Origin: Sipunculus nudus
Taxonomy: Eukaryota > Annelida > Sipuncula > Golfingiida > Sipunculidae
Direction: 5' to 3'
NCBI GenBank assembly: GCA_026874595.1
Contig: CM049317.1
Location: 33,222,901 to 33,286,900, forward strand
DNA length: 64,000 nt
Numbering within the stretch: the stretch's first letter is position 1; every line of letters starts with the position of its first letter. The position numbers were made by a program, and so were the translations under genes. Shown here piece after piece: positions 1-64,000 of the stretch. The notes beneath the pieces were generated by a model that made no database searches, had not been told where the DNA came from, and worked only from the letters and a program-made list of their open reading frames with translations.

Positions 1-767
1 AGAAATGTATAAAGAGTGCATAAGTTGAAGCACAAAACACTACTTCTCACGAGATAAAATGCATCTGTATGAGATGAATGGACAGTAAATACCCACAGCC
101 AGTCAGAAGGTCTAACGTCTTTCGTATTTTAAATAAAAGCACACGAAAGCTGAGTCTGCAGCATATTTCCAGTGCCAGTTTATTTTACGTATATTAAGTA
201 ATCTCTCTTTCTCTCTGTGTATATATAAATATATCAGTATATAAATAATATAAAAAGCCCTCTATTTAGGGGCCATGCTTGATAAGACTCATACCTGTAT
301 ATTATGGTGATGTGGTCAGATGTGAAGCAACATTTGTACCTGGGTTATATTACGTGTAGACGTTGATGAATATTCACCAGGCTATCGAGCGGTTTCCGCA
401 TTATGCACGATATTACACATAATGGTATTTCTGTTCATGTTTCTGATTATACTTCCAGTAGCTGATGCATCTGATCTGACAGTGAACCATAATTACGGTT
501 CCTGTATCTGACTTGATATAAACTTAATATAGAATATGTACACTTAATATGGTAAAACTACTTGCCGTTTTATTTATTTTCTTTTCGTACTGGGAATAAA
601 AGATAATTACAAGAAACTATATCATGAACAATTTTTATATTTCTGATTTATGGTCTCTATATTAAATATATTAAACGCCTTTAGAACTGATTATAATTAA
701 GGATTTTTATAGCATACGTGTAGGAGTATTAATCTCTCAGTACTTTCAGGATCAGATGTTAAGTTCT
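1..767. other. AT-rich non-coding left edge
   Basis: No convincing exon, repeat or RNA gene was seen. The stretch is AT-rich with a short interrupted TA run near 220-250. It may be intron or intergenic DNA of a gene lying to the left. Confidence 0.4.
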
Positions 768-974
768 TTACTGTGTGTCTGTTATCATAGAAATTGAGAT
801 AAGAAATACAATTATAAACACAAAAAACAGTCCAGACATTAAAACTTCATAATTACTACCAATGGAATTTCCAAGGGCCAATTCACGTTTCTTGTGTATC
901 CGATAATTAACAAAATTACAATATAAGCTAATTTGAAATAACAGGAAGAAAAATATCTTTGTTAATTTTGCCAT
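768..974 (-). CDS. Possible signal-peptide exon, unassigned
   Basis: A 68-codon minus-strand frame starts with Met-Ala-Lys-Leu and a strongly hydrophobic run (IFFFLLFQISLYC), which looks like a signal peptide. A possible donor (G then GTAGTA) lies near 859, which would end a phase-1 exon of about 38 codons; a second hydrophobic run after it would then be intron. If real, the rest of the gene lies to the left of the window. Gene B has the same pattern of a short signal exon ending in phase 1. The frame may equally be chance in AT-rich DNA. No domain is recognised. Confidence 0.2.
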   Translation of the reverse strand: MAKLTKIFFFLLFQISLYCNFVNYRIHKKRELALGNSIGSNYEVLMSGLFFVFIIVFLISISMITDTQ

Positions 975-1385
975 CTCACATCTTGCGGTTTACGAACACT
1001 TCTTTTTTAATGTGAACTGTATATATCAGTTATGTGAACTTTATATATTAGTATTTACTGAGCTGTGGACATTTAAATAGCAATCCTGGTGTCTATAGAA
1101 AACATGAATTAAAATATTGGATTTGTCTTTTAATATGCTTTTTCTTGGATCACTTTTTGCTACCTTAGCTCTCCGCAGACGTGTTTCAATATCACTTCAA
1201 CTGTAAATACGTTAAAAAGATAAATGTCTTCATAAGTTAATATTAATGCATGGCGTGCCCACACATAACAAACTAAATATGATTTATATAAATGATTTAA
1301 GCTTCATTACATCTTAGAATTACATGATTATAGAGAGATTTGTCAGCTGTAATGATAGTTAAAAAAATAGGAGCACCGCTTATGG

Positions 1386-1433
<48 letters not shown>

Positions 1434-1442
1434 TATTATTAC

Positions 1443-1479
<37 letters not shown>

Positions 1480-2510
1480 GTAGGGAGTAAACGGAAATAG
1501 GGGTCCTCATGCACCAATATTTGTCCAATCCTCAAGGTCTCTAGGAACCGTATTTTAATGTTCCTAATGTTATAATATGATGTCCGTGGTCTGCCATCTT
1601 AGATTTTCTTTGAAACTGGTAAAATACATCACTTTTGAATTTGATGTCACAAATGGACAAATGAACACAATTTTACCGAGTAATTTGGGCAGGAATTGGA
1701 CTGGATTATGGGAACACTTGACCAAACAAGCTCCTCAGTACCACAGACATGCTCTCCAATCCCAGTGAAATATCATACGGAATGGTGCACCAGAATATAC
1801 ATATAATCGCTTGTAATTTGCAAGACTTTGGTTACCTCGAGAAATGTGCGTGGCTAGGCTGTATATGCACGTTGGGAGTTTGGATAGATCCACCTCAGTA
1901 TTGACATGTCCCGCAAAAAAAAACTTCGTTTAACTACATAAAAAAATGAAAATTACTGAGATTTAACTACCTATAAAGTCATATGATCAGATTAAGCAGT
2001 GTGTCTGTCTTGGTATTTTCAGTAGTGGTTCCAGGCGTCACCTATCAAAACCTGATATTGTAATCAATTTTAATTTTTCCACCTTTTCACTAAAATTAAA
2101 AAAAATACCTGGGCTTATGATTGTAAATATTCAGTAAAAAATTGCTGTACATAATATGGCGTTCTTAATAAAGATAATTTTTATTTTCATATTGACAGAT
2201 AGGACATATATTTTGGTTGAAGCAACATCTAAAAGCTATAAAAATTACTCGAGAACGAATAAGAAGTAAATACAAATGTTTCTGACGGTTTAAGTGATAA
2301 CATTTTTAGCTTATAGAATAATATGGTGTTGCAAAAAGTCACGGACGCTGCTGAAAAATATCAGAGTGTAAAGACCATCTGATTATTTAGGGAATATTAC
2401 GACTTTACAAAACCAAGGGGATAGCGATATATTAAAAAACGTTTATTACAAGACCTAGTTTCGAAGGTGTTCCGTTAAACGATAAAGCTGCAGTTTTGAT
2501 AAGTATGTTA
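975..2510. other. Non-coding, with (TA)n/(ATT)n microsatellite
   Basis: A compound microsatellite of TA repeats running into ATT repeats occupies about 1388-1480. The open frame at 1577-1768 shows no family resemblance and is treated as chance. Nothing else is visible. Confidence 0.5.
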
Positions 2511-2680
2511 GGGCCTGGAGAGTCGAGTGGTAAAATGCTCGGCTCTCTTTGCTGGAGGACCCGGGTTCGATCCACGGAGTTGCCATGATAATGGGTTATA
2601 CTGACGCGTCCGAGTTCGGTGTTTTTCCCTGGATCTTTCCATTTTTATCTCCCACTCTACAGACTATCGATCGCCACCAT
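2511..2680 (+). repeat. tRNA-derived SINE
   Basis: A tRNA-like head has an A-box-like GTCGAGTGGTA at 2523-2533 and a near-perfect B box GGGTTCGATCC at 2563-2573, spaced as in a tRNA, followed by an unrelated tail. It does not fold as a complete functional tRNA, so it is called as a SINE with an RNA polymerase III type internal promoter. The 3' end is uncertain. Confidence 0.6.
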
Positions 2681-3123
2681 TTAAGCCAGGTTTTAGTACA
2701 TCAAATGTTTCTATTCAATATTTGCTAAATTTGATTTTCATCTACAGCCTGATGTCGACAATTGCACTTTAATCCAGATTTTACGACATCTTATTTTCTA
2801 TTTAATTTATGAATAATTTCTCATTTTATTCATGTGGTAATTCCAGATTTAATTAACTTTTTTTCATCTTTTGCTTATATAGTAGACAGAGGATTGGCAT
2901 GTGTTCAATATTCATGGTATTCAGGGCCTTCTTGAAACACACAATTATTTAACTATGACTTATTCAGATAGTGTTTGCATATGTTAAATGTAAATGTGGT
3001 AACTAAAGAAGTGAATGCGAAAGACATGCAGGGGAGGACACCAGTCGGGTTCTTCCTGAACATATTATGTAAATATGTAAAATGAATTGTATGGAGTCTT
3101 AAGTAGACGATTTATAATTTTCC

Positions 3124-3420
3124 TGCGGCTTTTGTGGCTCAATGGCATAGCACAGTACTCAAAGCCGGGGAATCGTGAGTTCGAAACTCAGCCGAGGACC
3201 GGTGAGATTTTTCACGATCGCCAACTTCCCCCCCCCCCCCCCCCCCCCCCCCCCACCCAGGATGAGCGCGTAGCAGGCTTGATAAGAACGTCGTCGAAAA
3301 CGGCCATACATCACATACACACCAGTACGGATAATAGAAAAAAAAGGAAGATTACAAACCAATGGCTCGCTGGTGCAAGAGTCACAAGGCCTGGTTAACA
3401 CCAGGACGAAAAATGGAATG
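3124..3420 (+). repeat. Second tRNA-derived SINE, interrupted by poly-C
   Basis: The A-box-like TGGCTCAATGG is at 3135-3145 and the B-box-like GAGTTCGAAAC at 3177-3187. A run of about 28 C interrupts the body at 3228-3255. The 80- to 103-codon frames here run through the poly-C tract (poly-Pro or poly-Gly) and are not genes. Confidence 0.5.
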
Positions 3421-3914
3421 ATACTGCCCTGTCAAGCATTTTGAAACCAGCATGCAACTATGCAGGTATATTTATATTTAGTTTAGCTTGCAGTAAACAT
3501 GAAGGCGGTAACCTAAATGAAATAAATAAATAAAAAATATCTTCCTTTTCCAGGGAAAGATAACAAATAATCATCTACTTTCCGGGAAACTTAAAGTTAA
3601 TACCACGTTTGATGGGATATCTGTCTCATATTTTACATCACTATGAATAACTTCCTTTTTGGTGTGGATACGTATGAACCAATAAATATCACGGTATGTT
3701 TAGCTAGGCCTGATGTAATATGTACAAGTGTATCCCCGAATCGTTTTATTTAAAATGATGATGATTTAAAAAATAATTATACTAGATAACATACACTGTG
3801 TGTTTTATTTTTGTAATTTCGTGTTGCTAACTTTGTCTTGTCTAGAAACAAACTGAGCTGACATTGTGTTTATTAGCTAAACATATTCAATTTTTATTTT
3901 CTTTTAGATAATAA

Positions 3915-4660
3915 TCTCCGTCATTCCGTCAGTCCGTCCTCCCGTCTGTCCGCCCGTCTGTCTATCTGCTAACCAGCCATAAATCGTGACCGCTGGACCT
4001 CCAGGGAGGTCCATGAAAAATATCCTCTGAAACTTGAAATTAGGTCTCTGTTACGCATATCCTCCGAGCTATGGGGCTCAGAAATACACCCCCCCCCCCC
4101 CCGAAATAATAATTAAACATTTGGTACAACGGCTCCAGTATTTGACCAACTCATGCATTGATAACACCATGAATCTTTGCATGCTTATTCATCGTCAAGT
4201 ATCACCTTAGTTCCTGCAGACTGATGGTGCCACCTTAATTTTTGTCGAAACTTTACGCGTTTTTTTTTCTCCATATTTGAGACCTTCAGGAATGCGGTGT
4301 TCCGTTAACAAGGCACAATCGGGACCATTGTACTAACATTCTTATATGCTTGACATCCAGGGAGGTCCATGAAAAACCTTCTTGGAAACATGAAATTAGG
4401 TACCTATCATCTATTATCTCCGAGTTACTGGGCATGCTTTTGCACTCAAATAATACCGCAAAATGCACACAAATTACCAGATTGCTCAGGAACGACTGGA
4501 TAGCTTTTTTATTAAATTTTGTGTGCTCATGTGCTTTGAGGAAATTAAAATAAAATGCATAAATAATGATACCACAAGCTGACTGTGCAAGGACATATTG
4601 TCAACATGTCAGTCGGCTGAGCGTCATGACTCATGGGAAACTTGTTATATATGGTCACGG
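3915..4660 (+). repeat. Dispersed element with ~290-bp internal repeats, copy 1
   Basis: A 'gtccgtc'-type head is followed by about two diverged monomers containing the signature CAGGGAGGTCCATGAAAA, AGGTCTCTGTTACCCATA-like and GAGCTATGGGGCTC blocks. It ends with ACATGTCAGTCGGCTGAGCG, an end shared with the copies near 20.15 kb (inverted) and 37.8 kb. Frames at 4286-4553 are chance within it. Confidence 0.7.
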
Positions 4661-4704
4661 TCACATGTATGTGAAAATGTTGTACAAGAAATTTTTAACT
4701 CTAA

Positions 4705-5060
4705 AGGGGCCATCACATATCCAAAACAGAGCCCATCCGACTTCTCTGCGAGCTCAATAAGGGCATTTTTACGGCAGGAATACGGCCGGTGTTTGCTTGA
4801 TCACTGCGCGCTACGCCGCGACTTTTTGGGGTTGGCCGACGTTCGCAGGGCACCGGAACCTGTTCCCAATTCAGCAATATTCCAATGGCAAATTTTGAGG
4901 TCGCAGTGCTCGTAAACAGGTCGCCCGTAGATCGCTTTGTCATCGGCCACTATTCGATCCATATTCGGGAGCAATCCGACGACTGTAGACAATATAATTG
5001 TTTTAAAATTCGGACGGAAGCCGGCAGATCTGCACGACCGCCGCATGGGCTCCCTGCGAT
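4705..5060 (+). repeat. Dispersed GC-rich repeat, copy 1 of an inverted pair
   Basis: The segment recurs as reverse complement at about 40405-40650. Shared blocks include AATACGGCCGGTGTTTGCT, GGCCGACGT and TTTTGAGGTCGCAG. Six overlapping frames here are by-products of its higher GC. It is an unclassified transposable element fragment lying just downstream of the gypsy remnant in that element's orientation. Confidence 0.65.
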
Positions 5061-5204
5061 ACACGAACAACCTTCGCCCGACTTGTACAAAGTGCACACG
5101 CTGCGTGCTGGTTGGTGTCGGCAGGTATTTACTGCTCGTGAGTTATGGGAACAAATCCTCTGGGTGAGACGTTGGTTGGGAATACATCATTGTGATCATA
5201 TTCA

Positions 5205-5814
5205 GGTTTAATTGATATGATTTACTCTTTCCTTATCTCCCATTTGAATGCGAAAGTAGCAGTCGTTATACTTCTTGACGACCCTGAACGGCCCTTTCCA
5301 CTGCATCAATTATTTGCTACCATCATTTGACTCTAGAATTGTAACCTACCTTCAAATTCCTACTCCGGCCCTTCTGGTCGTAATATATTTTATACCTTTC
5401 GGCTTATTTTGCAAGGTTTTCTCTTTTCTTCTTTGAGCGTTTTAACAGACAGTTCTGTAAATCAACTACATACTGGTAAGTTTTCTTGACCTCTTGATTT
5501 TGGTCTCACGGGTCCGTGATTCTCTCAGACTTGCCATGGGCCCCCCTTACAAACCTCCCATAGAACAGCTCGAAAAGACCGAACCCAAGAAATGCGTGTG
5601 TCGCTTCCCTACAGCAAAACAGTACAGCTGGCAAGTAGCGGTCCCAATCTCCATGCCTCTCTGCTGCAATACATTTGAGTATCTGCTTGAGCACGCCATT
5701 GTGCTTCTCGATCATACCATTAGAGATCGGATGGCGGATAGTACAGGCCAGTTGTTTAATAGAAAGGAGACGACTAACGTCACTCAGATCTGAGGTAAAC
5801 TGTTTTGAGCACAT
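5205..5814 (-). pseudogene. Gypsy integrase C-terminal fragment
   Basis: The 5506-5814 frame shows the end of an integrase catalytic core: a HPxxNGMIEKHNGVLK-like block with the catalytic Glu, then WDRYLPAVLF, a REATH block and an FELFYGR motif. Further on, in another frame (about 5330-5205), is the WKGPFRVVKKYND chromatin-facing C-terminal block typical of Ty3/gypsy integrases. The upstream D,D residues and the zinc-binding HHCC domain are missing, in line with an internal deletion. Confidence 0.75.
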
Positions 5815-6191
5815 ACTTGTAGCTCATACAAATAGCTCTTCTCTTGCCGTCTTCTCACAAGAAAATTATTCTGTACAAGAAACTGGAACTTACTACCTAC
5901 TGGTGGAGGTTCTCTAGCCTTCCGCCACAGATGCGACAGAGAATCCTCCTCCTGTTGATACTTATGAGATTGGTCGTGATTGACCTCACCGATCTGGCTA
6001 GGAACCTTCAGGTGACAAGTCGGCTTATCCTTCTGCCGTGCTATCTGCCTCGTTTCAACTGCATACGCATCATCTGTGCCACTTACCCCCGTAGCTGCAG
6101 TTTCAGCCCAACCACAGGTAACATATTTGTCATTACCGATAGTCAAATCGGGATTAGGATCAGATGGCTCGCGCACCTGATACGTTGCCAA
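5784..6191 (-). pseudogene. Gypsy pol linker region after protease
   Basis: This frame overlaps the integrase frame. Its C-terminal half has the QQEEDSLSHLWRKAREPP-like block often found in gypsy polyproteins of marine invertebrates, followed by a short Tyr-Leu-Tyr stretch. It appears to be joined directly to the integrase core by a deletion near 5780-5830. It is recognised by context only. Confidence 0.5.
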
Positions 6192-6211
6192 TGATCAGAT
6201 CATACACGGGA

Positions 6212-6484
6212 TCAGATACGCACAAAACCCTGAGTATCTCCTGAATAGAAAGGAGATCCTACTAGAACGACGGCAAGAGGAAATGTGCGCGCGGTTCCGT
6301 CAATCAACACGCAATCTCGGTTCTCTCCAAGAAACAGACTGTTCATTACCAAATCTCCTCGCACAACTGCACTGCTGCAACCAGAATAACGAAATACCGT
6401 GACTGTTTTCCCGTCGACCTGGCACTCAAACGTTGGCATTTTTAGTTGAAAGCGTTTAACTTTTGAAGACCCGTTCTTATTCAA
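6212..6484 (-). pseudogene. Gypsy-type aspartic protease fragment
   Basis: The frame contains a retropepsin-like region: a ...YSGCSSAVVRGDLV block where a DTG/DSG triplet is expected (here YSG, so the catalytic Asp appears lost), then a LIDGTARTFPLA block and a second strand VLVGSPFYSG. It lies between gag-like and integrase-like regions in the right order. The missing active-site Asp marks it as inactive. Confidence 0.65.
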
Positions 6485-6859
6485 TAATCACATGGTGGCC
6501 AACCTTGCTTTTCCTTCAGAAACGCAGCTAATTTCTCACTACACGCACAGATAAACTGCTCATATATACGATTTTTAATCTTGAATAATGCCCGAAAGCT
6601 GTACCCACTTAACCGTCAATGCGTGCCGTAAATTGTATCGGGGTTTCATTGCGTCCAGGACTAAAAGTCCCGAATTTCATTCTATAACTTTCCTCTGTAA
6701 GGTTATATCACTTCAAAACGCATGCTAAAGGATTTCAAAGTCCACGCCTCTTCAGTCTGATATAAGGAGAGAATTAACTTCACGGGCTTTTTCCTTGACC
6801 AACAAACATAGGCTTACTGCCCAGTTTTCACGTTTCCACCCTTGGCTAATCGCAAAACG

Positions 6860-7204
6860 TTAAAAACGTTCAATGGATGCGTCCATACTTTTTTTTCCTT
6901 CTTCGTAGGTGGGTTTTTTTTTTATGCTCGGGGTCCTAACGGTAGCATCCGCTACATTTTCCCGCTCTACCTCCTGTCTGTCATTGTAACTGCAAGAGCT
7001 AATTTGCTCTTTAATCATTTTAAGGCCGTGACCTCTCTGCTCTTTCCCATGAGCCCTTTGCTCCTCGCGCTTCGCGGCTCGCTTTACTTGCTCGACAGCT
7101 CGTTGGACCTCTCTATCCTGTCTATCGAATACTTCTTTAACAAATGTTTGGAGGGACTCTCCCCCATATTTCAGCTCTTTAGCAAAAATAGCTTTAAGAT
7201 CCAT
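6860..7204 (-). pseudogene. Gag-like N-terminal fragment of gypsy element
   Basis: The frame begins MDLKAIFAKELKYGGESLQ and continues with a highly charged Arg/Glu-rich coiled stretch (DRQDREVQRAVEQVKRAAKR). This resembles the N-terminus of gag in gypsy elements of bivalves. It ends at 6860 without the capsid or zinc-knuckle region. The region 6490-6860 holds no clear frame. Confidence 0.55.
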
Positions 7205-8190
7205 GGCATAGATTGTTCCTGACCCATTGCTAAAAAAACAAGGGGTATTCTCACTTGATAAAAATAACTGATACTACAAATGATAGATAACGTGTGAGAA
7301 TACCAATATCTGCATGTTTTATGTGGTGTCATTTATGATTGAGCATAATGACCAATGCCTAAGATGCGACAGAAAAATACATTTATTACTAGCACTAACT
7401 GTTTACTACATCAAATATGCAGATTTCAGATATGTCGCTGGCCGATGAGAGAGGGAGAGACAACAGAGAGCAGTTTATAAGGGAATTTATTGTTAACTAT
7501 CCTGACCCCTGAAACGAAAAGTTGGATGTTTGGCGAGTCTGTGTGTGTGGTCTAAAACATGTCTTTTTTATCCTGCCTGAGGCCTCTTCCTAGATGCCGA
7601 TCCAGATAAATTTTCTGTCACCCTGTGACAAGGGATATGTAGCAATCTCTACACACGCTATTAATTATTACATCAATTCAAGTTGCGTCTCCCCCCCCCC
7701 CCCCAACCCCCCTCTTAAAGAAAAAAAAAGTTTTTTTTCGTTCACGTACTTCCTACATTACGTCGGCACAGAAAATGGTAATAAGAGGATAATGCGGAAT
7801 GCCCGGGAATCACCTAGTCGCCCTCTCAATAATTTGTTATTTGCTTAAATATAGTCTCAACATGGGCGTTAATTACTAATTATATACCTCATGCATGTAG
7901 GGTTTACTTTATCAATGTGTAGTCCTCTTACAATATACACAACTTCAAATCGAGGTACACACACACAAAAAAAAACATATCTGGTTATAAGAAATGACCT
8001 TCTAAGGAACTTTGTCATCAGGTGACTGTTTCGAATGTACAACCGTTGTTGCTACACATTAATGTCGAATAATTGACCCAACTAAGTTGGTGCCAGAAAA
8101 CCAAACATCCAGAAATCGGCGATCGTACTTTTTCCCTGTGAAAGCGTAAAATGACTTTTTTCAAGCTCACCATCGCCTTAGGTTTAGGAA
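7205..8190. other. Non-coding DNA upstream of gene A
   Basis: It holds a poly-C tract near 7690, short CA and A runs, and no recognisable exon. The frame at 7594-7848 crosses the poly-C tract and is rejected. It is likely the distal promoter region of gene A, or intron if gene A has an upstream untranslated exon. Confidence 0.4.
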
Positions 8191-8197
8191 CTTTACT

Positions 8198-8206
8198 TAT
8201 ATATAA
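8198..8206 (+). promoter_or_regulatory. Candidate TATA element of gene A
   Basis: TATATATAA lies about 80 bases before the putative start codon at 8287, a plausible distance for a TATA box with a short leader. A competing reading is that TTGATTCTAG at 8271-8280 is a splice acceptor and the first exon lies further upstream. RNA data are needed to decide. Confidence 0.3.
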
Positions 8207-8286
8207 TCAACAAAGACAAAAATTATTTTTCATTGTATTTATATTATACGATGACATGTGACATATATCTGTTGATTCTAGGAAAA

Positions 8287-8355
8287 ATGACTACTATTTG
8301 CATTTTTCTAATTCTCATTATTACATCGTCGTTTGCTAATCTACTCATCAAGGAA
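8287..8355 (+). CDS. Gene A exon 1: signal peptide
   Basis: Twenty-three codons: MTTICIFLILIITSSFA then NLLIKE. This has a short n-region, a strongly hydrophobic core, and a small-residue Ser-Phe-Ala cleavage site. The start has A at -3 (GAAAAATGA). The exon ends in phase 0 at a strong donor GTGAGT, matching exon 2 if its acceptor is taken at 14364-14365. The distance to exon 2 is about 6 kb, so another short exon in between is possible. Confidence 0.65.
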
Positions 8356-11300
8356 GTGAGTATGTTTGAAAGTAATTAAAGGAACATGTAATTCGAGGAT
8401 TACTCAATCACTCATATTATCCCATTTATTATAATACCGTTGCACCACCATACATTCCTTTTTTCACATTTTTCCATTGTGATTTAATCTCCTACTTTCC
8501 CTTTTTAAAAGACTGAGACTTCTCCGTAATAGAAAGTCTTCTTCATCATCTACAGGAGGACACGATTCCTTGCCAATGACATACTTCAGAAGGAGAACAC
8601 ACAGTGCAGAAAATATCTATCTGACACCTCCCAGGCATCGAGTGACTGCGTGGTTCTTGCATGAAGCACATCAATTGCAGCATTGTTATGTCCTCGATAA
8701 CTTTGTTTAGGAATTTATTGCTTATTTTTTTTTCTCATTTCTCGCATAGAAAAACTGAAACAACTTTAAACCTAACTGTAATGGATTTCAGAAAGCTTCG
8801 AGTTCATATTTATATAATCAGATGATTATATCATTATGCATAAAAAGGGGCCAAAACCTCCAGCACTGTCTGTCCTTTTTCATGGATCGGTTTCCATAAT
8901 TCCAGCTCGTTCCTAAGATCACTGACACTATGACCACAAAACTAGGCCCTACACTTTTCCTAAAACTGAAAATATAACAGCACAATGGGCGGCCGGCATG
9001 CTGCTGACGGAAAAACTTGCTAAAACTTGAATAACTGAGTTAACTGGTTAATTCGGTCCAAATGGCCGAAACCGCAAGGATAAAAGCGATGCGTCTCGAG
9101 ACACTGTCGTTCACAAGATCGAGTTCGGCTCTCGAATGGCATGGCTGGGTCTCCGCTGCTGGGATCGGTAGAGGGAATGTGGGTTGCTTCTGCCTTTGCG
9201 GCTGTGGATGCTGTAGCTTTCCCGAAAGGTCACCAGCTCGGAATGTACGGTGGCGGCCTCTCGCGGCTCTCTGCTTGGCTTGGTGTGGCATCGCGTCTGT
9301 TGCCTCGGAGAACGTGCTTAAGGAGCGCACAGGGCTGAGGTCTTGACCACAGCAACCTGTAGCTGCTCGACTAGCGTAAACTTCTTCGACGACTATTCCT
9401 ATCTTAAGCTAATTCTTTTTCGATCACAGATTATAATTATAATTATCAGTTATTCTCGTTTAATATCCACAATCACGTATTATTTCTCAATAACTAAATA
9501 TGGGAAACGGGGCCCAGGACGCCCTCAGCGGTTTTTATGTTAACAAAACTATTTTGGGACTGCTTTGTTATTGAATGAAAAGCGAACTTTTTCAGTGCAC
9601 GAAAAGAAGTATTGCATTACACGTAATTGACTGCTGCGATTTCGATTAGCAAAAAAATTAACTTCCGTTATTTTAATTAAACTGGACTTCCCGCAGGATG
9701 CATAAAAAGTTCATGTCTTATGAAGCATATATCAAGAACTGAAGAGGGTAATTTTAACAGGAAAATAATCTATGCTTCTGCTCAAGTTAAACATGTATCA
9801 AACTATTACCAGCAACTGGAGTGAAAGGCGTGTCTTCATAAGGGTCATTAGTGTTCCCCTGAATGTCAATATCTCTTACATGAGAAAGAACACTACCCCA
9901 TTTTAGATTTGTTATCTCTCTGGTCAAATGTTCGGTAATTGCCTCTCGGACTTATTAGGACAGAACATTGTCGTGGGTTTTGTAGAGTGTTGGGTTCAGG
10001 TCATTAGGTTCAGTTTAACTTTAATGTACATTTAACAATGATACACCGTGCTGGGGATATTTTTTATTTCAATATATCTGTCATACAAGCCTGGCGACAC
10101 CGGCAGAATTTATTTAGAGTATTATTTAGGGTGTTTATTCGTTTGAGTTTACCATCGCCTTTTAGGTTAATGAATAAACTTTGACAATTCTACCCTGTGC
10201 TGGCTTCACAACTGATCTCACAGCTTCCACTTCCACTACTGCGATTGTTAGTTGTACCTCCGTAATCATAAAAATCGGTATGCATGTTTGCCTTAAACTT
10301 TTTATTTAAATTGCCGCCAGATGGCGTCAACATACCTCACCCATTGATGTGTAACCGGGGTGGTAGTGTTAGAGAAAATGACATATTCATATTGTAACGG
10401 TCCCTAATAACAACAGATCACGTATTCGTGATCAGAAGAAATTTTGTTACAGAGATAAAAAAAAAATATCAGTTTCTATAACACTAGGCAGCGAAAAATG
10501 TGTAGGGGAATGAAGAAAGAAGTCAGTGTTTTTTTTTGTTAACAAATAATTATAATTTATTCTAATAACAATCCTAACATTACAATAGACTATATCAATA
10601 CAATTACACAGTATAACAATAAATTGGACAGTACCAGATTGTCCGGATCCTAGGCTTTGATATCTGGACACCATTGTCACAGCTCAACAAGAGTCCTTTA
10701 ACATAGGTAATCCATGGAAATAGTAATAATCCAAAGGATTGAAGGACTGAAGACAGTCCGTATTAAATCTGTATATAAATCCGTTAAAGATCTGACACCA
10801 CTGCAATTATCGGTAAAGGTCCCAAACTGACGAGAATGTAATACTCTTAGTGCTCGCTGGTATATTCCTTTCTGCTTGCTTTAAACACAGCCCCTAATTT
10901 ATAGCTTCTCACCCAAAAAGTCTGGAAATGGAAAATTCCCGAAGAACAATACACACGCACATGAACAGACCCGAATCATCTAAAACAAAAAAAGAACGCT
11001 GTGTCTCTACGCTCTAGACCCCACAGGCGAGCCAGCGCCCTACAAGCGAGGATCCCATAGCAACGAACCAGGGCCCTTCTAACAGACACATGTAACACTC
11101 CTGCGCACGATAAAACAGACACCTGTAACAATATGAGTGCAAGTAAATAAAAAAAAATACCCTTTACAGCCGGTGAAATTCATATTATGAGAAACAAGTT
11201 CATAATACAGCATTTATAGCATTAACTTATATCAAAGCACGTTTTTAGGGCAGACAACATTGTCGTTACATCCATATGACTGGCTCATACAATGTTAATG

Positions 11301-14300
11301 AGACAGAGAGGAGAATGGAACAATGCAGATGTAGGAGTGGATGGGTGGCCGGGGTACGTTGACGCCTACGTCTCCCCAATCCCCCCCCCCCCATCCGCCC
11401 CCCCCCCCCCCTTACCCCTCAAGGACGCAATTTCCTTTTGCAATGCGGTGGGGACCATGGTCAAAGACACTTAACTTTTTTTCAGTTAGGTGTGTTGGGA
11501 AAATATTGATACCAATTTATTTCAAATCACTGTAAATATTACATTTACATTTAAATTCAGTTCACACTTCAATGGAAAGTTGCGCTTTTTGCCAATATAA
11601 CAAGGATTTTAGTGATTGGTTTAGTTTAATATCGTCCCCATTCGAAATGAAAATATAAATGATTGGCCTTGTGTTTATTAATGCCCTTGTGACTCAATGA
11701 TTCCTGGAAAAGCTGCACAAAGTGTTAATAAATGAGGTGCTACCCATTATAACTCAGAGCTACAGATGAATTCCCGTGAAGTAATTATAGGGATGGCATC
11801 TTTCATAGGTATAAAGTGAAGACAGCTGAATGCTTTGCATCGTGTGGCAATTCGCCTTGGTGTGCTGAAAATAAGACGAAAGGGGGCCTACTTGTCTTTG
11901 ATATAGAAAATGCACAAGAGAAATAAAGAGAGCGCAAATCCCCGCAAATGACGTTTTTTTTCTTTACCCGGATATTCACATCAAAATTCCTGACTTATCA
12001 CTAAACGGATTACGTTGTCTTACAAGAGGTAGTTCCTATGCAAAAACATATGTTCAATTAGACTATCCAAGCCCGAACAAACTTCACCTTGCTCTCGTAG
12101 CAAAACCAAATAACAGCTCCATGCCCTAACTCCTATAATTCATAACGTACAACGATATATAGTTATGATATCCCTTCAATAGTCTCTGCAAAGTTGAGTC
12201 CATGTCTCAATGAACCAATGACCTTGACAGAAACTGTTTCAGTGCTTGTATATAGTATTCTAGGGTAAGAAAACTTACTGGGGGTTATTGGATGTGGCCA
12301 ACTTGACAACGTGATAACAAGTAACAATTAATGAGTTGAAGACAGAGGAGGATATAATAACAGGCGGGATATACTTTTTGTGTTTAGTCGTTTATTCAAT
12401 CATAAAACCTATTTTGTGATAGATATATGAAACCATAGTATGTATTTTATTATTAATAAATGGTTACTATATATACTCTACAGATGATACAATACTTATA
12501 AAAAAAACCTCTTTATACCTATATATGCTTCTGTCTGAAGACGTGATGATCAAATCATATGAAAAGATGATAAAAAAATAATATTATTTTTACCTTTCAA
12601 AAATATGAAGATTTCTTGCGTACTGATTAAAATGAGAGTAACAAGATCAAATATAAATGTAGAGAAATGAAGCTTTGATTGCTATTACCCAACCGCAGCA
12701 AGTATGTGTAACATGTGTAAACATCAGAGTAGTAAGAGTTGGAGTGCTTTGAATACGTTCTGCGAGCTTGGCGGAGGATGAACGCACAACAGAATAAAAA
12801 CCTTCAGATCTTTGTCCAAATGCAGTATTAGTGTCGAAACTAGTGTTGCTTACCGAAATCGGTTAGAACAAGTATAATGTGTTGTGTCTTTACATTCATA
12901 CTACTTTTTCCATATATTGACCTTCTTTAGACATGCTTTACCTACACCTTTATTCCTAAATTTGCTTAACTTTTTTTCATAACCGTGTGGTGGACAGCGT
13001 AAGGGACCTTAAATGATCCTGAGCAGTTCTTAACTATTGTACAGCCTACTATCAACAACAATAAAATTCGCATACTTACCACTTCAATATAGGTATATTA
13101 ATATCTTATTTAAATGGCAAGTCCTCGAATGATTGCATCACTTCATATGGAATTAGCATATTATTTGACAATAGGTGCGCGAACGAACATTTTCCTTTAC
13201 ACACACCTATTTATACGTACATATATGCATATACATGTATTGTACAAATAGCTATAATAGCTAATGGATGGCTCCCTTAATGGCTCGTTTTGTAGTCTTT
13301 ATGGCCGGGTGAAACCGGAGGCACCGTTGAAAACCGCCGACCTTCTACAGGCAGTTGCATCCCAACCCTCATATCCTTGCAGGGGATCGAACTGGGATCG
13401 CCACCACTCGAGCCAGTAATCATTTGACTGTCCAGACATTACCCATCCGCTTCCAAGCATTTTGCCAGAAAGATTCCCCTCTCATCGGTCTGATTACAAT
13501 ATTTGGCCTTGTTCCAGCTCCTTGCGACGGATACATAGCACGATTGTTGTCGAATAACCACTGCACAATAAAAATAGCAATACTCACTTCCTACTGACAA
13601 CTGATACGTGTTATGTGATTGAATGGGATAAATAATGATGGTTATTTATAACACGTATTTTTCTCTCATTGTTATAATTATCGCTCAGCTATCAGCCCGA
13701 TAATATATATGTACTCTTCCTGGTCATTACTGGCTGTGTAAGTTACATCCTAGCTTGCCAGTCAGTATATGTGCATAACGGAAAAATGTCGGTCGCTTGG
13801 ATTATGCTTGCATTCGTTCTAAGGAAACCAACATCAAACAACGCGGAATTGTGTTCACCCAGAGTGGGAGGTATCTGTTTACAATAAGCATACCCGGGCT
13901 CGTTTTTTTCAGTTTTTCGGTGAATGTTGTGTGCTTACTGAAATTTAAGTGTACATATTTTGTAACTAGGTATAATAATTCATGGGGGGCATAGTGAGTG
14001 TAATTATATAATTATCGTGATCAAATATGGGGTTTCTTTCATAATTTTATTGCACCAAGGCTTTTTATATGATATACATTATATAGTTATCGATGGATGG
14101 CTTCTGTATACTCATATAAAAATATATGGAGACGACGTTGATACTATCGATACTTTTGGACAGCGGTTATCTTCACATAAATGCCAGCTGGAAGGAGGGC
14201 AAGTTATGTAAACATCTTAGGAGGAGAACTATATTGTAACTATCGATGCTCACGACGACTATACTAATTTATACCAGTTTGGACATTTCTTATTTTGTTA

Positions 14301-17300
14301 AAATAAACATACCCTACATAATAAAGACAAAACTCATTTTGTCATTATTAATTCTGTTTTAAGAGCCGGCAACTACGTATTGCCTTCACAAGGCCAATGC
14401 TACCTGGGACTTGGCTGAAATAATGTGCGAGAAGAAAGGCGGAAGTTTAGCCGCTGATAGAGACAGATATACACATGATATTATTGAGGACTTGATCAAG
14501 AAGGGAAATACAAGTCACGCATGGCTCGGTGGAAAAACTATCCCTTCTTTTTGGCAATGGATTCAGCCTCACGGTAAGTACTGAACCCGATGATTAAATA
14601 TCACAAGCTACAAACAATTACATCGTATGAGGTCCATGGAAAGAACATGTAGCATCTTTTCGTTGGCTCGTGTTTGTATTTGTGTAAAAACTGTGAGGAA
14701 ATCCAACAATTATCATACTTGTCAGTTGCAATTTCATGAGTAAAGCATATGACCTATCTATGTTTTCATTATCTCCTTTCAGTATGAAGATCACCCAACA
14801 AGGTCATGCTCACAGCGTTTATCATTTCTTTATTTTTTCAAGGCAGTTGTTATTCTTTTGCATTTTCTGGGAAAGAAAATCGCAACATACACACTTTAAA
14901 GTATATGGCCTCAACAATACAAATATTCTTGTTGTCATTATTTCCCTTCAGGTTCAAGGTCAGCAAGTAAGTTCACGGTTCTGGCTCTTTATCTAATTGT
15001 TATTTTTCAGGATCAATTGTCATGCTGTGGGAGTTACGTGAAAAAAGCTATAAACATACATCATTTTTAACCTTATAGCCATATCAATCTAAAAAAATTA
15101 TGTTGTCTTCATTTCCTCGTAGATTCAAGGTGAACAAGCAAGTCTTTGTCATGGTTTTTATCACATTTCTCACCTTTCTCAGGGTTAGTCGTCATTCTAG
15201 ATGAATTTCATGACGAAAGCTACCAATAAGCATATTGTCATCATTTTTTTTTCAGATTCATGGTAAACGATTGAGGTCAAAGTCATGGTGTTATACAATT
15301 TGTTCACGGTCAGTTGTCAATCATTTTGATTATCATGAAGAAAGCTGGACCTATTCACCCTATTATAGCTGAAAACCATATGCATCTATATAGCAACATG
15401 CAGCTTTTCACTGCAGTGGCAAGGTCCACAATAAAGGTCAATATCTTGGCTTTTAACATTTCTTCTTTTTCTCTGCTATTGAACATTAGTAATACCGAGG
15501 TTTAGCTGTTTATGTTATTATTTATTTTTTGTAGCTTATTCAAATGTATAGATAATTATTAACCAGGAGAGCATTATTTTTCACAAACATATTAATGGAA
15601 ATTAAATAGCAATACAATTTATCATGATGATCATCCTCATTTTCTTCATATATCATCGGAAGCTTCATCGTAGCATCTGAACAAATTTAAACATCCACCT
15701 CACAGGCCATGACATAAACAAAGAGCCATTGGGGAGGAATTTATAGAACAAGCACATTTTTTTAGGAATAGATGACTATCTCTGGTACTGCAAGCAAGTT
15801 CATTTTCTTTGGGACATGACTGTCATACGCAATGTGTCTCAAAGCTATTAAATATGAAAAAAAAGTCAGTCTTAAGGCATTTTATCCATTGGGCATCAAT
15901 CCATGCATTAAATATTGAAAATACTGACCATTGATATGCTATACGGAGGCAGTTCCTCAGCATTCATATTTCTAAAGCCAAAAAAGTTATTTTGGCAGAC
16001 GTGACCTTGATCTTGTCCTCTGACCTTGAATCTACCGAAAAAAAAACAAGAATGTTTTGATTGATGTGGTCATGATATATGTTGCATGCCTCCTTCATAA
16101 AATCAAAATGGAATGACAACTGACCATGAACAATTTAAGAAAGTCTATAATTCTTGATCTATACCTTTTTCTTGACTTTTAAGATCGGATATATCACCAT
16201 TTTTCAGATTGATAAGGCTATAATTTTTACGGTAGTATATGTTTTGCCATTTTTTTTTTGTTATTAAATTCAAATTAAAGACAACTGACACTGTAGAAAA
16301 TCTTTAAATATTAAAGTCATGACTATCACCTTTTGACCTTATATAAACTAATAAAATATGTCAATATGGATTTTAGATGCATTAGGTTATACGCTTGGAA
16401 ATGATGCGTGTTCCAACTTTGTTTTACAAAATTCCCATAGAATGGCAACTGATTCTTGAAATAAAAACTATTAAAAACTCTAGCCTTGACCTTGTTTGCT
16501 GACCTTGAAACTGCAGAGAAAAATAGCTCCATGGATTTTTAGATTGGTCAGGTCAGGGTCCCCGAGAAGAATTTTTTTGAGGCGGTAAAAAAAAGGTTTT
16601 CCGGGCCCCTTCCTAATGCCGTATTGTTATAGCCAGTAAGTTTTACGGATTCAATCATATCTGTATTCGGATTAAACCTAAATCAATCTAGACATTGAAG
16701 GAGTACTGACGAATGAACTGTAAGAGAGGGATGCATTGTTTTTTTTCTATTCAATATTTTGTATATTCTCATAAAGCCTCTTTTCGACCATGATAAACTG
16801 AAAAAACTTATTAAGGGCTTAGCAGTCATCATTACAACCGCAGAGCAAGCATCGCGCAAGCAGTTACCCACAGTAGAGTCTTTGTCTCTCATGTTATATG
16901 TATCGACACAAATTTTCATAATAAGGACAAAATTAATTGAAACTTTGAAGAACAAATGAATACCGGAACGTCAAAAGCGGTTTAAATAGTACGACAGATC
17001 ACCAAGTACCGACGCAGCCAAGCGATCTGCTAGTGCAGGTTCGTCAGATTGTAACATATTTGGCATATAAGCCCCTCCATACGGTTACAACCTAAGGTGA
17101 CAGGTGTAAGATCGAGAGTTGAAGCAGCATCGTTGATTCTGATTCGATGAAAATTTATATTATTTTTTTATATACAATATGCACGGTTTACAAAAATCAG
17201 CTTTACATCATTGTCCAACTAATAGAACCAAGCAAAGTTTGTGATAAAGCGTTTAGAATTAATAAAACTATATTTTCTTGTATCAGCTTAACTATCTGAC

Positions 17301-20300
17301 ATTTGGCAAATCATATGCTTCCATACCTTGGTTGACAGGCATTCAAAAGCTATATGAATTTATGAAAAGTTGACAATTGATATTATATATAGCATGTATA
17401 TACATGGAGACTGTATATATAAACCTAATGAAAGCACCCCCCCCCCCACACACACACATAAAGCGCCTGGATCGATATTAAAAATAAAATAAATAAATAA
17501 AAATGGCCTTTTCCAAAAATATGATATTCATGCATGCAAGAGATAACACTTAAAAAGGAGTAAAAGAATATATCTAAATTAATATAAAAAACATGATATT
17601 CTACCGAAAAAAAAACTCTACGCCTCCAGCCGCCTTAGAATGAAAGCAAGTAAATAATAATGTTAGTTAATTCTTCCACGGATGTGCGTTAAACGAAATA
17701 TCAGCCCGAAATATTTGCCTGGATACACCGTAACCAGCGTCTGCTATGTCTCCAGAATTTCTTAATACACTCTAAGAATCGGCTCTAAGAACTCATGGCC
17801 ATCCCGGCCCTTTTGATTGAATCTAAAGCTTTTTAAGACAGATGAGACTTCTTTGTCAATCTTTTTTATATGCATTTGTAAACTCCTGAACCAAAGCCCT
17901 AACAGACCATTCCGGTCACTTCCGATTAAAATTCCATAGAGTAACGCCAAATAGAAAACAATGTTCCGAATTAACAAGCATCTAATTGGGCCTTATAGGA
18001 GACTCCAAGTCTGAGCCTGGTCCCTCTGAACCCCACTTCTGAAAGTTTTAAATAGGCAAGTTAACATACAAGCAAAAATAGATTTCCTTATTCACCAGTA
18101 TTGCCTTGTGATATATATATATATATATATATAGGAAACTCCTGACGGGACCGGGCACCTTTAGCCCCTTTGGATCACTCTTAATTGGAAACTTTTATAT
18201 TTACTCTTCACAAAGGACATGACTTCCGCATTTTCGAGCATTTTCATTTTGCTTATTGATCACTCCTAAGCTGAAATAAATTTTCCAGGAGGCATCTACT
18301 TTCAAACATTTTAGTTGCCCCGATAGCAAATTCCTGCCTGGTCAGGACACCTTTCGATCCCTCGGGTCAATCTAGGTCACAAACTCATGATTCTCAAATG
18401 ACTAAAGAAGCTTCTGCATTTTGGAGCGTTACTTCTTCCTTACCTAATAATCTGGGATTGGGTCAGGTCATAAGCTGTAAAATGATGTATCTTGCCATCT
18501 TTCTTTACGAAAATCTTACTGGAGTTTATAATCTGAAAACTGAGCCTGGGCAATACAAATCATGCCCTTTATTACGTCACTAAGTTGTTTTATATGATGT
18601 GTTTACATTGCTACAATTATATAGTATTATTAAACACAATTATTGTCCCATATTCTTGCAGTAGCATTCCATACTTCGAGGATATTTTACCAAGGATGCT
18701 ACACCTGGAACAAAACCAACTCACGGGATGAACCTCGGTATACCATCACAAACTGTAAAATAACAACAAGCTTCCTCCAATGTAAAAAGCACTGCATCGG
18801 TTTCAAATACATCATGCTTAACAAGGTACTTCGCTGTTAAGAGATAACTGAAAGTAAAAAAAAATATTAATGGGAATTTATCCAGAGCTGTGAAATGAAA
18901 TAAATTGTAGGCATGTACACTAAAATATGTGTAACTTCATTGTGTTTTATTATTTTTGTAACATATCAAGGCCGTTATTTCACGCACATAACCGAATTTG
19001 CTGAGTAATGCTAGTATAATACCAAGATAGAAATATTTTATCCATGCATTTCATGGGTTTTGTATTTTCGCAAACAAGGTATCAACTGACAGTGTCCAAT
19101 GCTGCTGTGGTCGCACATTTGGAGAACAAGGACCATCTAATGCATGTTTTAAATGTTTGGACCAGAAGAGTAGAATATGTGGCGGCCGTGTAAGCCATGC
19201 TGTATATGTCGTAAAACCAGGATATGGTAAATCTATCCGTTTAGTACAACTATTACACGAAATGTACTGTTAGACAATAATGTCATGAATATTAAATATT
19301 TAGATTTTGTCTTATATTTTTAAATCATACAATGGTCCAAACGTTTCAGTCATACTTTTCTTCCTTTAAGGTTAAAGTCCATCAATTTTAATAAAGGACC
19401 TTTCTTCTTTATGGCCCGAAAGAAAAGATCTCTTTGGAATCGAAAAATATATGCACGGACATATTTTTTCATAATTTTTTTTAAAACTATAACAGTTGTC
19501 TTTTTAATTATTCTGTTGTCATTGTGTTATGTGTTTGTTTATCTTAGGCCTGGAATTGAGTATAGCAGTTTAGACATACATACAATATTTCACACATAGT
19601 TCAACGAGAAAAAAAAGCATATACTTAAATATCTGTAAAAAAGATGGCCTTCGAGGGTTCAGATAACTCTTGCTTTGTAGAGAGAAATTTATGGGAGAGT
19701 GGCCACCCTAAGGGAATAAAAGATCATGATGGTAATGCCAGATGTGCTTCACTTGTGTTCAACAAGAATGTAGCAGAAATACGAAGCATGCCATGTTCCA
19801 GAAAGTTCCTTCCTTTATGTGTTTCGATGAAAGGTTTTCAATTTTTTCAGTACTTCATTTGATCATTTAATGTTCTTTTAGATAAAGAAAATCTTACAGT
19901 ACGTATTTTGAATACCAGGCAGGGGCAGTTTCCGTTAACATATTCTTTGTCAATACATGTTTATAATAATGACATGTTTACATTCGTTTGGCAGTATTTT
20001 GACGTTAGTGTTACATGCAAAAGATTTATTTCAATGAGCACATATATTTATAACTTTCCATTCTGTATACGTTTAAAACCATGCAATTTACGCCATCGCA
20101 TTACAATTTATTTACAACATATTTCAACAAGTGACCCATGGGTCATGACGCAAAGCCGACTGACATGTATATGTCCTTGCACAGACAACTAATTAAGATA
20201 AAGGGCATCATTGTTAATGCATATTAGCTTAAGTTCATCAAGACCCGTAAAAAACAAATTTGATTACAATCCAACCAGCCTTTCATGAGGGAACTGGCAA

Positions 20301-22721
20301 TTTGTGTGTATTTTGCATTATTTTTGGGTGCCCTAACATACCCCAAAACTCTGAGAATATAGGTTACTGTGACCAAGTTTCATGTTTCTCGGGAGAACTT
20401 TTGAGGAACTCTCAGGATGTCAAGTTAGAAGATTCCGGGCCCCATGGTTATGCTTTGTGCCATATTTTTGTATAACATTTTCAATTATTCCGAGGGGTGT
20501 AACATATTGTAATATTGGTAACCGAGACCTTAATTAACGTTTCCCAGGAGACTTTCCACATCTCGCCCTGGATGTCAAGTTTTAAGATTCTCGGACCAAT
20601 GGTTACAATTTGAGCCCTGTAAAGGGACGACCGCATCTTTGAAGGTCTCATAAATAGAGAAAAAAATGTGTTATTTTTTTTTAATTTAGGCAGTGCCACC
20701 AGTCCTCAAGAACTGATGAAACATTCCATAATGAATATGCATGCAAAGAATCAGGGTGAACTTTCATTGGCCTCTCAACATATAAAAAAAGAAGATACTA
20801 GGTCTAGTAGTTACGATTTGTATCCTGTTAACAGATGACCGCATCTTTGAAGGTCTCAAAAATAGATAAACAAAAACACAGGTGGTGCCACATGTCTGCA
20901 AAAACTGATGTAACACCCCATGATCAATATCCATACAAAGAATCATGGTGATCATAAATGCATTAGTTGTTCAGATACATGAGCTTTTGTATCAAATTTT
21001 CCATTATACTGTGGGGTACTTCTGAGCCCCATAGCTTGAAGAATTTGGGTAACAGTGACCTAATTCCAGGTTTCCAAGAAGACCTTTTCTGGACCTCTCT
21101 GGATGTCAAGTGAAAAGATTTCAGGTCTAGCGGTTACGATTTGTGCCCTGTTAACAGATGACGGCATCTTTTGAGGTCTCAAAAATAGAGAAAAAATCGG
21201 AAAAAAATGAAAATTACAGGTGGTGCCACCAGTCGGCAGAAACTGATGGAACACTCCATGATCAATATCCCTGCAAAGAATCATGGTGGTCAATGCATTA
21301 GTTGTTCAGATATTTGAGCTTTTTTCTGACATTTTTCATTATTCTGGGGGGGGGGGGGGGGTACTTTGGAGCCCCATAGCTTGAAGAATATGGGAAACAG
21401 AGACCTAATTCCAGGTTTCCTAGGAAATTTTTGTATGGACCTCTTTGGATTTAAAGTTAGTAGATTCCAGTTCCAATGGTTACGATTCGTGCCTTGTTAA
21501 TGGACAGACGGCCGGATTGCCGGACGGACGACGGACAAAGAGATATCGCTATAGCTCAGATGACTTACAGTCAGCTGAGCAAAAAAGCATGTGTTGTCCA
21601 CAGATCCAAAATCAGTCATCAGTCAACCTTTTGGCGAAGTTGAAGGGTGCCCATGGGATCTGAACAAAACAGATACATGGGAAGAGGCCATAAATCACTG
21701 CAGCTACAATCACGCACGTTTGGTAACGTTCCTAAACAGAGATGATTACAAACAAGTTACAAAATGCAGGAGTAACATTCTGGGCAAGGCGCAATACAAG
21801 GAATTCTGGGTTTATGGTACCAGCAGCATCTGGCAGTGGCAAAACAGTGGGTATTTTATTAAATTATTCGCATCTTTCATAGACTGCACTTACATTCAAC
21901 TTAAAATGCGAATACTCTAATACCCTTTCATTACACAGTATTTTTAATGAAAATTGATAATGTAATCATCCTCGAAAATAATGCACTATTTTGTTATTTA
22001 TATTCACATTGTAGTCATGAATCGACAGATACCGGCCAACCATTGGTTAAAAGTGTACCAACCGCCGATCCCGAATCGATGCCTTTTCATGAGCTATACG
22101 GGTGAATGGTCATCAATTCCATGCTCAAGTACGATGAATGGATTTATTTGTGCTCACAGTAAGATTTTATTTCAAAATTCCAAAAATTTATTCTGCATTA
22201 ATTGTAAGTTACGGAAAAAAGTGAAATGTAAGGTTACATTTACATAAAGGAGTGTGTCTATTCACATGTTATTTTATTAATTGGGTATATAAGATATTCT
22301 GCGGTCATTAGTTTTGATTGCAACGGACTGTACAGTTGTTTGAAACACACATCTGAATAGGATGATAGGTTATATTTGATAACTGTTATTAAATGATAGT
22401 TTCAAGTCTGCAGTACTGTTTCAAATCACTACGTAAATATACACGTGACGATAAAGGTGAATGCCATTTATGTTTGCTTGTCAATATACCGTGCCCACAA
22501 CTAAAGCTGGACTAGGCAAAGGCACGGTTTATGGAATATCGGGCACATTACATTCAGTCTCTTCATCAACATCCACGTTTGAAAGCACCAAATCAGATAG
22601 GTGCAAAATTACTTTTTTTTAATATACCCAAATATACCTTTAAAAATGTACCAACTTTTCCCAATAAATCCAAACTTACGGCGTATTTCAGCCAGAAGCA
22701 AACAAACATACACACAGATTT

Positions 22722-22784
<63 letters not shown>

Positions 22785-24850
22785 CAGAAAGGGTTTGATT
22801 GCCATTCCATGATCAAAGTGCTCGATACATAAAGTAGAGCTGCTATAAGTTCATAAAAATGCACCAATGCATTAATGTCACTACCCGCAGGTTTCGTGCG
22901 CACTGTGTGGCACTCATCAGGTGACTGAAATGGGTTGGTTTGTGTTTGTTCATGTATGGGTGCGTGTGCGAGATTATTTACGGTTGGCTGGTTTTTGCTG
23001 CATGATGCCTGTAAGTGTTAAGGTATTCACTTCGTTCTTTTGTATGTCATGATTTGTAGCTTTTCTTGTTCGCATAGGTTACACTTGTTATTCATTGTTG
23101 TTGTAGTTGGCTTAGCTATAATTAGCCATGTGATACTGTGTGAGGTGCCTTGGCGTTTCGGTTTCATAATATACGTTGATAGTTCTGTTTCTGTTTCATA
23201 CTTCTCGTATTTAAACGACTTCTTGTGGTTCGCATAGCGGCTTTTAAAAGTATTTCCTGTGTTTCCTATGTATGAGACGGTCCCGTTATTCTGTTTATTC
23301 TGTGTATTCTGTTAATACTGGTCAAATGCATGAATGCACAATGAAACAAATCCGTTTCAATACATCAATGAGGAATATCCCTATTACAAGCCGCACATCA
23401 TACCGGAGACATTTATTGGGGAAAGTCGAAAGCGTCTTAAACGCATGCGTTGGAAAGTCATATTTTCCAAAAAAGACGAGAACCTGGACAGCGATAGGGA
23501 ACCAACAGAAAACCGCACTTGCAAATACGGATTGAAGTCTAAAAGAATCCCACCAAAACTTGATGAAACCAAAGCATTTGAAGATGATATATTTAAGATC
23601 GTTGAAAACTTAGAATTCCGGAAAGTAACTGACACGTTTCAAGAAAGTCTGACCATAGATGTAAAATTTATAACTTCATCAAAGGAACTCATCGTTCCGG
23701 CGGACAAAACCAGGAATTTTTACAAACTAAACCATGAAGAATACAACAAATTACTCACAGAAAACATCACCGCCAAATACAAACCAGCCAAAGATAACAC
23801 CCAGCATAAAATTAACAAGGAAATGCACAAGATCGCCGCTCAGTACGATTTGGATGACCGGACCAACCCGATGAAACCCCAAAACGCGTTCATCACGTTA
23901 AAAGACCACAAAACGAACTTTTCAAACAAACCAACATGCAGGTTAATCAATCCGGCAAAGACAGAACTGGGCAAAGTCAGCAAATCAATTATGGATAGAA
24001 TAAATACAAGCATCAGGAATTCCACCAACCTCAACCAATGGCGCAACACTGCAGAAGCAATCGATTGGTTTTCTTCAATAAAAGACAAAAAAAGATCAAA
24101 GTTTCTACTTTTCGACATAGCCGAATTTTATCCTTCCATATCTGAGGATCTCCTAATAAAAAGTGTGACCCGGTCTAAAAAATATCTGAACGCGAACTGA
24201 ATACAATCCTACACTGCAGAAAATTGCTATTGTTCCATAAAAACAAGTCCTGGGAAAAAAGAAACAACTCGTCATTTGACGTCACAATGGGCAGTTTTGA
24301 CGGGGCAGAAATCTGCGAGAACGTAGGACTGTTCATACTTCACACGCTCAGTAAAATAATCCCCTCAGAAAACATAGGACTGTACCGGGATGACGGATTA
24401 GCCGTACTCAAAGGAATGACGGGACGAGCATCAGACAAACTCAGAACAAAAATAACTTCAGAACTCCAGCTTCTTGGCATCAAGAGTCCAACCTAAACAC
24501 AGTTAATTTCCTTGACGTGACTTTCCATATGAAGAACAACTCATATAAGCCGTACAGGAAACCAAATGACAACCCTTTATATGTGCATAAATCGTCCAAC
24601 CATCCACCTCAAATCATCAAGCAAATTCCAGAAGCGATCGGCAAACGTATATCACAGCTCTCCCACGACGAAGAATCATTCCATTCCACCGCCCACATCT
24701 ATAACGACGCGCTAGAAAACTCAGGACACAACGAAAGAATTAGCTACAGCAAACCCAAACCAACCCCTTTCAGTCACTTGATGAGTGCCACGCAGTGCGC
24801 ACGAAACCTGCGGGTAGTGACATTAATGCATTGATGCATTTTTATGAACT

Positions 24851-24899
<49 letters not shown>

Positions 24900-25928
24900 C
24901 ACTTTGAGATCCCATTAAATACATTCCCTTTATTATATCCTCATTTTAACTGCCGTTTGAAAGTTCAACGAGGCCTGTCATCTTCTGAAAAAGGTGCAAC
25001 GGCCACAGATGTTCACATTTTTATAGCGTAAATTGTATTTGTTTAATAAAACATATATGTTTATATAGTTTCATATTCAATGTCCCTTTCATTTCAATGT
25101 ATATTTTGCACGTCCAGTATATTAGAGTGCACGTTCGTCCAAGCTTTCTAGGATTCGTTGGAGTAACTCGTAATTAGAATCTTATCAACTGTTGTTTATG
25201 GTTTCTGGAATAAGTTTATAACAGTGTAACAATGTAATGTGTCCGTATTCATTTTCATAAAAGTAATGTCCATTGAATATTTTATGTGTTCACTGTCATT
25301 TGTGCATCTTTAAAGACTTGTCATTGATCACGAAAGATGGGGCTGCCAACGATACCATTCATGGTGTATCATTTACTTTGTTGCCATGTTTGTAGCAACT
25401 GGTGGTCAACTAAGATGATAACTTCATATAAATAAATTAACATACCACAGTTCCGTCGTACACATATGTATTTTTAAATTCTAATCTTACCTTAAAATTG
25501 GCCTTCTGCGTTCCAGGAATTACTGTTACATACAATGAAATAATACGTTTCCCTTGTACTAATAATGCCTTTTATTAAAGGTATGGCGCTAACTACCGAG
25601 GAAAACACGGCTATAAGAACGAAGTTTATTGCGGTGGCTTCTACAATTGTTCCTCATAGAGCCGACGAGAAAAGTGTCAAGCCAAGTATGTTATATATTT
25701 GGTCACTTTATTTTTATGAATCTTTAAAGACTTGTCATTGGTCACTAACGCTAGAGCTGCCAAAAAGACCATTCAAGGTGTATCAGTTACTTTTATGTCA
25801 GTTCCTGTTACCCCGACAGGTATAGTGTCAAACCGAGTATACACTAATTCAATCCTTGACAAATAAATGCCGCTATTATCATCAAAAATACTAATGAGCT
25901 CGCTTGATTTGCAGTCCATGCATTGGTT

Positions 25929-26014
<86 letters not shown>

Positions 26015-27578
26015 TTTGAAACACTTATCTCAGTGTGGATTCACTGAACAGTGTCCCCTTACAAATCTTTCACTTTAGATAGAATGGACTTGCTTTGCCC
26101 TATTTGAACTGTCATTTTTCACACAGCATACTGGTACAGGTCCGGCCATTCACGCAAATGGTTTGTCGAGGTAAACCTACGAAAGTGTCCCGATAAAGTG
26201 GAGAACGTATTTAACACCATCCCCTGCAGACATAGGCCATATATGTAGCAACTTGTGGTCAACTAAGATGATATTTATTTCACATAGTTAACTTAACATA
26301 CCATCGTTCATCGTACATATATGTATTATAATCTTACCAATCGGTCGTCTACTTTCCCAGAGTTACTGTTGCTCTTACATACAATGATATAATTCACATA
26401 TCCCCTGTACTGTGAATGTCTTTTGTTTAAGGTATGGCGCTTAGTACTGAGGAAGAAACTGCTGTAAGAACGAAGCGTGCACAGGTGACTTCTACATCAG
26501 TTCCTGCTGGACCTCACAGTAAGTTTTCTTTTCAGGACGTTCCTTAAATAGTTCATTTATACACACAGTTAATGTTAAATTTAAAGCATACCTTGAGGGT
26601 TCTTCATCCACAAAGCTTGTTAGTTATTTAACTTGTATTATGTCGGTATATTTGATATTTTATTTAATTTTTTGATCATTACTCTTGCAATAAACAATGG
26701 ATAAACGACACAAACAAGGAGAAAGACGCTCAATTGTTTCATGATAGGACGTATGTTTGTACATGCACATAATATGTATATAGTGCCTTAAAAAAAATCA
26801 GATCATATGTAAACATTTCAGTTATTTTATGTGTCTATTTATAACATCTTCAAACGTTATTTTTTATATGCCAGTAGGCTATGGATCTGGATGAGCCAAT
26901 ACAGTTACAGTTTCTTCTACAAATGCGATGCTATGTATTAAACAACAAACTCTTACAACAAGACAGGATATATGATTAATTTTTCATTAGTAATGCAATA
27001 AACATCTCCTAAAGTAAAAATATGTATATTGTATATGAACACGTTATGTTGAAAACAGCATTCTACAAAATGTCCCAAATCAAGGATGGAATCTCCGGGA
27101 GTTTTAAGGGTTATGCTGGTGATTATTATCAAAATAACGAGATAATTCAGTAATCTAATAACAAAAGCAATAATATATAGAGCATTACAATATGTCGATA
27201 CAATTCAAGAGGTTCTAAACTTGGTCAAGTTTGATTACTATCACCCGCGGCGCTTTGTAACAAAGTACATAGTTGTTAACAATGTTGTTGTGACTGGCGC
27301 CTTGGGTCTCTCAGCCGGGTGGACTACGGGTCTTTTCATTTCCATTTTAAGGGTTATGTCCCCAAAGCTGGATTTTTTATTTTAGGTTATTTTATACATA
27401 TACATGTTCATTAATCTACGTGTACCTATATTAGTATTTCATTTTATTTTTGGTATTGAAGTAAGCCTTTAGGATTCTTAAACAACATCAAACTTGGAAA
27501 GCACCTTGTACATGCGGAGTAACTCTTCTACACACATATATAAACAAGTACAAACCTTTCCCGATAAAAACATATGGC

Positions 27579-27626
<48 letters not shown>

Positions 27627-30600
27627 TATGTGTAGATATGGGGGTGTTTTTAATACAACATTAAATGCATTCCCTATTATTATATCTATATTCAAACTGA
27701 CCTTTGAAAGGTAAACGAGATCTGTTCTACTTTAATGAACTATAATTTCTCATCATAATAGTCGATATTTACATCATGCTTATTTGTATTTTCATCTTTT
27801 AACTTTTGCAAATGCCCTTTTGGATCTTTATATTTTTCACATTCAGTGTCCATTTCATTCCTGTATGTTTTGTTCGTCTGGTAGATCAGAGTGAACGTCT
27901 GTCCCTTCTATTGGGGGATTTGATACAGTAACTGGTCTAATGAATGTTTACAGGTGATGTCTTCTGGAATTAGTTAACAACAATATAACAGTTAAATCTG
28001 TCTATATTATTGTTCAGTTATGAACATTGGATATTTTATTTGTTCAGTGTAATTTGTGCTTCATTTAAGACGAGTCACAGATCACCGATGCTGGTGGTGC
28101 CAAAGGGACCATTCAAGGTGTATCAGTTATGTCAGCCCCTGTCAGCCCTGACAGGTATAATGTCAACTCGGAAAGCGCTTAGTTCAATCCTTGGCAACAT
28201 AAATGTCGTTATATTTCTTGAAGAAACACTTTATTTGTGCTAATGTTTTCTTGAACAATGTTCTTTTACAAATACTTTCGCTTTCCTATAATGGACATGT
28301 TTGACTCTAGTTTAACTGTTCTGGGGCACGGTCAATAAGAATTAGATTATAGGTACAGGTTCGGCTCTTTACGTCAATTGTCTTATGAGGTTTGTTGACG
28401 TAAATGGACGCAACTGTCACAGTGTATTTAACACCTGTTCTGGTAGAATGTACCAATTCTAGTAAGTTTGGTGGTCAACTAACATGACACCTTTTCTCAT
28501 TATTAAATTTAAATACCACCTTTCCAGTGTACATATATCTGGTGTATAATTCTATAATCTTGCCGATCGTTCTGCTATGACACGGTATAATTTACCCCTT
28601 TCTGATGCTTTCTGGTAACATTTGTGTTAAAGTGATAAAGTAGAGATTGTGTGGTTTTGATGGCGGTTTCATCGTATCGGTACTCGCACAAAAAAAACAC
28701 AGTGGTTAAACAACAATATTATATATTAGTAGGAATAATTGGTACATAATTCAAAACCACATACAATTAAGATAAGGTTTCCAGCCTGATACGCCTAATT
28801 AAATACACTGGTACATACACTGTACATATAACACTAAAAGCTCCTCTGGACACCGGTTAGCAGCACCTCTCTGGACACCTCTCTGGACACTGAGGGGCAG
28901 CAGCTCTCTGGACTCCGGCGGTCAGCACTTCTGGATTTTTGCAGGTTCTACAGACTCTGTGTTCTCACACTGAGTGTGCACTCTTTAAATACCCCTTTAC
29001 CACGGAGGCTCATTTATATATAGACTAATTGAAAGCCTTGACTGCCTTTTCAACCAATACCCATCTATAGTCATGCAATGCTGAATACTAAATAGCGACA
29101 CCTATATGGACACTGGGCGGCAGCATCTATCCGTACACCTATCTGGACACTGGGGGTGCAGCACCACTCTGGACTCTGTCGACCGGCACTAATAGACCTC
29201 GCTGGCTCCACTGACCCTGTGTTCTTACACTGAGTATTCACTATTTAAATACCCTTCGACCCTGGAGGCTCATTTATGATTAAAAGACTAACACAGAGCC
29301 TTGTCTGTTTTTTCTACTCTGGCCAATCTATATCCATGAGCATGCTGAATATTACATGGGCTGGGAACAAAAGAAAAACGTTTACCGTCAAAGCCCTCGC
29401 CATAACAATGGCATTACAGGACCTGAATCGCACTCGGTAACCTTCATTCAATGCCGTTCTAGCCTTACAACACAATACTCTGCCCTGCGCGTCGATTCTC
29501 GCTTAAAAATACACAGGTCCAACAGACCCGAACAAGTAAACCCGACAAATGAAAATAAACCCTGATTAAACAAAATGATACGATTCATCTTGTGACATCT
29601 GCTGCATTTCAAAAGTAACATACTATTATATGCAATATTATAATTATTATCACTGATCCACTAAAAAGGAAACAGTACATGATTACCTAAGAATGTATTT
29701 TGTTAAAGGTACGAAGCTGAATACTGAAGAAGATACGGCTACAAAAACAAGGCGTGTAACGGTCACGCCTGCATCAGTTTCTGCTGGACCTGCCGAGAAG
29801 AGAACCAAGTCCAGTAAATATTCTCTTCAGGGTGCTCCTAAAATATTGAATATATATACAAATTCAATTTAAACCACAGCTTTAGGGTGATCAACTAACA
29901 TGATAACTTTCCAAATAGTTAAATTAACATACCACCTTTCCGTGCAAACAAATATGTCTGGTTTATTATATCATAATCTTGCCGACCGATCTGCTGCATT
30001 ACAGAAGTTATTGCTACTGTTATATGCAATACATTGTTATTACTAAAATAAACCATCCATGTTCCCCTTGTACTACCAATGTCTTTTGTTGAAGGTTTGG
30101 CGCCGACAACTGAGAAAGATACTGTTACAAGAACGAAGCGCATACATGAGACTTCTACATCAGTTTCTACTGGACCTGGCGTTAAGAGTGGCATTTCAAG
30201 TAAGTATTCTCTGCTAGATGTTCCTATTATTTTTCCTATGTACAAATATGTGGCGCTTAATTTTAAAGTATAACCTTGGCGTCCTTCGTTGAGATAGCTG
30301 TTATATTATTTTCCATGCATTATATGGTATATTTGATATATTTTTTCCATACTGTTTTTATCAGTATCCTTGTAATGTACAATAAATATAAGACACAGAC
30401 AAGGAGTAAAAATTACTTATCTATTTCATGATCTTGGGTATATTTGTACATGCACATAACTCGATCGTACATCGTGTCTTTGTAATAATTTAAGTAAGCT
30501 CATTATCTATGAATCATTCAATGCTTGTTGATAACCCTCTCTTTTCTCACATATTTTGAAGCTATGTTTTCAATATGGTAATAGAGTTTCAGTGGCTTCG

Positions 30601-33600
30601 ATGTTAGATAAAGGACCCAATCCCAACACACTGTTCAAACGACAGCATATCATAGTGATGCTCAATGAGTAACGCGATAAAAATTCGCTATAGCCTGGTC
30701 TGTTTTTTTTCTACTCTGGCCCATCTATATTCATGAGCAAGCTGAATATTACATGGGCTGGGAACAAAAACAAAAAACGCTTACCGCCATAGCACTTGCC
30801 ATAATAATGGCATTACAGGACCTGAAGCGCACTCGGTAACCTTCATTGAATGCCGCCCTAGTCTAACAACACAATACTCTGCCCGGCGCGTCGATTCTCG
30901 CTTAAAAATATACAGGTCAAACAGACCCGAACAAGTAAACCCGACAAATGAAAATAAACCCTGATTAAACAAAATGATACGATTCATCTTGTGACATCTG
31001 CTGCATTTCAAAAGTAACATACTATTATATGCAATATTATAATTATTATCACTGATCCACTAAAAAGGAAACAGTACATGATTACCTAAGAATGTATTTT
31101 GTTAAAGGTACGAAGCTGAATACTGAAGAAGATACGGCTACAAAAACAAGGCGTGTAACGGTCACGCCTGCATCAGTTTCTGCTGGACCTGCCGAGAAGA
31201 GTACCAAGTCCAGTAAATATTCTCTTCAGGGTGTTCCTAAAATATTAAATATATATACAAATTCAATTAAAGCCACAGCTTTAGGGTGGTCAACTAACAT
31301 GATAACTTTCCAAATAGTTAAATTAACATACCACCTTTCCGTGTCTGGTTTATTATATCATAATCTTGCCGACCGATCTGCTGCATTCCAGAAGTTATTG
31401 GCACTGTTATATACAATACATTGTTATTACTAAAATAAACCATCCATGTTCCCCTTGTACTACGAATGTCTTTTGTTGAAGGTTTGGCGCCGACAACTGA
31501 GAAAGATATTGTTACAAGAACGAAGCGCATACATGTGACTTCTACCTCGGTTTCTACTGGACCTGCCGTTAAGAGTGGAAATTTAAGTAAGTGATCTCTG
31601 CAGGATGTTCCTATTATTTTTCCTATATACAAATATGTGGCGCTTAATTTTAAAGTATAACCTTGGCGACCTTCGTTGAGATAGCTGTTATATTATTTTC
31701 CATGTATTGTATGGTATATTTGATATATTGTTTCAATACTGTTTTTTTTATCAGTATCCTTGTAATGTACAATAAATACACGACATAGACAAGGAGTAAA
31801 AAATACTTATCGATTTCATTATCCTGGATATATTTGTACATACACATAACTCGATCGTACATCGTGTCTTTGTAATAATTTAAGTAAGCTTTTTATCTGT
31901 GAATCGTTCAATGCTTGTTGCTTACCCTCTCTTTTCTTACATATTTTGAAGCTATGTTTTCAATATGGTAATAAAGTTTCAGTGGCTTCGATGTTAGATA
32001 AAGGACCCAATCCCAACACACTGTTCAAACGACAGCATATATTATTAGTGATGCTCAATGAGTAACGCGATAAAAAATCCCCATAGCCACAAAGAGCAAA
32101 TCAAAGATTCATGATGAAAAATAGATCCAGCTTGTATAGCTCGTATATATGTCAGTTTGATTACCATTCATGTGATTGTCATGTTCCCTGCATGACCCAA
32201 CATGATCTGAAGAAAATATGTGGGCAGTACACAATAATTTAGACAGCTTTCACTTGTTAAGAATTCAGATTATATTGTCAGAAACACGGATGTGATGATG
32301 AATGTAAACGTTGCACTCAGAAACCAGCTCAATTTCAAAGGAACGGCAATTTGGAAAGGGTATATGGGCGACGGGTATACAAAGGGGCAATTTAGAATAT
32401 TTACCTGCTTTAGAAAAAAAAATTCATATTTTTTTATGGAAGTGTTTAATAACCAGATGAACTTCACATGTGTCACAAATTTCCAAATACCGAGACTTAT
32501 TTTGACTTCTTTGTACATGAACACGTTATGTTTACAACAATCTCCTCAAACAGGGCACTTCGCATATACAGATTTCATCTCTGTTCATTCTTTTATGGTG
32601 AAAATAACATTGTCCTTATGGTCATACATTTCAACCAATTTTATTCTGATTCGAAAGGACCTCATGGAATATTAATTTGAATATTTTTTTTTATGTGTAT
32701 GCATGTCTTGCATCACCCGTTGAATTTTCAGACATTTTTAACGCTCAGAAATATATTTAGCATTCCTGCAGAGATTCTTTTTCATTGACGCATTCCATTA
32801 TTATTTTATATAGTTTTTGTTATATGTTGTAATTCGTGAGTTGTTTTAAACACTACATGAATTTATTTGTTTCCCTGCGTTCTCCATCATCGGTTAGAGA
32901 TGATCCAAATAACCATTGGCATCGTTGCGTGTCTTATCCTGGTCAGCGTCGGATTGGCCTTGATTGTTGTAGGAAAAAGGTAAAGTCCATGGGCGAGTAG
33001 GGAATAGCTCCACCCCCCCCCCCCCCCCCGCCCCGGGCTATTTTTCTAAGCCCTAATTTTCTTATACCCAGAGGTCCCTAGTTTGTGAAAATTAATGCTG
33101 GCACTTGAATCGAGGCTAATTTTTTTAATGGCCCTTTTTATCTAACCACGTCAAAGTGCCAAGTTTGCGACTGACGGAAATCGTGTTAACGGGGTATGGT
33201 TACAACACAGACTGCAACTTCCTTAATATTAGCCCTAGGATGGGCCTTTCATTGCTTAACAAGATAGATATAACTGTGTTTGTATTTGGATGTGTAAACT
33301 GCTATATTAATTGCTTATTAATTTGCTTGGATTAATTGCATAATCTGAGTTTTTTATTGTTTCACGTGGTGTATTTTTTTAATGAAAAGTAATGTTGTAG
33401 CAGAAACAAAATTATATTTTGGAGCAATGGCCTGTATCAGACCGCGTCAAAGTGTCCAGTTCGTTGCCGGAAGAAGCTATAATTTTCTTAATTCTTGTCT
33501 TAGGATCAAGGAATGTGTACCATTTTATTACCTTTTATTCGTGCTAATAAGGACATATTTATATAAGTATGATATTTTCTATTTGAAACACAGTTCATAA

Positions 33601-36600
33601 AATGTCTAATTAATCTAAAACATTTAAAAAGACAAATTTCAAATGTAGGAGGCTATTAAAATGCTTACTTGGTAAGGCCAGCATTAATAGCTGTAACTTT
33701 CTCCTCACTCATTATTAACAAATTCATAATAACTATCCAAAAATTACAGATTAGATAAAACTGTCAGTATAATTTCGAGTAATTTACAACTAATTTGTGA
33801 ACAACACACTTAAAAATACTTGGCCCGCCCTTGGATGAAATACTTAGATAAAATGCGAGTGTGTGTGTGTGTGGGGGGGGGGGTATCTACAATGGTGCAT
33901 CAGTGTGTGGCAGATTCTAAGATCCCCCTACCCCCTCCCCCACCACATTGCAAATGGAAATTGCCCTGGTGGGAGTGTGGGGGGGGGGGGGGTAGGGTTC
34001 ATGTCATCTTGCCCCGTACCGTTTCTCTTCCACATTGCAAAAGGAAATTCCGCCCCTGATTCCAGTAAACATTACATGAGCTTGCGCCTTGATGTAATGG
34101 CCAGGGTGGCTGGCTACAGTGATGTAGAACTCGAGGTGGGACTCAGAGTCCGCTTTTTTGGGGGTTCAGACTTGGACTAGACGGTTCTGGACTAAGACTT
34201 TTTCTCGGACTTAGAGACAAGGACTCGAGAAAGTAGACCGAGTCTATCTGAAGTCCAGTAGAGATTGAACTTAATAGGCATGTAACACATTCAAATACAA
34301 ACACAGTTATGTCCATCTTTGATTTTGCAATTAAAAGGGAGTAAAATGGTGTTTATTTTACCACAATATGGCTCGTATTAAAAGGGTTACAGACGATTTT
34401 GTAACCACATCACCTTAACCGATTTCCGTTAGTCCCAAACCTGGCTCTTTGACGCTATTTGATAGAGAGGGCCATTTCTCGAAAAATCACCCTGTTTCAA
34501 GTGCAAACATTCATTTTTCACAAACTATAGTCCGTCCCAGTACCCGTGTCCGCATGTTTTTTCGCGATAATTATTTTTAAAATATTCTTTAAAAATGCCC
34601 TTTGGCCTGAAGCAGATATACAGATATTCCGCCGATTTTGTTTTAAGTTGTTATATATCATGAAAAACGTATTTACTTTGCGACTCTTTTGCGTTATTTT
34701 TGCTGAAATACCGTGAATGGCGTCTTCCCGGCACTGCTAGACAGTACATTCCTCCATGTTACACTTTCCATGTCTATGGCTGCGTTTGGTGTTTGTTAGA
34801 CAATAGTGACGTCACAAAGACGTCATAGTGATCGGTCGCACGTCACCATCAATTGACTGACGTCATAAGTTTGACTGGCTTGTTTATTTTCAGTTCTCAG
34901 GCAAGGAATAAGTCGTAAACGCTGTAGCTTGTTTTGTCATATTTTGGATTATTTGTCTCATATAAAATCAAGGCAAGGTACTTTTTACGCAGGTAGTCGG
35001 CGGAATAGCTCCTGCAACCTTTGGACAAGAAAGGTTTACACTGCTTTACTTGTATAAAAAATTATTCCGGAAAAACATGCGGACACGGGTACTGAGACGG
35101 ACTATAGGGACCTCTAGCCATAAGAAAATTGGGCAAAAAAAAAAAAACTGGGCGGTGGGGGTGGGGTTATACCCCTACTGGTCTATGTTCAAGGGTTTTT
35201 TTAGCTCAGCTGACTGTAAGTCATCTGAGCTATAGCGATCACCCTTTGTCCGTCGTTCGTCCGACCATCCGGGCATCTGATCATGGATTTTTTATCAGTT
35301 TCTGCAGACGGGTGGCGCTACCTGTATTTTCTCATTTTTTCTCTATTTTTGAGACCTTAAAAGATGCGGTCATCTGTTAACAGGGCACAGATCATAACAA
35401 CTGGACATAGAATCTTCTCTCTTTATATGCAGGGAGGTCCATGGAAAGCCTTATTGGAAACCTTAAATTAGGTCTCTGTTACCCATTTTCTTCGATCTAT
35501 GGGGCTCCCAAGTAACCCCCAGAGTAATGGAAAATTTGATACAAAAGCTCCAGTATCTGAACAACTAATGCGTTTATAACCATGATTTTTTGTATGGATA
35601 CTGGTCATGGAATGTTTCATCACTTTCTGCAGACTGGTGGCGCCACCTTTGTCTTTTTTATTTTTAAGATTTGTTTCTCTGTTTTAGAGACCTCTTAAGA
35701 TGCTGTCATCTGTTAACAGCATTTAAATCTTAATGACTAGACCTAGAATCTTTTCTCTGAACTTGCAGAGAGGCCCATGAAAAGTCTCTGTGGAAACATG
35801 GAATAAGGTCTCTGTTACCCAAATTCTTCGAGCTATGGGGCCCTGAAGTACCCCCCCCCCCAGAATAATGGAAAATTTGATACAAAAGCTCAAGTATCTG
35901 AACAACTAATGCATTGATAACCATGATTTATTTGCATGGATATTGGTCATATAATGTTTCATCAGTTTTTGCAGACTGGTGGTGCCACCTGTATTTTTTT
36001 TTTTATTTTTACGAATTTTGTTTTCTCTATTTTTGAGACCTCTTACGGTGGGGTCATCTGTTAACAGGGCACAAATTGTAACCATTGGATCTAGAATCTT
36101 CTCTTTTTACATACAGGGAGACCCATGAAAAGTCTCTGTGAACCCTGAAATTAGGTCTCTGTTACCCATAAACTCTGAGTTATGGGGCTCCGAAATACCC
36201 CCCCCCCCGGAGAATAATGGACAATTTGATACAAAAACTCAAGTATCTGAACAACTGTTGCATTGATCACTATGATTCTTTGCATGGATATTGATCATGA
36301 AGTGATTCATCAGGTTTTGCAGACAGGTGGCGCCACCTGTATTATTGTACAATTTACCTGTATATTTTTACAATTGTTAGCTCAGCCGACTGTACGTCAT
36401 CTGAGCTTTAGCAATCCCTCTATGTCCGTCGTCCGTTTGGTCGTCCGGTGGTATGGTCGTCTGGTCGTCCGGTCGTCTGTCCGTTAACAGGGCACAAGTA
36501 ATAACCACAGGACCTGGAGTGTTCCATCAGTTTCTGTAGTCTGGTGGCCCCACCTGTGTTTTTTTTCGATATTCTACGATTTTTTCTCTAATTTTAAGAC

Positions 36601-38698
36601 CTTAAAAGATGCGGTTATATGTTAACAGGGCACAAAATGTTACCACTGGACCTAAAATCTTCTATCATGAAATTCAAGGAGGCCCATCAAAAGTCTCCTT
36701 GGAAACCTGGAATAAGGTCTCTGTTTCCCATAACGTCTGAGCTATAGGGCTTTGAAGTACCCCCGAGAACAACTCGAAATTTGATACAAAAGCACTTGTA
36801 TCTCAACAAAAAGTTCATCGATTACCATGATTTTTTGCATGCATATTCATCATGGAGTGTTTCGTCAGTTCCTGCTGACTGGTGGCGCCACCTGGATTTT
36901 TTTTTCATTTTTTTATGCATTTTCTCTCTATTTTTGAGACCTTTAAAGATACAATCGTCTGTTAACAGGGCAGGGAGGTCAATGAATAATATCTTTGGAA
37001 ACCTGGAATCAGGTCTCTGTTACCCATATTCTTCAAGCTATGGGGCTCTGAGGTATCCCCCTCCCCCAGTATAATGGAAAATTTGATACAAAAGCTAAAG
37101 TATCTGAACAACTAATACATTGATCACCGTGATTCTTTGCAAGGATATTGGTTATGGAGTGTTTCATCAGTTTTCTGTAGTCTGATGGCCCCACCAGGGC
37201 AGGGAGGTCAATGAAAAATATCCTTGGAAACCTAAAATTAGGTCTCTGTTACCCATATTCTCTGAGCTAAGGGGCTTATAAGCACCCTAGCATAATTGAA
37301 TATTTGATACCAATGCGGGGCACAAATTATAGCCATTTGACCTAGAATCTTCTAACTTAAAATCCAAGGAGGTCCATGAAAAGTTTCATTTGAAACATGA
37401 AATTAGGTCTCTATTACCAATATTCTATGAGCAATGGGGCTTATAAGCTCGCCCCAGAATATTTGAACATTTGGTACCAAAGTAGCGCACAAATCATAAC
37501 CATTGGACCCAGAATCTTTTCACTTGGCATCCTAAGAGTTCCTCTAAAGTTCTCCCATCAAAACCTGAAATTTGGTCACTGTGACCCTTTATTCTCAGAG
37601 TTTTGGCTTATGTTTGAGCATCCCAGAAGTAATGAAAAAATACACACAAATTGCCAGGTTCCTCAGGAAAGGCTGGTTGGATTGTCATCAAATTTGGTGT
37701 GCTAATGGATCTTGATAAACTTAAGCTAATAAGCTTGAATGATGATGCCACCTATATTATCTTTATTAATTTCCTGTGCAAGGACATATTATCAACATGT
37801 CAGTCGGCTGAGCGTCATGACCCATGGGTCACTTGTTATCAACTCAAATACTTAGTAAACCGTAACATAAGTATTCCGTCATATTATTAAAATATATACA
37901 CAAAATATTGACAATGTGATTTACACAACTGTAATAACATCCTGTATAAGCAGTTGACACTTTTACCTGTTGATGTAATAAATATATTATGCATGAAGGA
38001 TGTGTTTTTATAAAGGTAATATTACTTTTATCATAAGACAGAATTAGTATGTATGTTATTTGTTTACCTTAATTTTTTTCAGAAAACAGAAACGCTTTTA
38101 TGGTCTGCAAGAAAGCTCCCATGAATTACCAAATGTGGGTATGAGACCTGAAACTGAGGACAATACCTACCAAGAACCACTCAACTTCCAAGTACATAAT
38201 TTGGATGTAACAAATATTACCGTTGGCGATGACATACACACTGAAATGGTGGAAAATGAAATATACGAATCTGGTCCCCAGGTACAAATTATAGGTTCTA
38301 ATGAAGTGCATAACACGTGCCATCAGCTGCAGGATATGCAAGGGAGACTACAAAGTGCGGCAAATAAATACCATAACTCGCACCAAGACAATAAGACTGC
38401 TGATCTATATGTGCCAAATAATGCACTTGACAAGGACGTGGACTCTGAAATGGTCGAAAATGAAATATACGAATCTGGTCCCCAGATACAAATTAAATGT
38501 TCTAATGAAGTGCATGACACTTGCCATGAGCTGCCAGATATAAAAGAAAGGCTACTGACTGAGGAAAATAAATACCATTGCTCACACAAGACTGCTGATC
38601 GATATGTGCCAAATAATGCACTTGACAAAGACATAGATACTGAAATGGTGGAAAATGAAATATATGAATCAGCAACTGGTCCCTGGGCACATAATTAA
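8287..38698 (+). CDS. Gene A: CTLD/WSC/CTLD type I transmembrane receptor (15 exons)
   Basis: Predicted single-pass surface receptor, probably binding glycans or proteins of microbes or self through lectin-like modules. Coding exons: 8287-8355, 14366-14573, 18662-18825, 19079-19226, 19663-19833, 21604-21846, 22015-22158, 25581-25685, 26432-26518, 29709-29813, 30095-30199, 31108-31212, 31482-31586, 32898-32979 and 38083-38698. All have GT-AG borders, phases match at every join, and the total is 2457 nt (818 residues plus stop). Order: signal peptide, CTLD N-half, WSC, CTLD C-half, second CTLD, six stalk repeats, membrane helix, tyrosine-rich tail. The signal exon is 6 kb upstream; its link to exon 2 is the least secure join. 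Additional or alternative exons cannot be excluded. Name withheld because no orthologue is recognised. Confidence 0.8.
8356..14365 (+). other. Gene A intron 1, with repeats and a GC-rich island
   Basis: A GC-richer island lies at 9040-9350 with overlapping frames on both strands that match nothing known. A poly-C tract is at 11383-11412. A tRNA-SINE-like fragment lies at 13290-13440. Other frames here (10447, 11292, 13797, 14017) show no domain and are taken as chance. Confidence 0.5.
13290..13440 (-). repeat. SINE-like fragment with B box
   Basis: On the minus strand CAGTTCGATCC (13394-13384) resembles a polymerase III B box, preceded by TGGCTCGAGTGGTGG, an A-box-like stretch placed too close for an intact tRNA head. 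It is probably a rearranged tRNA-derived SINE, followed by a GGTTTCACCCGGCCAT tail. Confidence 0.4.
14366..14573 (+). CDS. Gene A exon 2: N-terminal half of CTLD 1
   Basis: About 69 codons carry the first half of a C-type lectin fold: YCLHKANATWDLAEIMC (the Cys, Trp-x-x-Ala and helix 1 signature), GGSLAADRD (strand after helix 1), AWLGGKT (the WIGL position) and FWQW before the long loop. The exon ends after Pro-His in phase 1 at a strong GTAAGTA donor. It lacks the extra N-terminal Cys pair of long-form CTLDs. The matching C-half is not found in the next 4 kb but in exon 5, after the WSC exons. Confidence 0.85.
14574..18661 (+). other. Gene A intron 2
   Basis: It was searched for a CTLD C-half (Trp...Pro...Cys-Ala/Val...Cys....Leu-Cys) and none was seen. 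About 14700-15350 holds degenerate tandem units of roughly 150 bp (each with a CATGA.GAAAGCTA-like block and TTTTTCAGATTCAAGGT). 15940-16560 has scattered TGACCTTG/CAAGGTCA motifs. Poly-C lies near 17437 and a short (TA)n at 18112-18134. A poorly resolved repeat at 18140-18580 may be TE-derived. Confidence 0.5.
18662..19226 (+). CDS. Gene A exons 3-4: WSC domain
   Basis: Exons 18662-18825 and 19079-19226 are separated by a 253-bp phase-0 intron. Together they encode a WSC (cell-wall integrity and stress response component-like) domain of about 90 residues. Signature blocks in order: FYQGCYTW, TNCKITT, CKKHC, QCCCGRTFG (the ECYCG position), CFKC, and RICGGRVSHAVYVV at the end. WSC domains are Cys-rich putative carbohydrate-binding modules. 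The pair enters and leaves in phase 1, so it is a symmetric module that can be inserted without breaking a phase-1 host intron. That host intron lies between the two halves of CTLD 1. The donor after exon 3 (GTACTT) is weak. Confidence 0.85.
19663..19833 (+). CDS. Gene A exon 5: C-terminal half of CTLD 1
   Basis: About 57 codons: LWESGHPKG (the W..(E/Q)P(N/D) loop, here GHPK), ARCASLVF (the Cys-Val-x-Leu strand), SMPCSRKFLPLCV (the last two Cys). The WND motif is absent (EIRSMPC instead), so canonical calcium-dependent sugar binding is unlikely. The start at 19663 was chosen because the TTCAG acceptor gives phase 1; acceptors at 19644 and 19656 give the wrong phase. No N-half precedes it between the WSC exons and here, so its partner must be exon 2. 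Confidence 0.75.
20115..21581 (-). repeat. Dispersed element with ~290-bp internal repeats, copy 2
   Basis: This is an inverted copy in gene A intron 5. Its terminal hairpin end (AGCTCAG ... CTGAGC, 21553-21580) abuts exon 6. Inside are four or more diverged monomers with the reverse complement of the GGGAGGTCCATG, AGGTCTCTGTTACCC and GAGCTATGGGGCTC blocks, a poly-G tract near 21345, and at the far end a match to ACATGTCAGTCGGC. Minus-strand frames at 20481, 20764 and 21060 are products of the repeat. Confidence 0.8.
21604..22158 (+). CDS. Gene A exons 6-7: CTLD 2
   Basis: Exon 6 (21604-21846) carries GCPWDLNKTDTWEEAINHC, ARLVTF, FWVYG and IWQWQN, the N-half of a CTLD. Exon 7 (22015-22158) carries NHWLKVYQPPIPNRCLF, GEWSSIPCS and GFICAHS, the C-half. 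The EPN/QPD position reads QPP and the WND position reads WSS, so the calcium and sugar ligands are not conserved; the fold more likely binds protein or a non-canonical ligand. Exon 6 is closed at 21846 (donor GTGGGT) because this gives phase 1; a GTATTT donor 4 bases on would be out of phase. Exon 7 ends at a strong GTAAGA. Confidence 0.85.
22724..22783. repeat. (TA)n microsatellite flanking the PLE, left
   Basis: About 30 TA units directly left of the Penelope-like element. A second run lies on its right side. Confidence 0.95.
22877..22925 (-). ncRNA. Hammerhead ribozyme motif, core intact (left copy)
   Basis: On the minus strand: stem I GUCAC, core CUGAUGA, stem II GUGC...GCAC with an extended CAC/GUG helix, GAAA, a two-base-pair stem III (CC/GG, loop UGCG), cleavage triplet GUA, then stem I partner GUGAC. 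All conserved core bases are present. The very short stem III is typical of the minimal type I hammerheads of Penelope-like elements, which act best as dimers. Confidence 0.8.
23027..23290 (-). pseudogene. PLE GIY-YIG endonuclease C-terminal fragment
   Basis: An uninterrupted minus-strand frame of about 87 codons ends at TGA (23029-23027). Blocks: SYIGNTGNTFKSRYANHKKS (the YIG strand and the Arg helix of GIY-YIG nucleases), then TELSTYI and SITWLII, then a CNLCEQEK Cys pair near the end. The N-terminal GIY strand is cut off at the junction with the plus-strand RT segment near 23290. This inverted 5'-truncated copy shares its terminal repeat and ribozyme with the RT copy. Confidence 0.8.
23334..24760 (+). 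pseudogene. PLE reverse transcriptase, two frameshifts
   Basis: Three successive frames read through one RT. 23334-24199 carries the fingers and first palm parts (IVPADKTRNFYKL, FITLKDHKTNF, CRLINPAKTELGK, and FDIAEFYPSIS with the first catalytic Asp). 24224-24496 carries VTMGSFDGAEICE and GLYRDDGLAV with the catalytic Asp pair. 24517-24760 carries FHMKNNSYKPYRKPND and SNHPPQIIKQIP (thumb region). Frameshifts fall near 24190-24220 and 24480-24500. The C-terminal connection to GIY-YIG is missing. The catalytic residues are intact, so decay is recent to moderate. Confidence 0.85.
24773..24821 (+). ncRNA. Hammerhead ribozyme motif, core mutated (right copy)
   Basis: Same layout as the left copy on the opposite strand: GUCAC, then UUGAUGA instead of CUGAUGA, stem II GUGC...GCAC, GAAA, short stem III, GUA, GUGAC. 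The first core base (C3 in standard numbering) is U, a change expected to abolish or strongly lower self-cleavage. Confidence 0.75.
24854..24897. repeat. (TA)n microsatellite flanking the PLE, right
   Basis: About 22 TA units joined directly to the right terminal repeat of the element. Confidence 0.95.
25581..25685 (+). CDS. Gene A stalk exon 1
   Basis: The exon is 105 bp, phase 1 to phase 1, between TTAAAG and GTATGT. It encodes about 35 residues: MALTTEENTAIRTK, AVASTIVPH, then a basic end DEKSVKP. It is Ser/Thr-rich with alternating charge, as in an O-glycosylated extended stalk. It is the most diverged of six homologous exons; all start after an AAAG-like acceptor and share TEE/TEK..T...T. 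No enzymatic domain is recognised. Confidence 0.75.
25686..26431 (+). other. Intron with (CT)n(TA)n compound microsatellite
   Basis: A CT run (about 25931-25970) is followed by a TA run (about 25971-26011). Both flanks show the diverged stalk-region repeat, for instance CAACTNRTGGTCAACTAAGATGATA-like sequence near 26250 shared with 25390, 28470, 29887 and 31288. Confidence 0.6.
25931..26011. repeat. (CT)n(TA)n compound microsatellite
   Basis: About 20 CT units followed directly by about 20 TA units, in the intron between stalk exons 1 and 2. Confidence 0.95.
26432..26518 (+). CDS. Gene A stalk exon 2 (short form)
   Basis: The exon is 87 bp, phase 1 to phase 1: MALSTEEETAVRTKRAQVTS, TSVPAGPH, then donor GTAAGT. 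It is homologous to the other stalk exons but ends six residues earlier, because a donor formed where the others read through into a basic Lys-rich end. Confidence 0.75.
26519..29708 (+). other. Gene A intron 9, with ghost stalk unit and local duplications
   Basis: (TA)n lies at about 27584-27623. 28000-28640 repeats the flanks of stalk exons (shared ATTCAAGGTGTATCAGTTA and GGTGGTCAACTAACATGA blocks), but the exon expected near 28630 is not recognisable, so a stalk unit has decayed. About 28850-29060 and 29097-29310 are a diverged tandem pair (CTCTCTGGACAC, CACTGAGT, AAATACCC and GGAGGCTCATTTAT blocks). Confidence 0.6.
29709..29813 (+). CDS. Gene A stalk exon 3 (type A, unit 1)
   Basis: The exon is 105 bp, phase 1 to phase 1: TKLNTEEDTATKTRRVTVT, PASVSAGPAEKRTKS. 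It is Thr-rich with basic clusters. It differs from stalk exon 5 by a single codon (AGA, Arg, against AGT, Ser), which dates the duplication as recent. Confidence 0.8.
30095..30199 (+). CDS. Gene A stalk exon 4 (type B, unit 1)
   Basis: The exon is 105 bp, phase 1 to phase 1, with strong donor GTAAGT: LAPTTEKDTVTRTKRIHETS, TSVSTGPGVKSGIS. It pairs with stalk exon 6, from which it differs at several replacement sites. It lies 281 bp after stalk exon 3. Confidence 0.8.
31108..31212 (+). CDS. Gene A stalk exon 5 (type A, unit 2)
   Basis: The exon is 105 bp, phase 1 to phase 1, near-identical to stalk exon 3, with EKSTKS in place of EKRTKS at its end. Reading frame, acceptor (GTTAAAG) and donor (GTAAAT) are preserved, so the duplicate can be spliced in without frame change. 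Confidence 0.8.
31482..31586 (+). CDS. Gene A stalk exon 6 (type B, unit 2)
   Basis: The exon is 105 bp, phase 1 to phase 1: LAPTTEKDIVTRTKRIHVTS, TSVSTGPAVKSGNL, donor GTAAGT. It is the last stalk exon before the membrane exon. Compared with exon 4 it has T/I, E/V, G/A, I/N and S/L changes. Confidence 0.8.
31587..32897 (+). other. Gene A intron 13
   Basis: The first part is the end of duplication unit 2. After 32082 the DNA is unique. The plus-strand frame at 32292-32675 (127 codons) has no recognisable domain, unsuitable splice borders and ordinary AT-rich composition, so it is not called as a gene. Confidence 0.5.
32898..32979 (+). CDS. Gene A exon 14: transmembrane helix
   Basis: The exon is 82 bp, entering in phase 1 and leaving in phase 2. 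It encodes MIQITIGIVACLILVSVGLA then LIVVGKR: about 22 hydrophobic residues followed by a basic stop-transfer cluster that continues as KQKRF in the next exon. This fixes a type I orientation, with lectin modules outside and tyrosine tail inside. The donor is GTAAAG. The phase-2 exit matches only the 38083 acceptor among plausible downstream exons. Confidence 0.85.
34520..35108. repeat. Possible inverted-repeat element in intron 14
   Basis: ACTATAGTCCGTCCCAGTAC at about 34524 and GTACTGAGACGGACTATAG at about 35089 are near-perfect reverse complements, extended by CCGTGTCCGCATGTTTTT and AAAAACATGCGGACACGG. This gives terminal inverted repeats of about 40 bp around roughly 590 bp, a size typical of a MITE. 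No coding frame lies inside. Confidence 0.6.
35195..37850 (+). repeat. Dispersed element with ~290-bp internal repeats, copy 3 (double)
   Basis: Two heads with the hairpin AGCTCAG...CTGAGCT and a 'gtccgtcgtccg' stretch lie at 35203-35231 and 36379-36407, followed by at least eight monomers. Each monomer has GGGAGGTCCATG, GGTCTCTGTTACCCATA, GAGCTATGGGGCTC, a C run, AATTTGATACAAAAGCT, GCATTGATCACCATGATT, TTTCATCAGTTTCTGCAGAC and GGTGGCGCCACCTG blocks. The end ACATGTCAGTCGGCTGAGCG is shared with copies 1 and 2. Overlapping short frames are repeat products. Confidence 0.85.
38083..38698 (+). CDS. Gene A exon 15: cytoplasmic tail with tyrosine repeats
   Basis: About 205 codons to TAA at 38696-38698. 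After the basic KQKRFYGLQ juxtamembrane run come 2.3 tandem repeats of 65-68 residues. Each starts EMVENEIYESGP and contains SNEVH(N/D)TCH, NKYH and LYVPNNALDK or RYVPNNALDK; the third stops after NEIYES. Tyrosine contexts: YESG three times, YVPN twice, YQEP once, YGLQ once. These are candidate phosphorylation and SH2 docking sites, but none is a canonical ITAM or ITIM. DNA repeat offsets are 204 and 195 bp, in frame, so repeat number can change without a frameshift. Minus-strand frames here are shadows. Confidence 0.85.
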
Positions 38699-38923
38699 GG
38701 ATAAAGTCAAGCAAGGAGAGAGTGTTAATTGAGAATAGCACCGGAAAAATTCTTAAGGTTGAACTTTCAGAGATTTATGTAAATATTTTCAATCTAAAAT
38801 CAAACAACAAAACCATACTTCGCACAACCAATATAAATGTGTATTTTTAAGACGGATATGTACATTCAGTAAGATGCACTTGGTGTAATTTGTAATCATA
38901 TAAGATTTCCCTTTTATTTAATT

Positions 38924-38929
38924 AATAAA
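38924..38929 (+). terminator. Polyadenylation signal of gene A
   Basis: AATAAA lies 226 bp after the stop codon, followed by a GT-rich stretch (GTGTATTAGTGTCTGTGG), as expected of a cleavage and polyadenylation site. Confidence 0.65.
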
Positions 38930-38949
38930 GTGTATTAGTGTCTGTGGTA

Positions 38950-41613
38950 CATGTCTCGTTCCTAGTAATCAGAGTAAGGTAGTGCTGGTTTTGTGTAAGT
39001 TATACCTGGTTCATAGTTCATCTTTGCAATTTCATGTTTGCATCCAGTTTGCATTTATTAAACATACATCTGTGAATGGAGGCAATGTAGTCATCTTTAA
39101 TGCAATAGAGGATCCTTCCCATTTCCACAGTAAAACAATGAAAGTCGATTTACTGAAAAAAAAACAGAAACTTCCTCCAGCCGCTGTCAGGACTATGGGT
39201 TTGAATTTTACTTGTAATCATTAACTTTTTTATTTGAATATTTCTGGTAATACTCAGTTTGTACCAAGAGCCTGAATATCTCTGCACAGATGTAGTCCGA
39301 TGTAAAATAAGACACTTAATCTCCGAACATATAACGCTCCGTTTTTTTTTTCATTGTTAAAGGCAGCAGGTTTAACGTTTATGTATTGTGAAGTACATCG
39401 GGATCATACTGAAAAGTACACGATAATGATCTTCGCTGTGTTATGAAATACAATAATTCAAGGAATTCGGTATAATGGCTTTTTTCGTGAACCGTAAATA
39501 ATTTCTATACACAAAACCGACATATACTAGCGTTCTTTTCTACCCGTTTTTTTCTTGTGATATCATCGATGTAGGGACATTATGAGATTGGAAATGGAAC
39601 TCCTTCGAGAAAATCAGTTCTACTAATATTCGAAGTGTGTTTTTGATAACACTGCGACCCGGCTGATATGTGACAATGTCTCGAACTGATAAATAACGCC
39701 TCCTTCCGGCTGATACGTAACACGGCAAATTGATGTGTAACGCCGCCATCCGGCTGATAGGTAATACTGTCACCCTCTAATATGAAACGCCGCCATCCGG
39801 CTGAACATAATGTTTAAGTGCTTATATAAATACTAACACAGAATCAGTCATTCTCAACAACAACCATGAACTTTTAGTGCCAAATGTGGATCCTGTATCA
39901 AAGATGAATGTTAAATTACACAAACCAGGGAAAAATGCATAACTCATGTCATGCGCATAAAACTATATTTTTTAATCAAATGTTCATGAACACTTCCTCC
40001 ATTATACAGCTGTTGTGTAAATCAGGCCCTGGGGAGTAATCCTCCGCACTAAGGGTGGTCAGTCTGGATAATCCTATAACAGTACTTAATAATCTACAAT
40101 ACCGATGTTGTTCATGGTACTACTTTTCTGACTGTTTTTGTGCAACTACACTTATAGGAAAATGCATAAGAAATGCACAAAAGGACAGTAAGCAATATTT
40201 ACAGGGAAGATATCACGTGCCTACAATTTATAATATTGTACAACTGACTTTAAACACACACACACATTTTGTTTCATTTCCAAGTATAATATTGTTAACA
40301 TCATTTCAGGTATATTCAAAAACATAAACGTAAAATGAAATGCATAAAACCTACGATAAAATTGACCGTCATTTATAGATGTAAACAGGATACATATAAT
40401 GTCCGATGCCGGAGCTATGTACGGGCGACCTATTTACGAGTTCTGCGACCTCAAAATTTGCCACTGAAGAATCGCTGAATTATAGAACAGGTTTCCGTGC
40501 CCTGCGGACGTCGGCCGACCCCTAAAATTCGCGGCGGAGGCCGCAGTGATCGAGCAAACACCGGCCGTATTCCTGCCGGAAATGCCGTTTTTTAGCTAGC
40601 AGAGATTTTGGACGGGCTCCGTGTTGGATATGTGACGGCCCCTTTAGAACTCTTTGCGTATTTAGGGCCAAAATAGGGCCTGGCTCGAGAAGACTTACTC
40701 GGGATAGTTCGAGACTGGTTCGACACATCAGCTACGCTTCTGTGACTATATTTTGAGAAAACTTTTGTTTCTGGTATTTAGATTGTACCTCCCGCCAGCA
40801 ATTCCTTCAAGTTCATATAAGGACTGAAGATTCTCCCGGTAATTGACAATAGACTGGAAGCATAAATATTCGCCGTGAAATATATAGTTTCATATATACG
40901 ATATGAGTATGCATTCATTATTAGGGGTGCGCCATATTATCGGTGTATCGGTATATTGTTATACGGCGATTCGCATATTGAGTATCACGATACATTTTTC
41001 AAATATATTCTTTTTTTTTTGGTATTAGAAATAATGGTTCTGTTGGAAATTTTAACATCTTACTCGCTCTGTAACGATTGTAAAAAACAAATATGCATGA
41101 TCGTGCAAAACTTTAAGTAGGTTAAAAATGTTAGCACAATCATAAAGAGATATCTCACGATTATTGAGATCCCACGAGACAGGTCGTGTATCGGTTCCCG
41201 GGCCTGAGTGAACATGCGATGTTTCAGCCAGCGGAAACATGTACTATTTTTTTTTTTGGGGGGGGGGGGCAAAGTCAGTCGCAATAGTTCCTGATTGACA
41301 GGAGTGTTGTGACCCAGCGCTGTGTTAATCTTGACGCCTGTGATCGTGCCGGATCCACTGTTCGCCAACGGATTTTTAGGCAATATTTTAGCAGGTACCA
41401 CTTTATTTCAAAGAGAAGACGCTATTATACGTGTTTATTCAATATGCTTTATAGATGATAGGGTCCCTTTAACGACTGGAGGACCGGGCGACCCGAAGGA
41501 TGGGTATTAATACAACTAACAGCACGTTTCAGTTATTAATCTTACTGATGCCAAGAGAAACAATACATTCTGATAGACAGCTAATAGACATATGATGTAA
41601 TAATATATATAAC
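38950..41613. other. Intergenic DNA after gene A
   Basis: Degenerate short tandem repeats with CGCCGCCATCCGGCTGATA lie at about 39655-39805. The inverted partner of the 4.7-kb repeat lies at 40405-40650. Near 40920 a GGGGTGCGCCATATTATCG block resembles transposon ends but has no visible partner. Poly-G lies at 41258-41270. No exon was recognised. Confidence 0.5.
40405..40650 (-). repeat. Dispersed GC-rich repeat, copy 2 of an inverted pair
   Basis: Reverse complement of about 4705-4930, including AGCAAACACCGGCCGTATTC and CTGCGACCTCAAAATTTGCC. The two copies enclose gene A completely. Confidence 0.7.
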
Positions 41614-41766
41614 GTTACGAAGACAAATTGCTCAGGGGAAATACTGGGCCGATCCGGGATTCGAACCCATAACGGTGGCGCACAAGTCCGGCGTACCAAC
41701 CGCTTCGCTACTAAAGCATGCTTCACGAGCGAGAAAGTTCGGTCCGCTTTTATGTCACTCCGTAAC
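41614..41766 (-). repeat. tRNA-like SINE, copy 1
   Basis: On the minus strand an A-box-like TAGCGAAGCGGTTGG and a B-box-like GGTTCGAATCC (41667-41657) are spaced as in a tRNA. The unit starts GTTACG and ends CGTAAC on the plus strand, a 6-bp terminal inverted match. It is about 95% similar to the unit at 41888-42040 in the same direction. Confidence 0.65.
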
Positions 41767-41887
41767 ACACCCCCTCTTAAGAGCGTTCTGCTATCAGAAC
41801 AGGATTAATTATCCCAGGGGTCGCACTTTGGTGAGTGCATTCCCAGGGCCACAAAGTTAACCGTCATCCCAGACGAGCCCCCAGTTG

Positions 41888-42040
41888 GTTACGAAGACAA
41901 ATTGCTCAGGGGAAAATACTTGGCCAATCCGGGATTCGAACCCATAACGGTGGCGCCGAAGTCCGGCGTACCAACCGCTTCACTACTAAAGCATGCTTCA
42001 CGAGCGAGACAGTTCGGCCGCTTTAATGTCACCCCGTAAC
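41888..42040 (-). repeat. tRNA-like SINE, copy 2
   Basis: Direct repeat of the previous unit with the same 153-bp length and boundaries, A box TAGTGAAGCGGTTGG and B box GGTTCGAATCC. The pair could be a SINE dimer, or short terminal repeats of a small non-autonomous element enclosing the 121 bp between them (a TRIM-like layout). Confidence 0.65.
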
Positions 42041-42393
42041 AATAATATAATAATATATACCGTATATATCGTTAAGATCACTTTAAGAAAACTAAGGGAT
42101 GAGCCATCATAACCTCGCTTTTCTCCCTAGCCAATATAACATGGGGGCAACGTAATGATTTCATTTTCCCCCACCGAGCTTAAAAGTTACTGTCAATGTT
42201 TATTATATCTCCGTTAGGCTTTATCATCTTATTTAATAATAATATTAGTTGCAAACAAAAGATTCAGTGGTCAAGTGTGTCATTGCTAACATTGACTGAC
42301 TTGGTCGGTGAAGGCCGACCCTACAGGTGGCCATGGGTGTCCTGAATTCACTTACGTATATGGATGTATTATGGAATGAAATATATATTTATA

Positions 42394-42444
<51 letters not shown>

Positions 42445-45400
42445 TATATATATTTATATACTTACCTTATTTGCTCGTGTAAAGGACGATAAATCTTATC
42501 CTAAAAAAATTTGGCAAAGAAGGGCGGCCGTCTTATATACGGGTACAAGTTTTTCAGCGTCCATAGGGCCGCCAATTATTATTTACGGCAATCAGCATTA
42601 TTACGTCGGTCGAACTGGACGCCGTGAATATCGGTGACCATGTCCGTATGGTGGTAATATACATTCAATAAAGAACATTACAGTGCTTTGTTTTTATTTG
42701 AATTGTATCGTTTATACATCAGATTAACATGTGCACATAGTTAAATAACTGGTAAGAAAAGGTTTGCTCTTGCCGCTTTGACAAAGGGATTGTAACTGAA
42801 TCAATATATGAAAGCCCTTCTGAAAGTAGAATCAGTGATTTTCCGCGATCGTGGACGGAATCGCTGAACTGACAGACCGAAACGGAATTATCTATCCTGA
42901 GAATATATAAGCATTAATGTATTATTTGCCAAAATATATCTTGGCAAGTCACTTGAAACATGTATGCAGTGATATAATTGTCGATGCCACTGACAGCGTG
43001 TGGGACTTACCCATGTACTCAAGATCCCAGAGCCCTGGGTTTACGTGTATACAGCGCTCGCGCAAGGGATGCTGGGAACTTGCCCTCTTGGCTAAATGCC
43101 ATCCAGTAGCACGTAATATGCATATTGGAACAATGATGATTTTTTTTCATATAGTGCCGTATTTACCGCGAAAAATGTTCACGAGTCCAGTGAATGCAGA
43201 CGCTGTCAGCTGGCTTGCACACTAACATACACGGAGACTCGCACATGGCACTTCGATTACAAGACGACCAGTAGCGCGTTATAATAAAAATATGAAGCGG
43301 CTTTTACTCAGGTAACGCGAAATTCAATGTTTGTCAGGCTTGAACTATTGGACTAGGTCAAGAAATTTATGTATTATAACGGGTCAACAAGGTTCCAAAA
43401 AGGGACCGTGTTTCCACGGGATATAAATATGACGAATTTCCTCACAATTTTAAAACAAAACCCCGGATTTGGTGCGTATCCGCACTGAATATAATACTCT
43501 GGAGTCTGAGGGCCAGTATTTCAGCTTTTTTTAAAACTTTTGAATGTTATGTCATGAACAATGAAGGACAGAATGTACAATTATTGGCGTTGCCATTCCA
43601 TGTCATATATCGGCTGAGCTGCAAAGATATTTCCGCAAGGTGACTGACTTAATCGGGGTTTTGACGTCCCGTATTATATTTTTTCATCTTTCAAATAAAT
43701 ACTGTTTTATACCTTTATATGAACATATTATATATTCTACTACCTTATTAGGACGTGAATTTTATTAAAGAGTTCATTTATTACCATCCTTATTTTCCTC
43801 TTCACCTGCAAAGGAAATCTCGAACTGCAGTCATTCAAACAATTCTCTCATACAAAACAAAATAAAATCGTCTGCAAATCGGTATCACTTGGATTAGTTA
43901 TTATTTCTTCAAAATTTCACACAACCATCGCTCAAAGATCGTAGGTTTTTTTCTGATTGTCCTGAGTGTGCTGTCAAGTCAAAAATATGTACACAAGCCG
44001 CAGTGTTAAATTAGAGGATCGTATTTTCTTTAGATGTGAGTTCGGGGGAGGCGCTTATTAGGATTTATAAATATTGGGGGAAAATTTTGATTTTGAGAGC
44101 GCTCGGGGCGCCTTTTACGTCAATACGATATATTATATAATAATCTAATAAACAATAGCTATATATTAAAATTACATATTAAAATTATAATCAAAATTAT
44201 TTGCAGTTTTGTCGGACAAAAGTGGTTAAATATCTTAACAGATGGTGACAAATTAAGATAATTTTTCATTGAAAACAATTATTAATTGACATATTATGCA
44301 GACACTTCAGTAAGAAAGCTAATTAAACAACAACAAAAAACGATATGTCGTGCAAATATGGTATGTGGAATAAATGAACATGTTTTTTATTAACTATATT
44401 AGGCAGACACTACAGTAATAAAGCTAATCATACAAGCAAAAAAATGATCTATCGTACAAATGCTGTATTTCCCCCACCTTTTGAGGAAATAGCCCTTAAT
44501 GAGAAGTGTCAATGCTGCGAGTTTGGTGACTGTGCTTCAAATTATTTTCAAGTTATTGCGTTAACATAAAAAAAGATCGTCTCTGTGACCTTGAAAAATG
44601 CGTCAAGGTCATGCATATTCGAACCTGATCTAGCCCTTTATGAGGTGTATCAATACTGCAATTCCGATGAGTGGGCCTTAGGAAGTTAGTTCGTTAACAT
44701 AATTATAAAACTATCGCCTCTGCGACCTTAAAAAATTTGTCAAGGTGAACCATATTCGAACTTGACCTAGCCCTACATGAACAGGAATTTATGTTAGTGC
44801 AAGACTCTTTCAAATGCTATATGGCCCGATATATGACAGTCAATGCAACATATCGAGGTAACGTCAGATCATAATCACGTGACCATGACCAGTGATCTAG
44901 TCTGACAGTGCGGTAATGATACCGGAAATTAGTTTCCTGAAACCGAAAATTACGAAGTTCATTGATCGAAAGCACTGTTCACGCCCAGTTAGAAAGTATA
45001 TAGTAGAAGCTGATTTTTACGATACATGGGGAAAACCTAAGTAACTGACTGCAGCTTTTCTATAGAATCTAAGCGTCAATCAAGCAAGTTATCAATTACC
45101 AGTATCTGGTGATAGTTAAGATTAAAAATTAAAAAAAAAACATTGCATTCAGCACAATCGGGCACCTTCTATTGAAGAACTTACTTACTTATATATATTG
45201 TTATAACCATGTCCCATTATTATCTACTAAAGCCTCAAACCATTCACTCTATTTAACCCTCAAACCATTCACTCTATTTAACCCTCAAACGATTCAGTCT
45301 ACTTAACCCTCAAATCATTCACTGACAAAAAGTTCATGACATGCAATAAAACCCACAGGTGTATGCACATTGTGAACAAACAAAAGACTTTACAGAGGGT

Positions 45401-47800
45401 TCTTGATAAACTACGATCGAAAAGAATAAGTCTCGCATAAGATAAGAAATAGACCATAACCATAACCTGGTAAGCTGACACAAGGTCATGACTGAAACAA
45501 TAAAATACTTCGTAAAGTGCTTCATGGAAATTTTTGTTTTTCGAGAATATGTATTTACCTTATCTATCTTCCATTTATTTCCTTTCTTCATAATAGTTTT
45601 AGGTTGTGGGAAGCAGTGGTAGAAAACAGTAAATGATTTAAACAAAGAACTGTTGGGCAGTGCAAGAGTCCAATTAAATTTGGATACATCTCTACAATTT
45701 GTGTACGCACACATGTTTGTATCGTTGCATATTTCCGCCATCGCCTGTTTCCCAATTCTTAGTAATACATGGCCCTTTCCAAACTGTTAAATGAATCATT
45801 GGTATCGTTAAAGTGATATAAGAAAAGGAAATAGTTCAATGTCACACATCCGTCCACCAAAAAAAAAATCAAATCTGAAATATTGCACAGATGAACACAC
45901 AAACAACGCTGTTCACATAAACTAGAGAAACCTTCCTTAACGCAGGTAAAAATCTCGTGCAAACTAGTCAAACGATATTTAAAGGAACCCAATCACCTAT
46001 AAAGCATGTTTAATTAACAAGGAGGTTAGCCTCTTCTCTCTATAATAAATTGGCATCTGCCAAATTATTGCCCTGAAATGGTTTACTACTATACATGAGT
46101 GTTAAAAACAATTGACCGGTCACGATCACAGACATCACCATACCCACAGAGCATGGGACTCCGTGTACCGCCTGGGCCAAAACATCTGTCAATCCGGAGA
46201 TACCCTGACTGACTGCGCCCATGGTTTGTAATACATGAACATCAACTATGCAACCCGTGTCATTTCCGCTGAGGCCCATGGACCTATGTGCAAATCTGTT
46301 GCGACAGGTTCTACAATGAATATACATAAGGCACATAGACCGTTATGTCCATCAGGCAGAGGTATATTAGAAAATATCTGACCCCCATGCGCAAAATCGG
46401 ATCTCCGGTCTTACGGCCTGGTTATTGTAAACAGATACACGTGAACTGTGCTTACAAACACGCCAAACCATGGCATATCCAGGTGTAAACAGCTCAAAGG
46501 GAGATACTGTGTGCTCGGAAATGTTTGTATAAAGAGACAGTGAACTGATCGTGTGAAAGAATAGGCATAATATGTCCCTTTAAGATTTTGTCCATTTGAA
46601 AAAATGAATCTATAAAAAAGTACGGGGTAGCAAAGTCCATACTTCACCCCCTAAAAGAATGTTTAAACTGAACGTGTCAATCTAGTTTCCATATTGTATA
46701 TATTACTATAATTATTAGGCTAGGCAGCAAGAAGTGCGTTACTCATACAGGCAAGGCGGTGTTCACTCTTCAGGTAACAGGGTACTCAGAGGAAGAACGA
46801 GAGAAAGTGAGAAGGATGGGCAAATTAGGTAGACACCTCTCTGCTCAGATTCTTCCTATATATTCAGGTACGCGGGGTGATCACTCTGGCCAATTCCCGT
46901 ATGAGAATCTTTAGCCTAGGTTAAGTTGACACCTTTATCAGTAAGCACAACCTCTGCCTGCATGAACGCATGCAAAATGAGACGAACTGCACTTCCAGAA
47001 AAACAATAAAGTAACACCTACACAAACACAAGTTTTTGAGAACGTTACACATTCTTGTGATACAGATTACACAATATATTTTGATTCGTTGCATGTTGCA
47101 GCCTTGAAACCAAGGACATATCAGCAAGTGACAACTCCATTATATCCAGCGTCGACCCGATGATGGTAATGATGAATTTATCAAGGCTCTCCAAACATTC
47201 TGCTGGAGGCCCGGGCTATGTTACTGCTTGGCAATACTTTAATATTTAAATTTAACTTGATACGTTTCTAGCTCCTGGATCCAGCTATCCCAACACATCA
47301 GTGTTTTCGCTATTTGAAACCCATTTATTTCTAGAAGCATTTTACATACAAATTGACATTGATTTAAGGGAAAATGATATACCCTCGAACTTAAACGGAA
47401 GGGCATGCACCTAAGCTCTTTTTAGCTGAATATAGGTAATTTGAGCTATAGCGATCACCCTTTGTCCGGCGTCCTCCCCGTCCGTTAATACCACCGTCAG
47501 GCCATCCGGATACTAGCAGGATACGCATCGTAACCGTTTGACCTAGAACTGTATATCTTAACATCCAGGTTACACCCGTTTTACCCATGTACGAGTTAAC
47601 TTGACGCACTTGGAAAAACAGACTTACATTAGTGTTCTGGAATGTAAAACATAAATGTTGCATTTTAACCAAAAGATACAACATGTTACAACATATGACA
47701 CAGTTATCTTGTAAACTCGAAGGACATCGGCCAAAGTCATTATACATAACAGCTGTTTACACAATTATGAAATTTAACAATTTGATAAGATATCTAAATT
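42041..47800. other. Intergenic DNA, no supported gene
   Basis: (TA)n occupies about 42404-42442. Two diverged ~165-bp units with CTGCGACCTTAAAAAATTTG and CAAGGT.A.CCATATTCGAAC blocks lie at 44460-44790. Three short direct repeats of CTCAAACCATTCACTCTATT lie at about 45230-45330. A degenerate head of the 290-bp repeat element lies at 47423-47490. Frames at 42917, 45334, 46040 and 47391 show no domain or convincing splice context. Confidence 0.45.
42404..42442. repeat. (TA)n microsatellite
   Basis: Simple TA run in intergenic DNA, preceded by a short CA run. Similar runs lie near 1388, 18112, 27584, 48366, 49297 and 52797. Confidence 0.95.
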
Positions 47801-47891
47801 ATCCTTGCATGTCCTTTTTATAAAATTCTCTTATCGCATTATAGCTTGGACAGCCCGTTGCCTCTTGCAAGGCCGGTGGCGTCATATACAT

Positions 47892-48060
47892 TCTCCTTTT
47901 TTTTTGTTTCGCATATTCAGTTATATTTTTCAGACTTAGAAACTGGGGTTGACATGTCAAGACAGCATCCCAGTAAATGAACTCTTTAAATTTAATGCAC
48001 AGATTAAAAGAGCATGCATCGTGTACAGATGTTTCTATCACTATGGAAAAATTGAAGAAA
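47892..48060 (-). CDS. Possible CTLD N-half exon fragment
   Basis: The minus-strand frame reads ACSFNLCIKFKEFIYWDAVL, then TCQPQFLSLKNITEYAKQKK. It follows the Cys...Trp-x-x-Ala...Cys...Leu-Ser-Leu-x-Asn spacing of the first half of a C-type lectin domain. A reasonable acceptor (TTTGTCTCAG) precedes the frame near 48078. No matching C-half or donor in a good phase was found nearby, so it may be a relic exon or chance. Confidence 0.3.
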
Positions 48061-48358
48061 GTTTTATCACAACGGCTGAGACAAAGTTGCAAAAAGCTTA
48101 AATGACAGCAATTAAAGTTGTTCGAATTTGACAGGGTCACAGACCCCCAACATATGTTATATTTCTATTTTTCGCTTGTGAAAGGGGTGGATTTTACAAT
48201 AAAGCAGAAAATACATGATCTTTCATAAAAAAATGCTAATTCTTGAGAAGCGCTATAGCAGGGTGTGGTCGATTAATTAAGTCTGTATAATATTTTGACA
48301 ACCTATACCTGAGAAAATCCTTTATTTCTCGTTTGACGCATATTTCTTTTCTCTTATG

Positions 48359-48405
<47 letters not shown>

Positions 48406-48754
48406 AAAATTTATATAGTTAAAGGGCTGATATTGCACTGCAATCTTAATTCACAAAACCCGTTATACAGTATTAAAATATATAATCGGCAGGAAATGTC
48501 CCTGATCCAGTAAATACATTAAAGCGAAGGAAAATTTTACAAATTACTGCAGGAGAACACGATTTTACATTTCAAGGTCATATTTTTTTATGTAGAACAT
48601 TTTGATCAGGACAATACCTTTGTCATTGAAATACTTAAACTATTCAAAATAATTTCATAACCAAAGAATCCATAGAGACTACGATGACTCGGTCAGCTTG
48701 TTAAACTGTGCGAATAAACCTTGTGTCATCGCGATTAGGGAGTGATAAAGACAG
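48061..48754. other. Non-coding, with (TA)n
   Basis: (TA)n then (GT)n occupies about 48366-48408. No transmembrane or extracellular exon belonging to the following tail-like exon could be found here. Confidence 0.4.
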
Positions 48755-48876
48755 ATATATATTTTGAAATTGACACTACGGAGTCGGATATCCTGTTGAG
48801 AGGGCGAGATGCACAAGTCGCACAAGAAGCCGAATACGCAACATTAGAAATGCAGAATGTGTGGACCATAGACTGA
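48755..48876 (+). CDS. Possible orphan receptor-tail exon with YxxI and YxxL motifs
   Basis: A 40-codon plus-strand frame enters in phase 1 after AAAGACAG and ends at TGA (48874-48876). It reads DIYFEIDTTESDILLRGRDA then QVAQEAEYATLEMQNVWTID. It is acidic with two tyrosine motifs (YFEI and YATL), separated by 21 residues, as expected of a short signalling tail. An ATTAAA lies at about 49017. No upstream exons were identified, so it may be the end of an unrecognised gene, a relic, or chance. Confidence 0.3.
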
Positions 48877-49293
48877 AACCAACGGTCATATAAATTCCTC
48901 AAATGTCCTTTAAAAACAGGGTTTTGTATGGGCATTTAGTTGGAATATTTTGTCCGTGGGCATGACGGCGTCTGCGCATTAAACCAATGCTCGAAGATCA
49001 GAATGTCTATTTCATTAATTAAAAAGTATGCATCCCAACCGTCACGTTTTGTTAAAATATTTCTTATCTAACAACTTCTCATTGTATGTGTGTAATTTTC
49101 TATATTAATGTCTGTGTTTGTATTACCTGTTAATTGTTTTCCACCGGCAACTGAAGTGTATAATTTTAAGATTCTTATTTAGCTGACTGTATTATCAAAG
49201 ACTTTGCTAATTTATTAATGATACCGATGATTTCTAGTTTATCTAAAAAAAGTTACATCAATAACGTAAGGCATATGTTTATGCAGAGTTAAC

Positions 49294-49338
<45 letters not shown>

Positions 49339-52126
49339 AATGATAGCTTAAACCATACGCTTCAGTAAGACAAGCTATTTATGAGCACTAGGTGTACACT
49401 GGGTACCACTGGGTGCATACGGCTTAGGTAATACATTCCTACGTTTACACTCACCCCTAGAAAAAAACGACAAAGGAGTGGTTATATAAATTTACGTCAT
49501 ACAACTTTATATGCCAAACTTATATCCAGCTAAATGTGGTCTTGCATCATACCTTGTAAAATAAAAATCAACAGGTGTATGCTCCTACAGTTATACTTTC
49601 TTATGTCCTCACAGGGGCAGATCTAGGATTTAAGAAAGGAGGGGTCCACGCCAGGACTAATGGCAAAACCTATAAAAAATGGGCCCCAAGGTCCGGAAGG
49701 CGGGGGGTCCAGGACACAAAATTTAGTCTGAAATCCTTAAAAGGGGTTGTGGCGAATGGAAAAGTGGGGGGGGGGGGTTCAGACCTCCTTGACCACCCCC
49801 CCCCCCCCCCGCTTCTGCCTCACACTTGAGAAAAAATACTCTTTATATAGAATTCGTCAACAGATAACTGTCGGCTACAAGTTCTGTTGTAATATTGATG
49901 ATTGGACTGGTATTTTGTTTCATTCCATGGCTTATTCACTGAAGATGATCAAAAGATGACTAAATAAATATGAGGTGTGGTGAATTATTATAAGATTTTA
50001 TTTTATTATTGATGATCACAAGTGTTTGTATTCATAATGCTATGACCAGTACCCAGCATATTGATCCAATCACTGGTATATGCCAGTCTTAGTTGCAAGT
50101 ATCGCCATTTATGTTGACTTGAGTCAAAATGATCATTTTTAAGTTCTTATTACTCAAGTCAGGAAATATAAAATTAGCTTTTATGTGAGGGATAGCGTTA
50201 CCTTAGCGTAGTTAAATTCATATTCGCTTACTGTTCATTTTTATATTTGATTTTACCTACAATTTGTAAAATGCTTTACCAAACATTGATCATGTGACTT
50301 TTACGAGTATTTAAACTATTGATGGCACCATGTATGTTTATCTTCTGCGGGCTTCTGCATTTTTCTGAATGGTAAGAAAATTTAATCCTTATGTAGTTTA
50401 CCGATTATGATGGACTAGAGTTAAAACGGTATTTCTTAGTTTCATTCTCTATTGTTTCATAATTATTCGCGATTATGAACATTGGAAAATATATATTATA
50501 AGTTTATTTTTGTGAATGACAGACTGCAATTATCAGTGTGATATATATCAAGGCTTTACTAGTATTCGATAGACCCGGGATGTTCAGACGTTGTGTATAC
50601 AGGTTCTCTTAAACTCTTCCTAGTAGATAAGAATTAGATCACTGACCAATATTAATTCAGATGAGCATTATGACCAGTAAGGCACTTAATAAAGTTAAAC
50701 ATTTAAAATCAAGAGAAGAGGTAACAGATTATAATGCATTTAAGAAATAGAATTTGTTTACTTATGTAAAGTTTCAATCTTCAGAGTGAATGTTCGCTGT
50801 GTGATAAAGACTCCTTAAAGTATTGTTCGTTCAATTGTAGAATTGTAACAAATCTGTAATTTTCATGTTTTTTATCATGTGTGTTTCTGGTGAAATGTTT
50901 AAATGAAAGAAAATAATATGAAAACATTTTTTTAGAATATGTATCTCCATTTTGTGTTCTAACAATTACATTTATATCCTACTAATCGAGAGATGATATT
51001 CTCTCAAGCGCAAAACCATAAACCCCATTGATATTTTAATTGTTCGGCCAGTACAACAGTCAGTGATTAACATGATCTCCCTAAAACCTTGGAAATGACA
51101 GGGAAACAAGGTGCTTTGACCGTTTAGTGACAAATTGCATTTTAAAGATTAAAACAAACGAATCTTAATGACACTCTATGGTGCAAGTACATAGCCCAAG
51201 GCGAACCATGTATGTCTTCCAATCCCGTAAAGTTACTTGACACTGGACACCTAGGATTTTGTTTGAGACATAATCCCTGAACTCCTAAGTCAAAGCAGGT
51301 AAGAATGTTGCCATGACAACTAACACTCGGGCCGTCTAAAGTAAGCTGATACGGTCCTGCGAGTCATGATAAAAGTCATAATAGAACACTCATCTAAGGG
51401 TCGGATCAAAATAGTTTCTGTTGGGAAGTATCTGACATTGAAGCGTTTATGGTCGTGTTATATTTGCTAAATAATGAAGAAACATGTCGTTACACATGAT
51501 TAATTACATTCAATACCTCCTTTCTTCTTAATGGCACTTAAACACACAAAGCTGTCAAGCCGTCATGACGGACGCAGAGACAAATTTCTTGAGTAAAAGG
51601 AGCCTCATTATCAACAATTGCTGCATGAATATACGAAACTCAACCCTGAATGTAATATTTATTTTTCCCAACGGAATAACGTCACTTTTTGTTTACCTCG
51701 GAAAATGACAATTCGACAAGCATATGAAAATGAAAAAAGTACTGTTATATATGGCGTGCACATCTGCATATACTAGAATTGATGCGAACCCAATAGCTTG
51801 AACTGTCACCCCAACGTCTTCAGTAAATTAAAAATCGACGTTAGGGTGGCAGGCTGCCGCTAGTTAGAATTAAATTAGATTCGTTCAACAACTGATTTAA
51901 TTCATTTGGACTAATTACAAGCATTTGCTAGACTTTGTATTAACATAAAACCAGAACAGGATGAGTCCTTGCGATATAGCAAACTGGTATAAATTCATGT
52001 TAAAACTCTGTTTGCCCCTCGGTTCAAATAAACAGCTTGTTTCTGTGTATTGTTTCCGCCAGTGTATTTATTTAGAAATTTCTCTCCTGTCAGAAATGTA
52101 AACAGTATAAACAGAGGCAACTCAGA
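48877..52126. other. Intergenic DNA, no supported gene
   Basis: (TA)n occupies about 49297-49336. A dispersed repeat with AGATCTAGGATTT and GGGCCCCAAGGTCCGGAAGG and G/C runs lies at about 49612-49825. From 49830 to 52120 nothing beyond ordinary AT-rich sequence was seen. Confidence 0.5.
49612..49825 (+). repeat. Dispersed repeat with poly-G and poly-C
   Basis: The 'CAGATCTAGGATTTAAGAAA' start and a GGCGAATGGAAAAGTGGGGG then CCACCCCCC body are of a type common in marine invertebrate genomes. Frames through it contain poly-Gly or poly-Pro and are not genes. Confidence 0.4.
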
Positions 52127-52279
52127 ATGAATATCTTACAGCTCTGCTACATAGTTAGTCCTGAAACAAAGGCAAACTGCAATATCTATCATTTGTGTAT
52201 GCAAAATGTTGTAGGTCAATATACTGCTCTTGCCTTGATTTTATATGTTGATTTGTTGGAAATATATGCATGGAAATAT

Positions 52280-52792
52280 TTAAGCAACAATTTAGCCCTT
52301 TCTCAGCCGAAGGCTCTTTTCTACAACATTAACAAAATCAAAACCTACTTAAATAAGCCATCACTAGAGCGTTTAATCCATGCATTTGTGACCAGTAAGC
52401 TTTATTATAGTAATGCTCTCCTCTTAGGATATCCAGTTTCCCTCATACAGAGGCTCCAGAGAGTTCAAAACTGTGCAGCTCGAATCCTGTGTGGCAGTAA
52501 AGAATACGAGCATATGCCGCCTGTCTTGCAAGCCCTACATTGGCTCCCTCTGTGTCAACGGATAAAGTTTAAGCTGTTATGTTGGTGTTCAAGGCAAAAC
52601 ATGGTATTGCTCCAAAATACCTCCAGGATTCAATCCAACCTTACATACTTGCGAGACGTCTGAGCTCATTAAACCAAGAATTACTGTGTGTTCCATATAC
52701 AAGGTCCACCTTGGTGGCTAATAGAGCTTTTCTGTGTTGCAGGACCCACTTTGTGGAACTCTCTCCCACGGGACATACGTCAAACTTCTAAT

Positions 52793-52796
<4 letters not shown>
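52280..52796 (+). mobile_element. Non-LTR retrotransposon 3' fragment (dead LINE)
   Basis: The C-terminal end of a LINE reverse transcriptase: ERLIHAFVTSKLYYSNALLL (the FVTSRLDYCN block), LQRVQNCAARIL, PVLQALHWLPLCQRIKFKLL, then after a frameshift near 52575 IAPKYLQDSIQPY and a LANRAF block, then after another shift near 52745 the WNSLPRDIRQTSN block. This order is typical of CR1/jockey-group LINEs. The copy is 5'-truncated, has two frameshifts, and ends at (TA)n at about 52797-52823. The start of similarity is uncertain; the frame itself opens at 52127. Confidence 0.85.
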
Positions 52797-52823
<27 letters not shown>

Positions 52824-52827
<4 letters not shown>

Positions 52828-54954
52828 TAGTTAAAACATCTTATATAATGCCTGTATTAAAACAAGTTTGATAAATACATGAAAGTATGTACCGCAAAAT
52901 TGCAATTTCGGTGCAAGTACATTTCAAAACAGGCTGATATTTTACAAAAAGCTACCACTTTCATACTGCTATCAGGCATGTTTATTATCTACACACTTAT
53001 ACGCTTAAAAACAAATTGATATCAATTGTCACCTGTTTGATACCGGGGAACCCTCTGGCTTATGTACTATATATTCATGTCTTGGGACTTCACAGATCTA
53101 TCAAGCTGAAAAAGTCACATAAAATTATCCCTGTTATGTGCCTAAATACTGGAGATCTTTTTTGCATGGTGACCCTTCTTTTTTAAATTGATGGTGACCA
53201 AAGTTAAAGCATTTTAAGAAACATTTAGTGAAAATTATAATATTCATTACATACACCCTGAACTTATTCATTACTAATTTATTTCTAACATACTGCAGAA
53301 TGATGATATTCACCTATAAAACGATTCCGATAGCATAAGCTGGAATATATGAGATGGAGTTTATGTAAGCAACCTGCAAAAAAAAAATATTAATGAGGAA
53401 AGTGAACATTGACTATAATAACCAACTCGGTCTCCCCGTCACCCGGAAGAAATCAGGAGTGTATGTACGCAATTGCGTACGCTGTTGTTCCAAGAAAAAT
53501 TTCATTGATTTTATCGGAGACATCAGATTCAGTAGTTGTGATTTTCCTTTTCTTTCAAAGTCAACACGGATCACTTTACATACGGAACAATATGACTTCT
53601 TATATTTAATGACAAGCAGCAAATTGGGAGTCGTTTAGTTACCTTAAAGTAAGAGGTTAAAACCGGCAAGGTATCCCGCCTCAAGTATGAAAAAAAGCAG
53701 GCTGCCTTTTTGGAAACCACTTCACCCGACCAGCCCTGCAACAACAACTGGTGTATCACACACACACACACACAGACACACAAAACAAGAATCCACCTCA
53801 AGTGACCTGTTGCTAACTGGCTTTTCTGGCAATCACATCCATGCTGGATTGTAATCAGAACAGCCCTGCCACAACAGATGAACTAATGTGTCCCATGAAT
53901 AAATCAAAATCGAACACGTCAGCAAATAAACTTGATCACTGCATTATTACATACATCAACCCTAATACCCAATACTTCCAATACCTCACATAGCTTGAAT
54001 CGTACCTTGATGCGTACTTTTTGATGATATCTGTGTACATATTTCATATTCAGAGGATGTCACAGAATATATCTGTGTAGACGAAGAACTCAGTTCAAAT
54101 ATGTTTGCTAAATTAGTTTGACGGTACATCTACATATCAGAAATGAACGTAATATATACCCAACATCCATGCACTATACCTTGCCTCGGGGTTTAGAATT
54201 TCAGAGTAGGGACTTCCCCCGTGTCTGATTTGAATCGAAAAGCGTATTTAGGTTTGCACACCCCGAAGGATTGGAATTTCCAGGTACCTTAAACAGTGAT
54301 CTTAACCGACTGAAGCTCTCACATACACTCAAATAGATTTGAAAGACGTGTGTAATATACACAATATATTAAAATTAGACTTACAATTCTCTGGAGGGGC
54401 GTTCCACGGGTAAAGCACAAAAATCCATTCATATGATTATACAAATTTACAGAGTTCTACTCCATCCTGACACTCGCCTTAACACAAACCACAGAAAGTT
54501 CGCTTGGCACCTCTGCCGCTGGTAATAACTGCTGCATGTGACTTAGGTATGTACTCGTCACGTCTAGGTGGTTTAACATAGTGCACAAGTCGCTGGTTTG
54601 ACACAGTCTCTCCTCTTGAAGACTCGCTTCTCTGAATCACTGAGAGATAAGCTCACATCCTTCACTGTAGAATCTCTCTCAGACAATGTTTTTCCCTATA
54701 TAATCGCCATGGGTATATCTAGTAATTTGTAATATGTCACTGCACACGATAATATTTGGTAAAAATTTAAAAAAATGGCGTATTAATTGCTTGACAGATA
54801 AATCGCACTGAAATGAATTTGGAAAGGAATCATGTTCTGTCTCTTATGTCATGTATAAGCTTATTTTGAGAAAAGGATTTACTGACAGAAACCCATACAG
54901 CCCGGCATTTTAATATTATTTGAATTGTCTGTGAATGTCAGAATTAAATATGTA
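52824..54954. other. Intergenic DNA downstream of gene B
   Basis: A (CA)n run lies at 53757-53772. Frames at 53393-53801 have no recognised domain. No canonical AATAAA for gene B was identified just below its stop on the minus strand; an AATAAT-type variant lies near 54920. Confidence 0.4.
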
Positions 54955-55586
54955 CTAAATAACCTTCGATTCACATATGAAATAACCATGATTATAGATC
55001 TTCCAGTCATTCCAAGCGCCGCCAGGTTCGATGACCATGTGATCTTCCAAATTCATATAGTTGTCTGGTTGTCTACTGTCCCAGTGACTGTAGTTAAATT
55101 CTTCGCCGGTTGCTTCCCAGACCAAGAATCCTTCAGTCTTAGAGTCTGAACCTGATGTCCAGTAGGCAACGTTAGCTACAACAAAAAGAGTAACCTTGAC
55201 CATACTCGGTTACTGTACATTGCCACGTATGTCTAATTCCAGTACCAGTGAACACTTGTAATATTAAACCAATATGAGTATCAATCATGGAACATTTTTG
55301 TGAAAAAAATATCAGTCTAAAACCGTACACTGACATTATTTTGTAGATTTTTCTTGATATATTCACCTACCTGCGTTATGTTTTTGCAGCAGGCTTCTCA
55401 AGTGTTTATCTTCAGATCCAGACTCGATGCTAACGAGGTCACCTTTAACTGCGTTGCAGGTAACGCGGGCGGTTATCCAATCCGCTTTTGTCAAGTAAAT
55501 GAAATAACAGGACGGAATCCAACTTCCATCCTGTAATCTACTTCCGCAGGGAAAGCCATCACTGAACTTTGACGGGCAACTGATAA
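54955..55586 (-). CDS. Gene B exons 3-4: CTLD with QPD and WND
   Basis: Exon 3 (55586-55371) holds CPSKFSDGFPCGS, WIPSCYF, KADWITARVTC and GDLVSIESGSEDKHL, a standard CTLD first half. Exon 4 (55175-54955) holds VAYWTSGSDSKTEGFLVWEA, HWDSRQPDNYMN, LEDHMVIEPGGAWNDWKIYN and GYFICES, then stop. QPD plus WND marks the calcium site 2 of galactose-type CTLDs. In place of the usual EDCVV there is EDHMV, and the Cys normally a few residues after WND is missing (WNDWKIYNHGYFIC). Thus both partners of the inner disulfide are gone, while the outer Cys pair remains. Confidence 0.85.
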
Positions 55587-58500
55587 CTGAAATAATAATA
55601 TTTAAGGAAAGTTTAGTTGTTCGTTTCTTACATTACCACACTGAGGTGTTATTACCAATTTAACTTATTATCACTGCGTGTCTGAGCATAATAGGCGAAG
55701 CAGAATTATATAATTTATATGCAAAATGCCGATTATAATCCATCTGATACACCTGGAAAATCTTAGTAAGTGCACCTGTGAATGTGTTCACTTGGTTTAC
55801 AGTTATAGGGAAATGAATAGTAAGCTCTGTGCATTTACAACTTCCAAAGATAAAACAAATAGGGTTGTATCCATATCAAAACGTTCAATTTAGGGAATAA
55901 TGTAACCGAATGTATGTCGAAAAAAAGACCCAGCTCAATTCGCTTTAAGGAGGGTTTACATACGCGGTAAAGAACCACTGTAAACGTCTTACAATATGTA
56001 TATGTTAAGGCAAGTTTAGTCCTCCCTGTTACCCATACGTTTGGACTGAGTGGATTTAGATTAAAACCAGCAGCATGTCGATTATTAAGTCCTGGTCTTG
56101 GGTGTCAGATATTAGAAGTGGACTTGAAGTTACTTCCAGGCCTATCCATTATCGCTATTATCAGCGCATTTCTAAAACTGTCTAATTTTACAACACAGAA
56201 CGGGCTCCTCAAATCAGTATCCTTCAGCTTGCCTCTCTCTCGGAAAACCATTTTCCCATTTGCCAGTGGCTCACAAAAGGCTGCATAATTTGAATGGATA
56301 TGATGACAACAAACACACGTGATTCCACTCAAGTGAACGTTTACCAGATTTAAACAACTGTCAGATCCTTGCTGTTAATTGTGGATAAAGCTGAGGGATA
56401 CTTGTTGTAGCGCGCCATTAGGAAATTAAAACATTTAGGAGGAAGAGGCACTTTTATGCCGAAGCGGTCTATGGGCTTGCGGGCGCGGCCTTTTGTGAAA
56501 AAGCCGTACCGCTGCATGCATACATGGCCAGTAGGCTACACGATGGTTGATAACCGTCAGTTGACACATAAAGGGATACAGAGAGTTTAGGAAGGGAATG
56601 TAGGGAGTCGTAGAAATAGTGTCTTTGTTTAATCTATTAAATTAAACATAATCAATGTCAATTGCAGTGTTTGGCTTATTTTCTCCGTTACCACCAGCGA
56701 GTGTTTGCTCTCTCCAAAGTACAAGTTTCACTAACAGTGATGTAATTCTACGCAGGGTTCCATGACAACTGGCGATTTGACATGCTCAACCAAACGATTT
56801 CTGCAGATCGCCTAATGAAGTAGGGTGTCAGACCAGCGTATGAATCAAATCGAGGATATTTCGAGGAAAAAGTGTGACATATTTTACTTTCTTAAACATT
56901 GCTATTGGTGAATTGAATAAAAATTTCGATAATACCAAATATTAAAATAGATCTGCATAATTACCGACTATAACGGAGAAGCATATTATGATCATATTTA
57001 ATGTTACACCTATCTTACACCTATCGGTCACGTGTCGTCCACGGTTAAGCAAATCTGGTTCATTAGATTTACGATACTCTCATAATAAGGCCATCCTATG
57101 ATCAATACTGTTAAAATAAATCATTACGTTTCATTTTATTTTTTGTATCAAATGCATCAAGACATAAATTTAGTTTAAGGTAGTAATAATTTATGCATTT
57201 ATATATAATTGTGTGCATTTAAAATTGTATATTTCATACTAAACACCGGTTTTCAAGCCTCTGAATCCACCCCTAAACATATTTGTATTCCTTTAATGTC
57301 GAAAACCCTTACACAACTACAAACACAGCCTGGAAAGTCGCATGCCAATTTTCACGCAAACAAATGTGCACTCACACACATTTCCGGTTCCAATGTGTTG
57401 CTGGGCCAATGTATGTCGGTGACCCAGTCGCTACATCATTATGAATCGGGGAATTGAGTGGCGAATTCTGTTTGGACATGTTTCTGATCAAAGGGATTAT
57501 CTAGACGGAAAGGAAGAACGCTTAATACAAGAAAGCGCCCCTGGAAAAATCGTTACATATGTGACACGTACTGAGCCTACGGATGGGTCACAAAAGAGGA
57601 AGGGACACAGAGTGAATTGAATAAAAAGAAAATACCAACTGTGAAAGTAGTTCAGGAATGCGGAATAAAAACAAAAACTTTCCTGAAAGAACACTCGAAC
57701 GGTACATTGACGCAACATGGACTGCCATTACGACATATATTGTAATTACCGGCCCATATTGTGATAACGGCCCATATTGTAATGAAAATACCCTGCCGTT
57801 AATGTTATAAAATCGCAAGTGGGCAAAACGGCCCATTTTGTAATAAATTCTCAAGCGGGTAAAACAGCCTAAAATGTAATAACTCAAATTTCAAGCAAAT
57901 TAACTTTGAAATAATTTCAAATATTGACCTCTTGTGACCCTAATCAAAAAGCTGGTTCCGCGTCTATGGATAAGGAAAGCTCGGATTGGCTATGAAGCTT
58001 GAAAATAAGGTCAAAGTCCAAAATAACACCAGTTGCAAATATATTACCTGTAAATAATACTCTGACCCAAAGTAAATTTTGGATTATCAGCTGTATTGGA
58101 TAGCTTGCTCAAACTGGGACAGAACCGAACGGTTTTTTGTGGTCGGACATATTGCAAGAACTTGGAAATAAGGTCAAGTTAAAAAAAAGATACAAGGTGC
58201 AGATCCGTCTCCTGTGACTAACATTGTGGCCGAAGATCAGTCGTATTGGAGCTCTAACACCATGGGCAGAAGAAAGAAAGAAAAGTCCAACATAATATTT
58301 TGTCCCTAAAATTGACATAGAAAAAAAATCTTCAACCCCTAGAAGCGTCCTCTCTCTATGGAGGGAGGGTTTACAAATAAAGTTGAGGAGTACCGTACCT
58401 TTAACTGTAACCAGCATGGTGGAGTTTAAAAGGGGCAAAAATGTCAATATTGTAAAAATTGAAGTTTAGAAGATCATGATTAAATTCATGTCAAATTTAC

Positions 58501-60130
58501 CTAAACAACATAAATGTTGACTTCTGCAATATGGGCCGGTTATTACAGTATGGGTCGTAACAACTGTCTCATGAGATTCGGAGCAGGGAACCGTTGCGCA
58601 GAAGAGGTGCAAATCTGTATTATATAGATCGCATAAAAACATACCGTGTCTCTCTTTATGGTTGTGATTGAATGTTTAGTCATGGTTTTACCTTTCACTT
58701 CGGAATTACATTCCTCATCTTTAACATTAGGAACCCCTGTCGTGATGATCACACTAGAAATCAATTTTTCCTGGTTGGAAAGGATTTCAGCTGGCGACAC
58801 AGTAAGGTGTTTTGTGTCATTTTTTTCCAGTGAATATCCTCGCGGTAGAGTTGTGTTGCGCGGGAGGATTCTACTTGAATATCCAAGCTGCAGAGTTATG
58901 TTTTCTGGGATAATTTCCATGGAAAATACTTGATGCCCAGAAATGTTGTCTCGGTTTTTCCATGAATGAATTTCTGTGGTGAAACTGTCACATGAACGCA
59001 TTTCTTCTATTCTCGCATTGGATTGTTTGTGTGTCTGCCCACGTCGAGCCATGCGGTGTCTGATGCTGTTTCCTCCGTCACAGTTACTCCAGAATGACCA
59101 TGCCTCCAATTGTAATACCGCCGGAGCTAAAATAGGTGTCTGCAATTACTATCTGTAATCTTCCATTTGCACCTCATGCACGCAGAACTTTCTTCATACG
59201 AAAGTGAACTTACAAAAAAAAAATTTTCTCACAGGGTGTACCCCCAAAATCGTGACTTTGTAACTAGCGAAATCCGGTGGCAAATATCAATAATTTATGT
59301 GCTAATGATGACACTAATATATAAACGGAAACATGTTTTCAGTTAATTACCGATATTCGGAAGGAAAAATGTAACAAAACCACAATATGGAAAGAGCTTG
59401 CTCTTATCTACAAAAAAGCTCAGGTTTTAGGAACATAGACACCGGCAGGACAGGTCGAAGGTTAGGGACAAGAGAAATTTGTTTAATCAAGCTAATGTTT
59501 TATCTGGAGCATGTTGTTATCTGTGGATACAGTTTATTCATAATCACTTGCCCGATTATTAACATGACTGAACAGGATTACTATTTCATAGCAATAAATA
59601 ATGTTTCTTCGAAATTGCCGCTAACCAGACTAATCTAAGGGTTAATCACATAATCCCCACTTATACTTATCCATGATCCATAAATAAGGATTCGGAAAAT
59701 ATTCAGTACCTTTTTTTCCTGTAGGAAATGAGGTTTAGTGAACCATCCATTATCTAGGCTTTATTGTGCCATACAATTTAACATTCCATGTTGAATATGG
59801 ATAATCTTCCCATTAAATTGGCTTGAAATAAATTTCCTTGGTTGGTCCACTTATACAGCACTTTGTGAAAATAAAGTTTCCTTGTCAACTGACACCATTT
59901 TATTGAGAGTTGTCTTGAGTCAGATGTCTTACGAATATGATAATATAAGACAAAGCATGTTTCAGGTATTGTGTTATTCTGTGGTTTTTGAGTATCATTA
60001 GGATTCGATATATACCAGCCGTTATCATAAAATACTCACCTTTGTTGTTTTTGTGTAAGTTTATTTTCCCTTCAGTCCTGGTAGTGATTTGAATGACAAT
60101 CAGGCACAACTCCGTGTACAGAAGATGCAT
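54955..60130 (-). CDS. Gene B: secreted TSP1-like/CTLD lectin
   Basis: Four coding exons on the minus strand: 60130-60040, 59126-58692, 55586-55371 and 55175-54955, all joined in phase 1 with GT-AG borders (963 nt, 320 residues plus stop). Order: signal peptide, thrombospondin-1-like segment with a Ser/Thr/Asn-rich region, then one CTLD ending the protein. No membrane segment follows, so it should be secreted. QPD and WND motifs suggest a calcium-dependent galactose-type binding site (family knowledge; specificity is inference). The CTLD lacks one conserved disulfide. It converges on gene A and has a damaged paralogue at 63.4-64 kb. Confidence 0.75.
55587..58691 (-). other. Gene B intron 2
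   Basis: It contains the inverted-repeat element at 57728-58560. The rest, including frames at 56105 and 57209, has no recognised exon. About 56440-56540 is locally GC-rich without a visible function. Confidence 0.5.
57728..58560. mobile_element. MITE-like element with TTACGAC terminal inverted repeats
   Basis: The left end TTACGACATATATTGTAATT is followed by ACCGGCCCATATTG. The right end read backward is TTACGACCCATACTGTAATA then ACCGGCCCATATTG. The subterminal GGCCCATATTGT(G/A)AT motif is repeated in tandem two or three times at the left end. The element is about 833 bp with no coding capacity, hence non-autonomous. Target-site duplication was not resolved. Confidence 0.75.
58692..59126 (-). 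CDS. Gene B exon 2: TSP1-like segment and Ser/Thr/Asn-rich linker
   Basis: The exon is 435 bp, phase 1 to phase 1. It opens with LEAWSFWSNCDGGNSIRHRM, the W-x-x-W-x-x-C...R-x-R pattern of a thrombospondin type 1 repeat, then EEMRSCDS. Only two Cys of the usual six lie in this block, so the repeat is degenerate or minimal. The remaining ~90 residues are rich in Ser, Thr and Asn with several N-glycosylation sequons (NIS, NIT, NTT), and include a short internal repeat: LQLGYSSRILPRNTTL and LPRGYSLEKND. A Cys near the end (EECNSEVK) may pair outside the exon. The donor is GTAAAA. Confidence 0.7.
60040..60130 (-). CDS. Gene B exon 1: signal peptide
   Basis: Thirty codons plus one base: MHLLYTELCLIVIQITTRTE then GKINLHKNNK, ending in phase 1 at a strong donor GTGAGT. 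The hydrophobic core (LCLIVIQIT) is short but adequate. An upstream ATG at about 60167 is followed at once by TGA. A strong polypyrimidine acceptor (TTTTTTTTTAG, exon from 60175) precedes it, so there may be an untranslated exon further right. Confidence 0.65.
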
Positions 60131-60175
60131 GCTGCTTGATATTTTTGTTAATCCGACCAGTTCACATATTGCAAA

Positions 60176-63100
60176 CTAAAAAAAAACAATATATGTACAT
60201 GTCCCAGGATATTAGTTTGTTTAAATATTATTTTGTGTCTGTAAATGCATCTGATTAAGCAACTTAACTTATATGTCATTGTGGCTATATGGTTTAATCC
60301 AAATGTAAGAAACATTTATAGTGGGCAAAAGTCAACATACATAACCCTACCTGAATGTAGTCCTGCTAATAATAATTATCTTATGGAACAATCTACAAGC
60401 TGCAATTCCCCATTTTCTCTTGGAAATTTGTGATGGTTTACTGGATAGGCTGTGTGTATTCCGAGGCGCTCTTCTGCATGCCGCTCTATAAAAGAACACT
60501 TTTAATCAACCAATATCTGGTTGATACACCACATGCAGATAGTTATCTAGGAAGATGTTTGTTCACTCTGTTAAATCTATACATGTCTTTTCAGGGTCTC
60601 TGAAATTATAGACTTCTCCTGAAAAAGCTTCAATTTATAAAACAAAACTGTATTGATGAAGAAAAACATGATTTTCCCATTACAAAAGAGCACATCGGCT
60701 TACCAGGCAACAGTATGCTTTTTCGTCCTGTAAAGCAAGGTTTTAATCATGTTGACTGCATTGTTTCAAGCTAAACAAAACTGTATTGATGAAGAAAAAC
60801 ATGAAAGTTCCCATTACAATAGAGCACATCGGCTCACCAGGCAACAGTATGCTAAATCGAACTCGGTCAAAAGACCTATTTATACATTCTTGCAACATCT
60901 TTATCAAGAATACTTTTGTGGATTTTTGCAAGTAAAACTTTAAAATTATCGCAAGCGTCCTCGAAGTCCAACGGCCAGTTAATGCGCATGGACAGGAGAG
61001 CCAGGTTAGGTCTTATATCGGTATCTACGACAATTCATGAATTATTTGGAAAAAAATGGGAAATGCGAAAGTTTATGTCACTGTTCCCTCTTAGCAAGGG
61101 ACAAAATTAGAATAGCAATTTGAGATGGTCCCCAGTCTACTTTTAGATGATGCTTAGTCCGGGATATTAGGAGTGACAGACCGGCTGCTATCTCTGCCCC
61201 TGATATCACGGTCAATCCTCGCGTGTCCGTTCAGTGAATAACAATGCCTCGCTTATTGAAACACCATTACCCTTAACAAATAAACAATGTGTAATTCGAT
61301 TTATTTCTAGATTATGCAGGAGTCGGGTTAATTCGGTATCACATTGTTGGTGTTAGCAGAGCGAAACCGATTCCTTAGCCAACATTATGCTGACTTATAT
61401 AATAAGAAAATAAATGCGCTTGGGTCAAGGTACTCTGGATGATCATTGACTGATCAGACTTTCATATTCAAGCTTTGCTGTTAAGATATTTTGGTTACCA
61501 TGTACATTTGTTAAAACATTATAAATTCGCAGATACCTCGGCATAGCGACAGTCGAACCGCGGAGTAAATTATGCAGCAAACGCACATGCACCAGAGCAA
61601 TTATATTTATCTGTATCGAAACATTTCTTGCTCAGATCAAGTAATTACTTTACTGTAAAAAATACACATGGTGGTTCCATTGATTCTTTTTGTAATTTCC
61701 ATTTTAAACAGTTTCATAAATAAAACCGCGTGGACATTTGCATGATGAATACATTGACTTCATTGGTGATTTGCTTATTTTTGTGACAAGAAGGATTTTG
61801 ATCATATTGTGACTGTGAAACTTTCATATCAGGATTTACATGATAAACGGTATAGAATATTTCGTAGATATTGCTTAAAAGGCTCAAATGATGGCTTTGA
61901 ATGATATCTTAACGTGACGCATGTTCACTGGTACGTTGCTCAGTACACGGTTGGTAAGTAGCATTTTGTTCGCTTTTATAAAATCAGTAATGCTGATATA
62001 AAATCCTCGATATTCCAAAGCTCAATTTTTAACCCATCTCCTTTTTATTGATCAGCCAGGATAATAAAAGCAGAATTAGTTCACTACACCGGCCTGAACC
62101 ATTGATTAAATGAACTGTACATCAAATACATGAGTTTGTCAACACTGATCTGTAAACACATTAAAAAACGAAAAATATTATATTCATCTCAAAGTTTCAT
62201 ACATTATTTCCTATTAGGCAACCGTTAAGATAGGCAAGGAGAAAATGTGTTTCTACGATTTCTAAAAAAAAGGACGGTGACTTTACGGAAAGTATCATTC
62301 GAATATATGCTTTGTTAAGCATAACAAGAATATATTATTTAATAAGTGGGTAAATACTGATATGAAATACAAATCAACTATATTAAAAGACTACCAGGAG
62401 AATGAGGACAAACCCAGTCTCCCATAAAGTCGGCGTCACATTCTTTGTTGTCTTTATATGAAACCTGTTTGCAAACAGTTTTAGCTGTTATAGTCCATAT
62501 CATTCAATTATCCATCCATAAACAAAATTAACGTAATACAATTAGTGTATCATAAAATGCAAAGAGATTCAGAGAATGTCTCAACTGTAATAACGCTTTG
62601 GACGAAGATCTTCGTTAGTATTCACTATGTGCAAGGGGTGGGAGAAGAGCCAAGCTCTGAATCTCGCTGACACTGACTCGCACAACAGAGACTCCCTCAG
62701 CATCCGACAACAAGCATTGTGGGAATGCTTCCTGAAAAAAAAAATCAAGGGGCAGCCAGAAAAAGCAAAACCAATGATTCTAATTGTTAAAGGTCGGTGC
62801 AGTTATGTTTTTATATGTCAAATCACTCGGCAACAGTCAGATAGAAGTGTTTTGAGATAAGGCTTTTGCCTGCACTTTGAAACAAGCTCAATTTTTTTTA
62901 CGAGTCCATGTGGATCAGGGAAAGATTTGGAACATATTCTTTAATGCAAAGATTACGGCTTCCACTGGGATATTCAAGAACGCAATCTTTGGGGTTCAAA
63001 TTAAGTAAATTATATAGGTTTAACTGATTAATCAAAGAGACTACAGACACAATACATATCAATCCATAATTGGTGATTCATATTATCAATAAAGTTTGAA

Positions 63101-63448
63101 GCTAATATTCAAACCAAATGTTTGAGTCACGTGCCTAATTCTCGTCCTACTCCATATTTACCAAAAAAAAGTTTCCTTTCTTTATTTACAACATCATCCG
63201 ATGATAATTTACAGGCAGCAGCAGCATACATCAAGCAGACAGCTATTTAGACATGTCTGAAAGGGGGTGTTGGACAGCTCAACTTTATTTTGAAATCTCA
63301 TTTTTAATATATGTTTTGTTCTCTACAAATATTGCAAAATAATATGTCAACTTAGAGTTACCCTTCAGACAGGCATTTGGGAAATGTCATATAAATGCCA
63401 AATCCACGTGCTCTACTTCTGAGATTCCTTAAATGACTAGGTTTGAAT
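60176..63448. other. DNA upstream of gene B and downstream of locus C
   Basis: A direct duplication of about 80 bp lies at 60641-60719 and 60773-60853. A plus-strand TATAAAAG lies at 60487 with no gene recognised after it. The frames at 60749, 60916 and 62627 have no recognised domain. 61100-63440 appears to be unique AT-rich DNA. Confidence 0.5.
60641..60853. repeat. ~80-bp direct duplication upstream of gene B
   Basis: AAACTGTATTGATGAAGAAA, AGAGCACATCGGCT and ACCAGGCAACAGTATGCT occur in both 60641-60719 and 60773-60853 with few mismatches, 134 bp apart, about 0.5-0.7 kb upstream of gene B's start codon. Confidence 0.85.
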
Positions 63449-64000
63449 TTAACAAATGATATAGGCCGGCCCGAACACTGGAAAATCATTCCATCTACCA
63501 TTTGGCTGGAGGACCAGGTAGATTTTGAAGATTGTATTGCTGTCCGGTTGCCAAGGTGCCTAATCATTGTATTTCACTTCTTTGCCGGTTGCCTCCCAGA
63601 TCCAGGTTCCTTCATTAGTGGAATCTGAACCTGACGTCCAATGTTCCACACCAGCTGTGAGTATACGAACAAAGAATAACAGTGGCCGACGGCTAGGGAA
63701 ACTAAACAACGATATAATACCTATTCCCGAAACATGTGTGATAAAATCAGATCTGCCATGATATGTATTCTCTAATATAAAGTTTATTTTTTTCTTATAA
63801 AGTGTATCTCACCTGTGTTATACTTTCTTGTTAATTGTTTCAGGTGTTTGTCCTCGGAAGCAGACTCGATTGACACGAGATGGCCTTTGTTCCGCATGCA
63901 GACTGTTCTTGCAACTATCCAATTTGCTATTGTCGTGAGAATATTATAACAAGAAGCTCCTTAACTCCCATTCGCTAACTTATATCTGCAAGGGATTCCA
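63449..64000 (-). pseudogene. Locus C: CTLD paralogue of gene B with two nonsense codons
   Basis: The first-half exon (about 63990-63813, running to the window edge) reads SCYNILTTIANWIVARTVC and GHLVSIESASEDKHLKQL, then donor GTGAGA in phase 1. The second-half exon (63654-63449) starts after TCACAG in phase 1 and reads EHWTSGSDSTNEGTWIWEAT, WQPDSN and GRWNDFPVFGPAYIIC, then TAA. Intron position and phase match gene B. In-frame TAA (63963-63961) and TAG (63562-63560) sit exactly where gene B has Trp codons. QPD and WND persist. The inner disulfide Cys pair is missing as in gene B. Sequencing error could explain one stop, less easily both. Signal and TSP1-like exons, if any, lie to the right. 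Confidence 0.8.

What the first reader, a model, noticed from the sequence alone, without database searches (positions are those of the whole stretch)
14366..19833. A WSC domain nested between the two halves of one C-type lectin domain
Exon 2 encodes only the first half of a CTLD and exon 5 only the second half. The two exons between them encode a complete WSC domain. Neither a second half after exon 2 (4 kb searched) nor a first half before exon 5 (0.43 kb searched) was seen. All three borders are phase 1 and the WSC pair is symmetric 1-1, so it could have been shuffled into the CTLD's own intron without frame damage. The insertion point follows the FWQW strand, just before the long-loop region that forms the ligand site. 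A sugar-binding-type module inserted in the binding loop of another would be an unusual composite receptor head. I do not know of a described example.
Basis: partly seen in the sequence, partly recalled or inferred. Interest (0 to 1): 0.88.

Follow-up and report, generated by a model that had tools for sequence, protein, structure and literature searches.

The report
Lectin receptors with a nested domain
In this animal genome (probably a bivalve), a family of predicted cell-surface receptor genes has one recognition module (WSC) placed inside another (a C-type lectin domain), and the arrangement recurs in related genes rather than being a one-off.

Summary
[quoted passage not shown] border phases 1-0-1; exon 5 more likely starts at 19681. 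It is not an accident of one locus: all four exons occur in this order at 14 of 27 loci whose downstream sequence I held, three of the 14 with a lesion in these exons. Of 52 matches of a family WSC, 50 lie within 6 kb 3' of a first half, same strand, none 5'. The halves and the WSC share one history (Mantel r 0.67-0.81). I also found the rest of the gene: signal-peptide-like start, a second CTLD without insert, transmembrane segment, tyrosine-repeat tail; nine exons give an open frame of 614 codons. CTLD2 is split at the same place and phase, so WSC was probably shuffled into an existing intron. Not shown: RNA or fold. Skipping both WSC exons keeps the frame, so an optional cassette is not excluded. 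CTLD plus WSC in bivalve proteins is in print; the passages I read do not mention nesting. New variant of a known kind.

The parts
13786..13870 (+). exon 1: start codon and signal-peptide-like segment, donor phase 1 (weakest exon of the model)
   Evidence: frame and donor; tblastn match in 1 of 4 paralogues searched, L040, E 4e-4; no signal-peptide predictor run
14364..14573 (+). exon 2: first half of CTLD1 (through W-x-W)
   Evidence: Pfam Lectin_C 3-59/107; paralogues
18662..18825 (+). exon 3: WSC part a
   Evidence: Pfam WSC with exon 4, below cut-off; paralogues; acceptor phase 1, donor phase 0
19079..19226 (+). exon 4: WSC part b
   Evidence: as exon 3; acceptor phase 0, donor phase 1
19681..19833 (+). 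exon 5: second half of CTLD1 (alternative in-frame phase-1 acceptor gives 19663)
   Evidence: completes Lectin_C with exon 2; start chosen by comparison with L039-L042
21604..21846 (+). exon 6: first half of CTLD2 (start uncertain, several candidate acceptors)
   Evidence: Pfam Lectin_C over joined exons 6-7; paralogues; sites
22015..22158 (+). exon 7: second half of CTLD2; the intron before it has the same site and phase as the WSC-bearing one, without WSC
32898..32979 (+). exon 8: transmembrane segment
   Evidence: hydrophobic stretch conserved in the L039, L040 and L041 genes; splice phases 1 and 2
38083..38698 (+). exon 9: cytoplasmic tail with three VENEIYES motifs, stop codon
   Evidence: its other genome matches at E<=0.01 lie 3' of the L040, L041 and L039 genes, same strand

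Best explanation
The window holds a nine-exon gene for a type I membrane receptor: signal peptide, CTLD1 interrupted by a WSC domain, CTLD2, one transmembrane segment, tyrosine-repeat tail. It belongs to a multigene family in this genome with the same nested head. Most likely a symmetric two-exon WSC unit (phase 1 outside, 0 inside) was inserted once, in an ancestor of the family, into a phase-1 intron already present in CTLD1, and was inherited through duplication. In the protein the C1-C4 disulfide of CTLD1 would close the lectin fold around the insert, and the WSC would stand out from the long-loop face, where other CTLDs bind ligands. WSC has a PAN/apple fold with its first and last strands adjacent, which suits a plug-in domain. 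I think the head is an immune or mucosal recognition module in which WSC supplies much of the contact surface and the tail signals or drives uptake. Shown: gene order, phases, conservation, constraint on the coding sequence, conserved TM and tail exons. Inferred: the spliced product, the single insertion, the fold, the function. The confidence given is that a product with WSC between the two halves is made; it overlaps with the first rival.
For: All four exons in order at 14 loci: window, L039-L042, L050, five genes of the 25.3-26.8 Mb region (second halves similar to each other), L053, L055, L064. 50 of 52 WSC matches lie <6 kb 3' of a first half on the same strand (two of the 52 are the query's own locus), 0 on the 5' side, 0 opposite; random positions reach 195 of 2000 inside the 25.30-25.96 Mb cluster and 8 of 2000 on C12. 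A splice site of the expected phase (1-0-1) at every border scored: 13 of 13 loci for first-half donor, WSC a acceptor and donor, 12 of 12 for WSC b, 11 of 11 for the second-half acceptor; other candidate sites exist at many borders. First half + second half raises Lectin_C by 7.6-11.6 bits in 4 of 4 genes tested. Distances correlate: first half-WSC r 0.74 (17 loci), WSC-second half 0.81 and half-half 0.67 (12 loci). dN/dS below 0.5 in 15 of 15 pairs for WSC a and 10 of 13 for WSC b (hand-picked, overlapping pairs, dS saturated or near zero in several). In L039 and L040 a signal-peptide-like start lies in one open frame with the first half. TM and tail conserved in three paralogues. Open frame of 614 codons. 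WSC fold: PMC9024836 and PMC5014086, passages.
Against: No RNA evidence. Skipping both WSC exons leaves an open frame and a good Lectin_C match. L041 has a stop in WSC a and L042 a frame break in WSC b while the other exons I checked are open, as a dispensable cassette could look; but L040 has a stop in the CTLD1 second half and L039 a frame break in CTLD2. WSC matches stay below Pfam's cut-off: 20.9 bits (window), 17.4 (L039), no WSC match in the three others tried, L022, L018, L064; none of the 17 matches of the WSC model in the genome is at the window or the 14 loci. Divergent members therefore rest on my own profiles, a cysteine pattern and reading by eye. Of 27 loci with downstream sequence, 4 had WSC but no second half in the stretch (L027/L045, L037/L049, L059, L063) and 9 had no WSC in it. 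Two of 52 WSC matches have no first half within 6 kb 5'. No structure prediction of the spliced protein.
Confidence: 0.8

Rival explanations
1. Optional cassette: the WSC exon pair is alternatively spliced, so some transcripts encode a plain CTLD1 and others the nested head. This overlaps with the best explanation, since the nested product is also made.
For: The pair is symmetric 1-1 and skipping both keeps the frame. Direct joining gives a good CTLD. L041 and L042 carry lesions in WSC only, among the exons checked.
Against: WSC exons are conserved as coding sequence and co-inherited with the halves; but these facts do not distinguish always from sometimes included.
Confidence: 0.3
2. Disused exons: the WSC lies in a CTLD intron by rearrangement and is never used; the functional product is CTLD1 (exons 2+5) plus CTLD2.
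For: Two of the five closest genes carry a lesion in WSC (L041, L042).
Against: Order, splice sites and phases recur at many loci; dN/dS mostly below 0.5 in WSC exons; cysteines conserved in 17 of 17 aligned loci.
Confidence: 0.06
3. Two domains side by side: the WSC belongs between complete CTLDs, and the missing halves were overlooked or lost.
For: A different gene in this genome (L007, C8) appears to have WSC followed by the start of a CTLD.
Against: One first half precedes and one second half follows the WSC before CTLD2 begins, in the window and in four cluster genes (L022, L016, L018, L028); in L039 and L040 the first half follows a signal-peptide-like start directly; none in introns 2 and 4 by profile.
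Confidence: 0.04

Closest known systems
Bivalve-specific CTLD-containing proteins with extra domains including WSC (PMC10140915; abstract and passages)
   Same: CTLD and WSC in predicted bivalve proteins; large lineage-specific expansion; authors suggest immune roles
   Different: In those passages WSC is named as a companion domain; the words insert, nested and split have 0 occurrences in the main text; figures and supplements were not seen
Polycystin-1 (WSC and CTLD in one receptor; recalled)
   Same: WSC and CTLD in one membrane protein
   Different: There the two domains follow one another (recalled); here one interrupts the other
Kremen1 (PMC5014086, passages)
   Same: Type I receptor with a WSC domain and a cytoplasmic tail
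   Different: Kringle-WSC-CUB in series, no CTLD, four WSC disulfides; ten WSC cysteines here
Multi-CTLD type I receptors of the mannose-receptor kind (recalled)
   Same: Tandem CTLDs, transmembrane segment, tail
   Different: No inserted domain (recalled); in the first 427 residues scanned here Pfam found only Lectin_C, WSC and a weak DUF5075

Membership tests
C-type lectin-like domain (Pfam Lectin_C) | Complete domain by profile | tested here: met
   Exons 2+5 joined: 3-106 of 107, 38.6 bits against a cut-off of 22.6; CTLD2 also above cut-off
C-type lectin-like domain (Pfam Lectin_C) | Core cysteines C1-C4 and C2-C3 | tested here: met
   C1 in 16 of 17 first halves; C2, C3, C4 in 11, 11 and 12 of 12 second halves; the pairing is recalled
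Calcium-dependent sugar-binding C-type lectin | EPN/QPD and WND signatures | tested here: not met
   Window exon 5 reads GHPKG and EIRSMPC at those places; read by eye, motifs recalled; EPN is present in the uninterrupted CTLD L061
WSC domain | Full-length profile match at the curated cut-off | tested here: not met
   Full length 1-82 but 20.9 bits against 27.8
WSC domain | Eight conserved cysteines with CxC and CG patterns | tested here: met
   Equivalent cysteines plus two extra in 17 aligned loci; one loop cysteine aligns in two columns, 9 and 7 of 17; reference pattern from PMC9024836 and PMC5014086, passages
Type I transmembrane receptor | Signal peptide, single TM, cytoplasmic tail | tested here: inconclusive
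   TM and tail conserved in three paralogues; signal peptide judged by eye, no predictor run
Domain insertion (A1-B-A2) architecture | One domain's sequence interrupts another's | tested here: met
   At gene level at 14 loci; at protein level not testable with these tools

The most novel reading that the evidence does not exclude
An old intron-mediated insertion of WSC into a CTLD founded a large, fast-evolving family of tyrosine-tailed receptors in which the lectin fold has lost its calcium site and serves as a scaffold that presents the inserted WSC as the recognition surface.
Probability: 0.4. Interest if true: 0.78.

Novelty: new variant of a known kind. Interest (0 to 1): 0.62.

Why it matters
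It is a clean natural case of exon shuffling into the middle of a domain, with what looks like the empty site kept in the second CTLD of the same gene, and repeated in many paralogues that can be compared. If translated as read, it shows that the start of the CTLD long loop accepts a whole folded domain, which bears on how invertebrate recognition receptors diversify and on engineering of the lectin fold. It also suggests that profile-based lectin inventories can miss the nesting, since the WSC falls below the Pfam cut-off and only the first half of the CTLD is found alone.

Tried and rejected
Rejected: a missing second half in intron 2 or first half in intron 4 (none at E<0.3 by profile); random proximity of WSC and CTLD exons; WSC exons of a separate gene in the intron (their splice sites are in phase with the CTLD halves). 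My first exon 5 start (19663) was replaced by 19681 after comparison with paralogues.

Led nowhere or limited: Rfam and tRNA scans of the window found nothing. No PDB chain convincingly resembles the family WSC (three chance-like matches, best E 0.35). The source of the inserted WSC was not found; eight other WSC loci were inspected but their splice phases were not settled. Of 22 automatic loci not used as profile seeds, 19 had WSC a or b downstream on the same strand at E<0.5 (one off-strand chance match, in L032); several of the 22 are near-identical copies. L019, L020 and L033 did not, but L020 and L019 have WSC further downstream, and L033 shows weak fragments with the iterated profile. 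Of 14 further first-half loci, 3 had all four exons, 2 the first half and part of the WSC, 9 no WSC in the 2.7-3.1 kb fetched; of these 9, L054 and L056 have a WSC match just beyond (E 8e-4 and 0.26) and L061 and L062 are ordinary uninterrupted CTLDs. The distance correlations used 17 loci picked by me; near-identical copies and loci with broken or missing exons (among them L042, L055, L059, L063) were left out. Outside those 17, L059 lacks the extra cysteine in WSC a and L042 reads CCSC in WSC b. Second halves evolve fastest, dN/dS up to 1.40 between L039 and L040. Literature; 'WSC domain' with 'CTLD' gave 0 papers; the library lacks most subscription journals, so absence from print is not shown. 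PMC13114784 (domain insertions, passages) has 0 occurrences of lectin or WSC in its main text. PMC4581086 (passages) lists a WSC domain-containing protein 2 among gill transcripts of a mussel, without architecture.
Full report
What was checked. The window is a 64 kb stretch of contig C12 of a 1.43 Gb animal genome. [quoted passage not shown] Exons 3 and 4 (18662-18825 and 19079-19226) together match WSC 1-82 of 82 with E 4.4e-4 and 20.9 bits, under the curated cut-off of 27.8. Exon 5 alone matches no family, but joined directly to exon 2 it completes Lectin_C (3-106 of 107), raising 27.1 to 37.7 bits. The outer borders are phase 1 and the intron inside the WSC is phase 0.

It is a family. A search of the genome with the nested sequence gave 144 matches, 117 of which I sorted by hand as first-half matches. 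Matches are scored exon by exon, so first-half loci were not chosen for having a WSC. With profiles built from the window and four paralogues, 19 of 22 other automatic loci had WSC a or b downstream on the same strand at E<0.5. I then held downstream sequence for 27 loci. All four exons, in the order first half, WSC a, WSC b, second half, were found at 14: the window, L039, L040, L041, L042 and L050; five genes of the 25.3-26.8 Mb region (L022, L017, L016, L018, L028), where the second half was found by a cysteine pattern and by eye and is similar among them; and L053, L055 and L064, with weaker matches. Four loci had WSC but no second half in the stretch held (L027/L045, L037/L049, L059, L063), and nine had no WSC in it. 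Several members carry lesions: stops in L040 (second half) and L041 (WSC a), a frame break in L042 (WSC b).

Association in the other direction. A WSC pair from one cluster gene used as query gave 52 matches, two of them its own locus. Of these, 50 lie within 6 kb 3' of a first-half match on the same strand; none lies 5' of one or opposite to one; two have none within reach. Random positions in the cluster reach 195 of 2000, and on all of C12 8 of 2000.

Splice phases. A site of phase 1 for the first-half donor and WSC a acceptor and of phase 0 for the WSC a donor was found in 13 of 13 loci; phase 0 for the WSC b acceptor and phase 1 for its donor in 12 of 12 (in two of these the phase-1 donor is the second candidate); phase 1 for the second-half acceptor in 11 of 11. 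Other candidate sites exist at many borders. Comparison of the window with L039-L042 shows a phase-1 site just before the conserved xxxW segment; this moves the window exon 5 start to 19681, drops an odd cysteine, and gives 38.6 bits for the joined domain.

Shared history and constraint. Pairwise distances of first halves and WSC correlate at r 0.74 (17 loci), of WSC and second halves at 0.81 and of the two halves at 0.67 (12 loci), permutation p 0.0002 or less; the loci were those with readable exons, near-identical copies left out. dN/dS is below 0.5 in 15 of 15 pairs for WSC a and 10 of 13 for WSC b; second halves evolve fastest, up to 1.40. In the 17 aligned loci the WSC has the canonical cysteines plus one more in each part: four in part a and CCC in part b in 17 of 17. 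Outside these 17, L059 lacks the extra one in part a and L042 reads CCSC in part b. A fifth disulfide is my inference.

The whole gene. A frame at 38048-38698 looked like a cytoplasmic tail with repeated VENEIYES motifs. Its other matches in the genome at E<=0.01 lie 3' of the L040, L041 and L039 genes on the same strand. Between CTLD2 and the tail a transmembrane exon is conserved in the same four genes; in the window it is 32898-32979. A signal-peptide-like exon 1 at 13786-13870 resembles the start of L040 (one of four paralogues searched), where it lies in one open frame with the first half; L039 also starts in one frame with its first half. The nine exons give 614 codons without a stop. 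CTLD1 is thus most likely the first domain, with no upstream CTLD to pair with its halves.

Origin. CTLD2 of the same gene is split by an intron at the same place and phase, without WSC, whereas two ordinary CTLDs on C17 and C14 run through this point uninterrupted. The simplest account is that the family's CTLDs already had a phase-1 intron there and that a symmetric WSC unit entered it in CTLD1. WSC has a PAN/apple fold with strand order beta1-beta5-beta3-beta4-beta2 (PMC5014086, PMC9024836; passages), so its first and last strands are neighbours; that the termini are close is my inference from this order.

Function. The insert sits after the W-x-W strand, at the start of the long loop, as the alignment to E-selectin shows. 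The window CTLD1 lacks the calcium signatures (recalled motifs, read). I therefore favour a recognition head in which the WSC contributes much of the contact surface, on a signalling or endocytic receptor. Members with lesions (also L039, a frame break in CTLD2) point to rapid birth and death of genes.

What is not shown. There is no RNA. Skipping both WSC exons keeps the frame, skipping one does not. Lesions confined to WSC in L041 and L042, among the exons checked, favour an optional cassette somewhat; conservation of WSC as coding sequence speaks against disuse. The Pfam WSC model rings weakly (window, L039) or not at all (L022, L018, L064) on the family, and none of its 17 genome matches is at these loci, so the assignment of divergent members rests on my profiles and the cysteine pattern.

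Literature. A 2023 survey of bivalve C-type lectins reports bivalve-specific multi-domain CTLD proteins and names WSC among the companions (PMC10140915, abstract and passages). It used Pfam scans, and the words insert, nested and split have 0 occurrences in its main text; figures and supplements were not seen. No paper in the library holds both 'WSC domain' and 'CTLD'. I conclude: known combination, topology not described in anything I saw, hence a new variant of a known kind.

Noticed in passing
window 38083-38698 (+): Cytoplasmic-tail exon with three VENEIYES motifs and other tyrosines (YQEP, YVPN); matches at E<=0.01 only at three nested paralogues. Which adaptor it might bind is unknown.
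   Followed up: partly
window 23334-24834 (+), 23027-23311 (-): Frames that look to me like pieces of a Penelope-type retroelement inside the gene's intron 7; Pfam gave no reverse transcriptase match for the longest frame, so this rests on recall.
   Followed up: partly
L007 (C8:16323838-16326966): A different gene with a WSC exon followed by the start of a CTLD, i.e. in series, perhaps polycystin-1-like (recalled).
   Followed up: no
window 55372-55506 (-) and 63808-63942 (-): Two other CTLD first-half-like stretches on the minus strand.
   Followed up: no
C12:25.3-26.0 Mb and 26.8 Mb: Dense cluster of nested family genes on both strands, some nearly identical (L024, L025, L026), so probably recent duplication.
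   Followed up: partly
L039 (C12:33112184-33112243 and 33112661-33112720): First half of CTLD2 is tandemly duplicated, and both copies seem to have the same frame break.
   Followed up: no
L053 (C12:33522800-33525650): CTLD1 appears to have lost C1 in the first half and C2 and C3 in the second half.
   Followed up: no
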